Source: Microbacterium sp. SORGH_AS_0969
GTDB lineage: Bacteria > Actinomycetota > Actinomycetes > Actinomycetales > Microbacteriaceae
Direction: 5' to 3'
Assembly: GCF_030818255.1 (NCBI RefSeq)
Contig: NZ_JAUTAG010000001.1
Coordinates: forward strand, 3,472,001 to 3,536,000
Length of the DNA stretch: 64,000 bases
Positions 1 through 64,000 of the stretch are shown piece after piece. The notes beneath the pieces were generated by a model, which ran no database searches, was not told the DNA's origin, and saw nothing but the letters and a program-made list of their open reading frames with translations. Position numbers and translations under genes: made by a program. The number at the start of each line of letters is the position of its first letter. The stretch's first letter is position 1.

Positions 1-1
1 G

Positions 2-394
2 GATGCCGTCGCCGACGTCGTCTCGACCGGCACGACGCTGCGTCAGGCGGGGCTCGAGATCTTCGGGCCGGTGCTCCTCGAGAGCGACGCCGTGCTCATC
101 TCCGGACCGAACGATGCCGAGGGCACCGAAACGCTCCTGCGCCGTCTGCGCGGGGTGCTCGCCGCGCGCAAGTACGTGCTCGTCGATTACGACCTGCCCG
201 CCAACCTCGTCGACCAGGCCATCGCGGTCGCGCCGGGCCTCGAATCGCCGACGATCTCCCCGCTGCGCGACCCCGAGTGGGTGGCCGTGCGCGTGATGAG
301 CCCGCGCCGTGACGTCAACCGCGTCATGGACGAGCTGTACGCGATCGGCGCGCGCGCGATCCTCGTCACCGAGATCCTCGCCGCGAGGCTCTGA
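2..394 (+). CDS. hisG: ATP phosphoribosyltransferase HisG, C-terminal part
   Basis: Partial gene: only the last 130 codons are inside the window, open from base 2 in frame. HisG condenses ATP with PRPP in the first step of histidine synthesis and is the feedback-controlled enzyme. The visible part begins in the PRPP-binding loop (a D-x-V-S-T-G-T-T-L pattern close to the window edge) and continues through the C-terminal regulatory domain of the long-form enzyme, ending ...ILAARL. The TGA stop shares one base with the hisF ATG, so the genes are translationally coupled. The identification rests on the PRPP-loop match, the typical HisG tail and the hisF/hisI neighbours. Confidence 0.93.
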
Positions 395-1158
395 TGACCC
401 TCGCGCGCCGCGTCATCCCGTGCCTCGACGTCGCGGGGGGCCGCGTCGTGAAGGGCGTGAACTTCCTCGACCTGCGCGACATGGGCGACCCGGTCGAGCT
501 GGCGAAGCTCTACTTCGACCAGGGCGCTGACGAGGTCACCTTCCTCGACGTCACCGCCACGGTCGACGAGCGGTCGACGACCTATGACGTCGTCCGCCGC
601 ACCGCCGAGCAGGTCTTCATCCCCCTGACCGTCGGTGGGGGAGTGCGTTCGGCTGATGACGTGGCCCGGCTTCTCGCCGTCGGAGCCGACAAGATCGGCG
701 TCAACTCCGCAGCGATCGCCCGCCCTGCGCTGATCGATGAAATCGCCGACCGCTTCGGCGCGCAGGTCATCGTGCTGTCGCTCGACGTCAAGCGGGCGGC
801 ATCCACACCCTCGGGCTTCGTCGTGACCACGCACGGCGGCCGCACCGAGACGACCCTCGACGCCCTCGACTGGGCCCGCGAGGCCGTCGAGCGCGGAGCC
901 GGAGAGCTGCTCGTCAACTCGATCGACGCCGACGGCACGAAGCAGGGCTTCGATCTCGAACTCGTGCGTCTCATGCGCCAGATCGCGGCGGTCCCGGTGA
1001 TCGCCTCCGGCGGCGCGGGCGCCCTGGAGCACTTCGCCCCCGCGGTGCAAGCCGGTGCCGACGCCGTGCTCGCGGCATCCGTGTTCCACTCCGGTCAGCT
1101 CACCGTCGGACAGGTGAAAGACGCCATGGCCGCCGAAGGAATCGAGGTGCGCCGATGA
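394..1158 (+). CDS. hisF: Imidazole glycerol phosphate synthase subunit HisF
   Basis: Cyclase subunit of the HisF-HisH complex. It uses ammonia delivered by HisH to convert PRFAR into imidazole glycerol phosphate and AICAR in the cytoplasm. The 254-residue length is normal for this TIM-barrel family. Near the N-terminus [17 protein letters not shown] carries the first catalytic Asp, and LSLDVK in the middle supplies the second; phosphate-binding glycine-rich segments ([14 protein letters not shown]) are intact. It overlaps hisG by one base and hisI by four (ATGA), which marks a tightly coupled operon. hisH is not in the window, so its partner must lie upstream. Confidence 0.97.
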
Positions 1159-1493
1159 GCGTCGACCGCGTCACGTACAACGCCGACGGCCTCGTCCCCG
1201 CCGTCATCCAGCAGTTCGACTCGCGCGAGGTGCTGATGATGGGGTGGATGGATGCCGAGGCCCTGAACCGCACGCTCACCACCGGCCGTGTGACCTTCTG
1301 GTCGCGCTCGCGTCAGGAGTACTGGCGGAAGGGCGATACGTCGGGTCACATCCAGATCGTCAAGGGTGCGCGGCTGGACTGCGACGGCGACACCCTGCTG
1401 ATCGAGGTCGACCAGGTCGGCGCGGCATGCCACACGGGTGACCACACCTGCTTCGACGCCGACGACCTGCACCCGGTCGTGGGGGAGCGCTGA
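1155..1493 (+). CDS. hisI: Phosphoribosyl-AMP cyclohydrolase HisI
   Basis: Hydrolyses the purine ring of phosphoribosyl-AMP, the third step of histidine synthesis. The 112-residue length fits the stand-alone cyclohydrolase without a HisE domain. Family signatures are clear: [20 protein letters not shown] in the middle, DCDGDTLL for metal binding, and the zinc-site cysteines in [11 protein letters not shown]. The start ATG overlaps the hisF stop by four bases, and its own stop shares one base with the next start. In mycobacterial order trpE would follow a little downstream; here the Trp-associated membrane gene follows at once. Confidence 0.96.
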
Positions 1494-2080
1494 TGCGGCG
1501 TCCCCGCTCGCTCGCCGTCGTCGCGATGCTCCTCGCCGGAGCGATCGGCGTCATCGGATCGACCCAGACCTGGATCGACGTCACCCTCGACGACGGCGCG
1601 CAGCAGACCCTCGCCGTGCCGGGCTCGGACGCCCTCCCCGTCCTGACGCCCTTGAGCCTGGCCGCGCTGGCGCTCGGTGCCGCGTTGTCGATCGCAGGCC
1701 CCGTCGTGCGGTACGTCTTCGGCGCGATCGGTCTCGCGATCGCCGTCCTCCTCGGCTTCGGCGCCGCACAGATCGTCTTCGCCACGCCGGTTTCGGCCAC
1801 GGCCGCGACGGTGACCGACGCCACGGGGATCTCGGGAGTGGATGCCGTCGGCGACCTCGTCGCGGGACTCTCGCTGACCCCGTGGCCCGCGGTCACGCTG
1901 GTCGCCCAGGTCCTGCTCGCGGCTGCCGCCGTCTTCACGCTCGTGACCGCGCGTCGGTGGGGGTCGAATGCGGGCCGGAAGTACCGCACGACCGGCGACT
2001 CCGCGGCGGAAGCCTCGCGCCCGCAAGACGCGATCGACTCGTGGGACGATCTGTCGCGCGGGGACGACCCGACTGCCTGA
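1493..2080 (+). CDS. Trp biosynthesis-associated membrane protein
   Basis: A 195-residue integral membrane protein of the family found in actinobacterial trp clusters (the position of Rv1610 in M. tuberculosis). Four hydrophobic segments are visible: residues about 5-22, 49-67, 70-92 and 130-152. The first is followed by a QTWIDV motif typical of the family, and a Gly/Arg-rich cytosolic tail ends the protein. The biochemical role is unknown; genetic linkage alone ties it to tryptophan. It overlaps hisI by one base. The usual upstream partner trpE is absent, and a 150-base gap followed by the giant secreted protein separates it from trpC. Confidence 0.85.
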   Translation: MRRPRSLAVVAMLLAGAIGVIGSTQTWIDVTLDDGAQQTLAVPGSDALPVLTPLSLAALALGAALSIAGPVVRYVFGAIGLAIAVLLGFGAAQIVFATPVSATAATVTDATGISGVDAVGDLVAGLSLTPWPAVTLVAQVLLAAAAVFTLVTARRWGSNAGRKYRTTGDSAAEASRPQDAIDSWDDLSRGDDPTA

Positions 2081-2111
2081 AGCATTCTCCGCCTGAGTGT
2101 TGAATTCAGAC

Positions 2112-2141
2112 TTGCTGTGATTTAGCTGAACACGATAGCTT
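2112..2141 (+). promoter_or_regulatory. Putative promoter of the giant secreted protein
   Basis: An AT-richer patch in the 149-base gap contains TTGCTG (2112-2117) and TAGCTT (2136-2141) with an 18-base spacer, a reasonable -35/-10 pair. It leaves an untranslated leader of about 80 bases before the ATG at 2230, which is preceded by a GGGGGAG ribosome site. The gene may therefore be expressed independently of the his-trp operon. No known riboswitch fold was recognised in the leader. Confidence 0.4.
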
Positions 2142-2229
2142 TGCGCCAGGGATCCGGCCGGTGCGTTTCGCGGCCTGATCTCCGGGCGGGGCGCTACCCG
2201 AGCGCGGACCCGCATATGGGGGAGTCAGC

Positions 2230-5200
2230 ATGCGCGCGCGCCGCTATCCGTACGTCCACTTGCGTCTACGAGGGGCACGCAACAATCACCGCGCCGCTGC
2301 GGCGATGCTCATCGCTGTCGCGCTCAGCATGGGGAGCGTGCCCGCCGCCTGGGCTGACCCGACACCGTCGCCGACGTCGACCGTACGCACGAATGCCGCA
2401 GCCTTCACCGTGACGCCGAAGCCGACCTTCACCGGGTCGATGACGGTGGGCTCGAAGCTGACCGCGGTCACGGGGACGTGGAAGCCCGCGCCGGACTCGT
2501 TCGCGTACCAGTGGCGACGCAACGGAACGCTGATCGCCGGTGCCACCGCCCCGACATACAAGCTGGCCGCCCAAGACGCGGGCACGAAGATTACCGTGAC
2601 GGCCATCGGCATTAAGACCGGGTACCCCCGCACCTCGGTCACGAGCGACGCCAAAGCGGCCACGACGGCCTCATTCACCACAGCGCCCGCACCGACCATC
2701 ACCGGGAAGGCCGCAATCGGCTCGACTCTGACCGGCGCGACAGGGACGTGGACGCCGACGCCCGGCACCTTCACCTATCAGTGGAAGCGGGGCGGGGCAG
2801 CGATCTCGGGAGCGACCGCGACGACGTACCGCGTGGTCGCCGCAGATGCGGGAGCATCGATCACCCTGACCGTGACGGCGTCGGCTCCCGGGTACAGGAC
2901 GACGGCTCGGACCAGTTCGGCTGTCGCGATTCCCGCACGCACATTCACGACGACTCCCGTTCCGACGTACAGCGGCAAGATGACCGTCGGATCGACCCTC
3001 ACGGCAGCGCCGGGCACCTGGGCACCGGTGCCCGACTCCCTGACGTACCAGTGGAGCCGCGACGGCGCTGCAATTACGGGGGCGACGTCCCAGACCTACA
3101 CGATCGCCCCCGCGGACAGCGGCAAGAAGATCACGGTCACCGTGACGGCCCGCAAAGCCGGCTACACCCCGGCGTCGAAGACCAGCGCCGCGCAGACCTC
3201 GGCTCCGGCTCCCTTCACCAGCGCTCCCTCCCCCTCGATCACCGGCACGGCGAGCGTGGGGTCGACCGTTCGGGCCGTGACCGGCACGTGGGCACCCGTG
3301 CCCGCGACATTCGCCTACCAGTGGAGGCGCAACGGAACGGCGATCGCCGGAGCGACCGCATCCACGTATCGGGTGGGGACAGCGGATGCCGGGACCCGGC
3401 TGAGTGTCAGCGTGACGGCGTCAGCTCCGGGATACGTGACGACGACCCGCGTCAGCTCGTCTACTTCGGTGCCGACGTTGACGTTCGCAACCGTTCCTGT
3501 TCCGACGTTCTCAGGCACACCGACTGTCGATTCCGTGCTCACCGCTTCCACGGGGTCGTGGGCACCCACGCCCGACTCCTACACGTTCCAGTGGAACCGG
3601 GGCAGCAGCCCGATCGCCGGCGCGACAGCGTCGACCTACCAAGTCGTCGCGGCCGACGTGGGCTCTGCGATCACCGTCACCGTGACAGCACGCAAAGCGG
3701 GTTACACCGCTGCCGCGGCGACCAGTACCGCGGCGACGGTGGGCGCGGCGACCTTCACGAGCGCCCCGACGCCTGCGGTGACGGGGCTGGCCCGCGTGGG
3801 GGGAACCCTGTTCGGCGTAGTGGGGACCTGGGCACCCCAGCCGAGCAAGCTGACGTACCAGTGGACGCGTAATGGCATCGCCATCCCGGGCGCGACGTCG
3901 ACCGCCTATCTCGTGACCACGGAGGATCGCGGCGCCCAGCTGCGATTCACGGTCACGGGGTCGAAGGCCGGATACACGACGCTGAAGCGGATGAGTGCCG
4001 CCCAGACGGTTCCTGGCGTCTTCTCCTCCACCCCGACGCCGCGCATCTCCGGCACGATCGAGATCGGCAAGACGGTGACCGCCTCGACGGGAACGTGGAC
4101 TCCGACCCCGGACTCGTTCGGCTACCAGTGGAAGCGCAACGGTACAGCGATCAACGGCGCGACATCGAAGACCTATGCGATCACGCAGGCTGACGCGGGA
4201 GCCAAACTCACCGTCACGGTCACCGGCATGAAGGCGAACTACGCTTCGACGAGCAAGACCAGCACGGATAAGCTCGTCCCGTCGACGGTGATCGTGCGCG
4301 TGACGAGCGACATCGTCGCGGACACGACCTGGGCCCCGACATTCCCGACGGTGTACGTCGTCTCGAAGGATGTCTCGGTGGCTCCCGGTTCGACGCTCAC
4401 GATCGCGGCGGGCACTGTCGTAAAATTCGCGGAAAACACGACGTTCATGGTTGAGGGTTCGTTGGTCGTGAATGGCACGTCGGCGGCGCCGGTGACGTTC
4501 ACCTCCCTCGCCGACGACAGTGTCGGGGGAGACACCCTCGCCGACGGCGACGACACCAAACCCGAGGACAACCGCTGGAACGGCATCCACGTCAACGAAA
4601 ACGCCACCCTGGTCGCCGATCAGACGCGTGTGACCTTCTCCTCCGGCATCACCTCCGACAAGAGCTCTCCCGTGGCTTCCGCTCGGGTAACCGGATCCAT
4701 TGTCGATAGCAGGATCGCGTTGCACTCCTCCGCGGGCGCGGTCACCGTCACGGGCACGACCGTTCGCGGATCGATTGGTGCGTCCAGCCGAGGCGGCGCA
4801 ACCACCGTGACCAACAACACCGTCAGTCGCGACACCTCGAACGAGGATTGGGACGGGGGCGGATTCGTCACGGTCACCCGCGCGGACGGCTTCGACGCCG
4901 CCTACCCGCTGAACGTCACCGGGAACACGATCACGAACGGATCGCTCACGGTGGTTTCCGCCAACAACAGCGCACAAGCCGCGCCGATCAAGGTGACCGG
5001 AAACACCATCTCCGAAGCAGTCGAGACACCCCTCACCGTCGCCGACGTGAAACTTCGTCCCTCCAACGTCCTCGCCAACACCCTCCGCAACAACACGATC
5101 AACGCCATCGCCCTCTCCGGGACACTCGTCGAGAACTGGACCCTGCCCACCACAGGCCCCCGACTCATCCTCAACCGAGATCTCTCCTACTACGACAGCA

Positions 5201-8200
5201 GCGTCGACGGCGGCATCCGAATCAGCGCCGGAACAACACTCACCGCCCCCGCCGGCACGACCGTCAAGGCCGAGGACAATGTCGGAATCACGGTTGAGGG
5301 TTCGTTGGTCGTGAATGGCACGTCGGCGGCGCCGGTGACGTTCACCTCCCTCGCCGACGACAGTGTCGGGGGAGACACCCTCGCCGACGGCGACGACACC
5401 AAACCCGAGGACAACCGCTGGAACGGCATCCACGTCAACGAAAACGCCACCCTGGTCGCCGATCAGACGCGTGTGACCTTCTCCTCCGGCATCACCTCCG
5501 ACAAGAGCTCTCCCGTGGCTTCCGCTCGGGTAACCGGATCCATTGTCGATAGCAGGATCGCGTTGCACTCCTCCGCGGGCGCGGTCACCGTCACGGGCAC
5601 GACCGTTCGCGGATCGATTGGTGCGTCCAGCCGAGGCGGCGCAACCACCGTGACCAACAACACCGTCAGTCGCGACACCTCGAACGAGGATTGGGACGGG
5701 GGCGGATTCGTCACGGTCACCCGCGCGGACGGCTTCGACGCCGCCTACCCGCTGAACGTCACCGGGAACACGATCACGAACGGATCGCTCACGGTGGTTT
5801 CCGCCAACAACAGCGCACAAGCCGCGCCGATCAAGGTGACCGGAAACACCATCTCCGAAGCAGTCGAGACACCCCTCACCGTCGCCGACGTGAAACTTCG
5901 TCCCTCCAACGTCCTCGCCAACACCCTCCGCAACAACACGATCAACGCCATCGCCCTCTCCGGGACACTCGTCGAGAACTGGACCCTGCCCACCACAGGC
6001 CCCCGACTCATCCTCAACCGAGATCTCTCCTACTACGACAGCAGCGTCGACGGCGGCATCCGAATCAGCGCCGGAACAACACTCACCGCCCCCGCCGGCA
6101 CGACCGTCAAGGCCGAGGACAATGTCGGAATCACGGTTGAGGGTTCGTTGGTCGTGAATGGCACGTCGGCGGCGCCGGTGACGTTCACCTCCCTCGCCGA
6201 CGACAGTGTCGGGGGAGACACCCTCGCCGACGGCGACGACACCAAACCCGAGGACAACCGCTGGAACGGCATCCACGTCAACGAAAACGCCACCCTGGTC
6301 GCCGATCAGACGCGTGTGACCTTCTCCTCCGGCATCACCTCCGACAAGAGCTCTCCCGTGGCTTCCGCTCGGGTAACCGGATCCATTGTCGATAGCAGGA
6401 TCGCGTTGCACTCCTCCGCGGGCGCGGTCACCGTCACGGGCACGACCGTTCGCGGATCGATTGGTGCGTCCAGCCGAGGCGGCGCAACCACCGTGACCAA
6501 CAACACCGTCAGTCGCGACACCTCGAACGAGGATTGGGACGGGGGCGGATTCGTCACGGTCACCCGCGCGGACGGCTTCGACGCCGCCTACCCGCTGAAC
6601 GTCACCGGGAACACGATCACGAACGGATCGCTCACGGTGGTTTCCGCCAACAACAGCGCACAAGCCGCGCCGATCAAGGTGACCGGAAACACCATCTCCG
6701 AAGCAGTCGAGACACCCCTCACCGTCGCCGACGTGAAACTTCGTCCCTCCAACGTCCTCGCCAACACCCTCCGCAACAACACGATCAACGCCATCGCCCT
6801 CTCCGGGACACTCGTCGAGAACTGGACCCTGCCCACCACAGGCCCCCGACTCATCCTCAACCGAGATCTCTCCTACTACGACAGCAGCGTCGACGGCGGC
6901 ATCCGAATCAGCGCCGGAACAACACTCACCGCCCCCGCCGGCACGACCGTCAAGGCCGAGGACAATGTCGGAATCACGGTTGAGGGTTCGTTGGTCGTGA
7001 ATGGCACGTCGGCGGCGCCGGTGACGTTCACCTCCCTCGCCGACGACAGTGTCGGGGGAGACACCCTCGCCGACGGCGACGACACCAAACCCGAGGACAA
7101 CCGCTGGAACGGCATCACCATCGGGGACGGCGGTGTGCTGTCTGGCTCGAATCTGACAGTGACCTACGCCTCGACCGCGATCTTGTCGACGGGCACGGTC
7201 GATCTCTCTTCGTCACGTCTCGAGAAGGCGTATCAGTGCATCTCAGCGCAGTCCGGGACCGTATCGATCACTGGCAGTATCCAGGGGTGCGAAGCGGGTG
7301 TGGAAGCGACCGACGGCGGACGGGTGATCGCACGAAACGTCTCTTGGGGAACCGACGACGGGCCTGAGCCGTTCGGGAAGTCCGTTCCCATCGAGGGCAA
7401 CGTCGACGTCGTCCCGTGGGTCGGGTACGTCGCACCGCCGACACCACCCGTAGTTCCAGTGGCCGCTGCGCCGAGCACATGTGCTGACCTCATCGTCCTG
7501 GTGGCGCGCGGATCCGGTGAAGTCCCGAAGGGTCCGTGGAACGTGGCGTCGGACCCCGACCTCTACGATGTCCAAACATTCCAGACCACTGTTGAATCCA
7601 CCTACGCACAACGAGGTGTGGGAGCGAAGATGCAGCAAGTCTTGACCGGTCAAGAGACACGTAGCGGAGAGGAGTGGCTCGTCGGCGACGCCGATAGCGG
7701 CCTGTTGAACCACCTCAGTGACGAGTACAAGAACAGCACACTGATCGTCCCCATCGTCTACCCGGCATCCGACGTCAGTCTTCTGGGCGAGGCATTCAAC
7801 CTCCTCAAGCCCAAGCCCGCGAAGTTGTTGGAATACATGTCTAGCATTCGGAGCGGTACCGACGCCCTTCGCGAGACGTACGATGCGATGCGCGAGGAGT
7901 GCAGCGACGAGCAGAGCAAGTTCATCATCTCGGGTTACTCGCAGGGAGCGATGGCCGCACACATCATGCTCTCTGAGGCAGTGCTCGATGGAGAGCCGCT
8001 CGACGACGTGGCCGCCGTCGTCCTGCTGTCAGACCCGCTGCAACAACCTGGCACCTACATGATCGACGGCACTGGTAGCGGCAAGCGTGGTCTCGTAGCG
8101 TCACTGTTCGAGTTCTCCGCCGCAAGGAACCTCTGGGACGAGGCGTTCTACGGGGACTATCCGATGCAGGATGCCCGCTCGTACCCATCGGAGTTGTCGA

Positions 8201-8397
8201 GTCGCACGTACGCCTACTGCACCGACGGTGATCTCCTTTGCGCGCCCTACGTTGCGGGGGGTTCACGAAGCCCGTGGTTGTGGGACTACCCCAACGAAGT
8301 TCGCTCTCAGTTCGCCCAGATGGCTGGCATTCATGGCGGCTACGGGCCCTCGACGCTCCGTCCATTTGGTCAGAGCGTCGCCGAAAGTGCGTTCTGA
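2230..8397 (+). CDS. Giant secreted Ig-like / beta-helix protein with C-terminal cutinase-like hydrolase
   Basis: 2055 residues. A long Sec signal peptide (basic N-terminus, hydrophobic 23-40) probably ends after AAWA at about residue 42. Seven Ig-like repeats of about 90 residues follow (59-687), each with a GTW...YQW.R.G..I.GAT..TY core. Residues about 690-1720 form a right-handed parallel beta-helix with three identical 281-residue units. After a Pro-rich linker comes a cutinase-family alpha/beta-hydrolase (1751-2055): CADLIVLVARGSGE oxyanion loop, nucleophile Ser1904 in GYSQGA, Asp1999 or Asp2001 inside the C1997...C2004 pair, and His2035 in GIHGGY. The likely job is an extracellular esterase held out on an adhesin-like stalk; the substrate (cutin, polyester or lipid) is unknown. 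No sortase motif or TM anchor is visible at the C-terminus. It splits the trp cluster, and its codon use is less GC-biased than its neighbours, which suggests acquisition. Confidence 0.88.
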   Translation: MRARRYPYVHLRLRGARNNHRAAAAMLIAVALSMGSVPAAWADPTPSPTSTVRTNAAAFTVTPKPTFTGSMTVGSKLTAVTGTWKPAPDSFAYQWRRNGTLIAGATAPTYKLAAQDAGTKITVTAIGIKTGYPRTSVTSDAKAATTASFTTAPAPTITGKAAIGSTLTGATGTWTPTPGTFTYQWKRGGAAISGATATTYRVVAADAGASITLTVTASAPGYRTTARTSSAVAIPARTFTTTPVPTYSGKMTVGSTLTAAPGTWAPVPDSLTYQWSRDGAAITGATSQTYTIAPADSGKKITVTVTARKAGYTPASKTSAAQTSAPAPFTSAPSPSITGTASVGSTVRAVTGTWAPVPATFAYQWRRNGTAIAGATASTYRVGTADAGTRLSVSVTASAPGYVTTTRVSSSTSVPTLTFATVPVPTFSGTPTVDSVLTASTGSWAPTPDSYTFQWNRGSSPIAGATASTYQVVAADVGSAITVTVTARKAGYTAAAATSTAATVGAATFTSAPTPAVTGLARVGGTLFGVVGTWAPQPSKLTYQWTRNGIAIPGATSTAYLVTTEDRGAQLRFTVTGSKAGYTTLKRMSAAQTVPGVFSSTPTPRISGTIEIGKTVTASTGTWTPTPDSFGYQWKRNGTAINGATSKTYAITQADAGAKLTVTVTGMKANYASTSKTSTDKLVPSTVIVRVTSDIVADTTWAPTFPTVYVVSKDVSVAPGSTLTIAAGTVVKFAENTTFMVEGSLVVNGTSAAPVTFTSLADDSVGGDTLADGDDTKPEDNRWNGIHVNENATLVADQTRVTFSSGITSDKSSPVASARVTGSIVDSRIALHSSAGAVTVTGTTVRGSIGASSRGGATTVTNNTVSRDTSNEDWDGGGFVTVTRADGFDAAYPLNVTGNTITNGSLTVVSANNSAQAAPIKVTGNTISEAVETPLTVADVKLRPSNVLANTLRNNTINAIALSGTLVENWTLPTTGPRLILNRDLSYYDSSVDGGIRISAGTTLTAPAGTTVKAEDNVGITVEGSLVVNGTSAAPVTFTSLADDSVGGDTLADGDDTKPEDNRWNGIHVNENATLVADQTRVTFSSGITSDKSSPVASARVTGSIVDSRIALHSSAGAVTVTGTTVRGSIGASSRGGATTVTNNTVSRDTSNEDWDGGGFVTVTRADGFDAAYPLNVTGNTITNGSLTVVSANNSAQAAPIKVTGNTISEAVETPLTVADVKLRPSNVLANTLRNNTINAIALSGTLVENWTLPTTGPRLILNRDLSYYDSSVDGGIRISAGTTLTAPAGTTVKAEDNVGITVEGSLVVNGTSAAPVTFTSLADDSVGGDTLADGDDTKPEDNRWNGIHVNENATLVADQTRVTFSSGITSDKSSPVASARVTGSIVDSRIALHSSAGAVTVTGTTVRGSIGASSRGGATTVTNNTVSRDTSNEDWDGGGFVTVTRADGFDAAYPLNVTGNTITNGSLTVVSANNSAQAAPIKVTGNTISEAVETPLTVADVKLRPSNVLANTLRNNTINAIALSGTLVENWTLPTTGPRLILNRDLSYYDSSVDGGIRISAGTTLTAPAGTTVKAEDNVGITVEGSLVVNGTSAAPVTFTSLADDSVGGDTLADGDDTKPEDNRWNGITIGDGGVLSGSNLTVTYASTAILSTGTVDLSSSRLEKAYQCISAQSGTVSITGSIQGCEAGVEATDGGRVIARNVSWGTDDGPEPFGKSVPIEGNVDVVPWVGYVAPPTPPVVPVAAAPSTCADLIVLVARGSGEVPKGPWNVASDPDLYDVQTFQTTVESTYAQRGVGAKMQQVLTGQETRSGEEWLVGDADSGLLNHLSDEYKNSTLIVPIVYPASDVSLLGEAFNLLKPKPAKLLEYMSSIRSGTDALRETYDAMREECSDEQSKFIISGYSQGAMAAHIMLSEAVLDGEPLDDVAAVVLLSDPLQQPGTYMIDGTGSGKRGLVASLFEFSAARNLWDEAFYGDYPMQDARSYPSELSSRTYAYCTDGDLLCAPYVAGGSRSPWLWDYPNEVRSQFAQMAGIHGGYGPSTLRPFGQSVAESAF
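2404..4290 (+). repeat. Seven in-gene Ig-like repeats, about 270 bp each
   Basis: Repeats start at F59 (2404), F149 (2674) and then roughly every 90 codons, the last at residue 598 (4021). Each begins FT..P.P...G and has a conserved GTW, YQW.R and GAT..TY. Unlike the downstream beta-helix units they have diverged at the DNA level, so this array is old. Repeats of this type are common in secreted actinobacterial proteins, where they act as spacers or adhesive beta-sandwich domains. Confidence 0.8.
4448..7116 (+). repeat. Three identical 843-bp tandem repeats plus a partial fourth
   Basis: The unit beginning GGTTGAGGGTTCG recurs at about 4448, 5291, 6134 and 6977, a period of exactly 843 bases (281 codons). 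The three full units read as identical wherever compared, and the fourth copy stops matching at about 7116 after AACCGCTGGAACGGCATC. The repeats encode whole beta-helix modules, so copy number can change without frame loss. Identity at synonymous sites means very recent duplication or ongoing conversion. Short-read assembly could easily miscount the copies. Confidence 0.95.
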
Positions 8398-8452
8398 TCC
8401 AGGACAGCCCTATTGTCGAGCCGCCCACGCCGGCCCGCACCCTCTCGTTCGA

Positions 8453-8458
8453 TAGACT
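8453..8458 (+). promoter_or_regulatory. Putative -10 element for the trpCBA group
   Basis: TAGACT lies 46 bases before the HGxxPAAW gene, in the 107-base gap after the giant protein. It matches the TANNNT elements seen before many other genes here. Because the giant gene separates trpC from hisI, a local promoter would be needed for tryptophan gene expression. No convincing -35 and no Trp-rich leader peptide were seen. Confidence 0.4.
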
Positions 8459-8504
8459 GGCCTGACGCTTTCCCCTGCGCCCGCGCGCGACTGTAAGGAG
8501 CCCC

Positions 8505-8735
8505 ATGAGCAACCCCATCGGTGATCCCGGCCACGGACACTCGCCCGCCGCCTGGACGGCCGTGATCATCATGCTGCTCGCGTTCACGCTCGGAACGCTG
8601 TTCTTCTGGCTCGACATGCCCGTGCTCGTGTGGGCCTCGGTGGGTCTGCTCGTCGTCGGCGCGATCGTCGGATGGGCCATGGGCAAGGCCGGATACGGCG
8701 CGAACGGCTCGAAGACCAGCCCGAAGGCCCACTGA
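8505..8735 (+). CDS. HGxxPAAW family small membrane protein
   Basis: 76 residues with the diagnostic motif HGHSPAAW at about residues 10-17, followed by two membrane helices (about 16-35 and 40-60) and a short Gly/Lys-rich tail. This family is found almost exclusively beside trpC in Microbacteriaceae and relatives; no function is known. TAAGGAG, a strong ribosome site, precedes the ATG. It is separated from trpC by two bases, so it should be co-transcribed and may be involved in membrane association of the tryptophan pathway, which is only a guess from position. Confidence 0.85.
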   Translation: MSNPIGDPGHGHSPAAWTAVIIMLLAFTLGTLFFWLDMPVLVWASVGLLVVGAIVGWAMGKAGYGANGSKTSPKAH

Positions 8736-8737
8736 CC

Positions 8738-9514
8738 GTGCTGGCCGATCTCACGGCCGGGGCGGTAGAAGACGCAGAGAAGCGCGCCGAGACGCGTTCC
8801 CTCGCCGAGGTCGAGCGCGACGCTCTCGCGCAGACCCCCGCGCGAGACGCTCTGGCGATGCTCGCCCCCGCCGACCGGGTCAAGATCATCGCCGAGGTCA
8901 AGCGCGCCAGCCCGTCCCGGGGAGACCTCGCGTCGATCCCCGACCCCGCCCGTCAGGCCCGCTTGTACGAGGAGGGCGGTGCGTCCGCGATCTCGGTGCT
9001 CACCGAGGGCCGCAAGTTCAAGGGCAGCCTCGCCGACCTCGAGGCCGTCCGGGCCGCGGTCAGCGTCCCCGTGCTGCGCAAGGACTTCATCGCCACGCCG
9101 TACCAGGTGCTGGAAGCCCGCGCCTCGGGTGCCGACCTCGCTCTCCTGATCGTCGCCGCGCTCGACCGGAAGACCCTCACCGAGCTCTACGGCCTCGTCA
9201 ACGACCTCGGTATGACGGCCCTCGTCGAGACGCACTCGGCGGATGAACTCGCCCGCGCCGCCGACCTCGGCGCGAAGCTCATCGGCGTCAACGCCAGAAA
9301 CCTGTCGACCTTCGAGCTCGACCGCGACCTGTTCGGCTCCCTTGCCGACCGGTTCCCGGCAGACGCCGTCAAGATCGCCGAGTCGGCGGTGCTCGCACCC
9401 GCCGACGTGGCCCACTACCGCGCCGCGGGGGCCGATGTCGTGCTCGTGGGCGAAGCCCTCGTCACGGGCGACCCCGTCGCCACGCTCCGCGCGTTCCTTC
9501 AGGAGACGTCATGA
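8738..9514 (+). CDS. trpC: Indole-3-glycerol phosphate synthase
   Basis: Converts CdRP to indole-3-glycerol phosphate with loss of CO2 and water. The 258-residue TIM barrel is monofunctional (no PRAI domain). Signatures: [13 protein letters not shown] with catalytic Lys, VLRKDFI with the second Lys, ALVETH with catalytic Glu, GVNARNL and the phosphate site ESAVLAP. The start is taken as GTG 8738, two bases after the previous stop, because residues from there match the family N-terminus; longer readings run into the upstream gene. The ATGA overlap with trpB shows translational coupling. Confidence 0.96.
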
Positions 9515-10842
9515 CCACCAGCCTGCGCGACCAGAAGGGGCCGTTCTTCGGTGACTTCGGCGGCCGGTACATGCCCGAGTCGCTCATCGCCGCGATCGAC
9601 GAGCTGACCGCGGTCTACGAATCGGCGATGGCCGACCCCGAGTTCCTCGCCGAACTGCGGGCCCTGCTGCACGATTACGCCGGCCGCCCGTCGGCCCTCA
9701 CCGAGGTTCCTCGCTTCGCCGAGCACGCGGGTGGCGCGCGCGTCTTCCTCAAGCGCGAAGACCTGAACCACACCGGCTCGCACAAGATCAACAACGTGCT
9801 CGGACAGGCGCTGCTCACCAAGCGTCTGGGCAAGACGCGCGTGATCGCCGAGACGGGTGCCGGCCAGCACGGCGTCGCCACCGCGACGGCCGCCGCCCTC
9901 TTCGGTCTCGACTGCGTCGTCTACATGGGCGAGGTCGACACCGAGCGGCAGGCTCTCAACGTCGCGCGCATGCGTCTGCTCGGCGCCGAGGTCGTGCCCG
10001 TCACGACCGGCTCGCGCACGCTGAAAGACGCGATCAACGAGGCCTACCGCGATTGGGTCGCCTCGGTTGAGACGACCAACTACATCTTCGGCACCGCCGC
10101 GGGACCCCACCCCTTCCCGGCGATGGTCCGCGACTTCCAGAAGATCATCGGCGAAGAGACCCGCGCCGAGTTCCTCGAGCGCATCGGACGTCTCCCCGAC
10201 GCCGTCTTCGCCTGCGTCGGCGGCGGATCCAACGCGATCGGCATGTTCGACGCGTTCCTCGACGACGAGGGCGTCGCGCTGTACGGCGTCGAGGCAGCCG
10301 GCGACGGTGTCGACACCCCCAAGCACGCGGCATCCATCGAGCGGGGTCGTCCCGGCGTCCTGCACGGCGCCCGCACGTACGTGCTGCAGGATGAAGACGG
10401 CCAGACCACCGAGTCGCACTCGATCTCGGCGGGCCTCGACTACCCCGGCGTGGGTCCCGAACACGCCTGGCTGGCAGACATCGGCCGCGCGCACTACATC
10501 CCCGCGACCGACGACGAGGCCATGCAAGCCCTGCGTCTGCTCTCGCGCACCGAGGGCATCATCCCCGCGATCGAGTCGGCCCACGCCCTGGCCGGAGCCC
10601 TGCGCGTCGGTCGCGAACTGGGTCCGGATGCCGTCATCGCGGTGAACCTCTCCGGTCGAGGCGACAAAGACATGGACACCGCCGCGCGCTACTTCGACCT
10701 CTACGATGCCGAGCACGCACCTCCGCCCGAGGGTCGCCCGGCGCAGACCGCCGGCGCCGAGACGGTGGCATCCGCCGCCGGTTCGCCGGTCGATGTGACG
10801 CCGGCCCCGGATGCCGCGAGCGGCGCAGGGGTGGAGCTGTGA
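9511..10842 (+). CDS. trpB: Tryptophan synthase beta chain
   Basis: Joins indole and serine to make tryptophan with PLP, in an alpha2-beta2 complex with TrpA. PLP Lys sits in the [13 protein letters not shown] motif; [10 protein letters not shown] binds the cofactor phosphate, and GRGDKD lies near the C-terminus. At 443 residues it is about 40 longer than usual. The excess is a C-terminal Pro/Ala/Gly-rich tail after FDLYDAEH that has no family counterpart and is probably disordered. It overlaps trpC by four bases and trpA by four. Confidence 0.97.
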
Positions 10843-11630
10843 CCTCGCGCGTCTCCGCGGCGATCGAAGCCGCCCACGCCGAAGGTCGCGGCGCGTTCGT
10901 CGCCTACCTGCCCGCCGGATTTCCCGACGTCGCCACGAGCATCGAGGCCATCATTGCCCTGGCCGAGGCCGGCGCCGACGTCATCGAACTCGGCCCTCCG
11001 TACAGCGACCCGGTCATGGACGGTCTGGTCATCCAGGAGGCGACCCAGACGGCCCTCGCCAACGGCTTCCGTATGCGCGATCTCTTCACGATCATCCGCG
11101 AGGTCACGGCACGTACAGATGTCCCGATCCTGGTCATGACGTACTGGAACCTCGTCGAGCAGTACGGCGTCGACCGCTACGCCGACGAGCTCGTCGCCGC
11201 CGGGGGAGCGGGGCTCATCACCCCCGACATCACGCCCGACGCCGCCGCCGCGTGGATCGCCACGAGCGAGCGAACCGGCCTCGACCGGGTGTTCCTCGCC
11301 GCCCCCACCTCGACCGACGAGCGCCTGCGCATGATCGTCGAGGCCTCGACGGGCTTCGTCTACACCGTTTCGACGATGGGGATCACCGGGGAGCGGGCCG
11401 AGCTGGATGCCGCCGCCCGACGACTCGTCGAACGACTGCGAGCGCACGGTGCCGACCACGCGTGCGTCGGTATCGGCATCTCCAACGCCGCTCAGGTGGC
11501 CGGAGTGGTCGAGTACGCCGACGGCGCGATCGTCGGAACCGCCCTGGTGAAGGCGCTCCGTGACGGCGGTGTCGAGGGTCTGTCCACCCTCGCACGCGAG
11601 CTGTCCGCGGGCACGGCGCGGCGCGCCTAG
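10839..11630 (+). CDS. trpA: Tryptophan synthase alpha chain
   Basis: Cleaves indole-3-glycerol phosphate to indole and glyceraldehyde-3-phosphate and channels indole to TrpB. The 263-residue length is normal. The motif [14 protein letters not shown] supplies the catalytic Glu and Asp; the loop usually reading GIPFSDP is slightly altered to GPPYSDP. Phosphate-binding glycines appear in GIGISNAAQ. The start is GTG overlapping the trpB TGA (GTGA). Its TAG stop is also the first half of a TAGACT element that may serve as the lgt promoter. Confidence 0.96.
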
Positions 11631-11633
11631 ACT
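11628..11633 (+). promoter_or_regulatory. Putative -10 element, leaderless lgt mRNA
   Basis: TAGACT overlaps the trpA stop codon and ends 7 bases before the lgt ATG at 11641. With transcription starting about 7 bases downstream, the message would begin at the ATG. No ribosome binding site is present in CTTTCGC, which agrees with a leaderless start. Confidence 0.5.
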
Positions 11634-11640
11634 CTTTCGC

Positions 11641-12646
11641 ATGACGTTCGCCCTCTCGAGCGCCGCCTCCGGCGTGCTCGCCAGCATTCCGAGCCCGACG
11701 ATCTCCTACGTCGATCTCGGTCCGTTCCGCATCCACTTCTATGCCCTGTGCATCGTCGCGGGCATCATCGTCGCCCTGCTTCTCACGAACGCACGGCTGA
11801 CGCGGCGCGGCGCGGAGAAGTGGGTCGTCATCGACATCTGCCTCCTGGCGGTGCCGCTCGCCACCATCGTCGCGCGTGTCTACCACGTCGCCACGCACGC
11901 GGGCTTCTACTTCGGCCCCGGCTCCAACCCGTGGAACATCACCCAGCCCGGCTCCGTCTGGGCCATCTGGGTAGGGCGGGATCGCCATCTACGGCGCGCT
12001 CATCGGCGGCGCCATCGGCGCGATCCTCGGGTGCAAGTGGAGCGGTATCCGCTTCTGGACGTTCGCCGACGCCCTCGCCCCGGGCCTCATCATCGCGCAG
12101 GCGATGGGCCGCTTCGGCAACTGGTTCAACCAGGAGCTCTTCGGTCAGCCCACCGACCTGCCGTGGGGCCTCGAGATCGCCCCGGGCAACCCGGCGATCC
12201 CCGTCGGCCTGCCGGCCGGCACGCTGTTCCACCCCACGTTCCTGTACGAGGTCATCTGGAACCTCCTCGGCGCGGCCGTCATCCTGTACGTCGGCAAGCG
12301 CTTCACCCTGCAGTGGGGCAAGCAGTTCGCGATCTACCTCATGTGGTACAGCGCGGGCCGCATCGTCTGGGAGTCGATCCGCGTCGACCCCAGCGACATC
12401 ATCCTCGGCCTGCGCACGAACGTGTGGGCGGCGATCTTCGGTGTGGTGCTCGGTCTGGTGATCTTCATCGTCCAGTCGCGCCGCCACCACGGCCTCGAAC
12501 CCTCGCCCTACGTACCCGGGCGCGAATCCAAGGCTCCGGGGGCTGTAGACTCAACCGACCCCTCTGACTTCGTCGACGTGAGCGAGCCGCCCGCGACGAG
12601 CGACACCGTCGGCACCAGCGCCACAAGCAGCCCCGCCACGAACTAA
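11641..12646 (+). pseudogene. lgt: Prolipoprotein diacylglyceryl transferase, +1 frameshift
   Basis: Lgt moves diacylglycerol from phosphatidylglycerol onto the lipobox Cys of prolipoproteins. The N-terminal frame (from ATG 11641) gives the normal membrane segments up to AIWVG at about codon 111. The rest (GIAIYGALIGG, then GRFGNWFNQELFG, the Lgt signature) is in the +1 frame to the TAA at 12644-12646. Removing one base at 11973-11976 (for example one G of GTAGGGC) restores a single 334-residue protein of normal length. As written, translation stays open in the wrong frame to 12567. Because three lipoprotein genes lie in this window, a working Lgt is expected; a sequencing error is a serious possibility. 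Confidence 0.88.
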
Positions 12647-12698
12647 CACTCTGGGCCGACGTCGTCCCATTCGAAGCATCAACGTGAGGACGGTTGAT

Positions 12699-15600
12699 AT
12701 GGCTTCCAGCCTGCGTTCCGACACCGTCGGAGGCTCGTTCCCGGCCCGACAGGGAATGTACGACCCGTCGTTCGAGAAAGACGCCTGTGGCCTGGCCATG
12801 GTCGCGACTCTCCGCGGCGAGGCCGGACACGACATCGTCGACCTGGCCCTGACCGCGCTGCGCAACCTCGAGCACCGCGGTGCCATCGGCTCCGACGCCG
12901 GCACCGGCGACGGGGCGGGCATCCTCACGCAGATGCCGGATGCCTTCCTGCGCGAGGTCGTGGACTTCGACCTGCCGCCGGTGGGGGAGTACGCAGCGGG
13001 AATGGTCTTCCTCCCCCTCGGGCACGACGAGCGCGCCGCCATGAAGTCGGGGATCGAAGAGATCGCGCGTCACGAGAACCTCGAGGTGCTCGGCTGGCGC
13101 GAGGTGCCCACCGAGCCCGACAACCTGGGCAAGCTCGCCTTCGAGGCACGGCCCGCATTCGAGCAGCTGTTCGTCTCGCGTCCGGCCTCCGGCGACCAGC
13201 CCGCGCTGTCGGGGATCGCGCTCGATCGTCGCGTGTACCGCCTGCGCAAGCGCGCCCGTCACGAGCTCGACGCCTACTTCGTGTCGCTGTCGAGCCGCAC
13301 GCTCGGGTACAAGGGCATGGTCACGACGCTCCAGCTCGAGCCGTTCTACCCCGACCTCCAGGACGAGCGCTTCGCGTCCGAGCTCGCGGTGGTCCACTCC
13401 CGCTACTCGACGAACACCTTCCCGTCGTGGCCGCTCGCGCAGCCCTTGCGCATGCTCGCGCACAACGGCGAGATCAACACCGTCAAGGGCAACCGCAACT
13501 GGATGCGTGCGCGTCAGTCGCAGCTCGAGTCCGAGCTGATCGGCGATGTGCGGCCTCTCCTGCCCATCTGCACCGAGGGCGCGAGCGACTCCGCCTCGTT
13601 CGACGAGGTCCTCGAGCTGCTCACCCTGACCGGGCGCAGCCTCCCGCACGCGATCATGATGATGGTGCCCGAGGCCTACGAGAAGCAGGCCACCATCGAC
13701 CCCGACCTGCGGGCGTTCTACGACTACCACTCCATGCAGATGGAGCCGTGGGACGGCCCCGCGGCGCTCATCTTCACCGACGGCACGCTCGTCGGCGCCA
13801 CGCTCGACCGCAACGGCCTGCGCCCGGGGCGCTGGACCGAGACCACCGACGGCCTCGTCGTCATCGGTTCCGAGACCGGCGTGCTCGACTTCGCCCCGGA
13901 GCGGATCAAGCGCCGCGGACGCCTGCAGCCCGGTCGCATGTTCCTCGTCGACACGGCTGAGCGCCGCATCGTCGAAGACGAAGAGATCAAGGCGAACCTC
14001 GCTGCGCTCGAGCCCTGGCAGGAGTGGGTGGACGCCGGTCGCGTCAAGCTCAGCGAACTGCCCGAGCGCGAGCACATCGTGCACCCGATCGCATCCATCA
14101 CGCGTCGTCAGCGCACCTTCGGCTACACCGAAGAAGAAGTCCGGCTGCTGCTGACGCCGATGGGTCAGGGCGGCGCCGAGCCGCTCGGCGCGATGGGGAG
14201 CGACGCGCCCGTCGCCGTCCTCAGCGACCGCCCACGCCTGCTCTTCGACTACTTCTCGCAGCAGTTCGCGCAGGTGACCAACCCGCCGCTCGACTCGATC
14301 CGCGAAGAGGTCGTCACCTCGCTGTCGCTGGGACTCGGACCCGAGCGCAACCTTCTCGACTGGGGTCCCGAGCACACACGCACCGTGACGCTCGACTTCC
14401 CGGTCATCGACAACGACGAGCTCGCGAAGATCCAGCACATCGACACTGCCCTCAAGGGTCGGTCGTCGGTGACGATCCGCGGCCTCTACCGCGTCGAGGC
14501 CGGACACAAGGGCCTGCAGAAGCGCCTCGCGCAGATGTGTAACGAGGTCGACCAGGCCATCGAGGACGGCGCCGAGTTCATCGTGCTCAGCGACCGCGAC
14601 TCGAACAAGGATCTCGCGCCCATCCCGTCGCTGCTCATGCTCGCGGCCGTGCACCACCACCTCATCCGCAACGAGACCCGCATGAAGGTCGGGCTCGTGG
14701 TCGAGGCCGGTGACGTGCGCGAAGTGCACCACGTGGCGACCCTGATCGGCTACGGCGCCTCGGCAGTCAACCCGTACCTGGCGATGGAGACCGTCGAGTA
14801 CCTCGTGCGCGCGGGCTTCATCACCGGCATCACGCCCGAGAAGGCCGTCAAGAACCTGATCTACGCGCTCGGCAAGGGCGTGCTGAAGATCATGTCGAAG
14901 ATGGGCATCTCGACCGTGTCGTCGTACGCGGGCGCGCAGGTGTTCGAAGCGGTGGGACTGTCGCGCGAGTTCGTCGACGCGTACTTCACCGGCACCGAGT
15001 CGAAGCTCGGCGGCGTCGGCCTCGACGTCATCGCTGCCGAGAACGCGGCGCGTCACGAGTACGCCTACCCCGAGGACGCCGCGGCTCGTGCGCACGAGCG
15101 CCTGTGGACCGGCGGTGAGTACCAGTGGCGTCGCGACGGTGCGCCGCACCTGTTCAACCCCGACACCGTGTTCCGCCTGCAGCACGCCACCCGTGAGCGC
15201 CGGTACGACATCTTCCGCGAGTACACGAAGCTGATCGACGACCAGGCGCACGAGCTCAAGACCCTCCGCGGCCTCTTCGAGCTGCGCACCGGGGTCCGCC
15301 CGCCCGTGCCGATCGACGAGGTCGAGCCCGTGTCGGCGATCGTGAAGCGCTTCTCGACCGGGGCGATGAGCTACGGCTCGATCTCGAAAGAGGCGCACGA
15401 GGTCCTGGCCGTCGCGATGAACCAGATCGGCGGCAAGTCGAACACCGGTGAGGGCGGAGAAGACGTCGACCGCCTTCTCGACCCCGCGCGTCGCAGTGCC
15501 ATCAAGCAGGTGGCATCCGGGCGATTCGGCGTGACGAGCCTCTACCTGACCGAGGCGGACGACATCCAGATCAAGCTCGCCCAGGGCGCCAAGCCCGGCG

Positions 15601-17276
15601 AGGGCGGTCAGCTGCCGCCGACCAAGGTGTACCCGTGGGTGGCGCGCACGCGTCACGCGACGGCCGGTGTCGGGCTCATCTCGCCGCCCCCGCACCACGA
15701 CATCTACTCGATCGAAGACCTCAAGCAGCTCATCTTCGACCTGAAGCGGGCGAACCCGAAGGCGCGCATCCACACGAAGCTCGTCAGCCAGTCGGGTATC
15801 GGTGCGGTCGCTGCGGGTGTCGCCAAGGCGCTGAGCGACGTCATCCTGGTCTCGGGCCAGGACGGCGGCACGGGTGCGAGCCCGATGAACTCGCTCAAGC
15901 ACGCGGGCACCCCGTGGGAGCTGGGCCTCGCCGAGACGCAGCAGACGCTCATGCTCAACGGGATGCGCGACCGCGTGGTCGTGCAGGTCGACGGTCAGAT
16001 GAAGACCGGCCGCGACGTCATCATCGGCGCGCTGCTCGGTGCCGAGGAGTTCGGCTTCGCCACCGCCCCGCTCGTGGTGTCGGGCTGCATCATGATGCGC
16101 GTGTGCCACCTCGACACCTGCCCGGTCGGCGTCGCGACGCAGAACCCCGTCCTGCGCTCCCGCTTCACGGGCAAGGCCGAGTACATCGTCAACTTCATGG
16201 AGTTCATCGCCCAGGAGGTGCGCGAGTACCTCGCCGCGCTCGGGTACCGCTCGATCGACGAGATCGTCGGCCACGCGGAGCTCCTCGACGTCAACGGTGC
16301 GGTCGAGCACTGGAAGGCGCGCGGTCTCAACCTCGCGCCGATCCTCGAGGGACCGCGCTTCGCCGACGACGAGCCGCGTCGCCACGGTCGCAACCAGGAC
16401 CACGAGCTCGAGGACCACTTCGACGTGCAGCTCATCGAGCGCGCTCAGGACGTCATCGCCCGCGGCGGTCGGATCACGATCGACCTGCCCATCCGCAACA
16501 CCGCTCGCGCGGTGGGGACGATGCTCGGCCACCACGTCACCAAGGCGCACGGCGAGCACGGACTGCCCGAAGGCTCGATCGACGTCCGTCTGACCGGCTC
16601 GGCCGGGCAGTCGTTCGGCGCCTTCATGCCCGCCGGCATCACGCTGCGGCTCGAGGGCGACTCGAACGACTACGTCGGCAAGGGCCTGTCGGGGGGCACG
16701 ATCGTCGTGCGTCCGCACCGCGGCTCGACGTTCCCGGCGTCCGAGAACGTCATCGCCGGAAACGTCATCGGCTATGGCGCCACCCAGGGGCAGATGTTCC
16801 TGAACGGTGTCGTGGGCGAGCGGTTCCTCGTCCGCAACTCGGGCGCGACCGCGGTCGTCGAGGGCGTCGGAGACCACGCGCTCGAGTACATGACCGGTGG
16901 TCTGGCCGTGATCCTCGGCGCCACGGGCCGTAACCTCGGCGCGGGCATGTCCGGTGGTCAGGCGTACGTCTACCGGCTCGACCGCGACCTGGTGAACCGC
17001 GAGGCCCTGGCATCCGGTGAGCTCGTTCTCGGTGAACTCGGATCCGGGGATGCCGAGATCCTGCGCGACCTGCTCGAGAAGCACGTCGCGGAGACCGATT
17101 CCACATTGGCCCGTCGTCTGCTCGACGACTTCGAGGCCGAGGTGCACAATTTCGTCCGGGTTCTGCCGCGCGATTACGCCGCGGTCCTGCAGACCCGCCA
17201 GGAGGCAGTGGCCGAGGGGCTCGACCCCGACGGCGACGTCGTCTGGACACGCATTCTGGAGGTGACGGGTGGCTGA
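12699..17276 (+). CDS. gltB: Glutamate synthase (NADPH), large subunit
   Basis: Makes two glutamates from glutamine and 2-oxoglutarate together with GltD. 1525 residues. The start is set at ATG 12699 because GAGGA lies 8 bases upstream; a longer GTG reading begins at 12684. After a propeptide ending KDA, Cys30 (CGLAMV) is the expected N-terminal nucleophile of the glutaminase domain. The central and FMN-binding synthase domains follow, with ammonia-channel and FMN motifs ([20 protein letters not shown]). The 3Fe-4S cysteines are in [15 protein letters not shown] at about residue 1130. The C-terminal beta-helix GXGXG domain is complete. It overlaps gltD by eight bases. Confidence 0.97.
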
Positions 17277-18735
17277 CCCGAAGGGCTTTCTCAAGGTCAC
17301 GGAGCGCGAGCTCCCCAAGCGCCGGCCCGTACCCGTGCGCATCATGGACTGGAAAGAGGTGTACGAGCCGGGTGATTCGGCCGTCATCAAGCGCCAGGCC
17401 GGTCGCTGCATGGACTGCGGCATCCCGTTCTGCCACAAGGGGTGCCCGCTCGGGAACCTGATTCCCGAGTGGAACGACCTCACCTGGCGCGGCGAGGGCC
17501 GCGCCGCGATCGAGCGCCTGCACGCGACCAACAACTTCCCGGAGTTCACGGGTCGGCTCTGCCCCGCCCCGTGCGAGAGCTCGTGCGTGCTGGGCATCAA
17601 TCAGCCGGCGGTCACGATCAAGCAGGTCGAGGTCTCGATCATCGACGAGGCGTTCGGCAACGGCTGGGTCGAGCCCGAGCCGCCGGAGCGCCTGACGGGC
17701 AAGACGGTCGCGGTGGTCGGCTCCGGCCCCGCCGGCCTGGCCGCGGCTCAGCAGCTGACGCGCGCGGGACACACGGTCGCCGTCTACGAGCGCGACGACC
17801 GGATCGGCGGCCTCCTGCGGTATGGCATCCCGGACTTCAAGATGGAGAAGCGCCACCTCGAGCTGCGTCTTCGCCAGATGCAGGCCGAGGGCACGCGCTT
17901 CCGCGCGGGTGTCGAGATCGGCAAGGACATCTCGTGGAGCGACCTTCGGGTGCGTTATGACGCGGTCATCGTCGCCACGGGCTCGACGGTTCCGCGCGAC
18001 CTGCCCATCCCGGGGCGCGACCTCGACGGCGTCCACTTCGCCATGGAGTATCTCGTCGAGGGCAACAAGGCGGTCGCGGGCGACCAGGTTCCCCAGCAGA
18101 TCTCGGCCGAGGGCAAGCACGTCGTCGTCATCGGCGGTGGCGACACCGGCGCCGACTGCATCGGCACGGCGCACCGCCAGGGCGCGCTGAGCGTGACGAA
18201 CCTCGCGATCGGCAAGCAGCCGCCGTCGGAGCGCCCGGCCGAGCAGCCCTGGCCGATGATGCCGAACCTCTTCGAGATGGCATCCGCTCACGAAGAGGGC
18301 GGGGAGCGCACGTTCCTCGCCTCGACGGTCGAGTTCCTCGGCAACGCCGCGGGTGAGGTGCGCGCTCTGCGCGTGGCCGAGACCGAATACGTCGACGGCC
18401 GCCGCGTTCCCAAGAGCGGCACCGAGCGCGAGATCCCGGCCGACCTGGTGCTGATAGCGATGGGCTTCACCGGCCCCGAGCGCGAGCACCTGGGCGACCA
18501 GCTCGGCACGCGTTTCACGAACCGCGGCAACGTCGAGCGCGACGCGACCTACGCCACCTCGACGCCGGGCGTTTTCGTCGCCGGCGATGCCGGTCGTGGG
18601 CAGTCGCTCATCGTGTGGGCCATCGCCGAGGGCCGCGCGGCCGCCGCCGAGGTCGACACCTACCTCATGGGCGAAACGGTGCTCCCCGCGCCGGTGCGCC
18701 CGACCGATGTCGCCATCGGCCTGCTGCCCGCCTAA
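17269..18735 (+). CDS. gltD: Glutamate synthase, small subunit
   Basis: 488-residue FAD/Fe-S flavoprotein that passes electrons from NADPH to GltB. N-terminal cysteine clusters [17 protein letters not shown] and [12 protein letters not shown] bind the two 4Fe-4S centres. [12 protein letters not shown] is the FAD-binding GxGxx[12 protein letters not shown] the NADPH site, and [14 protein letters not shown] the C-terminal FAD contact. The start is GTG 17269, inside the end of gltB, so the two subunits should be made in step. The TAA stop is followed by a TAAGCT element, possibly the pyk promoter. Confidence 0.97.
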
Positions 18736-18789
18736 GCTGGCAAGGGCCGATCCGGCCACTTCCCGAATCCTCACGGAGCTTGAAAACGG

Positions 18790-20235
18790 ATGAGACGCGC
18801 CAAGATCGTCGCAACACTCGGGCCCGCCACGTCGTCGTATGAGATGGTTCGCGCCATCATCGACGCCGGGGTGGACGTCGCCCGCCTCAACCTGAGCCAC
18901 GGAGACTACTCCGTGCACGACGCCAACTTCGCCAACGTGCGCAAGGCGGCAGAGGACGCCGGCCGCCCGGTTGCGGCCCTCGTCGACCTCCAGGGTCCCA
19001 AGATCCGTCTCGGCAAGTTCGAGAACGGCCCGCACGAGCTCGCCCCGGGCGACATCTTCAAGATCACGATCGAAGACATCCTCGGCACGAAGGAGATCGT
19101 GGGCACGACGTTCAAGGGCCTGCCCCAGGACGTCAAGCCCGGTGACTTCCTGCTCATCGACGACGGCAAGGTCCGCGTCCGCGTCGTCGAGACCGACGGC
19201 ACTGTCGTGACCACCGAGGTCGTCGTCGGCGGCCCCGTGTCGAACAACAAGGGCATCAACCTGCCCGGTGTCGCCGTCAACGTCCCCGCGCTGAGCGAGA
19301 AGGACGAGGCCGACCTGCGCTGGGGCCTGAAGGCCGGTGCCGACCTCATCGCTCTGTCGTTCGTCCGGGATGCCAAAGACATCGAGCGCGTGCACGAGAT
19401 CATGGCCGAAGAGGGACGCTACGTTCCCGTCATCGCCAAGATCGAGAAGCCGCAGGCGGTCGACAACCTCGAAGAGATCATCGACGCGTTCGACGGCATC
19501 ATGGTCGCCCGTGGCGATCTCGGTGTCGAGCTGCCGCTGGAGGCCGTGCCGATCGTGCAGAAGCGCGCGGTCGAGCTCGCCCGCCGGATGGCGAAGCCCG
19601 TCATCGTCGCGACGCAGATGCTCGAGTCGATGATCAGCAGCCCGGTGCCCACGCGCGCCGAGACCTCCGACGTCGCCAACGCCGTCCTCGACGGCGCGGA
19701 CGCGGTCATGCTCTCGGGCGAGACCAGCGTGGGCGACTACCCGGTCGTGGTCGTCGAGACCATGGCCCGCATCGTCGCCTCGACCGAGGAGCACGGTCTC
19801 GAGCGCATCGCGCCGTTGACCAACAAGCCCCGCACCCAGGGCGGCGCCATCACGCTGGCCGCGGTCGAGGTCGCCGACTTCGTCGAGGCGAAGTACCTCT
19901 GCGTGTTCACCGAGTCGGGCGACTCGGCGCGCCGCATGTCGCGTCTGCGTTCGACGATCCCGATGCTCGCGTTCACGCCCGAGCCCGGCATCCGTCGTCG
20001 TCTCGCCCTCACCTGGGGTGTCCGCTCGACGCTGGTGGAGCACGTCCCGCACACCGACAAGATGTTCCTGCAGGTCGACGACTACCTGCTGTCGAACGAC
20101 CTCGCGAAGGTCGGCGACAAGGTCGTGGTCATCTCCGGGTCCCCTCCCGGAATCGCCGGTTCGACGAACGACCTGCGCGTGCACCGCGTGGGCGACGCCG
20201 TCCACGGTGCAGCCCCCGGCTACCAGGACGTCTGA
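18790..20235 (+). CDS. pyk: Pyruvate kinase
   Basis: Last step of glycolysis: PEP + ADP to pyruvate + ATP. 481 residues with the standard barrel: RRAKIVATLGPA at the N-terminus, ARLNLSHG (ADP/K+ site), the B domain between, IAKIEKPQAV with the catalytic Lys, GIMVARGDLGVELP for Mg and PEP, and MLSGETSVGDYP, followed by the C-terminal effector domain. A gltBD-pyk linkage is typical of Actinobacteria. A GC-rich hairpin follows the stop. Confidence 0.97.
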   Translation: MRRAKIVATLGPATSSYEMVRAIIDAGVDVARLNLSHGDYSVHDANFANVRKAAEDAGRPVAALVDLQGPKIRLGKFENGPHELAPGDIFKITIEDILGTKEIVGTTFKGLPQDVKPGDFLLIDDGKVRVRVVETDGTVVTTEVVVGGPVSNNKGINLPGVAVNVPALSEKDEADLRWGLKAGADLIALSFVRDAKDIERVHEIMAEEGRYVPVIAKIEKPQAVDNLEEIIDAFDGIMVARGDLGVELPLEAVPIVQKRAVELARRMAKPVIVATQMLESMISSPVPTRAETSDVANAVLDGADAVMLSGETSVGDYPVVVVETMARIVASTEEHGLERIAPLTNKPRTQGGAITLAAVEVADFVEAKYLCVFTESGDSARRMSRLRSTIPMLAFTPEPGIRRRLALTWGVRSTLVEHVPHTDKMFLQVDDYLLSNDLAKVGDKVVVISGSPPGIAGSTNDLRVHRVGDAVHGAAPGYQDV

Positions 20236-20243
20236 TCGTCGAC

Positions 20244-20272
20244 GACGCGCGCCGGTTCCGCCGGCGCGCGTC
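20244..20272 (+). terminator. Hairpin after pyk
   Basis: A 12-bp perfect stem (GACGCGCGCCGG with CCGGCGCGCGTC) around a 5-base loop lies 8 bases after the pyk stop. There is no long T-run after it, as is common in high-GC actinobacteria. Confidence 0.6.
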
Positions 20273-20288
20273 GCTCGTGTTCTCCCGG

Positions 20289-20294
20289 TAGATT
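20289..20294 (+). promoter_or_regulatory. Putative -10 element of tRNA-Leu(CAA)
   Basis: TAGATT ends 17 bases before the tRNA 5' end, in a gap that otherwise holds only the pyk terminator. It fits the same TANNNT pattern as neighbouring promoters; no clear -35 was found. Confidence 0.4.
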
Positions 20295-20311
20295 GGGGTT
20301 CGCGAGCACGA

Positions 20312-20392
20312 GCCGGTGTGGCGGAATGGCAGACGCGGGGCACTCAAAATGCTCTGTCGAAAGACGTGTGGGTTCGAGTCCCACCACCGGTA
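20312..20392 (+). tRNA. tRNA-Leu (anticodon CAA)
   Basis: Class II tRNA of 81 bases. Acceptor GCCGGTG pairs with CACCGGT (a G-U at position 1-72), with discriminator A. The D-stem is GCG/CGC, the anticodon stem GGGCA/TGCTC encloses CTCAAAA giving anticodon CAA, a long variable arm follows, and the T-arm is GTGGG-TTCGAGT-CCCAC. It decodes UUG. CCA is not encoded. Confidence 0.92.
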
Positions 20393-20485
20393 CGACCCCC
20401 GGGTCGGCTCTTCCCGAGTCGGCCCGGTATCGTTTGCCCTCTATCGCATCGACGCTCCTCGCGGGCGATGCGCCCCTCCCAGTCC

Positions 20486-20491
20486 TAGGAT
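20486..20491 (+). promoter_or_regulatory. Putative -10 element, leaderless pdtaR mRNA
   Basis: TAGGAT ends exactly 6 bases before the GTG start at 20498. The intervening GGTCAC contains no ribosome binding site, so transcription probably begins at the start codon. Confidence 0.5.
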
Positions 20492-20497
20492 GGTCAC

Positions 20498-21118
20498 GTG
20501 ACTGATCAAGAAGCCGCTCCGGCCTCCGCGCCCGCCGCCCCCCGCCGCGTCGTCGTGGCGGAAGACGAGTCGCTCATCCGTCTCGACATCGTCGAGATCC
20601 TCCGCGACAACGGCTACGACGTCGTCGGTGAGGCCGGCGACGGTGAGACCGCCGTGCAGCTGGCGACCGAACTCCGCCCGGATCTCGTGATCATGGACGT
20701 CAAGATGCCCCAGCTCGACGGCATCAGCGCGGCCGAGAAGCTGAGCAAGAACCACATCGCCCCCGTCGTCCTGCTGACCGCGTTCAGCCAGAAGGAACTC
20801 GTGGAGCGTGCGAGCGAGGCCGGTGCACTGGCCTACGTCGTGAAGCCGTTCACGCCGAACGACCTGCTGCCCGCGATCGAGATCGCCCTCGCCCGCTACG
20901 AGCAGATCATCACGCTCGAGGCCGAGGTCGCCGACATGGTCGAGCGCTTCGAGACCCGCAAGCTCGTCGACCGCGCCAAAGGCCTCCTGAACGAGAAGAT
21001 GGGCCTTTCCGAGCCCGAGGCCTTCCGCTGGATCCAGAAGGCGTCGATGGACCGCCGTCTGACCATGCAGGACGTCGCGAAAGCGATCATCGAGCAGCTG
21101 GCCCCGAAGAAGGGCTGA
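20498..21118 (+). CDS. pdtaR: Response regulator with ANTAR RNA-binding domain (PdtaR type)
   Basis: 206 residues: a disordered Ala/Pro start, a receiver domain (about 18-135) with acidic pocket AEDESLIR, phospho-acceptor Asp in VIMDVKMP, Thr in LLTAF and Lys in VVKPF, then a C-terminal ANTAR domain (about 145-205) with RAKGLLNEKMGLSEPEAFRW. ANTAR domains bind paired hairpins in mRNA leaders and work by anti-termination. The M. tuberculosis homologue Rv1626 lies in the same pyk-polA neighbourhood. The matching histidine kinase is not next to it. A strong terminator follows. Confidence 0.92.
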   Translation: MTDQEAAPASAPAAPRRVVVAEDESLIRLDIVEILRDNGYDVVGEAGDGETAVQLATELRPDLVIMDVKMPQLDGISAAEKLSKNHIAPVVLLTAFSQKELVERASEAGALAYVVKPFTPNDLLPAIEIALARYEQIITLEAEVADMVERFETRKLVDRAKGLLNEKMGLSEPEAFRWIQKASMDRRLTMQDVAKAIIEQLAPKKG

Positions 21119-21134
21119 GCGCGCCCTCATCGTG

Positions 21135-21166
21135 AAATGGATGCCACTTCGGTGGCATCCATTTTT
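21135..21166 (+). terminator. Strong intrinsic terminator after pdtaR
   Basis: A perfect 13-bp stem (AAATGGATGCCAC / GTGGCATCCATTT) with a TTCG tetraloop runs into further T residues (to 21166). Both arms contain the over-represented GGATGCC motif. Confidence 0.9.
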
Positions 21167-21187
21167 CGTTGGCGGGGGAGGGGGTAC

Positions 21188-21374
21188 AGGTCCCTTCGAC
21201 GGGCTCAGGGACCTCCGTGGCGAGGGCGGCTGAGCCGGCAGGTGGCTGAGCCGGCAGGTGGCTGAGCTCGTCGAGGCCACCGGGCACGCGTAGGGGCAGG
21301 CACAGGTGACTGAGCTCGTCGAAGCCACCGGGAACACGCACGGCATGGACCCCTCGACAGGCTCAACGTCCTCG
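21188..21374. repeat. Cluster of TTCGACgGGCTCAG / CTGAGCtCGTCGAA dispersed repeats
   Basis: Most of the gap between pdtaR and the thioesterase is made of about six variants of one imperfect unit. They include GGTCCCTTCGACGGGCTCA flanked by GGGACC (a palindromic copy at 21189-21213), two tandem GTGGCTGAGCCGGCAG units, GGCTGAGCTCGTCGAGGCCACC in pieces, a copy at 21309-21328 and CCCTCGACAGGCTCAACG. A second smaller cluster is at 51405-51486. They code for nothing and look like REP-type intergenic elements. Confidence 0.7.
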
Positions 21375-21387
21375 ACGGGAGGTGCGG

Positions 21388-21822
21388 TCAGCGCGCGGGC
21401 GCGTCCTTGATCATGTTCGTGATCCGCACCGTGGAGCAGCGGCGTCCCTGATCGTCGGAGATCGCGATCTCGTGCACCGTGAGGCTCCGCCCGAGGTGGA
21501 TGGGCGTGCAGACGCCGGTGACCAGGCCCGAGGTCGCGGAGCGCGTGTGGGTGGCATTGATGTCGATGCCGACGGCCAACTTGCCCGGTCCCGCGTGGAG
21601 ATTCGCCGCCATCGAGCCGAGCGACTCGCCCAGCACGACATAGGCGCCGCCGTGCAGGAGACCGACCGGCTGTGTGTTGCCCTCGACCGGCATGGTGGCG
21701 ACGCACCGTTCGACGGTGAACTCCACCCACTCGAAGCCCATCTTCTCGGCGAGAGCGCCCATGCCGCGCTTCTTCACCCAGTCGAGGCCGGACAGGGGGT
21801 CGGGAGTCGTGGACGTCATCAT
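21388..21822 (-). CDS. Hotdog-fold thioesterase, PaaI/MenI type
   Basis: 144 residues of the acyl-CoA thioesterase superfamily. The hotdog signature is VGLLHGGAYVVLGESLGS (about 53-70), with the acidic catalytic residue in GES, then GIDINATHTRSA and a C-terminal RCSTVRITNMI strand. Such enzymes hydrolyse aryl- or acyl-CoA esters in the cytoplasm; the exact substrate cannot be told. The start is the first of two adjacent ATGs (21822, 21819). It is divergent from polA with 69 bases between. In many Actinobacteria a thioesterase sits beside polA. Confidence 0.85.
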   Translation of the reverse strand: MMTSTTPDPLSGLDWVKKRGMGALAEKMGFEWVEFTVERCVATMPVEGNTQPVGLLHGGAYVVLGESLGSMAANLHAGPGKLAVGIDINATHTRSATSGLVTGVCTPIHLGRSLTVHEIAISDDQGRRCSTVRITNMIKDAPAR

Positions 21823-21879
21823 CGCCTTCGTGTCATCGCCGCGATCGGGCCGGGCCGGGGCAGTGTCCGTGGTCCTCGT

Positions 21880-21885
21880 TAGGCT
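21880..21885 (+). promoter_or_regulatory. Putative -10 element of polA
   Basis: TAGGCT ends 6 bases before the GTG start at 21892. The intervening GGAGGG could act as a very close ribosome site, but the spacing matches the leaderless class seen elsewhere in the window. Confidence 0.45.
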
Positions 21886-21891
21886 GGAGGG

Positions 21892-24531
21892 GTGACGGAT
21901 GCCGAAAAGCCTACCCTCCTCGTCGTCGACGGCCACTCGCTGGCCTACCGGGCGTTCTACGCCCTGCCGGTCGACAACTTCTCGACGAAGGACGGCCAGC
22001 ACACCAACGGGATCTACGGCTTCCTGTCGATGTTCGTGAACCTCGTGAAGGCTGAGAAGCCGACGCACCTCGCCGTCGCCTTCGACACCTCGCGGCAGTC
22101 GTTCCGCACGCGGGAGTACGCCGAGTACAAGGCGAATCGGAGCGAGTCGCCCGCCGAGTTCAAGGGGCAGATCCCCCTGTTGCAGGAGTGCCTGGAGGCC
22201 ATGGGCGTTCCGGTGCTGAAGAAGGAGGACTTCGAGGCCGACGACATCCTGGCCACCCTCGCGACGCAGGGCGCGGCCCAGGGCTTCGAGGTCCTCGTGT
22301 GCTCCGGCGATCGCGACACGATCCAGCTCGTCAACGACGACATCACGCTGCTGTACCCCAACGTGCAGGGGGTCTCTCAGCTCAAGCGCTACGACACCGC
22401 GGCCGTCATCGAGAAGTACGGACTGCCGCCGGAACAGTACCCCGACATCGCCGCTCTCGTCGGCGAGACGAGCGACAACCTTCCCGGTGTGCCGAAGGTG
22501 GGCGAGAAGACCGCGGTGAAGTGGCTGACGCAGTGGGGTTCGCTCGACGCCCTGCTCGAGAACGCCGACAAGGTCACGGGCGTGGTGGGCAACAACCTGC
22601 GTGAGCACCTCGACGGGGTGAAGCGCAACCGTGCGCTCAACCGCCTGCTGCGCGACGTCGAGCTGCCCGTGGGGCCGTCCGACCTCGAAATGAAGCCGCT
22701 CGACGGCCAGGCCGTGCGCGACATCTTCGCGCGCCTCGAATTCCGCACGCTCCTGCCGCGCGTGTTCGACGCTCTCGGCGCCGACGCGGGCGACGGCGCC
22801 GAAGAGGCGCGACCCACGGCGACCGCGCCGACGCCCGCTCCGCTCGATGCCGACGCCCTGGCGGCCTGGGCGGGGGAGTCCACCGACACGGTCGGCCTCA
22901 CGCTCGTCCTCGCGCAGGGAGCGCCGGTGCAGATCGGTCTCGCGCGTGCCGACAGCGCAGCCGAGGCCACCTGGTCACCCGCGGTGCGCGACGCCCTGGC
23001 CGGGTGGTTGGCATCCGACGCCCCCAAGGTCATGGCCGACGCGAAGCCGCAGGTAAAAGCCCTGCTTCGCGAAGGGATCGCGCTCGGCGGCATCTCGTCG
23101 GACGTGATCCTGGCCGGGTGGCTCGTGCGTCCGAGCTTCCCCGACAAGACGCTGGGCGACCTCGTTCAGCGCTACCTCGACGAGAAGCTCCCCGAAGCCG
23201 ACCCCACGCAGCTCGTCCCCGAGACCGAGGGGGCCACGCCGGGTCAGCTCGCCTGGTTCATCCGCCGTGTCGCCGAGGCGCAGCGGGCGGAGCTTCCCGA
23301 GCGCGTCGCCGGAGTGCTCGACGACATCGAGATGCCGACGCTGACCGCCCTCGCCGACATGGAGCTCGCCGGCGTCGCGGTGTCGCACGAGAAGCTCTCC
23401 GGCTTCTCCGCGGAGCTGGGTGCGCGCGCCGACGCTCTCGCGCGCGACGCGTACGCGGCGATCGGCCACGAAGTGAATCTCGGCTCGCCCAAGCAGCTCC
23501 AGGAGGTGCTGTTCGACGAGCTGCAGCTGCCGAAGACGCGCAAGACGAAGAGCGGATACACCACGGATGCCGCGGCCCTCGCCGATCTGCAAGAGAGCGC
23601 CCCGCACCCGTTCCTCGACCTCCTGCTGAAGCACCGCGAAGCGACCAAGCTGAAGCAGATCATCGACGCCCTCGACACCGCCACCGGGCCGGACGGACGC
23701 ATCCACACGACGTACGTGCAGACGGGGAGCCAGACCGGTCGCCTCTCGAGCACCGACCCGAACCTTCAGAACATCCCGATCCGCACCGAGGAGAGTCGGC
23801 GCATCCGCGCGGCCTTCGAGGTGGGCGAAGGCTACGAGACCCTCCTCACGGCCGACTACTCGCAGATCGAGATGCGCATCATGGCGCACCTGTCGGGCGA
23901 CCCCGGCCTCATCGAGGCGTTCAACTCGGGCGAAGACCTGCACCGCTTCGTCGGTGCTCGGGTGTTCGGCGTCGAACCGGCCGAGGTCACTCCCGCGATG
24001 CGCACGAAGGTCAAGGCGATGTCGTACGGCCTCGTCTACGGGCTGTCTGCGTTCGGTCTGTCCAAGCAGTTGCGCATCGAACAGTCCGAGGCCAAGAAGC
24101 TCATGCTCGAGTACTTCGCGCGTTTCGGTGCGGTCCGCGACTACCTGCGCGGCTCGGTCGAGCAGGCTCGCCAAGACGGATACACCGAGACGATCTTCGG
24201 CCGCCGGCGCCCGTTCCCCGACCTCACCAGCATGAACCGCGTGCTGCGCGAGAACGCCGAGCGCGCGGCCCTCAACGCCCCGATCCAGGGCAGCGCCGCC
24301 GACATCATGAAGGTCGCGCTGTTCCGGATCCGCGAGGAGTTGGCATCCGCGGGTCTGCGCTCGCGCGTCCTGCTGCAGATCCACGACGAACTCGTCGTCG
24401 AGGTGGCGGCGGGGGAGTGGGATGCCGTGGAGAGCATCGTGCGCGCCCGCATGGCGGATGCGGCCGAGCTGTCGGTGCCCCTCGACGTGCAGATCGGCCG
24501 CGGCGGGGACTGGGACGAAGCGGGGCACTGA
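21892..24531 (+). CDS. polA: DNA polymerase I
   Basis: 879 residues. It removes RNA primers and fills repair gaps. The N-terminal 5'-3' flap nuclease (about 1-290) shows LLVVDGHSLAYRAF and the acidic cluster EADDILATLA plus CSGDRDTIQLV. The middle (about 320-470) is the degenerate 3'-5' exonuclease fold: the DxE-type metal residues are not evident, as usual in Actinobacteria. The polymerase domain (about 480-879) has motif A DYSQIEMRIMAHLSGD, motif B RTKVKAMSYGLVYG and motif C QIHDELVVE. The start is GTG. Confidence 0.97.
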   Translation: MTDAEKPTLLVVDGHSLAYRAFYALPVDNFSTKDGQHTNGIYGFLSMFVNLVKAEKPTHLAVAFDTSRQSFRTREYAEYKANRSESPAEFKGQIPLLQECLEAMGVPVLKKEDFEADDILATLATQGAAQGFEVLVCSGDRDTIQLVNDDITLLYPNVQGVSQLKRYDTAAVIEKYGLPPEQYPDIAALVGETSDNLPGVPKVGEKTAVKWLTQWGSLDALLENADKVTGVVGNNLREHLDGVKRNRALNRLLRDVELPVGPSDLEMKPLDGQAVRDIFARLEFRTLLPRVFDALGADAGDGAEEARPTATAPTPAPLDADALAAWAGESTDTVGLTLVLAQGAPVQIGLARADSAAEATWSPAVRDALAGWLASDAPKVMADAKPQVKALLREGIALGGISSDVILAGWLVRPSFPDKTLGDLVQRYLDEKLPEADPTQLVPETEGATPGQLAWFIRRVAEAQRAELPERVAGVLDDIEMPTLTALADMELAGVAVSHEKLSGFSAELGARADALARDAYAAIGHEVNLGSPKQLQEVLFDELQLPKTRKTKSGYTTDAAALADLQESAPHPFLDLLLKHREATKLKQIIDALDTATGPDGRIHTTYVQTGSQTGRLSSTDPNLQNIPIRTEESRRIRAAFEVGEGYETLLTADYSQIEMRIMAHLSGDPGLIEAFNSGEDLHRFVGARVFGVEPAEVTPAMRTKVKAMSYGLVYGLSAFGLSKQLRIEQSEAKKLMLEYFARFGAVRDYLRGSVEQARQDGYTETIFGRRRPFPDLTSMNRVLRENAERAALNAPIQGSAADIMKVALFRIREELASAGLRSRVLLQIHDELVVEVAAGEWDAVESIVRARMADAAELSVPLDVQIGRGGDWDEAGH

Positions 24532-24569
24532 GCGCCGGGAGCGGGGATGCGGCAGCGCTCTCGCTTCCC

Positions 24570-24575
24570 TAGGCT
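24570..24575 (+). promoter_or_regulatory. Putative -10 element, leaderless DUF885 mRNA
   Basis: TAGGCT followed by CGAAGG and then the ATG at 24582: exactly 6 bases, the leaderless spacing. Confidence 0.5.
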
Positions 24576-24581
24576 CGAAGG

Positions 24582-26258
24582 ATGACTGACGCACAACGCA
24601 CCCCCACGCCGATCGACACGATCGCCGAGGCGTGGGTCGACACCCTGGCGGAGCGCATCCCGACGCTGGCCACCTACATCGGGCGCGACGAGCACAACGG
24701 CCGCTTCGGCGACTACAGCCCCGAAGGCGCCGAGGCCCTCACCGCCGACGCCCGCGCCACGAAGGCCGCGCTCGAGGCGGCCGAGCCCGTCGACGCGATC
24801 GACACGGTCACGAAGATGGACCTCGTCCGCGAGCTCGACCTGATGATCGAGCAGCACGAGGCGAAGACCCATCTTCGCGACCTCAACGTGATCGCGTCAC
24901 CGGCGCAGGACATCCGCGCGACCTTCGACCTCATGCCGACCGCGACGGTCGAGGACTGGGCCACGATCTCGGAGCGGATGAAGGCGCTGCCCGGGGCCAT
25001 CGACGGCTACGTCGCGACCCTCCGCCGCGGCATCGCCGAGGGGGTCGTGCCCGCTCGTCGCCAGGTGAACGAGGTCGTCGCGCAGATCGCCCGCTACACC
25101 GCCGACACCGGCTTCTTCGCCGAGTTCGTCGGCAACGCCGCGCCCGCCGAGGGGCAGCTGCCCGCTTCGCTCGCGCGCGACCTCGACCAGAACGCCGGCG
25201 CCGCCCGCGTCGCGTACGACGGCCTGGCCTCCTTCCTCTCCTCGGAGCTCGCCCCGGTCGCGGGCGAAGCGGACGGGGTCGGTCGCGAGATGTACGCGCT
25301 GCACTCGCGCCAGTTCCTCGGCGCCGAGATCGACCTCGACGAGACCTACGACTGGGGCGTCGAAGAGCTCGCCCGCATGGTCGCCGAGCAGGAGGCGATC
25401 GCGAACGAGATCCTTCCCGGCGCGAGCGTCGAAGAAGCGGTGGCCTTCCTCGAGAAGGACGAGTCGCGCAAGCTCCGCGGCACGAAGGCACTCCAGGAGT
25501 GGATGCAGCGCACGAGCGACAAGGCCGTGGAAGAGCTCGGCCGGACCCACTTCGACATCGCCGAGCCCATCCGCGAGCTCGAGTGCATGATCGCCCCGAC
25601 CAACGAGGGCGGGATCTACTACACCGGACCGACCGACGACTTCTCGCGCCCCGGCCGCATGTGGTGGTCGGTTCCCGAGGGCGTCGACACCTTCGACACC
25701 TGGCGCGAGCTGACCACGGTGTACCACGAGGGCGTTCCGGGCCACCACCTGCAGATCGCCCAGGCCGTGTACAACCGTGCGCAGCTGAACTCGTGGCGCC
25801 GCCTCCTGGCGGGCACGAGCGGTCATGCCGAGGGCTGGGCGTTGTACGCCGAGCGTCTGATGGAGCAGCTCGGCTACCTCGACGATCCCGCCGATCGCCT
25901 CGGGATGCTCGACGGGCAGCGCATGCGCGCCGCACGCGTCGTGCTCGACATCGGTGTGCACCTCGGCAAGCCGCGCCTCGACGGCACGGGCACGTGGGAC
26001 CACGACTACGCGCTCGCGTTCATGCTGAAGAACGTCAACATGAGCGAGGAGTTCGTGCGCTTCGAGGTCAACCGCTACCTCGGTTGGCCGGGTCAGGCGC
26101 CCGCGTACAAGGTCGGCCAGCGCATCTGGGAGCAGGTCCGCGAGGAAGAGCGGGAGCGCCGCGGTGCCCACTTCTCGATGAAGCAGTTCCACACGCGGGC
26201 GCTCGACATCGGTGGCGTCGGTCTCGACACGCTGCGGGCCGCCCTGGCATCCGTTTGA
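24582..26258 (+). CDS. DUF885 family metallopeptidase-like protein
   Basis: 558 residues, matching the usual DUF885 size. The family hallmark TTVYHEGVPGHHLQIAQA lies at about residues 380-397: the HE-x-x-P-G-HH arrangement resembles a zinc peptidase site, and a downstream conserved SGHAEGWALYAERLM supplies a further Glu. Other conserved stretches are MGWYWxG-like GIYYTGPTDDF and the C-terminal LGWPGQAPAYKVGQ. Members are often annotated as dipeptidyl or carboxy-peptidases without biochemical proof. No signal peptide, so cytoplasmic. It stands alone, with a leaderless-type promoter and a strong terminator. Confidence 0.88.
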   Translation: MTDAQRTPTPIDTIAEAWVDTLAERIPTLATYIGRDEHNGRFGDYSPEGAEALTADARATKAALEAAEPVDAIDTVTKMDLVRELDLMIEQHEAKTHLRDLNVIASPAQDIRATFDLMPTATVEDWATISERMKALPGAIDGYVATLRRGIAEGVVPARRQVNEVVAQIARYTADTGFFAEFVGNAAPAEGQLPASLARDLDQNAGAARVAYDGLASFLSSELAPVAGEADGVGREMYALHSRQFLGAEIDLDETYDWGVEELARMVAEQEAIANEILPGASVEEAVAFLEKDESRKLRGTKALQEWMQRTSDKAVEELGRTHFDIAEPIRELECMIAPTNEGGIYYTGPTDDFSRPGRMWWSVPEGVDTFDTWRELTTVYHEGVPGHHLQIAQAVYNRAQLNSWRRLLAGTSGHAEGWALYAERLMEQLGYLDDPADRLGMLDGQRMRAARVVLDIGVHLGKPRLDGTGTWDHDYALAFMLKNVNMSEEFVRFEVNRYLGWPGQAPAYKVGQRIWEQVREEERERRGAHFSMKQFHTRALDIGGVGLDTLRAALASV

Positions 26259-26263
26259 TCCCC

Positions 26264-26293
26264 CGAGGGGCGTCGCTACGGCGACGCCCCTCG
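26264..26293 (+). terminator. Intrinsic terminator after the DUF885 gene
   Basis: Perfect 13-bp stem CGAGGGGCGTCGC / GCGACGCCCCTCG with a TACG loop, 6 bases after the stop codon. Confidence 0.85.
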
Positions 26294-26355
26294 TTCGTGC
26301 CGGGGAATGTTTCGCCCTCGCGTAAAGTTCATTCATCCGAATGCAAGGAGATCTC

Positions 26356-27417
26356 ATGGACGCCACCCCCGTCGAGCTGGGCCTCGACACCTTCGGAGAC
26401 ATCTCGCGCGGCCCCGACGGGGCACTGCAGAGCGACGCGCAGACCATCCGCAACGTCGTGGAGCAGGCGGTGCTCGCCGACGAGGTCGGGCTGTCGTTCT
26501 TCGGGGTGGGGGAGCACCACCGCAAGGACTTCGCGGTCACGAGCCCCGAGATCGTTCTCGCCGCGGCCGCCGCGCGCACGAAGAACATCCACCTCGGCAC
26601 CGCGGTCACGGTCCTGTCGTCCGACGACCCGGTCCGCGTGTACGAGCGCTTCGCCACGCTCGACGCCGTCTCGAACGGCCGCGCCGAGGTCATCCTCGGG
26701 CGGGGGTCGTTCATCGAGTCGTTCCCCCTCTTCGGGTACGACCTGAACGACTACGAGCAGTTGTTCGAGGAGAAGCTCGAGCTCTTCTCGCTCCTCCTCG
26801 ACGAGAAGCCGGTCACCTGGTCGGGACGCACCCGGGCCGGACTTCGGGATGCCGACGTGTATCCCAAGACCGAGAACGGGCTGAAAGCGTGGGTCGGTGT
26901 CGGCGGGTCGCCCGAGTCCGTCGTCCGCGCCGCCCGCTACGGCTACGGTCTCGTCCTCGCGATCATCGGCGGGTCCTCCGCCCGTTTCCGGCCGTTCGCC
27001 CAGCTCTACCGGCAGTCGCTGCAGGAGTTCGGCGAGCCCGCGATGCCCATCTCGGTGCATTCGCCGGGCCACGTGGCCGAGACCGACCAGCAGGCGTGGG
27101 ACGAGGCCTACGAGGGCGTCGCGGAGCTCAACACGACCATCGGTCGCGAGCGCGGATGGCCCGCCTACAACCGCCTGCGCTTCCAGCACGACGTCGGACC
27201 CGAGGGGGCGATGTACATCGGCTCGCCTGAGACGGTGGCGACGAAGATCGCCACGACCGTCCGGACGCTGGGCGCCTCGCGCTTCCAGATGAAGTTCGCC
27301 AGCGGATCGATCTCGCACGACCGCCTGATGTCGAGCATCGAGCTCTACGGCACGCGTGTCCTGCCGCTGGTCCGGGAGATGCTCGCCGACTCCGATTCCG
27401 ACGCAGCGGCCTCGTGA
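26356..27417 (+). CDS. LLM class flavin-dependent oxidoreductase
   Basis: 353 residues of the bacterial-luciferase-like (LLM) TIM-barrel family, which use FMN or F420 to oxidise small organic substrates. The N-terminal LGLDTFGDIS strand, FFGVGEHHRKDF, the NGRAEVILGRGSFIESFPLFG block and the C-terminal YIGSPETVATKI are typical. The start is ATG 26356 since AAGGAG lies 7 bases before it; an in-frame ATG at 26341 lies upstream of that site. A TAAAGT element at 26323-26328 may be the promoter. Its stop overlaps the MFS start (GTGA), so a transporter and an oxidoreductase are co-translated, suggesting a catabolic pair with unknown substrate. Confidence 0.88.
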   Translation: MDATPVELGLDTFGDISRGPDGALQSDAQTIRNVVEQAVLADEVGLSFFGVGEHHRKDFAVTSPEIVLAAAAARTKNIHLGTAVTVLSSDDPVRVYERFATLDAVSNGRAEVILGRGSFIESFPLFGYDLNDYEQLFEEKLELFSLLLDEKPVTWSGRTRAGLRDADVYPKTENGLKAWVGVGGSPESVVRAARYGYGLVLAIIGGSSARFRPFAQLYRQSLQEFGEPAMPISVHSPGHVAETDQQAWDEAYEGVAELNTTIGRERGWPAYNRLRFQHDVGPEGAMYIGSPETVATKIATTVRTLGASRFQMKFASGSISHDRLMSSIELYGTRVLPLVREMLADSDSDAAAS

Positions 27418-28748
27418 GCGCGAGCACCGACACCGTGCGGGTGTCCGAGCGTCTCGACGCCCTGCCGTTCACCCGGCGTCACGGGCGGATCCTGGGCGGC
27501 TCGGGACTGGGCTGGGCCCTGGATGCCATGGATGTCGGGCTCATCTCGTTCATCATCGCCGCGCTGGCGGCACAGTGGAAGCTGGAGCCCGCGCAGGCCT
27601 CGTGGATCGCCTCGGCGGGATTCGCGGGAATGGCGATCGGCGCGAGCCTCGGCGGGCTCCTCGCCGACCGCTTCGGGCGGCGTCAGGTGTTCGCGCTGAC
27701 GCTCCTCGTCTACGGCGTCGCGACGGGGGCCAGCGCGCTCGTCGGGGGGCTCGCGGCGCTCCTCGTGCTGCGCTTCGTCGTCGGTCTCGGACTCGGCGCT
27801 GAACTGCCCGTGGCCTCGACCTACGTCAGCGAGTTCGCTCCGGCTCGGATCCGCGGGCGCGTCATCGTCTTCCTCGAGGCGTTCTGGGCCGTCGGCTGGA
27901 CCGCCGCCGCTGTCATCGGCTACCTCGTCGTCCCCTCTTCCGCCGACGGGTGGCGCTGGGCGTTCGCGCTCGGCGCGATCCCCGCGGTATACGCCCTGAT
28001 CGTCCGCTGGGGTCTTCCCGAGTCGCCGCGTTGGTTGGCGTCTCGTGGCCGCAACACCGAAGCCGTCGCGATCGTTCGGGATCTCGAGGCCGCCGCCGGT
28101 CGCGTTTCGCTCGAGCCCTCGAGCGAGGGGGTGGCGGCATCCGCTCCCGCTCCTCGCGCCCGCGTCGGTGCGCTGTGGTCTCCGGGCCTCCGCGCGCGCA
28201 CGGCGAGCCTGTGGGTGCTGTGGTTCTGCGTGAACTTCTCGTACTACGGCGCCTTCATCTGGATTCCGACGATCCTCGTGGCGCAGGGCTACGACCTCGT
28301 ACGCTCTTTCGGTTTCACGCTCATCATCACCCTGGCCCAGCTTCCGGGGTACGCCGTCGCCGCGTGGCTCATCGAGGCGTGGGGGCGGCGCGCGACGCTC
28401 GCGACCTTCCTCGCCGGCTCGGCGATCGCCGCCGTGCTGTTCGGCACCGCCTCCGGTGAGGTCGCGGTGATCGCGACCGGAATGCTGCTGTCGTTCTTCA
28501 ACCTCGGCGCCTGGGGTGCCCTCTACGCCGCGACGCCCGAGACCTACCCCACGTCCCTGCGGGGGACCGGTGCCGGGTGGGCCGCGGGCGTGGGGCGCAT
28601 CGCGTCGATCCTCGCGCCCCTGTCGGTCCCGCCGCTGCTCGCCGCGGGCGGTGCTCCGCTGCTGTTCATCGTGTTCGCGGCGTTCTTCGCGGTGGCCGTC
28701 GTCGCGTCGCTCTTCCTCCGCGAGCAACGAGGGCGGGCGCTGGCCTGA
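27414..28748 (+). CDS. MFS transporter, sugar/acid:H+ symporter type
   Basis: 444 residues with 12 predicted membrane helices. The first helix motif GWALDAMDVGL with an Asp, the loop 2-3 motif ADRFGRRQVF and the PESPRWLASRGR motif after helix 6 place it in the major facilitator superfamily near the aromatic acid/sugar porter groups. It acts in the cytoplasmic membrane, most likely as an importer. Overlap with the preceding flavin oxidoreductase implies a shared substrate. The central loop (about 215-240) is Ala/Pro-rich and variable. Confidence 0.88.
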   Translation: MSASTDTVRVSERLDALPFTRRHGRILGGSGLGWALDAMDVGLISFIIAALAAQWKLEPAQASWIASAGFAGMAIGASLGGLLADRFGRRQVFALTLLVYGVATGASALVGGLAALLVLRFVVGLGLGAELPVASTYVSEFAPARIRGRVIVFLEAFWAVGWTAAAVIGYLVVPSSADGWRWAFALGAIPAVYALIVRWGLPESPRWLASRGRNTEAVAIVRDLEAAAGRVSLEPSSEGVAASAPAPRARVGALWSPGLRARTASLWVLWFCVNFSYYGAFIWIPTILVAQGYDLVRSFGFTLIITLAQLPGYAVAAWLIEAWGRRATLATFLAGSAIAAVLFGTASGEVAVIATGMLLSFFNLGAWGALYAATPETYPTSLRGTGAGWAAGVGRIASILAPLSVPPLLAAGGAPLLFIVFAAFFAVAVVASLFLREQRGRALA

Positions 28749-28801
28749 TCCTCCTCGGGTCGCGGGGGAGGGGCGCTTCGAACCGGGGAGCGTCGCCCGC
28801 G

Positions 28802-28807
28802 TAGGCT
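28802..28807 (+). promoter_or_regulatory. Putative -10 element, leaderless SGNH mRNA
   Basis: TAGGCT then CGACGC then the ATG at 28814: 6-base spacing and no ribosome site. Confidence 0.5.
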
Positions 28808-28813
28808 CGACGC

Positions 28814-29578
28814 ATGGCATCCGTCCGCTATGTCGCGATCGGCGACTCGTTCACCGAGGGAGTCGGCGACGAACTCCCCGACGGCACGGTACGGGGGTGG
28901 GCCGACCTCGCGGCCCAAGGATGGGCGGATGCCGCGGGCGAACCGATCCAGTACGCCAATCTCGCGATCCGCGGCAAGCTGATCCAGCCCATCGTCGAGC
29001 AGCAGCTCAAGCCCGCTCTGGCGCTGAAGCCGACCCACCTGTCGTTCAACGGAGGGGGCAACGACATGCTCCGCCCCCGCTCAGACCTCGAGCGGATCAT
29101 CGGGTTCTTCGAGCACGTCCTGCGTCGGTGCGACGAGGAGGGCGTGCAGCTCATCGTGCTGTCCGGCGCGAACCCGTCGGCGGGGCTGCCCCTCGGTCGG
29201 GTCCTGCAGATGCGCGGCGACCGCCTGTCGAAGGCGGTCGAGGAGCGGCTGGCATCGCGCCCCGACGTCATCACGGCGTACAACTGGTTCGATCGTGAGC
29301 TCGCCGGTGGCGAGTTCTGGTCGGTCGACCGGTTGCACATGAACCCGCGCGGACATCACCGGGTCGCCGCGCGTGTGATCGAGGCGGTCGGGCTGTCCGC
29401 GCCCGCCGAGTGGTGGCGTCTTCGTGACATCCCCGAGGTCGAGCGGTTGAAGGGGTCGGCCTACTACCGCGAGCACGTCGCGCCGTGGATCCGTCGTCGT
29501 CTCGCGGGCACCTCGTCCGGAGACGGCCGCGCCCCGAAATTCGGCGGCGAATGGGTGGAGCTGACGCCGGGCGGGTGA
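28814..29578 (+). CDS. SGNH/GDSL hydrolase
   Basis: 254 residues. Block I AIGDSFTEGVGD carries the nucleophile Ser close to the N-terminus, block III SFNGGGNDM the oxyanion Asn, and block V DRLHMNPRGHH the Asp-x-x-His pair. No signal peptide, so the enzyme is cytoplasmic; it would hydrolyse carboxyl esters of unknown identity. It is clearly paralogous to the protein at 59242-60102: both share GDSFTEG.GD.LPDG..RGWAD near the start and a WARS/YREH-type C-terminal tail ending in PW.lRR. Confidence 0.9.
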   Translation: MASVRYVAIGDSFTEGVGDELPDGTVRGWADLAAQGWADAAGEPIQYANLAIRGKLIQPIVEQQLKPALALKPTHLSFNGGGNDMLRPRSDLERIIGFFEHVLRRCDEEGVQLIVLSGANPSAGLPLGRVLQMRGDRLSKAVEERLASRPDVITAYNWFDRELAGGEFWSVDRLHMNPRGHHRVAARVIEAVGLSAPAEWWRLRDIPEVERLKGSAYYREHVAPWIRRRLAGTSSGDGRAPKFGGEWVELTPGG

Positions 29579-29658
29579 GCGTCGCCGGTCGCACGAACGG
29601 GCGCCGGGTGCCCGGGCTCAGAGCGCGCGACCCCCTGGTGTCTCGGCATCCGCGTGCC

Positions 29659-29664
29659 TAAGAT
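29659..29664 (+). promoter_or_regulatory. Putative -10 element, leaderless lipoprotein mRNA
   Basis: TAAGAT then CGCCGG then the ATG at 29671: again exactly 6 bases. Confidence 0.45.
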
Positions 29665-29670
29665 CGCCGG

Positions 29671-30180
29671 ATGTCTCCCTCGAACACGCGACTTCTGGCC
29701 CTTTCCGGCACCGCGATCGCGCTCGGCGCCCTCACGGGATGCTCCGGCGGTGAGGCGGAACAACCTTCGGCGCCCTCCTCGCCCTCTGTGGCCACGACCG
29801 CGCCGCCGACGACCGCGCCGCCCACACCGGACCCCTGGGCCGGCTACTTCGACGACGAGGTCGGCGATGCGGAGGTGGGGGAGTACCTCTGGCAGTCGTG
29901 GGGGACCTTCGGCGACGGCGATGAGGTCGCTCCGCGCCGCGGCGACAATCGGACCGTCGAGCCAGGCACGTACACCGTGACACTCGAGTGCGCCGGCCCC
30001 GAGATGATGACCGGGCGCATCACCACGACGTCGGGGACCGCCGTCATCGACCCGCTGTCGGTCTCGTGCATGGCCGCGACCCCCGTGCAGGTCGACCTCC
30101 CCGAGAAGGGGCTGCTCGTCGACCTCGACAGTGGCGGCGAAGAGGGCGCGTACCTGATCCGGGTCGCCGCGGCGGGATAG
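29671..30180 (+). CDS. Small secreted lipoprotein, unknown function
   Basis: 169 residues. Signal peptide SNTRLLALSGTAIALGALTGC ends in the lipobox LTGC at about residue 23, so the mature protein should be membrane-anchored by diacylglycerol. A Ser/Pro/Thr-rich linker of about 30 residues follows, then a small domain of about 115 residues (DDEVGDAEVGEYLWQSWGTF...) with two Cys, CAGPEM and SCMAAT, that may form a disulfide. No family was recognised. Anchoring would depend on lgt, which is frameshifted in this assembly. Confidence 0.75.
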   Translation: MSPSNTRLLALSGTAIALGALTGCSGGEAEQPSAPSSPSVATTAPPTTAPPTPDPWAGYFDDEVGDAEVGEYLWQSWGTFGDGDEVAPRRGDNRTVEPGTYTVTLECAGPEMMTGRITTTSGTAVIDPLSVSCMAATPVQVDLPEKGLLVDLDSGGEEGAYLIRVAAAG

Positions 30181-30265
30181 CGCGCGGATCACACGGCGAT
30201 GGCACGCGTCACGGCATCGCGAGACGCGATTCCCGTGCGGCGGAACTCCCGCGTCCGGGCCGATC

Positions 30266-31346
30266 TCAGGGCAGACGGCACGCGGCGCTCAGCCCGAGAT
30301 GCAGCATCCCGTCGATCGTCGAGCGGTCACGAGCTGACAACCGGATGACGCCGTCGTCCCGCAGGTCCTCCTGCATCGCGCGATCTTTCGCGTATCCCGC
30401 ATCGTCGAAGGCGGCCAGAATCGCCGCGTACGAGTGCTCGTTGTCGCCGGTGGCGATCGTGAGGCCGAGACCCGTCGAGCCGTCGCAGACCAACTCGGAC
30501 GCCGCCGGAATCGACACCGGCGCCCCGGAGGCATCCGTCACCGGTCCCGTCGCCGCTTCGAGGGCGAGGGATGCCATGCGCACGACCTCGTCGCGCGTGT
30601 CGCCGATCTGGTCGCTCAGTCGCGGGCCACCGTCGGGATCAGGGGAGACCGGATCCGGCGGAAGCTGCGCCGTGGGCTCTCGTCCTCCCACCAGACCGCA
30701 CGCGGCATCGGCCGGATCGAGCAAACGGGGCAGCACGAGCTGAGGCTCACCGACGGTGGCCAGCGGTTCGGTGGAGCTGTCGAAGGTGTGCCACACGCGC
30801 ACCTCATCGCCTTCGACGACCGCCATGTACGACCCCTGGGCGAAGGGGGTATGCCCGTCGTCCGTCTGCACGCTGTCGACCGGAGTGGCGAGAATGCCTT
30901 CGACGCGTAGCACCTCGATACGGGCAGAGAGAAGGAAAGCGCGCTCGCTCACGACGTACCCGGTCGAACAGCACATCGGCCACCACGGGCACGATGGACC
31001 CGCCCGTCAGGGCGGCCGCGAACGCCGCGAGCAGGAGCGCCGCGCACGCCGCCAACCGGAGAGGCACGAACAACAGCAGCCACCACCGTCGCGCGGGTAT
31101 CGCGCACACCGCGACCACGAACGCGAGCAGGGCGATCTGCACGCTGGCACCCGCGATCGCTTCCGAGTCCCACCCGCCCACGATGACCTCTGTCGGGCCT
31201 TCTGATCGCGAACCGAGGATGGTGAGCGCCAACAGGACGGCGAGCGGCGGGAGCACGAGTACGGCCGACACGACGGCGACGACACGCCGCACCGGGCGCG
31301 GGCGCGCAGACGCGGGGGCAGCGGGCGGGAGGACGTCCTGCGTCAT
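30266..31346 (-). pseudogene. Membrane protein of unknown function, +1 frameshift
   Basis: Read from ATG 31346, three hydrophobic segments are visible (about residues 22-45, 68-85 and 90-115), then SIVPVVADVLFDR. There the frame turns into Arg-rich nonsense, while the sequence continues in the next frame as YVVSERAFLLSARIEVLRVE through a soluble domain of about 230 residues with two Cys and a Pro-rich stretch to the TGA at 30266. Dropping one G from the GGG at 30959-30961 gives a single 359-residue protein. No family was recognised; it may be a membrane sensor or envelope protein. Error or true inactivation cannot be told apart here. Confidence 0.75.
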
Positions 31347-31457
31347 GCGGCCAGCCTGCCATCCTCCGCTGCGGGAGAGCCCGGGGCCGCGCCGACGGGG
31401 GAGAGGGGCACAGTCGGCTCATAGGCTCCGGACAGCGGCACGGTCCACAATGAGCAC

Positions 31458-32261
31458 ATGACCCTCGCACTCGTCACCGGCACCTCCAGCGGCATCGGCC
31501 TCCACACCGCGATCGGTCTCGCACGAACCGGCGTCGACGTGATCGCCACCGTCCGCGACACGGGCCGCGCCGACGCCCTGCGCGCGGCCGCCGCCGAGGC
31601 GGGGGTGGAGCTCGACATCCGCGCGCTGGACGTCACCGACGCCGAGCGCGCGCGTTCGCTCGTCGCCGACGCCGGCCCGCTCGACATCCTCGTGAACAAC
31701 GCCGGCCGCGGCGCCGTCGGCACCCTGGAGCAGCTCAGCGACGAAGACCTCCAGAAGCAGCTCGACACGAACTACCTCTCCGTCGCGCGGCTGACCCGAC
31801 TCGTGCTGCCCGGGATGCGAGAGCGAGGCAGGGGTCGCATCGTCACGGTGACGAGCGTCGGGGGAGCGGTGGGCCAGCCCTTCTCGGACGCCTACTGCGC
31901 CGCGAAATTCGCCGTCGAGGGCCTGATGCAGTCCCTCGCGCCGGTCGTCGCCCCGTTCGGCATCGACGTGTCGATCGTCGAGCCGGGTGCCGTCGCGTCG
32001 TCGTTCACCGCCTCGGTCGAGCGCGCGGAACCCGGCCCGTACGCGGCTCTCCAGCAGGCGTACCTCGATCGTGCGGCGACGTCGTTCGCGAGCGCGCAGT
32101 CGGCGGACGATGCCGCAGAGACCGTCGTCGAGGCGGCCATCACCGACGCGCCCCGGTTCCGCTGGCAGACCTCGGAGTCCGCGCTGCGGTTCGCTGGCCT
32201 GTCGCTCGCCGACCTCAGCGGTTCGCGTGTGCTCGACGTGACGTCGCACTGGGTCCGCTGA
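31458..32261 (+). CDS. Short-chain dehydrogenase/reductase
   Basis: 267 residues, classical SDR. TGTSSGIG near the N-terminus binds NAD(P), NNAGRG stabilises the fold, and SVGG plus YCAAK give the Ser-Tyr-Lys triad. The adenine-side residue after beta-2 is Arg in VRDTGR, which favours NADP. The substrate is unknown. The promoter may be CACAAT (31446-31451), 6 bases before the ATG, giving a leaderless message. A 3-codon ATG-AGC-ACA-TGA at 31450 overlaps the start. An inverted repeat lies just past the stop. Confidence 0.88.
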   Translation: MTLALVTGTSSGIGLHTAIGLARTGVDVIATVRDTGRADALRAAAAEAGVELDIRALDVTDAERARSLVADAGPLDILVNNAGRGAVGTLEQLSDEDLQKQLDTNYLSVARLTRLVLPGMRERGRGRIVTVTSVGGAVGQPFSDAYCAAKFAVEGLMQSLAPVVAPFGIDVSIVEPGAVASSFTASVERAEPGPYAALQQAYLDRAATSFASAQSADDAAETVVEAAITDAPRFRWQTSESALRFAGLSLADLSGSRVLDVTSHWVR

Positions 32262-32570
32262 CCGCCCGCGGCCGCGTTGAGTGTCCAAGACACGCCGCTA
32301 CGGCCCGCGCCATGACGGCGTGTCTTGGACACTCGACAGGGAACGGGACGCGAGCGGCGGGGACGCTCGTTCGTGCCCAAGCTGACATAATGTGAATTAT
32401 CGGCGTTACCACGACTGGAGCGCACGCCCGGGATTCGGGCCGCATTATGTACCCCGCGGCACCGGCGCACCACCCCCGAATCGAGCGGTCTTTACGCGCG
32501 TAGCGTCCCAGGAGAGCCAGGTGCCGCCCGTCGTCGACGTCCGCGCCGGTTCGCTGAGCCGAAGGACCGG
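32262..32570. other. 309-base intergenic region before the kinase gene
   Basis: Holds, in order: the 19-bp inverted repeat at 32279-32334; an AT-rich patch with ACATAATG (from 32385) and its inverse CATTATGT (from about 32446), possibly an operator pair; and a TAGCGT element at 32501-32506 that may be the kinase -10. No coding region or RNA gene was recognised. Confidence 0.5.
32279..32334. repeat. 19-bp perfect inverted repeat (GAGTGTCCA family)
   Basis: GAGTGTCCAAGACACGCCG at 32279-32297 is matched by its exact inverse at 32316-32334, with an 18-base loop. It lies 17 bases after the SDR stop and could act as a terminator. A related element, TGAGTGTCCA ... TGGACACTCA, is at 62444-62500, which suggests a dispersed family. 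Confidence 0.75.
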
Positions 32571-33794
32571 ATGAGCCAGTCGATCGATGCCGCGATGCCT
32601 TACACCGGCGACACCCTCGGAGGTCGCTACGTGCTGTCCGACCGCGTCGGAGCCGGCGGAATGGGCCGTGTCTTCCGCGCGCGCGACACCGTCCTCGCAC
32701 GCGACGTGGCGATCAAGCTCTTCCACACCGACCGGGCCGACGCCATCGAACCCGGGCGTCGCCTGTCGGAAGCACGTGTTCTCGCCGCCTTCGACCACCC
32801 GTCGCTCGTCACGCTCTACGACGCTCGCCTCGACGCCGGCGACCACATCTACCTCGTCATGGAGTACGTCGACGGTCCTTCCCTGCAGCGACGCATCGAG
32901 GCGGGCGCTTTGGAGCCCGCCTTCGTCGCCGCACTGCTCGTCGATCTCGCGCGCGCTCTCGCCGCGGTGCATGCCACCGGCGTGGTCCACCGCGATGTGA
33001 AGCCGTCGAACGTGCTCCTGCGTCCCACCCGCCATTCTCCGCACGGGTTCGAGGCCGTTCTCGCCGACTTCGGCGTCGCCCACCTGATCGACGCCACGCG
33101 TCTGACCACCCCGGGCACCGTCATCGGAACCGCCGCCTACCTGGCCCCCGAGCAGGTCCGCGGCGAACCACCGCAGCCCGCGTCCGACATCTACTCCCTC
33201 GGGCTGCTCACCATCGAAGCGCTCACGCGTCTGCATCCCTACCAGGGCGGGACTCTGCAAGAGACGGTACTGGCACGGCTGGCCTGTCCCCCGTCGATTC
33301 CCGCCTCACTGGGTCGCGAATGGGCGTCCCTGCTCACCGACATGACCGCGTTCGATCCCGCGGTGCGCCCCCCGGCGGCCGTGATCGCCGAACGAGCGGC
33401 GGCGCTGACCTTCTCGACGGACATCGAGATCCCGGATGCCGACGACCTCGACCTTCTCGACCTGCTCGACGTCGAGACGGCTCCCTGGACGCCGCTCCCC
33501 GACCTCGAGGCCTCCGCTTCCGCCTCGACCCTCGCCACGTCGCCACCCACCCCGCCATCCTCCGGTGACCGCCGGCGGCGCGCGACGGCACGCCGACGAC
33601 CCGCCATCCGCCGCGCCTGGCTAGGTGCCGCCGTGCTGGCCGCGGTGCTCGTCGTCGGAGGCCACGTGCTGGCCCTCTCGCTCCTGGCTCCGACGCAGCA
33701 CGTGACTGAGATCGCGCCGTCTCCCTCGCCGAGCGCCCCCGCGGCGCAGGAGCCGGTTCCTGCGCAGCAGGTCGCCGTCCCCGGCTCGCGCTGA
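32571..33794 (+). CDS. Transmembrane Ser/Thr protein kinase (PknB-like)
   Basis: 407 residues. The N-terminal Hanks-type kinase domain (about 15-275) has glycine loop GAGGMGRV, catalytic Lys in VAIKLF, HRDVKPSN, DFG and the APE motif in YLAPEQVRG. A Pro/Ser-rich juxtamembrane region with an acidic DDLDLLDLLD stretch follows, then one membrane helix (about 350-372), leaving a short extracellular tail of about 35 residues rich in Pro/Ala. There are no PASTA repeats, so it is unlikely to sense muropeptides like PknB. GAAGGA precedes the ATG. A secreted lipoprotein is convergent just downstream. Confidence 0.92.
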   Translation: MSQSIDAAMPYTGDTLGGRYVLSDRVGAGGMGRVFRARDTVLARDVAIKLFHTDRADAIEPGRRLSEARVLAAFDHPSLVTLYDARLDAGDHIYLVMEYVDGPSLQRRIEAGALEPAFVAALLVDLARALAAVHATGVVHRDVKPSNVLLRPTRHSPHGFEAVLADFGVAHLIDATRLTTPGTVIGTAAYLAPEQVRGEPPQPASDIYSLGLLTIEALTRLHPYQGGTLQETVLARLACPPSIPASLGREWASLLTDMTAFDPAVRPPAAVIAERAAALTFSTDIEIPDADDLDLLDLLDVETAPWTPLPDLEASASASTLATSPPTPPSSGDRRRRATARRRPAIRRAWLGAAVLAAVLVVGGHVLALSLLAPTQHVTEIAPSPSPSAPAAQEPVPAQQVAVPGSR

Positions 33795-33817
33795 CGCGGC
33801 GGGAACGGCGACCGATC

Positions 33818-34357
33818 TCAGCGCATCACGAGCGTCTGGGTGCGGACCCCGAGCTTCTGAGCGATGTTCATCGCCGAACCGTCGGCCACCATAGCCCAGT
33901 TCTCGCCGAGCAGGTAGCTGGTCACCTCACCCACCTTGACCACGGTCTGCGCGTCGAACCACTTCTGCGCCTCGTCGGCCGTCGCGAACACCGCGACGGT
34001 CTGCATCTGGCCGGACGCACCCGTGCAGTCGATCGACGATGTGGCGAGCGAGAGACCCGAGTCCTTCGGGTCCGTGCAGACGCCACCGGCCGCCACGAAC
34101 GCGTCGACGACGGCTCGCGCGGTATCGAAGCTCGAGGCGTTCGCGTCGTCGATGTCGGCGGCGTAGTCGTCGAGTTCGTCGTCGATGTCATCGTCGGCGT
34201 CATCCGCCTTCGCGCTCGCCGACGCGGCCGACGGCGCAGCCTGGTCTCCCGTCGACGGAGCCGGGCTCGAGCATCCCGTCAGCCCGAACGCCGCGGCGGC
34301 CACGATGATCGAGGCTCCCAGGCCCCAGGCGGTCTTCTTCTCCAGCAGCATGCGCAC
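33818..34357 (-). CDS. Secreted lipoprotein with acidic linker, unknown function
   Basis: 179 residues. A signal peptide (basic start, hydrophobic 14-27) ends in FGLTGC, a lipobox. Then come a Ser/Ala-rich stretch, a very acidic DDADDDIDDELDDY segment and a globular domain of about 115 residues with two Cys (GVCTD and IDCTG) that probably pair. The ORF starts at GTG 34357 with GAGAGGA close upstream; ATG 34351 is an alternative. No family was recognised. It ends 23 bases from the convergent kinase gene. Surface display would need Lgt. Confidence 0.75.
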   Translation of the reverse strand: MRMLLEKKTAWGLGASIIVAAAAFGLTGCSSPAPSTGDQAAPSAASASAKADDADDDIDDELDDYAADIDDANASSFDTARAVVDAFVAAGGVCTDPKDSGLSLATSSIDCTGASGQMQTVAVFATADEAQKWFDAQTVVKVGEVTSYLLGENWAMVADGSAMNIAQKLGVRTQTLVMR

Positions 34358-34487
34358 GTGATTCCTCTCAAGGGGTGAAACGAGCCGCGGACTCTCCCGA
34401 TCCGCGGTCGTGAGCCGATGCTATCGGCGGCCCGACGCCGGTCTCGGCGATCGCCGTGTAACGATTCGACGGCGCCGTTCCTCGCAC

Positions 34488-34493
34488 TACGCT
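34488..34493 (+). promoter_or_regulatory. Putative -10 element before a leader ORF
   Basis: TACGCT ends 7 bases before the ATG at 34501, the start of a 14-codon ORF ahead of the AEC transporter. Confidence 0.4.
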
Positions 34494-34500
34494 CGAAGGG

Positions 34501-34545
34501 ATGCCTTCCGCCACCCCCGCGCCTCTCCCCCGGACCCGCGGATGA
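34501..34545 (+). CDS. Possible 14-residue leader peptide of the AEC transporter
   Basis: ATG at 34501, 7 bases after a TACGCT element, opens the short frame MPSATPAPLPRTRG. It stops with the TGA of an ATGA whose ATG (34542) starts the transporter. The transporter has no ribosome site of its own, so leaderless translation of this peptide followed by coupling to the next ORF is a simple explanation. Four of the 14 residues are Pro, which could slow ribosomes. The assignment is from sequence logic only. Confidence 0.4.
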   Translation: MPSATPAPLPRTRG

Positions 34546-35471
34546 GCGGCGTCCTCACCGGTTTCGCGGTCGTCGGTCTCGCGGTCGTCGTCGGATACGT
34601 GATCGCTCGGATCGACCTGCTCGGGGCGCACGCGCGTCCCGTCCTCAGCCGGTTGACGTTCTTCGTCCTCTCGCCCTTCCTGCTTTTCACCGTGCTGGCG
34701 ACGGCCGACGTCGGCACCCTGTTCTCCGCTCTCCTCCCCGTCTCGATGATCACGGCGGCCGTGATCATCGGCATCTACGCACTCATCTCGGCCGTGATCC
34801 TCCGGCGGCGCGTCGGCGAGACGGTGATCGGTGCGCTGTCCGCCGGGCAGGTGAACAGCAACAACATCGGCATCCCGATCTCGCTCTACATGCTGGGCAA
34901 CGCGGCGTACTCCGCTCCGGTGATCCTGTTCCAGTTGCTCGTGCTGATGCCCATCGCCCTGTCGATCCTCGATGCCGCGACCTCCGGCTCGCGATCGCCG
35001 TGGCGCATCCTCCGACAGACGGCGAAGAACCCGATGCTGATCGGCTCGGCTCTCGGGGTGCTGGTCGCCGTTCTCGACATTGATCTGCCGCCGATCGTCT
35101 TCGACCCGCTGCATCTGATCGCCGGCGCCTGTGTGCCGGTACTGCTGATGAGCTACGGCATGTCGCTGTACGGCCAGCGCGTGCTGACCGAGCCGGGTCG
35201 TCGCCTCGACGTCATCCTCGCCTCGGCGTTGAAACTCATCGCGATGCCCGCTCTGGCGTGGGCGGTCGCCACGTGGTTCGCATTGCCCGCCGACCAGGTC
35301 TTCGTCGTCGTGGTCCTCGCGGCACTCCCGACCGCGCAGAACGTCTTCAACTTCGCCCAACGCTACGGCGTGGGCGAGATCCTTTCCCGGGACGTCGTCT
35401 TCATCTCGACGTTGGGCTGCCTCCCCGTCCTTTTCGCGGTGGCGCTCCTGCTCGAGCACTCCCCCGCCTGA
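34542..35471 (+). CDS. AEC (auxin efflux carrier) family transporter
   Basis: 309 residues, 10 predicted membrane helices, the AEC fold. Typical elements: N-terminal GYVIARIDLLG, the NSNNIGIPISLYMLGN segment in helix 4-5, and a C-terminal PTAQNVFNFAQRYG repeat of the crossover motif. Bacterial members move organic acids such as malate or malonate; the substrate here is unknown. The start at ATG 34542 is chosen for the ATGA overlap with the short upstream ORF and the match to family N-termini. It faces away from the lipoprotein gene. Confidence 0.88.
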   Translation: MSGVLTGFAVVGLAVVVGYVIARIDLLGAHARPVLSRLTFFVLSPFLLFTVLATADVGTLFSALLPVSMITAAVIIGIYALISAVILRRRVGETVIGALSAGQVNSNNIGIPISLYMLGNAAYSAPVILFQLLVLMPIALSILDAATSGSRSPWRILRQTAKNPMLIGSALGVLVAVLDIDLPPIVFDPLHLIAGACVPVLLMSYGMSLYGQRVLTEPGRRLDVILASALKLIAMPALAWAVATWFALPADQVFVVVVLAALPTAQNVFNFAQRYGVGEILSRDVVFISTLGCLPVLFAVALLLEHSPA

Positions 35472-35568
35472 GATCACCGGCGGATCCGCGTACCGGTCCG
35501 TGTCGCGCGGTCTGACCCTCGGGTCTAGGGTGAATATTGTTCTCAGCATTCACACAGAAAGGGGCGTC

Positions 35569-36114
35569 ATGTCGTCCACCACCAACCCCGCCGTCGGCGC
35601 CGTGCGCACGGCGCTCGGCATCAGCGGCGCACTCTCCCTCATCATCGGTCTGCTGATCCTGCTCTGGCCGGGTCGCACCGCAGAGATCGCGGTCGGCATC
35701 ATCGCGGTCTACGTGATCATAGCGGGCCTCGTGAACATCGGCATCGGCCTGTTCTGGCGGTCCGGTTGGGCTCGCATCGGCTACATCGCGCTCGGCGTGC
35801 TCTTCATCGTCGCGGGCATCTTCTCGTTCGCCAACCTCTCGGCGACGACCGCATGGTTCGGGGTCTTCATCGGCACCCTCGTCGGCATCCTGTGGATCGT
35901 GGAGGGCGTCGTCTCTCTCACGACCGTCAGCCACGGAACGAAGGCCCGCGGCTGGACGATCTTCTTCGCGATCGTCAGCATCCTGGCGGGCGTCGTCCTG
36001 CTGTTCTCGCCGCTCCTGGGCGCCGTGACGCTCTTCCTGCTGATCGGCATCTCGCTGGTCGTGCTCGGCGTCTTCCAGATCGTCCGCGCGATCCAGTTCG
36101 GCAAGGCCGCGTAA
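35569..36114 (+). CDS. HdeD family acid-resistance-like membrane protein (DUF308)
   Basis: 181 residues with six membrane helices in three similar hairpins (about 18-38, 42-62; 74-94, 98-118; 132-152, 155-175), the DUF308 pattern. E. coli HdeD contributes to acid resistance at high density; the mechanism is unknown and the same role here is only an inference. The ATG follows GAAAGGGG, a clear ribosome site, and TAGGGT at about 35525 may be a -10. A bidirectional hairpin separates it from the convergent S9 peptidase. Confidence 0.88.
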   Translation: MSSTTNPAVGAVRTALGISGALSLIIGLLILLWPGRTAEIAVGIIAVYVIIAGLVNIGIGLFWRSGWARIGYIALGVLFIVAGIFSFANLSATTAWFGVFIGTLVGILWIVEGVVSLTTVSHGTKARGWTIFFAIVSILAGVVLLFSPLLGAVTLFLLIGISLVVLGVFQIVRAIQFGKAA

Positions 36115-36142
36115 CCCCGACGTCTCGTCACCCCGACGAGGA

Positions 36143-36172
36143 AGGGGCCGGATGCCATGGCACCCGGCCCCT
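36143..36172. terminator. Bidirectional terminator between convergent genes
   Basis: AGGGGCCGG at 36143-36151 pairs with CCGGCCCCT at 36164-36172; the inner bases (GATGCCATGGCAC) pair further with one mismatch. It lies between the HdeD-like gene and the S9 peptidase, which converge. Confidence 0.75.
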
Positions 36173-36180
36173 CTCGTGTG

Positions 36181-38157
36181 TCAGGCGATCGGTAGATACC
36201 TGCTCCACCAGTCGAGTACCGCGTCAAAGCGCTGGACGCGATGCTGGGGGCGACCGCCGCGCGTGAGCTCGTGATCCTCCCCGGGGAAGATGAGCATCTC
36301 GGCCTCGGTGCCCTGCCGCTTCAGCGCCGCGTAGTAGCGCGTCGCCTGCTCGAGCGGGCAGCGGAAGTCGAGCTCGGAGTGCAGCACGAGCGTGGGCGTC
36401 CGCACCTGATCGACGACGGCCATCGGACTCTGCGCCGCGATCCGGTCGGGGTCGGTCCCGACATACTCCTGGCCGAAGAACGAGCCGATGTCGCTCGAAC
36501 CGGGGAAAGCGGTCGGGTCGAGGAAGCCGCGCTCCACGATCGCCCCCGCGAAGCGGTGGTCGTGCGCGATCACCCACGCGGTCATGTACCCGCCGTACGA
36601 GCCGCCCATCACGCCGACGCGGTCTCCGTCGAGGCGCGGGTCGGCCGACACGACACCGTCGAAAAAGTCCATGACGTCGAAGAAGTCGAGCGTGCCCATC
36701 CGCTGACGGATCGAGCGCCCGTGGGCGCGGCCGTAGCCGGCGCTGCCACGCGGGTTGCTGTAGACCACCGCGTAGCCCGCGTCAACGAGCACCTGGGTCT
36801 CGTCGAACACGTGCACGCCGTACGAGGCGTAGGGGCCACCGTGGATCTGCAGGATGACCGGGAAGGGCCCCTCCCCCTCGGGCGTGGCCACCCAGCCGTG
36901 CACGGGATAGCCGTCGCGGCCGACGATCTCGTGCTCGACGGGCACCACGACCCCGCGCTCGCGCACGCCGGCGCCGAAGTCCGTGAGAGCGCGCACCTCG
37001 CGCCCCTCGACCAGGATCACCTCTCCGAACGACTCGGGCGAGGCGACGGATGCCACGACCCGCCCGTTCGCCACGGCGTGCCCGTTCACCTCGAGGTCTC
37101 CCCCGAGCACCTCGGTCACCTCTCCCCCGCGCGTGACGCGCAGCAGGCGCAGGCGGCCGCGCGTGCGGTCCTGGACGAGTGCGTCGTCGCCGTCGAACGA
37201 GATGTGGCTGCCGCCCTCGCCGAGGTCGATCGTCTCGGCGTCCGTGAGGCGCCGTGGGCCCTCGGCCTCGAGTGCGAACAGCGCGATCCCCGGGGCGACG
37301 AAGTCGAGGCCCTCCGACCCCACGTCGTTCGCGAGCACGAACACCGTGCCGTCGGGGGCGACGGCGACGTCGGCGATCGAGAGGTCGGCGTCACGTCCGA
37401 GCACCTCGCGCTCGCCGCTCCGGTCGACCGCGACGGCGACGACGCGGTCGCGGAGGTCGGGCCTATCGGCCTCGATGGCGTCGGGCACGCTCAGGATCTC
37501 GGCGCCGCCACGCGTCCACACGACCCCGTTCCAGCTCGTCTCGCCCGCCGTCAGACGGGTGGGATCCGCGGCGACGACACGCTTCTCGGTCTCGTCGAGC
37601 GACGGAGCCGGTGCGTAGAACGGCTCCGCATCCGTCGCGGGAGCGTCCACGACGAAGAGGTGGTTCGGGCGATCGAGATAGCCCAGCCCGTTCGCGTGCC
37701 AGCGGATGCCGGTGATCCGGCGCGGCGGCTCGGCCGCGGCATCCCGGCCCTTCACCGTGCCGTAGCGGCCGGGCTCGGGAACGCGCGCCGAGAACGCGAG
37801 ACGTGTGCCGTCGGGTGACCAGGCGAGATCGGTGACGCCGCCGGGCTGATCGGTGACCTGCACGGGCTCACCGCCGCTCGCAGCCACCACGAAGATCTGC
37901 GTACGGCCCTGATCGTCGGCACGGAGGAACGCGATCGTGCCGCCGTCGGGCGAGAGGCGCGGAGCACGGTCAGCGACGCCTCTGGTCAGACGACGCGGCG
38001 AACCGTCGGGCAGATCGATGCGCCAGAGCTGTCCGACGCCGCGGTCGGCGGCGAGGTCGGGACGCGAGGTGGCAAAGACGACGAACCCGCCGTCGCGGGA
38101 GAGGACCGGGCGCCCGACGGAGATGAGGGCCTCGATGTCGACCGGACGCACGCTCAC
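36181..38157 (-). CDS. S9 family prolyl oligopeptidase-like serine peptidase
   Basis: 658 residues. The N-terminal two thirds is a beta-propeller built of WD40-like (PD40) repeats, recognisable as LSPDGGTIAFLR, WSPDGTRLAFSA and similar. The C-terminal alpha/beta-hydrolase (about 400-658) has the Ser nucleophile in GGSYGGYMT, Asp in HSELDFRCPLEQ and His in FPGEDHELTR. This layout matches acylaminoacyl-peptidases, which release N-acyl amino acids or short peptides in the cytoplasm. The start is GTG overlapping the SDR stop (GTGA), so the two genes form an operon. Confidence 0.92.
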   Translation of the reverse strand: MSVRPVDIEALISVGRPVLSRDGGFVVFATSRPDLAADRGVGQLWRIDLPDGSPRRLTRGVADRAPRLSPDGGTIAFLRADDQGRTQIFVVAASGGEPVQVTDQPGGVTDLAWSPDGTRLAFSARVPEPGRYGTVKGRDAAAEPPRRITGIRWHANGLGYLDRPNHLFVVDAPATDAEPFYAPAPSLDETEKRVVAADPTRLTAGETSWNGVVWTRGGAEILSVPDAIEADRPDLRDRVVAVAVDRSGEREVLGRDADLSIADVAVAPDGTVFVLANDVGSEGLDFVAPGIALFALEAEGPRRLTDAETIDLGEGGSHISFDGDDALVQDRTRGRLRLLRVTRGGEVTEVLGGDLEVNGHAVANGRVVASVASPESFGEVILVEGREVRALTDFGAGVRERGVVVPVEHEIVGRDGYPVHGWVATPEGEGPFPVILQIHGGPYASYGVHVFDETQVLVDAGYAVVYSNPRGSAGYGRAHGRSIRQRMGTLDFFDVMDFFDGVVSADPRLDGDRVGVMGGSYGGYMTAWVIAHDHRFAGAIVERGFLDPTAFPGSSDIGSFFGQEYVGTDPDRIAAQSPMAVVDQVRTPTLVLHSELDFRCPLEQATRYYAALKRQGTEAEMLIFPGEDHELTRGGRPQHRVQRFDAVLDWWSRYLPIA

Positions 38158-38918
38158 TCGCCTCCGAACGAACCCGTGTCTCCGACGAGGCGCGTGTTGT
38201 CGGCGGGCACCGGGTCGACGGCCGCGCGAGCGACCTCGGCGGCGAACTCCGCGACGTTGTAGAGCTTGCCGGCGTCTTCGCGGCGGGCGGAGATGGCGCC
38301 CGGGTTCGCGCGCTCGAGCAGGGTCGCGGTGATCGTGCCCTCGATCATGTCGCCAGAGACCACGGTGAAGCCGATGCCGCGCTCCTCGAGAGCGGGGATC
38401 TTCTCGCGCAGGGCGTCCTCGCCGGCACGCTTCGAGAGGGCGACGGGCTCGTACTCCGGCATGGTCGGTGTGGTGCGGATGAAGTGCGCCTGGTGGCTCG
38501 TGACGAAGACCACGCGCGCATCGGCGTTCAGCAGCGGGAGCGCCGTCTCGAGCACGTTGACCTGCGCATCGCGGTTCAGCACGAGGGCGTAGTCCTCGGC
38601 CATACCCGACTCCATGCCGCCCGAGGCGTTGAGCACGAGGATGTCGAGACCGCCGAAGGTGCGCTCGACCTCGTCGAACATCGCCTTCACCGATTCGGGG
38701 TCGGTCAGGTCGGCACCCACGACGAGGGCCTCGACACCGAGCTCACGCAGCTGCGTGGCGAGCTTTTCGGCGCGCGGGGCCTTGTTGCGGAAGTTGATGA
38801 CGACGTTCGCGCCGGCCTCGGCGAAGTAGCGCACGGTGTCGGCGCCGATGCCGCGCGACGAGCCGGTGACGAGGGCGGTCTTGCCGCTCAGGGAGCCGGA
38901 CGGAAGGGTCTGGGACAC
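38154..38918 (-). CDS. Divergent SDR family oxidoreductase
   Basis: 254 residues. TGSSRGIG near the N-terminus is a standard SDR cofactor loop. The usual NNAG is NASGG, and the catalytic YxxxK is replaced by YEPVALSK, with Tyr and Lys seven apart, so either the Tyr is displaced or the enzyme has unusual chemistry. The Ser is in VTSHQAH. GTG start with CAGGAGA ahead. It is co-translated with the S9 peptidase. The substrate is unknown; inactive or cofactor-binding roles are possible. Confidence 0.85.
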   Translation of the reverse strand: MSQTLPSGSLSGKTALVTGSSRGIGADTVRYFAEAGANVVINFRNKAPRAEKLATQLRELGVEALVVGADLTDPESVKAMFDEVERTFGGLDILVLNASGGMESGMAEDYALVLNRDAQVNVLETALPLLNADARVVFVTSHQAHFIRTTPTMPEYEPVALSKRAGEDALREKIPALEERGIGFTVVSGDMIEGTITATLLERANPGAISARREDAGKLYNVAEFAAEVARAAVDPVPADNTRLVGDTGSFGGE

Positions 38919-39073
38919 GGATTCTCCTGACGATTCGTGATCGAGCCGCGCACCGATGACGGCACGGACGACCTTCCCACCCTACCGAGCCGAACCCGCT
39001 TCGCTCCGGGGTCATGCCCGCTTCACGGGCGTGTCCCACCCGCGTGCTACGTTCGCCCGCGGAGGCTTCCGAC

Positions 39074-39874
39074 ATGATTTCCTCGAGCGCGCCGCGTCAC
39101 CCCTACTTCGCGGCCGGCGACCCGCCGCGGGTGCTCGCACACCGCGGCCTCGTCACGGCCGAAGCCGCGTCGGCGGGGGTGGTGGACAACTCGTTCGCCG
39201 CGGTCGCCGAAGCTCACGCGGTCGGTCTCGCCTTCGTCGAATCGGATTGCCATCTCACCGCCGATGGCGTCGTCGTCCTCTTCCACGACGACGACCTGGC
39301 TCGCGTGACGGGCGACCCCCGCCGAATCGCCGATGTCCGCCTGCACGAGCTCGAAGAGGTGATGTCGGACCACGGGGGTCTCATCACTCTTGAACAGGCC
39401 CTCGAGGCGTTCCCCGACACGCGCTTCAACCTCGACGTCAAAGCCGAGGCGGCCGCCGACCCCGTGGGCCGACTGGTCGCCGCCCAGGCGCACCGGGTCC
39501 TTCTGACGAGCTTCTCGGAGGAGCGGCGGCGGCGCGCTCTCGACGCGGCCATGACCGCGGGGGCGAGCGTGCGGCCGGCGACCTCGCCCGGATCGGCGAC
39601 GGTCGCGCGGCTCGTCGCCGCCGTCGCCACGGGCGTCGCGCCCGTCGCCCGACGCGTGCTGCGCGGCCTCGACGCCCTCCAGATCCCCGAGCGGCAGGGA
39701 CCGGTGCGCGTGCTGACGCCGCGACTTCTCCGCATCGCGCACGCCGTCGGCGTCGAGGTGCACGTCTGGACCGTGAACGACCACGACGACATGATGCGCC
39801 TGCTCGATATGGGCGTCGACGGTCTGGTCACCGACCGCGGCGACGTCGCGCTCGAACTGGTGAACGGCCGCTGA
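39074..39874 (+). CDS. Glycerophosphodiester phosphodiesterase
   Basis: 266 residues, GDPD TIM barrel that hydrolyses glycerophosphodiesters to glycerol-3-phosphate and an alcohol. VLAHRGL supplies the first His and Arg, ESDCHLTADG the metal-binding Glu/Asp, LFHDDDLARVTG the second His, and VHVWTVND the C-terminal signature. No signal peptide, so probably cytoplasmic, recycling phospholipid head groups. The start at ATG 39074 is supported by GGAGG 9 bases upstream; a TACGTT element at 39048-39053 may be the promoter. Confidence 0.9.
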   Translation: MISSSAPRHPYFAAGDPPRVLAHRGLVTAEAASAGVVDNSFAAVAEAHAVGLAFVESDCHLTADGVVVLFHDDDLARVTGDPRRIADVRLHELEEVMSDHGGLITLEQALEAFPDTRFNLDVKAEAAADPVGRLVAAQAHRVLLTSFSEERRRRALDAAMTAGASVRPATSPGSATVARLVAAVATGVAPVARRVLRGLDALQIPERQGPVRVLTPRLLRIAHAVGVEVHVWTVNDHDDMMRLLDMGVDGLVTDRGDVALELVNGR

Positions 39875-39952
39875 ACACCCGGGGTCCTGAGCATCGCCTG
39901 TGAGTTCTGCGAGCACGCGCTCATTTCGAATAAAGCGCACAGGTGCGGTCGT

Positions 39953-39958
39953 TATACA
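39953..39958 (+). promoter_or_regulatory. Putative -10 element of rbpA
   Basis: TATACA within GTTATACATG, 25 bases before the rbpA ATG. GAGAGGA at 39970-39976 is the ribosome site. A clear -35 at the right distance was not found. In Streptomyces rbpA is stress-induced by an ECF sigma factor, but no matching element was identified here. Confidence 0.4.
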
Positions 39959-39983
39959 TGGGGACCGACGAGAGGACCACACA

Positions 39984-40355
39984 ATGGCAGATCGCAGTCT
40001 TCGAGGCATCCGACTCGGCGCACAGAGCCTTCAGAGCGAAGACGGGGTCGTTTTCCACGACCGCGCGCAGCACACCTACTCCTGCAGCACCTGCGGGCGT
40101 GACACCGTCCTGACCTTCGCGGCCGACGCCGAGGTTCCCCAGTCCTGGGAGTGCCGCACCTGTGGTGCAGAGGCACTCCTGCGGATCGGTGAGGGCACCG
40201 CGACCGTCGACCACAGCGACGACAAGGCTCCGCGCACCCACTGGGACATGCTTCTGGAGCGCCGCACGATTCCCGAGCTCGAGGAACTGCTCGAAGAGCG
40301 CCTCGCGTTCGTCCGCGCACGCCGCGGAGCCGGGCATCAGAAGATCAGCGCCTGA
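39984..40355 (+). CDS. rbpA: RNA polymerase-binding protein RbpA
   Basis: 124 residues. RbpA binds the principal sigma factor and core RNA polymerase, stabilises open complexes and affects rifampicin tolerance; it is specific to Actinobacteria. N-terminal MADRSLRGIRLGAQS, then a small zinc-ribbon-like core with CSTCGRD and CRTCGAE, then the sigma-interacting helix WDMLLERRTIPELEELL. Length and order match the family. The start ATG has GAGAGGA upstream. Longer readings lack similarity. Confidence 0.95.
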   Translation: MADRSLRGIRLGAQSLQSEDGVVFHDRAQHTYSCSTCGRDTVLTFAADAEVPQSWECRTCGAEALLRIGEGTATVDHSDDKAPRTHWDMLLERRTIPELEELLEERLAFVRARRGAGHQKISA

Positions 40356-40370
40356 CGCTGACCGAAGAGT

Positions 40371-41936
40371 TCAGACGCCGGCCCCCTCGGGGGTCGGCGT
40401 CTTCCTCTGTTTCCGCGACCGCAGCGCCACCGACAGCCCGGCGACGAGCACCGCGACGAGCGACCCGGCGCCCAGCACGATCTTGACCGCGGGGCCGATG
40501 ACGACGGCCGGCGTCAGACCCGTGCGCAGGGGAACGTCCGTGAGCATGTGCCCGGCGACGTCGACCGGGAGCTCGGCGAGCGTCGCCCCGTCGGGGGCGA
40601 TCACCTGACTCGTACCGACGGTCGAGATGTTCACCACCGAGCGACCCGTCTCGATCGCGCGCATCCGGGCGAAGGCGAGCTGCTGCAGGTTCTCGTCCGT
40701 GCCGCGGAAATCGGCATTGTTCGTCTGGAACATGTAGACCTCGGCGCCGTCGTCGGCACCGTCCCACACGACGTCGTCGTAGATCACGTCGAAGCAGATC
40801 GCGAGTCCCACGCCCACGCCGTTCAGATCGATCAGCGGCCGTGCGGTGCCCGGGGTGTACTCGCGGCCGATCAGACCGATGAGGTCGGGGGCGAACGGCT
40901 CCCAGAACGCCCGGTCCGGCACGTACTCGCCGAACGGAACCGGATGCCTCTTGTCGTACGTCTGCTCCGGCCCGCCATCGGCCGTCCAGAGCAACGACGA
41001 GTTGAAGAGCTCGGTCCCCCGCTCGGTGACCGCCGACACGATCAGAGGCGCGTCGACGCGTCGGGACAGCTCGTCCAGCACGGCGGCGGTCTGCGACGAG
41101 GTCGTGGGGTCGGAATCGACGCCACCCTCGGGCCACAGGAGCACGTCCATGTCCTGGCCGAAGAGCGGGGCGGATGCCGCGAACTGGGCGTTCAAGACGG
41201 CGCCCCGCGCGCGCTGGTCGAAGTAACCCGCGGGCCCGTTGCCCTGCACGGCGCCCACGCGCATCGAACCGGCATCCGTCGTGGGGAACTGCGGAAGCGC
41301 GACGAGGACGACGAGCAGCACGGCCGCCGGCACGGCGCGCCGCAGATCACGGAAGCTCCCCACCCGCACGAGTTCGATCACCGTCGCGCACAGCATCACG
41401 ACGAGGAAGGTCAGTCCCGACATCCCGACCCACGACGCGACCTCCGCGAACGGGCCGTTCACCTGGGAAACGCCGATTCGCCCCCACGGGAACCCGCCGT
41501 ACGGCCACGATCCGACGATCTGTTCGCGGAGGGTCCACAGGCCCGCGACGAGAGCGGGAAGCAGGACGAGTCGGCCGACGAGGCCCGGCACCACCCGCGG
41601 AAGCCAGCGGTACGCGAGAGCGATGGGTACCGCGAACACCGCGGTCAGCACAGCCTCGAGCGTCGAGAGCGCGATCCAGGGGATGGGACCGAGGTAGCGC
41701 GCCGTGAAGAGGAGGTTGACCGAGAAGAACGTCGCCCCGAAGAGGAGACCCACCAGCACCGCCGGCCAGAAGCGTCGCCCGGCGAGAGCCACGAGGGCCA
41801 TCGCCACGGCGGGGAAGGCCATCGGCCACCACGCGAGCGCGGGGTACGCCGTGACGAGCAGGAGGCCCGCGGCCGCGGACAACGGCGCGGCGATCGCGAG
41901 TGGGACGATCGGTCGCGGCGACACGGCGAGAGGCAC
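40371..41936 (-). CDS. lnt: Apolipoprotein N-acyltransferase
   Basis: 521 residues. Lnt adds the third acyl chain to the N-terminus of diacylglyceryl lipoproteins, after Lgt and signal peptidase II. The N-terminal half holds six membrane helices with PWGRIG; the C-terminal nitrilase domain (about 225-485) has the Glu in LLWPEGG, Lys in YDKRHPVPFGEY and Cys in ICFDVIYDD, so the catalytic triad is intact. A final membrane helix and a basic tail follow. GTG start, GGGAGC ahead. An intact lnt makes true loss of lgt less likely. Confidence 0.93.
   Translation of the reverse strand: MPLAVSPRPIVPLAIAAPLSAAAGLLLVTAYPALAWWPMAFPAVAMALVALAGRRFWPAVLVGLLFGATFFSVNLLFTARYLGPIPWIALSTLEAVLTAVFAVPIALAYRWLPRVVPGLVGRLVLLPALVAGLWTLREQIVGSWPYGGFPWGRIGVSQVNGPFAEVASWVGMSGLTFLVVMLCATVIELVRVGSFRDLRRAVPAAVLLVVLVALPQFPTTDAGSMRVGAVQGNGPAGYFDQRARGAVLNAQFAASAPLFGQDMDVLLWPEGGVDSDPTTSSQTAAVLDELSRRVDAPLIVSAVTERGTELFNSSLLWTADGGPEQTYDKRHPVPFGEYVPDRAFWEPFAPDLIGLIGREYTPGTARPLIDLNGVGVGLAICFDVIYDDVVWDGADDGAEVYMFQTNNADFRGTDENLQQLAFARMRAIETGRSVVNISTVGTSQVIAPDGATLAELPVDVAGHMLTDVPLRTGLTPAVVIGPAVKIVLGAGSLVAVLVAGLSVALRSRKQRKTPTPEGAGV
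40375..40402. terminator. Bidirectional hairpin at the rbpA/lnt junction
   Basis: GACGCCGGCCCC pairs with GGGGTCGGCGTC over a CTCG loop with one G-T pair. It lies just after rbpA and inside the last codons of the convergent lnt gene. Confidence 0.65.
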
Positions 41937-41995
41937 GCTCCCAGCCTAAATCGCCGGAATCGTCCCCGCGCTCAGGTGACGTGTGCGCCCGAGGC

Positions 41996-44480
41996 TCACG
42001 CGGAGGTGTAAGCGACGATCCCGCGGCGCACCGCGTCGAGCGCCGTTCGCGCGGTCTTGGCGAGCTTCGGTTCCGCGACGAGCGAGATCTGGTCGAGCAG
42101 ATCGATGGTCTGCTTGGCCCAGCGCACGAAGTCCCCCGCGGCCATGTCGGCGAGCGTCAGCACGCTGTCGAGCGGCAGCCCCTTCGCCCACGCGTGCATC
42201 GCGGGCGCCAGGCCCGAGGCGGGCGACTCCGACCCCGGGAGGCGGTGGTCGCGTTCGAGGTCGTCGAGCTCTTGCCAGAGCGTCTGCGTGGCATCCAGTG
42301 CCCCGCGGAAGGCGCCTCGGGGCAGCCCCCGCTCGCCCGGTCCGGCTTCGTCGCGTCGCGGCTCGTAGACGAGGCAGCAGGCGAGCGCCGCGAGCGAGGG
42401 AACGTCGAGGTCGTCCCACAGGCGCTGGCGAAGGGATTCGGCGACGAGGAGGTCGCGCTCGCCGTAGATCCGCCGCATCGTGCGTCCCGCCGGAGTGAGG
42501 ACGGTCGACCCGTCGTCGTCGGTGGACACGTACTCGAGCGTCGCGAGGACCTCCACGACCCGGTCGAACACCCGCGCGACCGTTCCCGTGCGCTGATCGA
42601 TCTGCTGGCGGGTCTTGTCGGTGGTCCGCTTGAGCTTCCAGTAGCGCTCGGCCCACCGCGCGTGCGACTCGCGGTCAGGACACGAATGGCACGGATGCCG
42701 CTGCATCCGGCGGCGGAGGGACTGGATCTGCTGCTGGCGCTCGTCGCGCAGGCGACGGGGGGCCGTGGCATCCCGCCGATTGATCTTCTCGAGATCGCTC
42801 AGTTCGCGGCGGATCGTGGAGTACTCGCGGAAGTCGCCGCGGTCGCACGTCATCGCGCTCTCGTAGCCGGCGAGCGACTCCTCCGCCTCTTTCACCTGTC
42901 GAGCGAGGCCGACGACGGATCGGTCGGCCTGGAACTGGGCGAACGACGACTCGAGGATCTCGCGCGCGCGGGACCCGCCCGAACTGGTCGATGAGGTTGA
43001 CCGCCATGTTGTACGTCGGCCGGAAGCTCGAGTTGAGCGGGTACGTGCGCCGCGAGGCGAGGGATGCCACGGACTGCGGGTCCAGGCCCTCGGTCCACTG
43101 CACGACGGCGTGCCCCTCGACGTCGATCCCGCGCCGGCCCGCCCGCCCGGTGAGCTGGGTGTACTCCCCCGACGTGATCGCGACCCGGGCCTCGCCGTTG
43201 AACTTCTCGAGCTTCTCGAGCACCACGGTGCGCGCGGGCATGTTGATGCCGAGAGCGAGGGTCTCCGTGGCGAAGACGACCTTGACGAGTTTGCGCCGGA
43301 AGAGCTCTTCGACGACCTCCTTGAACGCCGGCAGGAGCCCCGCGTGATGCGAGGCGATGCCACGCTCGAGGTTCTCCCGCCACTCCCAGAAGCGCAGGAC
43401 CGCAAGGTCTTCGTCCTTCAGGGTGAACGTGAGCTCGTCGACGATCTGCCGGATCTCGACACGCTCCTCGGCCGAGGTGAGCCGGACGTTCGCGCGGCGC
43501 AGCTGCTGCACGGCGGCGTCGCAGCCCGCGCGACTGAAGATGAAGAAGATCGCCGGGAGCAGATGGTTTCGCTGGAGGAGCTCGACGACCTCCGGACGGT
43601 CGATGCGCTCGATGCGCGGCCCCTGCGACGCACGAACGGGTTTGTGCCCACCGCGACGCTGGTGCGCGTGGCGCGGACCACCCGCGTGACGCTGCGAGCG
43701 GTACTCCTGGGCGCGGCGGTTGTTCTCGTACCCTCCGGCGTTGCCGCCGCGGATGCGGAGGAGCTCTTGATTGACCTGAGCCGTGGCGACGCCCGCGCGA
43801 TCGTCGAAGAGAGGCAGCAGATCGCCGCGCACGAGGACGTGCTGTTCGAGCGGCACGGGCCGCGTCTCGGAGACGATGACCTCCGTGTCTCCGCGGACGG
43901 TGTCGAGCCAGTCGCCGAACTCCTCGGCGTTGGAGACCGTCGCCGACAGCGAGACGAGCTTCACCGACCGCGGGAGGTGGATGATCACCTCTTCCCAGAC
44001 CGCGCCGCGGAAGCGATCGGCGAGGTAGTGCACCTCGTCCATGACGACGAAGCGGAGGCCGCGCAGCGCCGGGGAGTCGGCGTAGAGCATGTTGCGGAGG
44101 ACCTCGGTCGTCATCACGACGATGCGCGCCGAGGCGTTGATGTTCGTGTCGCCGGTGAGGAGTCCGACCTCGTCGTCGCCGTAGACCTCTTGGAGCTCGT
44201 GGAACTTCTGGTTCGACAGGGCCTTGATCGGGGTCGTGTAGAAGGCCTTGTCACCGGGTTCGAGCATCGCGAGGTGGATCGCGAACTCCCCCACGATCGT
44301 CTTGCCTGCACCGGTGGGCGCCGCGACGAGAACGCTGCGCCCGTCCTCGAGGGCGTGGCATCCGGCGATCTGGAAATCGTCGAGTTCGAAGCTCTGCGCC
44401 TCGGCGAAGTCGGCGGTGTGAGGGTGCGCGGAGCGGGCCGAGGCCCGCGCGAAGCGATCAGCCGGGCTGAGTCCGCTCAC
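41996..44480 (-). pseudogene. helY: SKI2/Mtr4-like DEAD-box helicase HelY, +1 frameshift
   Basis: From GTG 44480 the first frame gives the RecA-like helicase core: Walker A APTGAGKT, DEVH, SAT, and motif VI TQLTGRAGRRG, up to NLIDQFGR at about codon 502. The conserved tail (AREILESSFAQFQADRSVVG and the C-terminal arch/helical domain ending VAYTSA) continues in the next frame. Removing one G near 42971-42980 (a GGG on the coding strand) rebuilds an 827-residue protein joined as FGRSRAREIL, close to homologues. The order helY-tatC-tatA-pafC-pafB is that of mycobacteria. A sequencing error is the leading alternative to true inactivation. Confidence 0.85.
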
Positions 44481-45295
44481 GCGGTCGGTCCCAGCAGGCC
44501 CTCAGCGGCCATTCGGCGCGCCCTGCGGCGGTCGAAGAGCATCGACACACCGGCCGCCGCGAAGAACAGGACGACCAGGATGCCGGCCAGCATGAGCATG
44601 CTGACGATATCGGCAGCCGGGGTGGCCAGAGCGGCGAACAGCGTCGCGATGAGGACCGCGACACGCCATCCCTTGAGGATCGCCTTGCCGCTCATGACGC
44701 CGGCGACGTTCAGGGCGACGAGGAAGACGGGGAGCACGAACGCGACACCGATGACCAGCATCAGCTTGAAGACGAAGTCGTAGTACTCGTTCGCGTTATA
44801 GAGGTTGGCCGCTCCCGTCGGCGTGAAACCCCACATCAGCTGGATCACATGCGGGACGATCAACACACCGACGTAGCACCCGCCGAAGAACAGGGGCACG
44901 GCGGATGCGATGAAGCCGATCGTGTACCGGATCTCTTTGCGCGTGAGGCCGGGCATGATGAAGGCCCAGATCTGCCACAGCCAGATCGGCGCCGACAGGA
45001 AGATGCCGATCGTGAAGGCGATGCGCATGCGCAGGTCGAACGCCGACGTGACCGCCGTGAAGTTGATGGCCGAGAGGTTGTCGCCGCGCTGAGCGGCGAT
45101 CTCGCGGACGGGGACGGTGATCCACTCGATCACCGGCGAGGTGATCGCGAAAGCGACGATCATGCCGACGATGAGCGCCGCAGCGGCGATCATCAGGCGC
45201 TTACGTAGCTCGATGAGATGGGCGCCGATCGACATGCGCTTGTCGCGCCGCGGTCCTTCCGGAACGTCGATCCGCGGGGGTCCTGCCGTGGTCAC
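44477..45295 (-). CDS. tatC: Sec-independent protein translocase TatC
   Basis: 272 residues, six membrane helices; TatC binds twin-arginine signal peptides and with TatA forms the Tat export channel. The N-terminal MSIGAHLIELRKRL (normally beginning SLxEHLxELRxR) and the conserved F-x-P helix 2-3 loop are visible. Here the usual Glu of EHL is replaced by Ala (GAHL). GTG start 4 bases from tatA, and the stop overlaps the helY start by four bases. No TatB gene is visible, usual for Gram-positives. Confidence 0.94.
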   Translation of the reverse strand: MTTAGPPRIDVPEGPRRDKRMSIGAHLIELRKRLMIAAAALIVGMIVAFAITSPVIEWITVPVREIAAQRGDNLSAINFTAVTSAFDLRMRIAFTIGIFLSAPIWLWQIWAFIMPGLTRKEIRYTIGFIASAVPLFFGGCYVGVLIVPHVIQLMWGFTPTGAANLYNANEYYDFVFKLMLVIGVAFVLPVFLVALNVAGVMSGKAILKGWRVAVLIATLFAALATPAADIVSMLMLAGILVVLFFAAAGVSMLFDRRRARRMAAEGLLGPTA

Positions 45296-45298
45296 GCC

Positions 45299-45553
45299 TT
45301 AAACAGAGGTGTCGTTCGGCTTGCGCTGCTCGGGGGCCGCGGCCGTGGCCGTGCCGACCTCGGTGGCGCGCGTGGCATCGGTGTTGCCGGCATCGACCTC
45401 GTCGTCGCGCTTCATCTCTTTCATCTCGTTCTTGAAGACACGAGCGGACTGCCCCACGCTCTTCGCCAGCGCCGGGAGCTTGGTCGCGCCGAACAGAAGG
45501 AGAATGACCGCGAGAACGATCAGCAGGTGTACTCCGGTGATTCCCTGGAACAT
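45299..45553 (-). CDS. tatA: Sec-independent protein translocase TatA
   Basis: 84 residues: one N-terminal membrane helix (about 4-22, LLIVLAVILLLFGATKLP with the FG hinge), an amphipathic helix (LAKSVGQSARVFKNEM), and a charged Thr/Ala-rich tail. TatA oligomers form the pore of the Tat pathway. It is read just before tatC. 91 bases of non-coding DNA separate it from pafC. Confidence 0.94.
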   Translation of the reverse strand: MFQGITGVHLLIVLAVILLLFGATKLPALAKSVGQSARVFKNEMKEMKRDDEVDAGNTDATRATEVGTATAAAPEQRKPNDTSV

Positions 45554-45644
45554 GATGACTCCTCGTCAGTCTCGGGGGTGGTCGTCAGTCTAACCCGCAC
45601 AAGTGCACGAAAGCCCGGATCACGGGCAAGGTTCACCCCTTCGA

Positions 45645-46610
45645 TCAACTGGCGTACTGGGCGAGACCGGCTGCAGCCCAGGCGGCGGCAGCCCGTCGAG
45701 CCCCTTCCGGCTCGAGCAGCTCGACGTCACCGCCCCGTCGCGCGGCCAGTCTCTTCAGGCTCTGCTCGTCGGCCAGGCGCAGCGACGCGATCGATACGTC
45801 GCCGTCGTCGGCGATGTCGGCGCGTTCGAGGTAGTCCGCGAGCAGCGGAGCGACCTCGCGCGGGAAGCGGAATCGGGCGACGACGTCGTCGTCCGCGGGG
45901 GCGAACAGATCGGGGACGGGGTCAGCACCGTGCTCCGCGGGAATGTCGGTCAGCACGGGTTCGCTCACCCGGTCGAGGTGGAACGTGCGTACGGCCTGCC
46001 GCGTGTGGCACCAGCCCTGGAGGTACCACTGATCGTTCGCGATGTGGACCTTGATCGGGTCGACCGTGCGCAGAGTCGGTCCCGCACCCGGAGCTCGATA
46101 CGTGAAGCTCACCGCGACCCGGGCGCGCAAGGCTCGGTCGACGACGTCCCGCACCCCGTCGACGGGTCCGGGGGCCACGATCACCGGCGGCGGGGTCGAC
46201 GACGCGCCACGCGAGAGCTTCGCCAGCAGACCGGTGACGAGTTCGTTGTCGGCGACGCCGGGAAGAGTGCGCGCGAGCTGGAGGCCGGCCAACAGCGCGG
46301 CGGCCTCACGAGCGGTCAGCCGCGGAGATCGCTCCAGCCCGACCGTGTTCGTCATGGCGATGATGTCCTCGCGTTCGAGGAGATCCCAATCGATGTCGAA
46401 CAGCTCGTTCGGCAGCTGCCAGTAACCACGCTCGCCCGGCAGCCCGATCACCGTCAGCCGTTCGACCATGGCACGCATCTGCGCGGGGGTCACGTCGAAC
46501 TCCACCGCCGCCTCGGCGACCGAGACCTCGCCCTTGCCGATCAGGTACGGCACAAGCTGAAGGAGCAGCGCGGCACGGTCCAGCGCCTGCAGGGGCCTCT
46601 CGGCGGTCAT
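45645..46610 (-). CDS. pafC: WYL-domain transcriptional regulator PafC
   Basis: 321 residues. Partner of PafB; in mycobacteria PafBC is a LexA-independent activator of DNA-damage genes. N-terminal winged helix (about 10-60; SVAEAAVEFDVTPAQMRAMVERL), then a WYL domain (about 145-230) with VSFTYRAPG and the family tryptophan in NDQWYLQGWCH, and a C-terminal WCX extension. Start ATG follows GGAGG and overlaps the pafB TGA by four bases, so equal amounts of both are expected. Confidence 0.93.
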   Translation of the reverse strand: MTAERPLQALDRAALLLQLVPYLIGKGEVSVAEAAVEFDVTPAQMRAMVERLTVIGLPGERGYWQLPNELFDIDWDLLEREDIIAMTNTVGLERSPRLTAREAAALLAGLQLARTLPGVADNELVTGLLAKLSRGASSTPPPVIVAPGPVDGVRDVVDRALRARVAVSFTYRAPGAGPTLRTVDPIKVHIANDQWYLQGWCHTRQAVRTFHLDRVSEPVLTDIPAEHGADPVPDLFAPADDDVVARFRFPREVAPLLADYLERADIADDGDVSIASLRLADEQSLKRLAARRGGDVELLEPEGARRAAAAWAAAGLAQYAS

Positions 46611-47599
46611 GCCGCACCTCCGTGCAGCGCGAGGGTGGCCTCGAGTCGACGGACGACCTCGTCTCGCAGGCTCGCCGGCTCGACGACGCGGACCTCCGGT
46701 CCGTACGACGCGAGCTCGTCGGCGAACACGTGCAGGTCGACGAACGGGACGATGACGCCCTGCGGAGCCGGCAGCGCCCGACGGGCGAGCCGCAACGACG
46801 CCTCGGTGCCGGGGTGCACTTCGAGGAGAGCACGCTGACGACTCGCGACCTCGCGGAGACCGGCCAGAGCGCGCTCCCCCGCGCCCTGGCGCAGAGTCGG
46901 CGAGAACTTCTCGCGGGTAACGACGACCTCGCCCACGACCCGGGAGAGCAGGAAGGTGCGATCGGCATCCATGTTCAGATCGAAACCGAACACGTGCCAG
47001 CGGGCCTCGTATTCGACCAGCGCGAGGGGGCGGATCCGCCGCTCGCGCGGACGGGGCTCACCCGGGCGGAGGTACGAGAACGTGACCACGCGGCACTCCT
47101 CGATCGCCCTCTGGAACGTCGGGAACGACGCATCGCGGACTCTGATACGCGGCGCGTAGCCGATGATCGGCTCGTCGACGGCGATGCCGAGCGCGCGGAT
47201 CTTGCGCAGACCGCTTCGCGCGTCGGCCGAGAGCGACTCGCTGCCCCAGACGTCGCCGGCGATGTTGAGCAGAGCGATCTCGGCCGGGCTGAACGAGATG
47301 TCGTCGGGGAGCGCGTACTCCGCCGTCGGCACGCGGTACCGCGCTTCACGCAGGTCGTCGGGATCGGCTCGCTCGCCGATCGTCTCGATCGGGATACCGA
47401 GACCGCGCAGGTTCTCTTTGTCGCGCTCGAACATCTTTTCGAGAGCGTCCTTCGACGCTCCGGCTTCGAGCTGCTCACGGTACCCGGCCACGGAGGAGAG
47501 GATCGTCTCTTTCGTCAGCCCCTGCTCGGTCGCCATGAGGGCGACGACGAGGTTGACCAGTCGCTCCTCGGGAGCGCTTCTGGAGCTGGTGGCGGGCAC
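46607..47599 (-). CDS. pafB: WYL-domain transcriptional regulator PafB
   Basis: 330 residues. N-terminal helix-turn-helix (about 10-70), central WYL domain with VTFSYLRPG and EARWHVFGFDLN, and a C-terminal WCX region. Forms a functional unit with PafC. The name comes from the Pup-proteasome gene cluster, but its role is in the DNA-damage response, so it can be kept after proteasome loss. GTG start. Upstream, where pafA would normally be, there is a 123-base gap and then an FKBP-like lipoprotein. Confidence 0.93.
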   Translation of the reverse strand: MPATSSRSAPEERLVNLVVALMATEQGLTKETILSSVAGYREQLEAGASKDALEKMFERDKENLRGLGIPIETIGERADPDDLREARYRVPTAEYALPDDISFSPAEIALLNIAGDVWGSESLSADARSGLRKIRALGIAVDEPIIGYAPRIRVRDASFPTFQRAIEECRVVTFSYLRPGEPRPRERRIRPLALVEYEARWHVFGFDLNMDADRTFLLSRVVGEVVVTREKFSPTLRQGAGERALAGLREVASRQRALLEVHPGTEASLRLARRALPAPQGVIVPFVDLHVFADELASYGPEVRVVEPASLRDEVVRRLEATLALHGGAA

Positions 47600-47722
47600 T
47601 CGCCCATCCTAGGCGGGGAGGGGACGACGGTCCCTCCCCGCAGCGCGATCGAGCGCCGCGATCGAGCGCCGCGATGGCGCGACGGCGAACGGGGCCGCGC
47701 AGACGAACCGCCTCGGGCCGGG

Positions 47723-48673
47723 TCAGCCGACCGTGCCCAGGATGTCGACGACGTAGACGAGAGCCTTGTCGGCGGGCGCGCGCAGCGCCTGCTGGTCGGC
47801 CGAGGTCTGGTCGGAGGGAACGACGACGAGGACCTGCGATCCCACCGTCTGCCCCTCGAGCGCCGAGGCCAGGGAGGGCGGCAGCTGGGATGCGGTCGCC
47901 TGGCCGGGGGCACCGTTCTCCCAGGTCGAGAAGAAGGTGGTCTTGGCACCCCAGGCGACACCGAGGAGGTGGATCATGACGTTCGAGTCCGCCGTCAGCA
48001 CCTCGCCGTCGCCCTTCTTGAGCGTCTCGGTGCGCACGTCGGTCGGCGCATCGTTCTGCGGGAACGAGACGCCGGGCTGGCCACTGGGGGCGCGCACGAC
48101 GGAGGGCATGCCGGTTCCGGCGTTGAACTGCTCGACGCCGTCGGCGGCGGGCAGGAAGACCTTGCGCACATCGAAGACGAACACCGCCGGAGCGCCCGCC
48201 GTCAGCCCGAGACCCTGGGCCTGCGCGGCGGGGATCGTGTCACTCGGAAGCGCGACGGCCACCCGCGAGCCCTCGGCCGCACAGTGCAGGAGGTCACCCA
48301 CGCCCGGAACGTTCTTCTCGAGCTCGAGCAGGGTGAGCGGCCGAGAGAAGTCAGCGGCGTAGGGAGTCGCGATCGCCGTCTCGCCCGTCGCGGCGTTGAC
48401 CACGGTCACATCGAGGAAGGCCTGCTGGCCCTCCTCGGTCAGCTTCTCTCCATCGCCCTGGACGAGGGTGTCGACCGCCGTCTGCGTGGGGAGGTAGGGG
48501 CTACGCAGGTTCACCGTCGGCGCGGTGCCCACGTCGCCCGGCGCCGAGATCGCCGCGGACAACGCGGGGTCGGCGGTCGGGGTCGGGCACGAGGCGCCGG
48601 CGGAGGCAGAGCATCCGACGAGACCGAATCCGGCGAGGGCGGTCACGGCGACGAAGGCGGGGAGTCTGCGCAC
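47723..48673 (-). CDS. Lipoprotein with two FKBP-like domains
   Basis: 316 residues. Signal peptide and lipobox GFGLVGC at about residue 20. Two related FKBP-type folds follow: the first ends near EGSRVAVALPSD, the second near VGSQVLVVVPSD, each a family landmark. Such peptidyl-prolyl isomerases help fold exported proteins. Similar two-domain lipoproteins lie between pafA and pafB in Streptomyces and relatives, so it marks the old proteasome-locus border. Whether both domains still catalyse is unknown. Confidence 0.87.
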   Translation of the reverse strand: MRRLPAFVAVTALAGFGLVGCSASAGASCPTPTADPALSAAISAPGDVGTAPTVNLRSPYLPTQTAVDTLVQGDGEKLTEEGQQAFLDVTVVNAATGETAIATPYAADFSRPLTLLELEKNVPGVGDLLHCAAEGSRVAVALPSDTIPAAQAQGLGLTAGAPAVFVFDVRKVFLPAADGVEQFNAGTGMPSVVRAPSGQPGVSFPQNDAPTDVRTETLKKGDGEVLTADSNVMIHLLGVAWGAKTTFFSTWENGAPGQATASQLPPSLASALEGQTVGSQVLVVVPSDQTSADQQALRAPADKALVYVVDILGTVG

Positions 48674-48682
48674 CGGAACAGT

Positions 48683-49708
48683 TTAGGGCGTCGCGTCCGA
48701 TGAATCCGCCGAGGGCGCTGGGAGGCCCTGGCGCCGACGCACCCCGTCGGCCGCCTTCTGCGCCTCGCGCACGCGCTTGCGGAGGTTCTTGTCGGTGATC
48801 TCGCGATCGCCGACAGCCCCCGGCGTCCACAGCTCCACGTCCTCGTCGCCGTAGCTCGACTTCGACGCGCGACGCTTGACCTCGGGCGGCACGGCGCCCG
48901 GCGCGAGCCGACGCGCGGTGAGGAGGAAGCCCGTGTGCGCGATCATCCGGTGATCGGGGCGGACGGCGAGACCCTCGACGTGCCACCCGCGGACCATGGT
49001 CTCGGACGCATCCGGATCGGTGAACAGACCCGTCGCGCGGATGTACTCGGCGACGCGGCTGAGCTGCGTGGCGGTCGCGACGTAGCAGAGCACCACTCCG
49101 CCGGGTGTGAGAGCATCGGCGGCGACGTCGATGCACTCCCACGGCGCGAGCATGTCGAGCACGACCCGATCGACGGACCCCGGCTCGACGGCGGTGGGAA
49201 GGCTCTCGACGAGATCGCCCACGACGACGTCCCACGTCGAGGGAGGGGCGCCGAGGAAGGTCTCGACGTTCGCGCGAGCGACGTCGGCGAACTCCTCCCG
49301 ACGTTCGAACGACACGAGGCGCCCCGCGGGACCGATCGCCCGGAGCAGCCAGAGCGACAGCGCACCGGAGCCGACCCCGGCCTCGACGACGGTCGCCCCG
49401 GGGAAGATGTCGGCCGCCGAGAGGATCTGCGCCGCGTCCTTCGGGTACACGATCGCCGCTCCGCGGGGCATGGACATGACGAAGTCTCGCAGGAGCGGAC
49501 GCAGCGCGAGGTAGTCGTGCCCCGCGCTGTTCGTGACGACGCTTCCGTCCGGCTCGCCGACGAGGAGCGAATGCTTGAGCACGCCGTTGTGCGTGTGCAG
49601 CTCACCGTCCTCGCGCAGCGTGATCGTGTGCAGTCGGCCCTTGGGGCCGGTCAGCTGCACGCGATCGCCGACCCGGAAGGGGCCGCTCAGGTGCGGGGTC
49701 TCACTCAT
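48683..49708 (-). CDS. trmI: tRNA (adenine-58-N1)-methyltransferase TrmI
   Basis: 341 residues. Methylates A58 in the T-loop of tRNAs using SAM. N-terminal beta domain (FRVGDRVQLTGPKGR), IVYPKDAAQIL, then the Rossmann core with SAM loop VVEAGVGSGALS, LVSFERR and DRVVLDMLAPWE. The C-terminal Arg/Lys-rich tail is longer than usual. The start ATG overlaps the HAD gene stop. In other Actinobacteria mpa/arc follows directly; here the FKBP-like gene does, 9 bases on. Confidence 0.93.
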   Translation of the reverse strand: MSETPHLSGPFRVGDRVQLTGPKGRLHTITLREDGELHTHNGVLKHSLLVGEPDGSVVTNSAGHDYLALRPLLRDFVMSMPRGAAIVYPKDAAQILSAADIFPGATVVEAGVGSGALSLWLLRAIGPAGRLVSFERREEFADVARANVETFLGAPPSTWDVVVGDLVESLPTAVEPGSVDRVVLDMLAPWECIDVAADALTPGGVVLCYVATATQLSRVAEYIRATGLFTDPDASETMVRGWHVEGLAVRPDHRMIAHTGFLLTARRLAPGAVPPEVKRRASKSSYGDEDVELWTPGAVGDREITDKNLRKRVREAQKAADGVRRRQGLPAPSADSSDATP

Positions 49709-50421
49709 CGGGTCTCCTGCGGGGTGATGATCGAAGCGGTGGGGAAGGCGGGCGTCTCGCGCCGCGAGGCGTGGAGCGCGCGGAGGTCGGCGGTGGTGCG
49801 ACCCTCGAGGCTCGGCCAGAGTGCGTCGGCGCCGAGACCGTCGAGCGGGACCATCAGGGGCACTCCGAGCGAGACGGCACCGCTGGCGAGCGCCGAGCGC
49901 AGCCCGTTGGGCGAGTCCTCGATCGCCACGGTGTCGGCGACGTCGACGCCGAGCGCGGCGCACGCCTGGAGGTAGGGGTCGGGATAGGGCTTCGGACGCT
50001 CGACGTCGTCACCGGCGACGACGACGTCGAAGGCCGGGAAGTCGATCAGTTCGGTCACCGACAGGGCCATCCGCCGCATCGACATGGTCACGAGGGCTGT
50101 CTTCACCCCGTTCGCGCGGAGGTCGGCGAGGAGTTCCCGCGCCCCCGGACGGAACGGGACGCCGACCACGGAGAGCTGACGCAGCACCTCGTCCGTGAGG
50201 TACGCGATGATCTCGTCGACGCCCCAGGGCACGCCCGCGTTCTGCAGCAGGCGGGCCGAATCCTCGAGGGCGAGGCCGACCATGCCGAGCGCCTGCTCGT
50301 GCGACCACGTTCCCCCGAAGCGCTCGACCAGGGGCGTCTCGGCGGCCATCCAGAACGGTTCCGTGTCGACGAGAGTGCCGTCCATGTCCCAGAGGACGGC
50401 GGCGGGCGCGGAAGAAGTCAT
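49705..50421 (-). CDS. HAD family hydrolase
   Basis: 238 residues, haloacid dehalogenase superfamily phosphatase (beta-phosphoglucomutase-like). Motif I LWDMDGTLVDTEPFW with the nucleophile Asp, motif II VTMSM, motif III ERPKPYPDPY, motif IV IEDSPNGLRSA. Substrate unknown; small sugar phosphates are usual. The stop overlaps the trmI ATG. This HAD-trmI pairing is conserved beside the proteasome locus in Actinobacteria. Divergent from the PAC2 gene. Confidence 0.9.
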   Translation of the reverse strand: MTSSAPAAVLWDMDGTLVDTEPFWMAAETPLVERFGGTWSHEQALGMVGLALEDSARLLQNAGVPWGVDEIIAYLTDEVLRQLSVVGVPFRPGARELLADLRANGVKTALVTMSMRRMALSVTELIDFPAFDVVVAGDDVERPKPYPDPYLQACAALGVDVADTVAIEDSPNGLRSALASGAVSLGVPLMVPLDGLGADALWPSLEGRTTADLRALHASRRETPAFPTASIITPQETR

Positions 50422-50517
50422 CGTTCCATCGTATCGAGCGCGCCCCGCCGCACCGCTCCCCCGCGAGCGCATGCGCCTATCCTGGAACCCAGCCCTTCCC
50501 GGGGCAGAGGAGGTCGC

Positions 50518-51384
50518 GTGGACGCACTGGGTCGCCGGATCATCGTCGCCGCTTTCGACGGATGGAACGACGCGGGAGAGGCGGCGTCCGCCGCCGCGAG
50601 TCTTCTGCGCGCCGACACCGAGTACGAAGTGGTGCACACGGTCGACCCCGAGCTCTACTTCGACTATCAGTACACACGTCCGCAGATCGGACTGGATGCC
50701 GAGGGCCACCGCACCCTCACCTGGCCCGAGGCGCGGCTGCTCCGCCCGGCTCATCGGTCCGACGACGCGGAGATCTGGCTGCTCGTCGGGGTCGAACCCG
50801 CGCGCGCGTGGCAGGCCTTCGCCGCCGAGTTCATCGACGTCGCCCTCCGCGAAGACGTGACGGGGTTCGTGGCGCTCGGCTCGATGATGTCCGATGTGCC
50901 GCACACGCGCCCGATCTCGGTCTTCGCCGGGAGCGACAACGAGGGCGTCCGTCAGGCACTCGACCTCGAACGGAGCCTGTACGAGGGTCCGGTGGGCATC
51001 CTCAGCGCGATCGGACACGCGGCCGAGGGGGTCGGCATCCCGACCGCCAGCCTGTGGGCGAGCGTGCCGCACTATGTCGCCGGTCACACCCCGTCACCGA
51101 AGGCGACCCTGGCGCTTCTCGACCGCCTGCAGTCGATCACCGGCATCGAGGTTCCGCGCGGCGAGCTCGCCGCCGAGGCCGTCGCGTGGGAAGCGTCGAT
51201 CGACGCGGCAGCGGCCGACGACGAAGAGATGAGCGAGTACATCCGCCAGCTCGAGCAGACCCGCGACACGTGGGACTCCCCCGAGGCTTCCGGCGACGCG
51301 ATCGCCCAGGAGTTCGAGCGCTATCTGCGCCGCGGAGGCGACGGGCCGAGCAAGCCCGGTCGCGACGACCCGCCGCGCCGCTGA
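50518..51384 (+). CDS. PAC2 family protein
   Basis: 288 residues. The PAC2 family is named after a eukaryotic proteasome-assembly chaperone; bacterial members (Rv2125 type) have no proven role. Visible: IIVAAFDGWNDAGEAASAAA at the start, YFDYQYTRPQ, a central VALGSMMSDVPHTRP, and an acidic C-terminal helix DDEEMSEYIRQLEQ. GTG 50518 is set by a strong AGAGGAGG upstream; TATCCT at 50478-50483 may be the -10. It is kept here although the proteasome genes next door are missing. Confidence 0.88.
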   Translation: MDALGRRIIVAAFDGWNDAGEAASAAASLLRADTEYEVVHTVDPELYFDYQYTRPQIGLDAEGHRTLTWPEARLLRPAHRSDDAEIWLLVGVEPARAWQAFAAEFIDVALREDVTGFVALGSMMSDVPHTRPISVFAGSDNEGVRQALDLERSLYEGPVGILSAIGHAAEGVGIPTASLWASVPHYVAGHTPSPKATLALLDRLQSITGIEVPRGELAAEAVAWEASIDAAAADDEEMSEYIRQLEQTRDTWDSPEASGDAIAQEFERYLRRGGDGPSKPGRDDPPRR

Positions 51385-51404
51385 GCTCAGCCGCACGGGC
51401 GCCC

Positions 51405-51486
51405 GGTCCCTTCGACGGGCTCAGGTACCTCGCACCGACTCACGGTCCGAACCGAGGTGGCTGAGCTCGTCGAAGCCGTCGGAACC
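51405..51486. repeat. Second TTCGACGGGCTCAG / CTGAGCTCGTCGAA repeat pair
   Basis: GGTCCCTTCGACGGGCTCAG at 51405-51424 and the inverse-type copy GGTGGCTGAGCTCGTCGAAG at about 51457-51476 lie in the gap between PAC2 and uppP. They match the elements at 21188-21374, so they are a dispersed family. Confidence 0.7.
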
Positions 51487-51503
51487 CCACCTCCCCGGAA
51501 CAC

Positions 51504-51540
51504 CACGACGGCGCCGCCCCGAGGGGACGGCGCCGTCGTG
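51504..51540. terminator. Terminator after uppP
   Basis: Perfect 13-bp stem CACGACGGCGCCG / CGGCGCCGTCGTG with an 11-base loop, 11 bases past the uppP stop. It may also stop PAC2 transcription from the other side. Confidence 0.8.
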
Positions 51541-51550
51541 GCATCCGGGA

Positions 51551-52399
51551 TCAGCTGGTGATGACCGTCGACACCGCGGGGATGACGCCCGTCAGCAGCA
51601 GGATGATGATCAGGATGCCGAGCGCCACGCGATAGATCACGAACGGCAGGAAGCTGCCGCGCTTGAGGTACTGCATGAGGAAGGCGATGACCAGGTAGCC
51701 GACCACGAACGCGATCACGGTCGCGATGGCGGTCTCGCCGAGGTCGTAGGGACCGGTGCCCTCGTCGAAGCTCTTGTAGAGCTCGTAGAGACCGCTCGCG
51801 AACACCGCGGGAACGGCGAGCAGGAACGAGTACTCGGCGGCAGCCGTGCGCTTGTAGCCGAGGGCGCGCCCCAGGGTCGTGGTGGCGCCGGAGCGGGAGA
51901 CGCCGGGAACGAGGGCGAGGGCCTGTGCGAAACCGAAGGCGAAGCCGTGACCGACCGTGAGGTCGTCGAGGTCGCGACGACGCTTGCCGTAGTGATCGGC
52001 GAGGCCCAGCAGGATGCCGAAGACGATCAGGACGATCGCGGTGATCCAGAGGCTGCGGAAGTTGTCGCGGATGAGGCTCTGGAGGAGGAAGCCGAGCACA
52101 CCGATCGGGATGGTGCCGATGATGATGTACCAGCCCATGCGCGCGTCGGGGTCGTTGCGCGGGACCCGGCCCGTGAGGGACAGGAACCAACGCGAGAGCA
52201 CGCGGGCGATCTTCTTGCGGAAGTACAGCAGCACCGCGAGCTCGGTGCCGATCTGGGTGATGGCGGTGAACGTCGCGCCGGGGTCGGTCTGCGACGGGAG
52301 GAACTCGCCCACGATGCGCAGGTGGGCGCTGGAGGAGATGGGGAGGAACTCGGTGAGGCCCTGAACGAGCCCCAGGATGATGACCTCGAGAATATGCAT
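51551..52399 (-). CDS. uppP: Undecaprenyl-diphosphate phosphatase
   Basis: 282 residues, eight membrane helices. Dephosphorylates undecaprenyl pyrophosphate to recycle the lipid carrier for peptidoglycan; overproduction gives bacitracin resistance. [18 protein letters not shown] near the N-terminus and [10 protein letters not shown] in the middle are the two active-site motifs. ATG start. The M20 peptidase gene ends eight bases upstream, so the two are likely co-transcribed. Confidence 0.95.
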
Positions 52400-52407
52400 G
52401 CGGTCCT

Positions 52408-53709
52408 TCAGTACGTTCGGATGAGGTCGGCGAGGACTCGTCGACCGAACTCGAGCGCGTCGACGGGGACACGCTCATCGACACCGTGGAACATCCCGGT
52501 GAAGTCGAGGTCGGCGGGGAGTCGCAACGGCGCGAACCCGTAACCGGAGATTCCGAGGCCGGCGAGGGCCTTGTTGTCGGTGCCGCCGCCCATGAGGTAC
52601 GGCACCACCGGCACGCCCGGGTCGTGACGGCCGAGCTGCGCGACCATCGCGTCGACGAGGTCGCCCGAGAACGGCACCTCGAGACCGATGTCCGTGTGGA
52701 CGATCTCGATCTCGATGTCCGACCCGACGATGCGACGGATGTCGGCGAGCGCCGCCTCCTCGGTACCGGGGAGCACACGCACATCGATGAGAGCCTCGGC
52801 CCGGTCCGGGATCACGTTGTGCTTGTACCCCGCGGTCAGGCCCGTGGGGTTGGTCGTGGTCCGCAGCGTCGAACGGATGAAGCTGGATGCCGCTCCGGTG
52901 CGCAGTGCGAGCGCGTCGGGGTCGCCCGCGTCGTCGCCCGTGATGTCGGCGAGGCCGTTCAGCAGCGCCGCCGTGGTGTCGGTGAGCCGGATGGGCCACT
53001 CGGTGCGACCGAGGGCCGCCACCGCTTCCGCCAGCCGGGTGACGGCGTTGTCGGGGTGCAGGCCGCTGCCGTGCCCCGCGCGCCCACGGGCGATGAGCTT
53101 GATCCAGATGAGGGCCTTCTCCCCCACCTGCAGCAGATAGGCGCGACGGTCGCCGACGGCGATCGAGTATCCGCCGACCTCGCTGATGGCCTCGGTCGCT
53201 CCGCGGAACCAGTCCGCCCGGTCCTTCACGACCAGCGCGGAGCCCTCGACGCCGCCGTTCTCCTCGTCGGCGAAGAAGGTCACGATGATGTCGCGCTCGG
53301 GCTGCTCCCCCGCGCGCAGCACATCGGCGACGGCCGTGAGGATCATGGCATCCATGTCCTTCATGTCGACCGCTCCGCGGCCCCACAGGATGCCGTCACG
53401 GATCTCTCCGGCGAACGGATCGACGCTCCAGTCCTCGGCGACGGCGGGCACGACGTCCAGGTGGCCGTGCAGGATCAGCGCGGGCTTGTCGGGGTTGCGG
53501 CCGGGGACGCGCGCACAGACGTTCGTGCGGCGGGCGATCGGCTCGTAGTACTCGGTCGCGAGGCCGAGTCCTTCGAGGTAGGCACCGACGTATTCGGCCG
53601 CCTCGCGCTCGCCGTTCGAGCGTCCACCCCCGTAGTTCGAGGTATCGAACCGGATGAGGTCGGACGCCACGCGGGCGACCTCGGGTACGTCGTTCTCGAG
53701 CTCGGGCAT
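52408..53709 (-). CDS. M20 family metallopeptidase
   Basis: 433 residues from ATG 53709 (a GTG two codons earlier at 53715 is possible; neither has a clear ribosome site). Two-zinc exopeptidase/deacylase: LHGHLDVVP with the first His and Asp, [10 protein letters not shown] with the bridging Asp, FFADEENGG with the catalytic Glu, and a dimerisation domain in the middle (about 190-310). Members remove N-acyl groups or cleave dipeptides; the specific substrate cannot be told. Cytoplasmic. Probably in one transcript with uppP. Confidence 0.9.
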
Positions 53710-53881
53710 GCGCACTACGGTACCCGGGCGCGGACCCGCGAACCGTCCTGTGTCGGCCTACGGCGGGCCCTCGAAGGGCTCGATGCCGCCGAGCCGCGCC
53801 CGGGGTGCACGCTCGGTTCGAGACGGGGCTCCGGTCGTGGTAATGTCGTTCCTCGTTGCGAAAGTGACAAAACACCCAGAT

Positions 53882-53967
53882 GCGCGGGTGGCGGAATAGG
53901 TAGACGCGCTAGCTTGAGGTGCTAGTGCCCGTATTAGGGCGTGGGGGTTCAAGTCCCCCCTCGCGCA
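53882..53967 (+). tRNA. tRNA-Leu (anticodon GAG)
   Basis: 86-base class II tRNA. Acceptor GCGCGGG pairs with CTCGCGC (one G-T), discriminator A. Anticodon stem CTAGC/GCTAG encloses TTGAGGT, giving GAG, which reads CUC and CUU. Long variable arm TGCCCGTATTAGGGCGT, and T-arm GGGGG-TTCAAGT-CCCCC. No encoded CCA. A strong terminator follows 2 bases later. Confidence 0.93.
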
Positions 53968-53969
53968 CA

Positions 53970-54011
53970 AAACGAAGAAGGCCCCGGGTTCACCCGGGGC
54001 CTTCTTCGTTT
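53970..54011 (+). terminator. Very strong terminator after tRNA-Leu(GAG)
   Basis: 20-base arms AAACGAAGAAGGCCCCGGGT / ACCCGGGGCCTTCTTCGTTT with a 2-base apex; the last pair next to the loop is unlikely to form. It ends in T residues. Confidence 0.92.
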
Positions 54012-54115
54012 CTGCGGCAGCGGGACGGCGTGACCTGGTTTCTCGGCGACGGTCCCTCCCGAGAAGCCCCGCCCAACCGTGACACCTCAGTAACACCCGC
54101 GTGACACACGCGCCC

Positions 54116-54121
54116 TAGCGT
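54116..54121 (+). promoter_or_regulatory. Putative -10 element, leaderless oxygenase mRNA
   Basis: TAGCGT then CGGAGC then the ATG at 54128: 6-base spacing. GGAG is too close to the ATG for a normal ribosome site. Confidence 0.45.
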
Positions 54122-54127
54122 CGGAGC

Positions 54128-55171
54128 ATGCCTCCATTCGCGGTTCCCCTCATCGACATCTCAGCCTGGGTCGGCGACGGGTCGGACGACGCCCGAGCCG
54201 CCGTGGTGGCGGCGATGGACCATGCGGCACGCACCGTGGGCTTCATGCAGGTGGTGGGTCACGGCATCCCGGACTCCGTCGTCTCGGGCCTGACGGGAGC
54301 GCTCGACGAGTTCTTCGCGCTGCCGCTGGATGCCAAGAAGGCCTACGTGCGACCGGCGGCCGAGAACCGCGGCTACAGCCCACCCAAGAGCGAGTCGTTG
54401 AGCTACAGCCTCGGCGTCGACCCGGTGACGCGGATGAACGACTTCTTCGAGGCGTTCAACGTGGGAGCCTCGTGGCGCGACTATCCCGGCACGAGCACCA
54501 CGGTCGAGGACTACGCCGAGAACACGTGGCCGGATGCCGTACCGTCCTTCCACGGCGCGGTCGAGACGTACTTCGACGAGGCGCGCAGAGTCGCCCACAC
54601 CCTCACGCGGATCCTCGCCGCGGCACTCCGGGTGCGCGAGGACTTCTTCGACACGCTCACCGACCACTCGATCGACGTGCTGCGGATGAACAACTACGCC
54701 CTCCCGCCCGGTTCGATCGAGCTGGGTGCGGAGCTGACGGGCATGGGCGAACACACCGACTTCGGCCTCGTGACGGTGCTCTGGGCCGATCAGGTCGCCG
54801 GGCTCCAGGTGCTCGGACAGGACGGATCGTGGAACGACGTGTCGCCCGCCGACGGCGCCCTGCTGGTGAACCTCGGCGACGTGGCGGCCCGGCTGACGAA
54901 CGACAAGTGGATGTCGACGCTGCACCGGGTGAAGCCCCCGGTCATCGACGGCACGATCGAGCGCCGACGGTCGGCGGCCTTCTTCCACGACGGCAACGCC
55001 GACGCGGTCATCGCTCCGCTCCCGCACTTCGTCACGCGCGAGGCACCGGCGCTGTACGAGCCGGTGACGGTCCGCGAACACATCGCGGCGAAGCTCGCGG
55101 GCTCGCGGGCCGGACGCAAGAACGTCTCGGCCGTACGCGAGGCCGCCCGCGTCGCCGCCAGCCGCGGATAG
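54128..55171 (+). CDS. 2OG-Fe(II) oxygenase, isopenicillin N synthase family
   Basis: 347 residues. N-terminal DIOX_N domain (IDISAWVGDG... VVGHGIPDSVV), C-terminal jelly-roll (about 190-300). Iron ligands are the HTD of MGEHTDFGLVT and the His of STLHRVKPP; RRSAAFF gives the R-x-S that binds 2-oxoglutarate. Members oxidise free amino acids, antibiotics or plant hormones; the substrate is unknown here. It stands alone with a leaderless-type promoter and no biosynthetic neighbours, so no pathway can be assigned. Confidence 0.9.
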   Translation: MPPFAVPLIDISAWVGDGSDDARAAVVAAMDHAARTVGFMQVVGHGIPDSVVSGLTGALDEFFALPLDAKKAYVRPAAENRGYSPPKSESLSYSLGVDPVTRMNDFFEAFNVGASWRDYPGTSTTVEDYAENTWPDAVPSFHGAVETYFDEARRVAHTLTRILAAALRVREDFFDTLTDHSIDVLRMNNYALPPGSIELGAELTGMGEHTDFGLVTVLWADQVAGLQVLGQDGSWNDVSPADGALLVNLGDVAARLTNDKWMSTLHRVKPPVIDGTIERRRSAAFFHDGNADAVIAPLPHFVTREAPALYEPVTVREHIAAKLAGSRAGRKNVSAVREAARVAASRG

Positions 55172-55230
55172 CCCGGCCGCCGACGCTCCCGCGGTGCGCC
55201 GCGAGTCGGGGTGCGGCGGGTTCGCGGCGC

Positions 55231-55323
55231 GGGGCGCAGCGCCGTGCGGGGCGGAGCGCGGGGCGGGGCGGAGCGCGGGGCGCAGCGCCGTGCGGGGCGG
55301 GGCGGGGCGGGGCGCAGCGCCGT
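55231..55323. repeat. Low-complexity GGGGCGCAGCGCCGT repeats
   Basis: GGGGCGCAGCGCCGT recurs at 55231-55245, 55277-55291 and 55309-55323, embedded in GCGGGGCGGAGC-type sequence. The unit contains the self-complementary GGCGCAGCGCC. It lies between the convergent oxygenase and VIT1 genes, where it may fold strongly and help termination. No coding potential is evident. Confidence 0.6.
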
Positions 55324-55423
55324 CGACCACGCCATAAACGCTTGCGCGGTGCCGCACGAACGGCGGACACCGCCACACCCCGGACGCGCTCCGGGCGAGC
55401 CACAGCCCCGGCGGGCCGCGGCC

Positions 55424-56503
55424 TCAGGCCGCCGACACCCCGAACAGCAGACCGAGCACGTAGGTCACCGCGGCGGCCCCGAAGCCGATCGCGAGCTGAC
55501 GCAGGCCGCGCTTGAGAGGCGACGCACCCGAGAGCAGGCCGACCATCGCACCGGTGCCCATCAGTGCCACGCCGACGAGGGCGAGCGCGACGACAACCGC
55601 GACGATGCCGGACAGGCCGAAGATCCACGGCAGCACCGGGATGATCGCGCCGGAGGCGAAGAACAGGAAGCTCGAGAGCGCCGCGCCCCACGCGCTGCCG
55701 ACGACCTCGTGCGACGACTCCCCCGGAGCGGCCGCGGCGGGGGCCGTTCCAGCCTGAGCGGCCGTGACGACCTCGCGCGCCTTCGCGAGGGCGTCGTCGG
55801 GCTCCATGCCGCGGGTGCGGTACACGAGCGCGAGTTCATTGGCATCCAGATCCAGGTGGGGCAGAGCCGAGTCGGCGAAGTCGCTCTCTTCGGTCGCTTC
55901 GAGCAGCTCGCGCTGCGAGCGCACCGACACGAACTCGCCGGCGCCCATCGAGAGGGCCCCCGCGAGGAGTCCGGCGACGCCGCTGAACAGCACGAAGCTG
56001 GGGGCGACGCCGGTCGCACCCACGCCCATCACCAGGGCGAGGTTCGAGACGAGTCCGTCGTTCGCGCCGAAGACGGCGGCGCGGAAGGTTCCCGAGAGAC
56101 GCCGACGACCCCGCGCGGCGAGACCGCGGACCACCTCGTGGTGCACGCGCTCGTCGGCGGCCATCGCCGCGGTCGCGTACGGCTCGTCGGCGTAGGGCGA
56201 GCGGGCCTCGGCGTTCTGTGCCAGGGCGAGGACGAAGATCGAGCCGAAGCGGCGGGCCATCCAGGCGAGCAGGCGGGTTCCGATGCCGGGCTGCGGCAGC
56301 CGCTGCGGCTTCTCGCCGAGCAGGTCGATCCAGTGCTGCTCGTGGCGTCCTTCCGCTTCGGCGAGGGCGAGTAGGATGTCGCGTTCCTCCCCGGTGCGGC
56401 GGGAGGCGAGTTCGCGGTAGACGCGCGCCTCGGCGCGTTCGTCGACCAGGTAACGCGCCCAACGGCGGCGGTCGCGGGCGGTGGGTGTGGCGGGAGTCGT
56501 CAC
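55424..56503 (-). CDS. Ferritin-like / VIT1-CCC1 family metal transporter
   Basis: 359 residues from GTG 56503, set by AAGGAG 6 bases upstream. The N-terminal part (about 15-140) is a ferritin-like helical domain with metal-type residues in AEAEGRHEQHW and AADERVHHE. The C-terminal VIT1 domain (about 140-359) has five membrane helices, the family motif GANDGLVSNLALVMGV and a conserved GEFVSVRSQRE loop. This is the layout of MbfA, a membrane-bound ferritin that exports iron or manganese in rhizobia. Metal detoxification is an inference from that likeness. Two similar 22-base elements lie upstream (56573-56648). Confidence 0.87.
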   Translation of the reverse strand: MTTPATPTARDRRRWARYLVDERAEARVYRELASRRTGEERDILLALAEAEGRHEQHWIDLLGEKPQRLPQPGIGTRLLAWMARRFGSIFVLALAQNAEARSPYADEPYATAAMAADERVHHEVVRGLAARGRRRLSGTFRAAVFGANDGLVSNLALVMGVGATGVAPSFVLFSGVAGLLAGALSMGAGEFVSVRSQRELLEATEESDFADSALPHLDLDANELALVYRTRGMEPDDALAKAREVVTAAQAGTAPAAAAPGESSHEVVGSAWGAALSSFLFFASGAIIPVLPWIFGLSGIVAVVVALALVGVALMGTGAMVGLLSGASPLKRGLRQLAIGFGAAAVTYVLGLLFGVSAA

Positions 56504-56572
56504 GGGGCTCCTTCGGGTCGACCCCACCGTAGTGAGCGAGAACCCCTCCCCGGGCGCGTCGGCTGACACTGA

Positions 56573-56648
56573 CAGCATTTCGGGGACCCGAAGCCCGGAA
56601 AGCCGCGGCTGCCGCGGCGGAGATGCCAGTATTTCGGCGGCGCGAAGT
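56573..56648. promoter_or_regulatory. Twin 22-base elements upstream of the VIT1 gene
   Basis: CAGCATTTCGGGGACCCGAAGC (56573-56594; core TTCGGGGACCCGAA is palindromic) and CAGTATTTCGGCGGCGCGAAGT (56627-56648) match at most positions and lie 54 bases apart, about five helical turns. The position before a metal-export gene suggests operators of a metal-responsive repressor; this is untested. Confidence 0.4.
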
Positions 56649-56798
56649 CGTCTCGCGGCACACCTGCATGACCGATCCCGTCGAGCATGGTCGCCGAGCG
56701 CGCACGAGTGCACTTCTGCCCCACTGGTCCTGCAGATGAACCGCACGGCGTCAGCGTGTCGCGGCGACCCGCCGCTCGGCGCACAGCACGAACCGGGT

Positions 56799-58988
56799 TC
56801 AGGAGTGCACGCGCTTGCGCAGCAGGTCGATGCGCGCCTGCAGCTGCGCGACGGTTGCGTGCGACACGGCAGGTCCCCCGCAGAGACGCCGGAGCTCGGC
56901 GTGGACGAGGCCGTGCGGCTCGCCGCTCTGCCGCGCGTAGAGACCGACCATCGTGTTGAGAAGCTGACGCTGCTCTTTGAGCGTGCGGTGGAGAGGCGCG
57001 GGAAGCCCGCCCTCGTCGACGGAGGGCGGTTCGACGCCGTTCTCCTTCTCGTTCGCCTCGCGCGTGGAGCGATGCCGCGACTGCCGGGTGGCGCGCGACA
57101 TGAGCACCTCGTGCACCTGCTCGGGCTCGAGAAGACCCGGGATGCCGAGGAACTCCTCCTCCTCGATGGTTCCGGGCACCGCGAGCTGGCCGAACTCCTG
57201 CCCGTCGAACATCACGCGGTCGAAGTGCGCGAGCGAACCCAGCGCCTGGTACTCGAACTCCTGCTCGAGCGCGTCGGATGCCTTGTCCTCGCGCTCGGCG
57301 GCATCCATCATGTCTTCTTCGGCGTTCCACTGGTCGTCCGCGTCGCTGTCGCGGTCGAGGGCGTGCTCGCGCTGGGCCTCCATCTCACCCGCGAGGGCGA
57401 GCAGCTGCGGCACGTTCGGCAGGAACACGCTCGCGGTCTCACCGCGGCGCCGCGCGCGGACGAAACGGCCGATGGCCTGGGCGAAGAACAACGGGGTCGA
57501 GGCGCTCGTGGCGTAGACGCCGACGGCGAGGCGGGGGACGTCGACGCCCTCCGACACCATGCGGACGGCGACCATCCAGCGGCTCGTGCCCTTGGAGAAC
57601 TCCTCGATGCGACTGGAGGCCTCAGCCTCGTCGGAGAGGACGACGGTGACCTTCTCGCCGCTGATGTCCTCGAGGATGGCGGCGTAGGCGCGCGCGGCGG
57701 TCTGGTCGGTCGCGATGACGAGGCCGCCGGCATCCGGAACCGTCTCTCGCACCTCGGTGAGGCGCCGGTCGGCGGAGCGGAGGACCGCGGGAATCCAGTC
57801 GCCGTTCGGATCGAGCGCGGTGCGCCAGGCCTGGGACGTGATGTCTTTGGTGTTGTCCTGGCCGAGCTGGGCCTCCATCTCTTCCCCTGCCTTGGTGCGC
57901 CAGCGCATCTGCCCGGCGTAGACGAGGAAGAAGACCGGCCGGACGACGCCGTCTTCGAGGGCGCGTTTGTAGCCGTAGGCGTAGTCGGTTCGGGAGAGGC
58001 GGATGCCCTTGGAGTTCGGGTGGTACTCGACGAACGGGATGGGCGCCGTGTCGCTGCGGAACGGCGTTCCCGAGAGCAGCAGACGGCGGGTCGCTCGACT
58101 GTAGGCCTCGCGCAGCGCGTCGCCCCAACTGAGGGCGTCGCCGCCGTGGTGCACCTCGTCGAGGATGACCAGGGTTCTGGCATCCATCGTCAGTCGCTGG
58201 TGCACCTCGGCCTTGACGGCGACCTGCGCGTAGGTGACGGCGACACCGTGGTACTGCCGCGAGGGCGTGGCGTGGCGGTTCGAGAAGAACGGATCGAGTC
58301 GGATGCCGACCCGCGCGGCCGCCTCGGCCCACTGGGACTTGAGGTGCTCGGTGGGGGCGACCACGACGATGCGATCGACGACGCGGCGACGCATGAGCTC
58401 GGACGCGAGGCGCAGGGCGAAGGTGGTCTTACCGGCGCCCGGGGTCGCGGCGGCGAGGAAGTCGCGGGGACCCTTGCCCACACCGTCGGGACCGTCGGAG
58501 CCGAAGTACTGATCCAGTGCCTCGGCCTGCCACGCACGCAGACGCTGGGCGGTTCCCCAGGGCGCACGCTGCGGGAACGAGGGTGAGAGGTGCTCGGCGG
58601 CGAACGACCCGAAGTGGGGCTCGGTGCCGTCGAGCGGAGCCGGGGCATCGCCCGGCATCGGGTGGTCGGCAACGGGCGCGGTGGCGTGGGTGGGATCGAC
58701 GGGAGCGGATGCCGCGGGCTCGGTGCCCGCGGCAGCGGGAGACACGGGAGCGGGGCCGGGGCTCGCCGACGGGCCAGGGCTTGCGACGGGGCCGGGACTC
58801 GCGACGGGGCCGGGACTCGCCACCAGGGCTGGGCTCGCGACCGGGCCGGGGCTGGCCACCGGGCCCGGACTCGCAACCGGGCCGGGGCTCGCAACCGGGC
58901 CAGGGCTCGCGATCTTCAGGGGCGCGCCGCCATCGGCGGGCGTCGGAGGGTGTTCCAGGTTCTGGGTGCGGGCTTCGTCTTCCAGCAT
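56799..58988 (-). CDS. DEVH-box helicase with Pro-Gly repeat N-terminus
   Basis: 729 residues from ATG 58988, set by GGAGG 7 bases upstream. Residues 27-80 are hexapeptide repeats of ASPGPV, then a disordered Ala/Pro stretch, and the helicase begins at about 135. Walker A TPGAGKTTFALR, DEVHH, SGTPFRSD (motif III region), and SEGVDVPRLAVGV with QAIGRFVRARR (motif VI) give an SF2 enzyme of the SSL2/XPB-like DEAD/DEAH type. The C-terminal 200 residues are charged and helical. Substrate, DNA or RNA, unknown. Divergent from the SGNH gene, with an inverted repeat between. Confidence 0.87.
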   Translation of the reverse strand: MLEDEARTQNLEHPPTPADGGAPLKIASPGPVASPGPVASPGPVASPGPVASPALVASPGPVASPGPVASPGPSASPGPAPVSPAAAGTEPAASAPVDPTHATAPVADHPMPGDAPAPLDGTEPHFGSFAAEHLSPSFPQRAPWGTAQRLRAWQAEALDQYFGSDGPDGVGKGPRDFLAAATPGAGKTTFALRLASELMRRRVVDRIVVVAPTEHLKSQWAEAAARVGIRLDPFFSNRHATPSRQYHGVAVTYAQVAVKAEVHQRLTMDARTLVILDEVHHGGDALSWGDALREAYSRATRRLLLSGTPFRSDTAPIPFVEYHPNSKGIRLSRTDYAYGYKRALEDGVVRPVFFLVYAGQMRWRTKAGEEMEAQLGQDNTKDITSQAWRTALDPNGDWIPAVLRSADRRLTEVRETVPDAGGLVIATDQTAARAYAAILEDISGEKVTVVLSDEAEASSRIEEFSKGTSRWMVAVRMVSEGVDVPRLAVGVYATSASTPLFFAQAIGRFVRARRRGETASVFLPNVPQLLALAGEMEAQREHALDRDSDADDQWNAEEDMMDAAEREDKASDALEQEFEYQALGSLAHFDRVMFDGQEFGQLAVPGTIEEEEFLGIPGLLEPEQVHEVLMSRATRQSRHRSTREANEKENGVEPPSVDEGGLPAPLHRTLKEQRQLLNTMVGLYARQSGEPHGLVHAELRRLCGGPAVSHATVAQLQARIDLLRKRVHS
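58749..58910 (-). repeat. 18-bp in-gene repeats encoding ASPGPV
   Basis: About nine in-frame copies of an 18-base unit (on the plus strand variants of GGGACTCGCGACGGGGCC) encode ASPGPV hexads at the helicase N-terminus. The sequence varies between units (GACTCGC / GGCTCGC). Such slippage-prone arrays often vary in copy number between strains. Confidence 0.85.
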
Positions 58989-59081
58989 CGAACCTCCATC
59001 CCTCGCGAGCGCGAACATCAACGATAGGTCACCGCCGACCGGGCGTGCGCCGGGGTGTGGACGGATCGGCCCGCGCACCGG

Positions 59082-59148
59082 CCATAAACGCGATTCGCTC
59101 ACATAAACGCGGGGAGAACGTGTTTCTGTGCGTGGATCGCGTTTATGG
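59082..59148. promoter_or_regulatory. CCATAAACGCGAT inverted repeat in a divergent promoter region
   Basis: CCATAAACGCGAT (59082-59094) and its exact inverse ATCGCGTTTATGG (59136-59148), with a third CATAAACGCG at 59102-59111 between. They lie between the divergent helicase (58988) and SGNH (59242) starts. A further CCATAAACGC is at 55332-55341. AT-rich words are rare here, so this looks like a protein-binding site, perhaps an operator. Confidence 0.5.
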
Positions 59149-59241
59149 GTGCGCCGCCGCGCGTACCCGCCGCGCCGCGCCCGCCGGATGCGCCCCTTGC
59201 CGTGTCGGAGGCCCGGGTTAGCCTGGGGGTCGGAGGTTTCG

Positions 59242-60102
59242 ATGACACTCGATCCGCACTCGCCCCGCACCTCGTCTTCGCCCGACAACGTCGGCCCGCA
59301 CCCCTGGCGGCGCTACGTCGCCCTGGGCGACTCGTTCACCGAGGGCATCGGAGACCCGCTCCCCGACGGGGGCCACCGCGGCTGGGCCGACCGCGTCGCC
59401 GAGGTGCTCGCCACGCAGGTCGACGACTTCGCCTACGCCAACCTCGCCGTCCGCGGAAAGCTTATCGGCCAGATCGTCGCCGACCAGATCGAGCCGGCCC
59501 TCGCGCTCAAGCCCGACCTCATCACCTTCTCCGCGGGGGGAAACGACGTCATCCGCCCCGGAACCGATCCGGATGCCGTGGCCCAGCAGTTCGAGGATGC
59601 CATCATCCGCCTGCGCCGCGACAACGCCACCGTCGTCGTGTTCACGGGCATCGACACGGAGTTCACGCCCGTGTTCCGCGGCATCCGGGGCAAGGTCGCG
59701 ATCTACAACGAGAACATCCGCGCGATCGCCGATGCGCACGATTGCGTCGTCGCCGACCAGTGGGGGCTGAAAGAGGTGCAGGACATGCGCTTCTTCGACG
59801 ACGATCGCCTGCACTACAACCCTCTCGGCCACCACGAGGTCGCGCGCATGGTGCTGCGGGCGCTGAACGTTCCGAACGACCTGCAGCCGATGCAGCCGGA
59901 GGCGCTCGCGGCGACGACCTGGCGCGCCGCGCGCGAGAAAGACCTCGTGTGGGCGCGGTCGTATCTCGTGCCGTGGGTACTGCGGCGCCTGCGCCACCAG
60001 TCGTCGGGTGATCACGTGAATCCCAAGCGCCCCGAGCCGCTCCCCGTCGTGACCCTCGCCCCGGGTCCGGATGCCGCCGCCTCACGCGGGACGCAGGTCT
60101 GA
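59242..60102 (+). CDS. SGNH/GDSL hydrolase (second paralogue)
   Basis: 286 residues from ATG 59242, set by CGGAGG upstream; TAGCCT at 59219-59224 may be the -10. Block I ALGDSFTEGIGD (Ser), block III FSAGGNDV (Asn), block V DDRLHYNPLGHHEV (Asp-x-x-His). No signal peptide. It matches the protein at 28814-29578 but has an extra N-terminal 20 residues and a Pro-rich C-terminal tail. Four bases after the stop comes the next gene, so the three genes to 61377 probably form an operon. Confidence 0.9.
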   Translation: MTLDPHSPRTSSSPDNVGPHPWRRYVALGDSFTEGIGDPLPDGGHRGWADRVAEVLATQVDDFAYANLAVRGKLIGQIVADQIEPALALKPDLITFSAGGNDVIRPGTDPDAVAQQFEDAIIRLRRDNATVVVFTGIDTEFTPVFRGIRGKVAIYNENIRAIADAHDCVVADQWGLKEVQDMRFFDDDRLHYNPLGHHEVARMVLRALNVPNDLQPMQPEALAATTWRAAREKDLVWARSYLVPWVLRRLRHQSSGDHVNPKRPEPLPVVTLAPGPDAAASRGTQV

Positions 60103-60106
60103 CGCC

Positions 60107-60619
60107 GTGGCCTCGAAGGGCTTCCGCGGATTGTTCGGCGGCGCGCGACCCGAGGGCCAACAGGCGTCGCCGCCCGTCGGTTCGCCCGTCCCGCCGACGG
60201 CACCGGCCGAGGGGCCGATCTCGGGTCCTCTGTCGGCCGACCTCGCCGCCGAGATGGACGCGCGTCGAGAGTGGGTGTGGACGTCGGTGAGCGCCGATGC
60301 CCCGCTCGACCGGAGTGACAACCACACCGCGCTCTCGGTGATCGCAGCTCTCGTCGCCGAGGTCCGCCCCGACGAGACGTGGAAGCTGCAGTCGCTGGGG
60401 ACCGTGTTCGGCGACGTCCTCGCCCGCGTGACCGGCGCGGAGTGGGTGCAGGTCGACGACGAGTTCGGGAGCGATGCTGCGCTCCGGTTCGGCGGACCCG
60501 ACGACCTCGCGTTCCCGATGACCATGATCTCCAAGCGGATGGAGGCCGGCGAAGACGTCGACGTCCTCGAGCTGTTCCGCAGTGTGGCGACCGCGATCGG
60601 CGAGGCGCAGGCGCAATGA
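60107..60619 (+). CDS. DUF3806-like protein
   Basis: 170 residues from GTG 60107. The N-terminal 50 residues are basic then Pro/Gly-rich. The rest (about 55-165) resembles DUF3806: LGTVFGDVLARVTGAEWVQVDDEFGSDAA and FPMTMISKRMEAGEDVDV. The family is of unknown function. No signal peptide. Its stop overlaps the next start by four bases (ATGA). The family call is by eye and moderate. Confidence 0.65.
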   Translation: MASKGFRGLFGGARPEGQQASPPVGSPVPPTAPAEGPISGPLSADLAAEMDARREWVWTSVSADAPLDRSDNHTALSVIAALVAEVRPDETWKLQSLGTVFGDVLARVTGAEWVQVDDEFGSDAALRFGGPDDLAFPMTMISKRMEAGEDVDVLELFRSVATAIGEAQAQ

Positions 60620-61377
60620 GCGACGTCGAGGGACGCCCCACCGTCGAGCTACCCGAAGCCGTTCTCGCCCTGCTCGCCGCCGCCGACGCCGACACCCTCC
60701 TGCGCGATGCCGAGTCGCTCGCGACGGGGCTGGCCGACACGGGGTGGACGCCCGACGTGGAAAGTGGGCGCTTCGCGGCCGGCGACTGGGATCTCCTGTC
60801 GTCCGCGTGGGCGCCGAATCTGTCGGTGTTCTTCGAGGGCGCGGAAGACGAGGTGCGCATACGGGCGCAGGCCGTGGCATCGTTCCTCACCTCTCAATCG
60901 GAGCGGTGGGCGTTTCACACCGACGGTGACGACTGGTCGGAGTGGACCCTCGACGACGTGCGGTGGACCGAGGGGGACGGGATGGCCCTCCATCCCCTGG
61001 AATGGAAGGGTGGCGGCGTCGTCGTCAGTCTCTACATCCAGCCCGACTATCAACCGGGCAAGATTCTGGCCCCCGCGAATCTGCACCTCGGCATCGACCG
61101 CGCCGACACCCCGTCCGAGGGGCTCCCCCGCGACGACGAGCGTGCGCGTCGCGTGGTGCGCGACGGGTCGGTCGTCGACCGGTGGTTCCTCGCCGGGGAG
61201 CACGAGCTGCCCGACGACGTGATCGCCGCACTGGAGAACGACCCCGACTCCCGTGTGCGCGCCGCCGCGGAGTCCGAGCGTTGGTACCGCGAGCGCACGA
61301 TCATCGGAACCCCACCGATGCTCGAGGCAGACGGCCCCGACCCCGAGCACCCTCCCGCTCGTTTCGCTCCGCGGTAG
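60616..61377 (+). CDS. Conserved hypothetical protein, unknown function
   Basis: 253 residues, rich in Trp and acidic residues (SERWAFHTDGDDWSEWTL). No signal peptide or membrane helix. I recognise no domain. A C-terminal part (DDVIAALENDPDSRVRAAAE) resembles a short HEAT-like helical pair, which some variant repeat-containing proteins carry. Translational coupling to the DUF3806-like gene and the SGNH hydrolase suggests a shared task. Confidence 0.65.
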   Translation: MSDVEGRPTVELPEAVLALLAAADADTLLRDAESLATGLADTGWTPDVESGRFAAGDWDLLSSAWAPNLSVFFEGAEDEVRIRAQAVASFLTSQSERWAFHTDGDDWSEWTLDDVRWTEGDGMALHPLEWKGGGVVVSLYIQPDYQPGKILAPANLHLGIDRADTPSEGLPRDDERARRVVRDGSVVDRWFLAGEHELPDDVIAALENDPDSRVRAAAESERWYRERTIIGTPPMLEADGPDPEHPPARFAPR

Positions 61378-61423
61378 CAAGACACCCCGCGGTCGCAGAC
61401 CGCAGCGCCTCTCGCACGCGGAA

Positions 61424-61439
61424 CGCCTCTCGAGAGGCG
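61424..61439. terminator. Palindrome between convergent genes
   Basis: CGCCTCTCGAGAGGCG is a perfect 16-base palindrome, in a 154-base gap between the unknown gene (61377) and the SpoU methyltransferase (61532). Outer bases (TCTCG ... CGAGA) can extend the pairing. Likely a bidirectional terminator. Confidence 0.5.
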
Positions 61440-61531
61440 CGAGATCGTCGTCCGCGCCCGGGGCTCGCGCGCGCGCCCCGCGATGCGGGAGCGCGTCCTC
61501 GAGGAGCCCCCGACGCCCGGACGCGCGATCC

Positions 61532-62338
61532 TCAGCGCCTCCCGCGCCCCAGCTCCCACAGTGCCACGGCGCTCGCCGCGGCGACATTGAGGGAGTCCAC
61601 TCCCCCGGCCATCGGGATGGTCACGACCGTGTCGGCCGCGGCGAGCGCACCACGGCTCAGTCCGTCGCCCTCGGCGCCCATCAGCAGGGCGACGCGCTCG
61701 TGCCCCGCCGCGGAGAAGGCGTCGAGCGTGACGGCGTCGTCCGAGAGGGCGAGGGCGGCGAGATGCAGCCCGGCCGCGTGCAGGAGCGGTTTGGCTTCCG
61801 ACCACTCGGGGAGGCGCGTCCACGGCACCTGGAACACCGTCCCCATGCTGACGCGAACGCTCCGCCGGTAGAGCGGGTCCGCACACCGCGGCGTCACGAG
61901 CACGGCATCCGCCCCGAGGGCCGCCGCGGAACGGAATGCCGCCCCGATATTGGTGTGATCAACGATGTCTTCGAGCACCACGACCAGCGGCGCGTCCTTG
62001 ACGACCTCTTCGACGGATGCCAACGCGGGGCGATGCATGGATGCCAACAGCCCCCGATGCACGGTGTACCCCGTCACCCGCTCGGCGATCTCGGCCGGGA
62101 CGACGTAGACCTCGGCATCCTCGCCGACGAGGGCGAGCGCGTCGGCGAGGAACTTCTCCTGCACGAGGACCGACCGCGGACGGTGGCCGGCACGGAGTGC
62201 GCGGTCGAGGACCTTCGACGACTCCGCGATGTACAGCCCGCCCGCGGGCTCGGTCACCCGCCGGAGCGACACGTCCGTGAGATCGCGGTAGTCGGCGAGG
62301 CGCGGGTCGTCGGCGGAGTCGAGCGGGATGACGGGCAT
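61532..62338 (-). CDS. TrmH/SpoU family RNA 2'-O-methyltransferase
   Basis: 268 residues. SPOUT fold with a deep trefoil knot that methylates a ribose 2'-OH in rRNA or tRNA. The three SpoU motifs are present: motif 1 DHTNIGAAFRSAAALGAD (Asn and Arg), motif 2 VALLMGAEGDGLS (Glu), and motif 3 IPMAGGVDSLNVAAASAVAL (Ser-Leu-Asn-Val). An N-terminal substrate-binding domain (about 1-110) precedes. Target RNA cannot be told. It stands apart from its neighbours. Confidence 0.9.
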   Translation of the reverse strand: MPVIPLDSADDPRLADYRDLTDVSLRRVTEPAGGLYIAESSKVLDRALRAGHRPRSVLVQEKFLADALALVGEDAEVYVVPAEIAERVTGYTVHRGLLASMHRPALASVEEVVKDAPLVVVLEDIVDHTNIGAAFRSAAALGADAVLVTPRCADPLYRRSVRVSMGTVFQVPWTRLPEWSEAKPLLHAAGLHLAALALSDDAVTLDAFSAAGHERVALLMGAEGDGLSRGALAAADTVVTIPMAGGVDSLNVAAASAVALWELGRGRR

Positions 62339-62443
62339 CCGTCCATCGTGCCAGCCCTCGCGCGCACCCGACTCGCCCGCTCCCGCCGTGTCCTACCCGG
62401 CCCGTGCCGCGACACCCGGCCAGCGCTCGTCGCCGCAGACGGA

Positions 62444-62500
62444 TGAGTGTCCAAAACATCCGGAACGTTCGAAAATTCGTCCGGGTTTCGTGGACACTCA
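62444..62500. repeat. TGAGTGTCCA ... TGGACACTCA inverted repeat
   Basis: Outer arms TGAGTGTCCA (62444-62453) and TGGACACTCA (62491-62500) pair perfectly; inner bases pair partly. The element lies 3' of the amidohydrolase gene (62 bases past its stop). Related to 32279-32334. Confidence 0.65.
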
Positions 62501-62561
62501 ACGAAAGAGAGCCCTTGCACAACGGGAGCGCCCGCCACGGGAGGGCACGCGCCCGATCCGC

Positions 62562-63764
62562 TCACGCGACGTGCAGCACCCGCCCACCGCCGACGACCAG
62601 GGCGCGCTCGGGGAGCCGGACGAGCGCGTCCATCGGGTTCTCGGCATCCATCAGCACGATGTCCGCACGGGCGCCCACCTCGAGATCGTGCACCTCACGC
62701 CCTACCGCCCACGCCGCAGCGGTCGTGGCGAGCCGCACGACGCGGAGCAGATCCTCGTCGCGGACGAGTCCCGCCGCCCGCGCGTACTGCCACGCGATGC
62801 CGAGCGTGTCGCCCGTGCCATAGGGGCTCCAGAGGTCGCGGATGCCGTCCGTGCCGAACGCGAAGCGCACGCCGGCGGCGTCGAGCTCGGCGAGGGGCAG
62901 CTGCGGGAGCCGCAGGGGCGCGACCGTCGTCATCGAGACCCCGACCTCCGCCATCGCGGCCAACAGGTCGCGACGGTGCGAGGGCTCCAGCTGGGCGACC
63001 GCGAAGCCGTGCGCGATGTTCACGCGGCCGCGCAGGCCGAGCCGCGCGGCGCGGTCGACGAGCAGCTCGATCTGGAACGCGCCGAGCTCGGCGGGGTCGT
63101 GCAGGTGGATGTCGACACCCACCCCGGTGTCGGCGGCGAGCGCGGTGATCGCGTCGATCTGTCCGACGGGGTCGCGGTCGATGGTCGCGGGGTCGAGCCC
63201 GCCGATCGCGTCGACGCTCGGCCGGGTCGCGGCATCCCGCAGCGAGTCGAGCACGCCGGGGCGACGCAGGACGCCGTCCTGCGGGAACGCCACAATCCGC
63301 ACGTCGAGCGCGCCCTCGTAGGCGGCGGCGGCTTCTTCGACCGCCTCGATCCCGCGCAGCCCGACGCCGGTGTCGACGTCGACGTGGGTGCGGATCGCCG
63401 TGGTGCCGTGACGCACGAACTCGCGCAGGACGTGCGCGGAGCGTTCGAGGGAGGGGATGCCGAGGGCGTCGCGTTCGGCCCGCTCGTGGCGGATGCGCCC
63501 CTCGGTGGTGCCCTCGCCCCCGTATGACTGCCACGGCAGTCCCCACCACGACTTGTCGACGTGGGCGTGGGCGTTCACGATGCCGGGCAGTGCGAGGAGG
63601 CCCCGCCCGTCGAACTCCCGGACGCCGATCGGCGCGGACCCTGCGGGGGTGACGGCGGTGATGATTCCGGCATCCATCGCGATGTCGACCGGCTCTCCGC
63701 CCCACGGTCGCACGCGGCGGAGGCAGGTGATGTCGAGCATGGCGGGTGGGGGGAGAGCGCTCAT
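62562..63764 (-). CDS. Amidohydrolase, cytosine deaminase-like
   Basis: 400 residues. Metal-dependent TIM barrel. [11 protein letters not shown] holds the H-x-H pair, THVDVDTG and [12 protein letters not shown] follow with the next His, and [14 protein letters not shown] has the catalytic Asp. Arrangement and length resemble CodA-type cytosine deaminases, which convert cytosine to uracil, but isocytosine or related amides are possible substrates. Cytoplasmic. It is divergent from the Sir2 gene with 78 bases between. Confidence 0.85.
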
Positions 63765-63817
63765 CCCTCCAGTATCGACGGCGTTCGGGTGCGCGTCCGG
63801 TGGGCGACGCCCCGCCC

Positions 63818-63823
63818 TAGACT
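63818..63823 (+). promoter_or_regulatory. Putative -10 element of the Sir2 gene
   Basis: TAGACT 19 bases before the ATG at 63843, with GGAGG at 63833-63837. This is the same hexamer as before lgt and HGxxPAAW, but with a normal short leader. Confidence 0.4.
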
Positions 63824-63842
63824 CGATACGACGGAGGTGCGC

Positions 63843-64000
63843 ATGACCGACACGACGAAGGATGCCGAGTCCTTGGCATCCATCGATCGGGCCGTCGAGG
63901 TGCTTGCGGGTCGCCGGATCGCGGTGCTCACGGGCGCGGGCGTGTCGACGGATTCGGGCATCCCCGACTACCGCGGAAAGGGTGCTCCCACCCGCACTCC
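63843..64000 (+). CDS. Sir2 family NAD-dependent deacylase, N-terminal part
   Basis: Partial gene: 52 codons before the window ends. After a 25-residue acidic start come [19 protein letters not shown], the sirtuin NAD-binding signature (GAG-x-S and GIPD-R-G). Sirtuins remove acyl groups from Lys with NAD. The ATG has GGAGG 5 bases ahead. The rest, including the catalytic His and zinc Cys, lies beyond the window. Confidence 0.9.

Follow-up and report, generated by a model that had tools for sequence, protein, structure and literature searches.

A Microbacterium gene for a predicted exported rod with a cutinase-like C-terminal head

Surface rods of variable length, known chiefly from adhesins, are usually found apart from the small secreted esterases of a family studied for plant cuticle and polyester breakdown. 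A gene of Microbacterium sp. SORGH_AS_0969 that lies in the window (the whole 64,000-nucleotide stretch of DNA that was analysed) appears to join the two by placing a cutinase-family enzyme at the tip of a long stalk.

The gene and its cutinase-like head

The reading frame (Table 1) has no interruption, and the frame, the Pfam scan and the structural models bear out the domain order given by a first-pass annotation, which had described a 2055-residue cutinase fused to Ig-like and beta-helix repeats with the hydrolase last. Some 1700 stalk residues precede a cutinase-like fold with conserved catalytic residues. The most telling features missing from that annotation are the perfect 843-base repeats, the his-trp site and the unrelated tip in the relative G352.

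Table 1. Positions in the window of the gene, its parts and its neighbors.
Feature	Position	Strand	Basis
hisF and hisI, upstream	394..1493	+	TIGR00735, NF000768 over cut-off
Trp_oprn_chp gene, left flank of site	1493..2080	+	PF09534
Complete gene (2055 aa), from signal-like N-terminus through Ig-like repeats and beta-helix to cutinase	2230..8397	+	Open frame, Pfam scan
Signal-peptide-like N-terminus, residues 1-43	2230..2358	+	Judged by eye; L167 has same start
Seven Ig-like repeats, residues about 57-686	2398..4287	+	ZirU_fam stretches, repeat marks counted
Beta-helix stalk, residues about 690-1726	4297..7407	+	AlphaFold2, Foldseek
843-base unit, 3.16 perfect tandem copies	4449..7116 (4449-5291, 5292-6134, 6135-6977, part 6978-7116)	+	Self-identity at shift 843 over 1825 positions
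Head module (last coils and cutinase)	7117..8397	+	Stretch that G352, a near relative, does not match at the DNA level
Cutinase domain, residues 1751-2055	7480..8394	+	Pfam, conserved residues, predicted fold
Ser1904, presumed nucleophile, GYSQG	7939..7941	+	Invariant 9/9
Asp2001, presumed catalytic Asp	8230..8232	+	Invariant 9/9
His2035, presumed catalytic His	8332..8334	+	Invariant 9/9
DUF6704 gene, right flank of site	8505..8735	+	PF20447
trpC, trpB, trpA, downstream	8735..11630	+	NF001369, TIGR00263, TIGR00262 over cut-off

Cutinase (PF01083) is the sole Pfam family over its cut-off in the protein (residues 1862-2006; 45.8 bits vs 25.9, E 8.6e-12), and the 3.94-Mb single-contig genome has no other PF01083 match at E <= 0.001. 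Matches to AHSA1, DUF5110, PfaD_N, LipB and AlbA were below cut-off and were discarded as chance. The Ig-like array appears as seven stretches of the NCBIfam model ZirU_fam, below the model cut-off (58.6 vs 100 bits), and seven repeat marks were counted; Pfam Ig families exceed their cut-offs in the homologues L167 and L050.

The structure prediction that the annotation had proposed as a check was run on the head, and the predicted fold is cutinase-like (pLDDT 78.5). The first 34 Foldseek rows comprise a single thioesterase (3lcr_B) and otherwise entries for the cutinase family or acetylxylan esterases (33 rows), with TM-scores of 0.30-0.52 normalised over the query. The nearest folds are MSMEG_6394 (3aja), Rv3802c (5w95) and fungal cutinases (Cryptococcus 2czq and the F. 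solani cutinase).

Cutinases have Ser, Asp and His in that order, with the Asp between two Cys, and the head matches this pattern. The annotation had placed Ser1904 (in GYSQGA) and His2035 correctly, and both are invariant in all nine heads aligned. It had offered Asp1999 or Asp2001 between two Cys; the flanking Cys stand (Cys1997 four residues before Asp2001, Cys2004 three after) and the invariant residue is Asp2001, so Asp1999 drops out. Four cysteines are likewise invariant in the nine heads. A wider alignment of 38 rows has the Ser, the Asp and both Cys invariant and the His in at least 90%. Compared with its M. enclense counterpart, the head has a dN/dS of 0.08 at a dS of 1.8, which is near saturation. 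The head resembles PF01083 and carbohydrate esterase family 5 in its fold, its Ser-Asp-His order and the cysteines around the Asp, but differs in its size (about 305 residues, including a poorly predicted insertion) and in its place on some 1700 stalk residues. The GC content of the head is 0.61 vs 0.69 for the window; we do not count this as proof of transfer.

Beta-helix units of the stalk

The AlphaFold2 model of stalk residues 600-1075 is all-beta (pLDDT 87.1), and its best Foldseek matches, at low TM-scores, are polysaccharide-degrading beta-helix enzymes and Ig domains. PF13229 (Beta_helix) is over cut-off in L050 and not in the protein itself. Together, these models favor the beta-helix repeats that had been proposed.

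The repeat unit encodes a 281-residue beta-helix block, with 0 mismatches across the copies. Perfect or near-perfect units were seen in only three genes. The other two are L041 of genome G045, which has its own 723-base unit in three identical copies, and L167 of G352, which has two 840-base units, 98% alike, plus a part unit. The units of our gene are 90% identical to those of L167 and 49% identical to those of L041. The L048 units are 68-69% alike, and long exact repeats were looked for in L046, L038, L050 and L042 and none were found. Hence, tandem beta-helix units differ in number and sequence among species; our gene has three whole units and a part vs two and a part in G352, a between-species count that depends on assembly. 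It could be argued that the perfect triple is itself an assembly error and that the true number of units is another one, since 843-base repeats can break or confuse assemblies and three relatives are broken there. We give this very little credence: our genome is a single contig, a perfect triple is also present in G045, likewise a single contig, and an error of this kind would alter the length and not the architecture. A 1050-residue antisense frame over the repeats (3511-6663) is likely a by-product of their GC-rich sequence.

The his-trp site and its differing tips

The gene is located inside the his-trp cluster. The site is empty in 25 of the 30 relatives read, and a stalk gene is present at the same chromosomal site in eight genomes. 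All 25 empty sites also carry the DUF6704 gene, and none of these loci matches the protein at E 0.01, i.e., gene remnants were not found. A promoter scan of 1900-2300 found none, and a terminator scan gave one terminator-like site, at 8580-8598 within DUF6704.

The closest comparison is G352, which has the same stalk at the same site (about 90% DNA identity) and an unrelated tip, which we call head B. The DNA of the two is 91% identical over 1-6291, about 89% in the repeats on to 7116 and 97% over 8429-13000, with no match for 7117-8428. The dS of DUF6704 in this pair is 0.018 vs 0.105-0.266 in five other genes, which might mark a recombination end, but the gene has few codons (76) and the identity profile is uneven. 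Two further relatives have the stalk at this site without a tip. Head B recurs in G404, from another genus (25% identity, E 7e-23). We read 20 stalk genes in the family: a cutinase ends 12 of them and head B two, and the remaining six have no head and stop at the same coil or shortly beyond it. Therefore, the C-terminal head differs among close relatives while the stalk stays.

The annotation knew of no described protein with this order of domains. We read 11 further genes with a C-terminal order of this kind, nine from Microbacterium (three incomplete in assemblies) and two from other Microbacteriaceae, so the order itself is not unique, but no paper describing it was found in a search of open-access papers, nor was any test of the stalk-borne clade. 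The search of genome contigs gave no match with the head alone as the query and gave matches with alignment A1. A plasmid search returned 43 records, all below 60% identity and each covering less than 80% of the query; those listed (20) match within residues 45-685, which is the Ig part.

In the cutinase tree, all 12 cutinases borne on stalks group in a single clade (support 90/85; 92% of 200 bootstrap trees), separate from 13 free-standing Microbacterium cutinases (std_L013 is not counted among these, as it duplicates the fusion L036) and from three mycobacterial and corynebacterial rows. Rv3802c has been reported as a phospholipase/thioesterase in the part of the source consulted (PMC2625445). 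Rv3802c and MSMEG_6394 being among the nearest folds, one might suppose that the enzyme acts on the cell's own envelope. The separation from the mycobacterial and corynebacterial rows speaks against this, and stalk-borne cutinases are present in 10 of the 366 Microbacterium genomes and so would not have a core function; this explanation is highly improbable.

In the stalk tree, a single clade of the ten cutinase-bearing stalks is rejected (p-AU 5e-6), and a clade uniting the head B stalks is not (p-AU 0.155). Because this tree is poorly resolved (long branches, with nine of the 15 inner branches open), head exchange rests mainly on our gene and G352, and loss plus replacement would explain that difference too. 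As a tentative suggestion, to which we give rather less than an even chance, the his-trp site of Microbacterium could be a tool-holder locus, where beta-helix repeats would permit the rod to be lengthened or shortened and its C-terminal tool, which may be either of two cutinase types, head B or nothing at all, to be exchanged from lineage to lineage.

Polymorphic toxins have a common N-terminal part and differing C-terminal domains, and the one stalk type with different heads resembles them. This would suggest a weapon with exchangeable tips, its cutinase-like head directed, as in phage LysB, at the envelope lipids or mycolate esters of neighbors; a lysin-B-type structure, 3hc7 (Gene 12 protein, which we take to be phage LysB), is a weak profile match (E 3e-4). 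However, the gene directly downstream is DUF6704, present at the empty sites as well, there is no immunity gene as polymorphic toxins would have, and headless forms would have no point. A weapon is thus quite improbable.

Placement at the cell and related systems

The protein is probably exported, to judge from its signal-like N-terminus. No anchor was recognised in it by the Pfam scan, so free secretion is possible. One homologue, L235 from another genus, has N-terminal CW_binding_2 domains (E 3.9e-37), and by extension the tip may point outward; this was seen in one homologue only. The projection of the enzyme from the cell to act on an external ester, as the annotation had it, is plausible, with plant cuticle or a polyester being one option among several: among actinobacterial proteins of solved structure, the closest to the head are MSMEG_6394 and Rv3802c, the latter being the reported phospholipase/thioesterase.

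The missing anchor and the beta-helix enzymes matched by the stalk would also agree with a freely secreted depolymerase, in which the stalk, both Ig-like and beta-helix, would attach to a polymer and deliver the esterase there. We consider this unlikely. No carbohydrate-binding or lyase/GH28 Pfam family is present in the protein or in the five homologues scanned, headless stalks occur, and L235 has its CW_binding_2 domains. On balance, we favor a rod-like protein that is exported and stays at the surface, or associated with the wall, and whose distal C-terminus carries a serine esterase of the cutinase family. The best reading, by analogy, is a Periscope-like length-variable rod with exchangeable heads, here a predicted esterase. 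The N-terminal signal would direct export, and the N-terminal side would be retained at the cell wall, as the CW_binding_2 homologue suggests. From typical domain sizes, we would expect a rod of about 40-50 nm. Unequal recombination between identical units would alter the rod length, and recombination near the last coil would swap or delete the head. The head would presumably hydrolyse an extracellular ester, such as cutin, suberin, acetylated polysaccharide or lipid. If true, bacteria can vary how far out a degrading enzyme is held and swap it for another by recombination. Genes with a shared stalk but different tips at one site also provide natural comparisons, in which the tip's role could be tested directly.

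Two described groups come close. Fibrillar adhesin-like proteins have a stalk and a terminal functional domain, but the Pfam scan recognised no adhesive domain here, and the word cutinase is absent from the main text of that paper (PMC8286594, consulted in part). Periscope Proteins, for example SasG, Rib and Sgo_0707, were surveyed in NCTC strains (PMC8201768, likewise consulted in part). As far as that source was seen, our protein differs from them in that its unit is a beta-helix block of 281 residues, its functional domain lies at the C-terminus and is a predicted enzyme, and no sortase anchor is seen. It resembles them in long tandem repeats that are highly identical to one another (843 bases, 100%) and would form a rod, in a unit number that varies among relatives (here between species) and in the functional domain at the rod end.

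Predicted fold and possible orientation of the cutinase head

The 2055-residue open reading frame proposed in the first-pass annotation is unbroken, in a genome assembled as one contig of 3.94 Mb, and the cutinase predicted at its C-terminus is recognised by Pfam (Cutinase, 45.8 bits against a cut-off of 25.9). As for the proposed catalytic residues, Ser1904 and His2035 are invariant in an alignment of nine stalk-borne cutinase heads, and the choice between Asp1999 and Asp2001 falls on the latter, which is also invariant, as are Cys1751, 1891, 1997 and 2004. The head was modelled with AlphaFold2 from 38 sequences (mean pLDDT 78.5, with model residues 1-7 and 42-63 below 50), and the expected cutinase-like fold was recovered: the top Foldseek matches are MSMEG_6394 (7e-9), a Cryptococcus cutinase-like protein, Rv3802c, acetylxylan esterases and cutinases. 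Solved structures searched by profile point the same way. Because the TM-scores of these top matches over the head query are only 0.30-0.52, the core of the head matches known folds and its insertions do not. The head and its counterpart in M. enclense share 80% of their amino acids with dN 0.14 and dS 1.8 (near saturation), and the ratio of 0.08 implies that selection keeps the head as a protein.

Pfam recognised no anchor in the protein. A homologue (L235) carries, starting near the N-terminus, two CW_binding_2 stretches, one Ig repeat, a beta-helix and a cutinase; if our protein is built like L235, its N-terminal side would be at the wall and the esterase distal. The protein would work like the Periscope Proteins (PMC8201768), but with an enzyme, a predicted esterase, as the head. 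No combination of a cutinase with a beta-helix and Ig domains was found in the open-access literature, nor a beta-helix in Microbacterium, and the matches listed there for Microbacterium and cutinase include no such protein, judging by titles and the starts of abstracts.

The stalk and its repeats

In the stalk, the NCBIfam model ZirU_fam matches seven Ig-like repeats, though under the cut-off of that model, and a count of repeat marks also gives seven. The part that follows is a beta-helix by prediction (all beta, pLDDT 87.1); its best Foldseek matches are beta-helix enzymes and Ig domains, at E 3e-4 or weaker and with low TM-scores, and the homologue L050 is above the cut-off of PF13229 (Beta_helix).

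The DNA is identical to itself at a shift of 843 across 1825 positions, and therefore holds 3.16 perfect copies of the unit. Genome G045 has three identical copies of a 723-base unit, and G352, a near relative, has two 840-base units that are 98% alike. Between species, our unit is 90% like that of G352 and 49% like that of G045. Since the units in each of these three genes resemble one another more closely than they do those of other species, they were duplicated recently or are still being homogenised. Not every stalk gene shows this: in G273 the units agree to 68-69%, and no long exact repeats were found in L038, L042, L046 or L050. The gene is broken in the assemblies of three relatives, M. 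enclense (L045 and L171, on two contigs and counted as one gene), G086 (L042) and G278 (L043, with two unknown stretches inside the gene).

Coordinates of the features (window positions unless a contig is named)
Feature	Position	Strand	Remark
Stalk-cutinase gene	2230-8397	+	2055 residues
Perfect repeat copies	4449-7116		within the stalk
Segment without match in G352 DNA	7117-8428		
Short tandem repeats	58751-58912		best unit 54 bases
Short tandem repeats	55207-55323		best units 46, 34 or 17 bases
L165, own genome	C1:1241273-1241950		extra Ig repeats; TAG inside the stretch
L166, own genome	C1:788137-788700		extra Ig repeats
L172, G008	C1:1574000-1586000		second Ig + beta-helix-like gene there, 1193 residues; C-terminus of another sort

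The extra Ig repeats elsewhere in the own genome are 42-43% identical to those of the stalk.

Different tips at one chromosomal site

The gene lies between hisF, hisI and Trp_oprn_chp upstream and DUF6704, trpC, trpB and trpA downstream. This his-trp site was read at 30 loci, the best 30 of 59 genomes searched. At 25 of them Trp_oprn_chp and DUF6704 are 43 to 482 bases apart, and the own protein found no match there. The other five (G000, our genome; G053, M. enclense; G009; G017; G045) hold a stalk gene, as do the same sites in G352 and G211, with G086 placed there on its downstream side. Thus, in eight genomes, one site carries two sorts of cutinase (the first in G000 and G053, the second in G017, G045 and G086), an unrelated tip that we call head B (G352) and stalks without a head (G009, G211). 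Trp-side queries found no match at the remaining stalk loci that were tested, though L043 and L234 are near contig ends.

Our genome and G352 are close (dS 0.02-0.27 for hisF, hisI, Trp_oprn_chp, DUF6704, trpB and trpA), and the aligned parts of their stalk DNA are mostly 85-95% identical per 150 bases. The final DNA common to both encodes NRWNGI; the segment that follows has no match in G352, and past 8428 identity is back at 97%. M. enclense is more distant than G352 and has our type of head.

The head tree places the 12 stalk-borne cutinases in a single clade (support 90/85, and present in 92% of the 200 bootstrap trees), to which neither the 13 rows for free-standing cutinases of Microbacterium nor the three rows of mycobacterial or corynebacterial origin belong; our head groups with those of M. 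enclense and of G486, from another genus (99/96). The stalk tree, a weak one with eight long rows and good support for 4 of its 15 inner branches, joins our stalk to that of G352 (100/100). It rejects a single clade of cutinase-bearing stalks (p-AU 5e-6) and, weakly, a grouping of our stalk with G486 (p-AU 0.043); placing both head B stalks together was not rejected (p-AU 0.155). Most likely, head and stalk differ in history; alternatively, heads may have been lost and replaced, which would fit as well.

Distribution of stalks, heads and other cutinase fusions

PF01083 was found in 35 of the 366 Microbacterium genomes (31 above the cut-off) and in one of 14 well-known control genomes, Corynebacterium glutamicum. 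A cutinase ends an Ig + beta-helix stalk in ten of the 366 (G000, G008, G017, G045, G053, G086, G198, G202, G273 and G278). As a yardstick, 149 cutinase relatives were matched on genome contigs, and 65 of the best 80 sit in frames no longer than 400 residues. A search with the stalk matches 14 of 361 Microbacterium genomes, namely those ten and G009, G211, G352 and G356.

In the Microbacteriaceae the stalk alignment matches 42 of 398 genomes at E 1e-20, mostly through the Ig part alone. Eight of the matches listed, G000 and G045 included, reach far into the beta-helix; the other six genes end in a cutinase (G708, G486), in head B (G404) or are headless (G462, G740 and G690, the last with no Ig mark). 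Altogether 20 stalk genes were read, 12 with a cutinase, two with head B and six headless; L172, a weaker match with a different C-terminus, was left out.

Against Pfam, head B gives no hit at E 1 or better, and among the 361 Microbacterium genomes it was found only in G352; the related head in G404 shares 25% identity with it (E 7e-23). The headless proteins stop inside or shortly past one common coil (WxGI...VxYx), and L237 extends about 30 residues further.

Other arrangements were noted by eye. L039 (G146) and L040 (G210), of 4564 and 4614 residues, have the cutinase in mid-protein with repeats on either side, together with a stretch rich in Gly and Thr and a C-terminal segment of membrane-like character. 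In a second kind of fusion (L036 in G238, L044 in G334 and L049 in G179) the cutinase is N-terminal, and what follows it is von Willebrand A-like in L036 and L044, or else PKD-like. In the head tree, the cutinases of L044 and L049 are placed away from the stalk-borne ones. Finally, a 1083-residue frame of an uncultured actinobacterium MAG (L061) has a cutinase followed by RCC1-like repeats.
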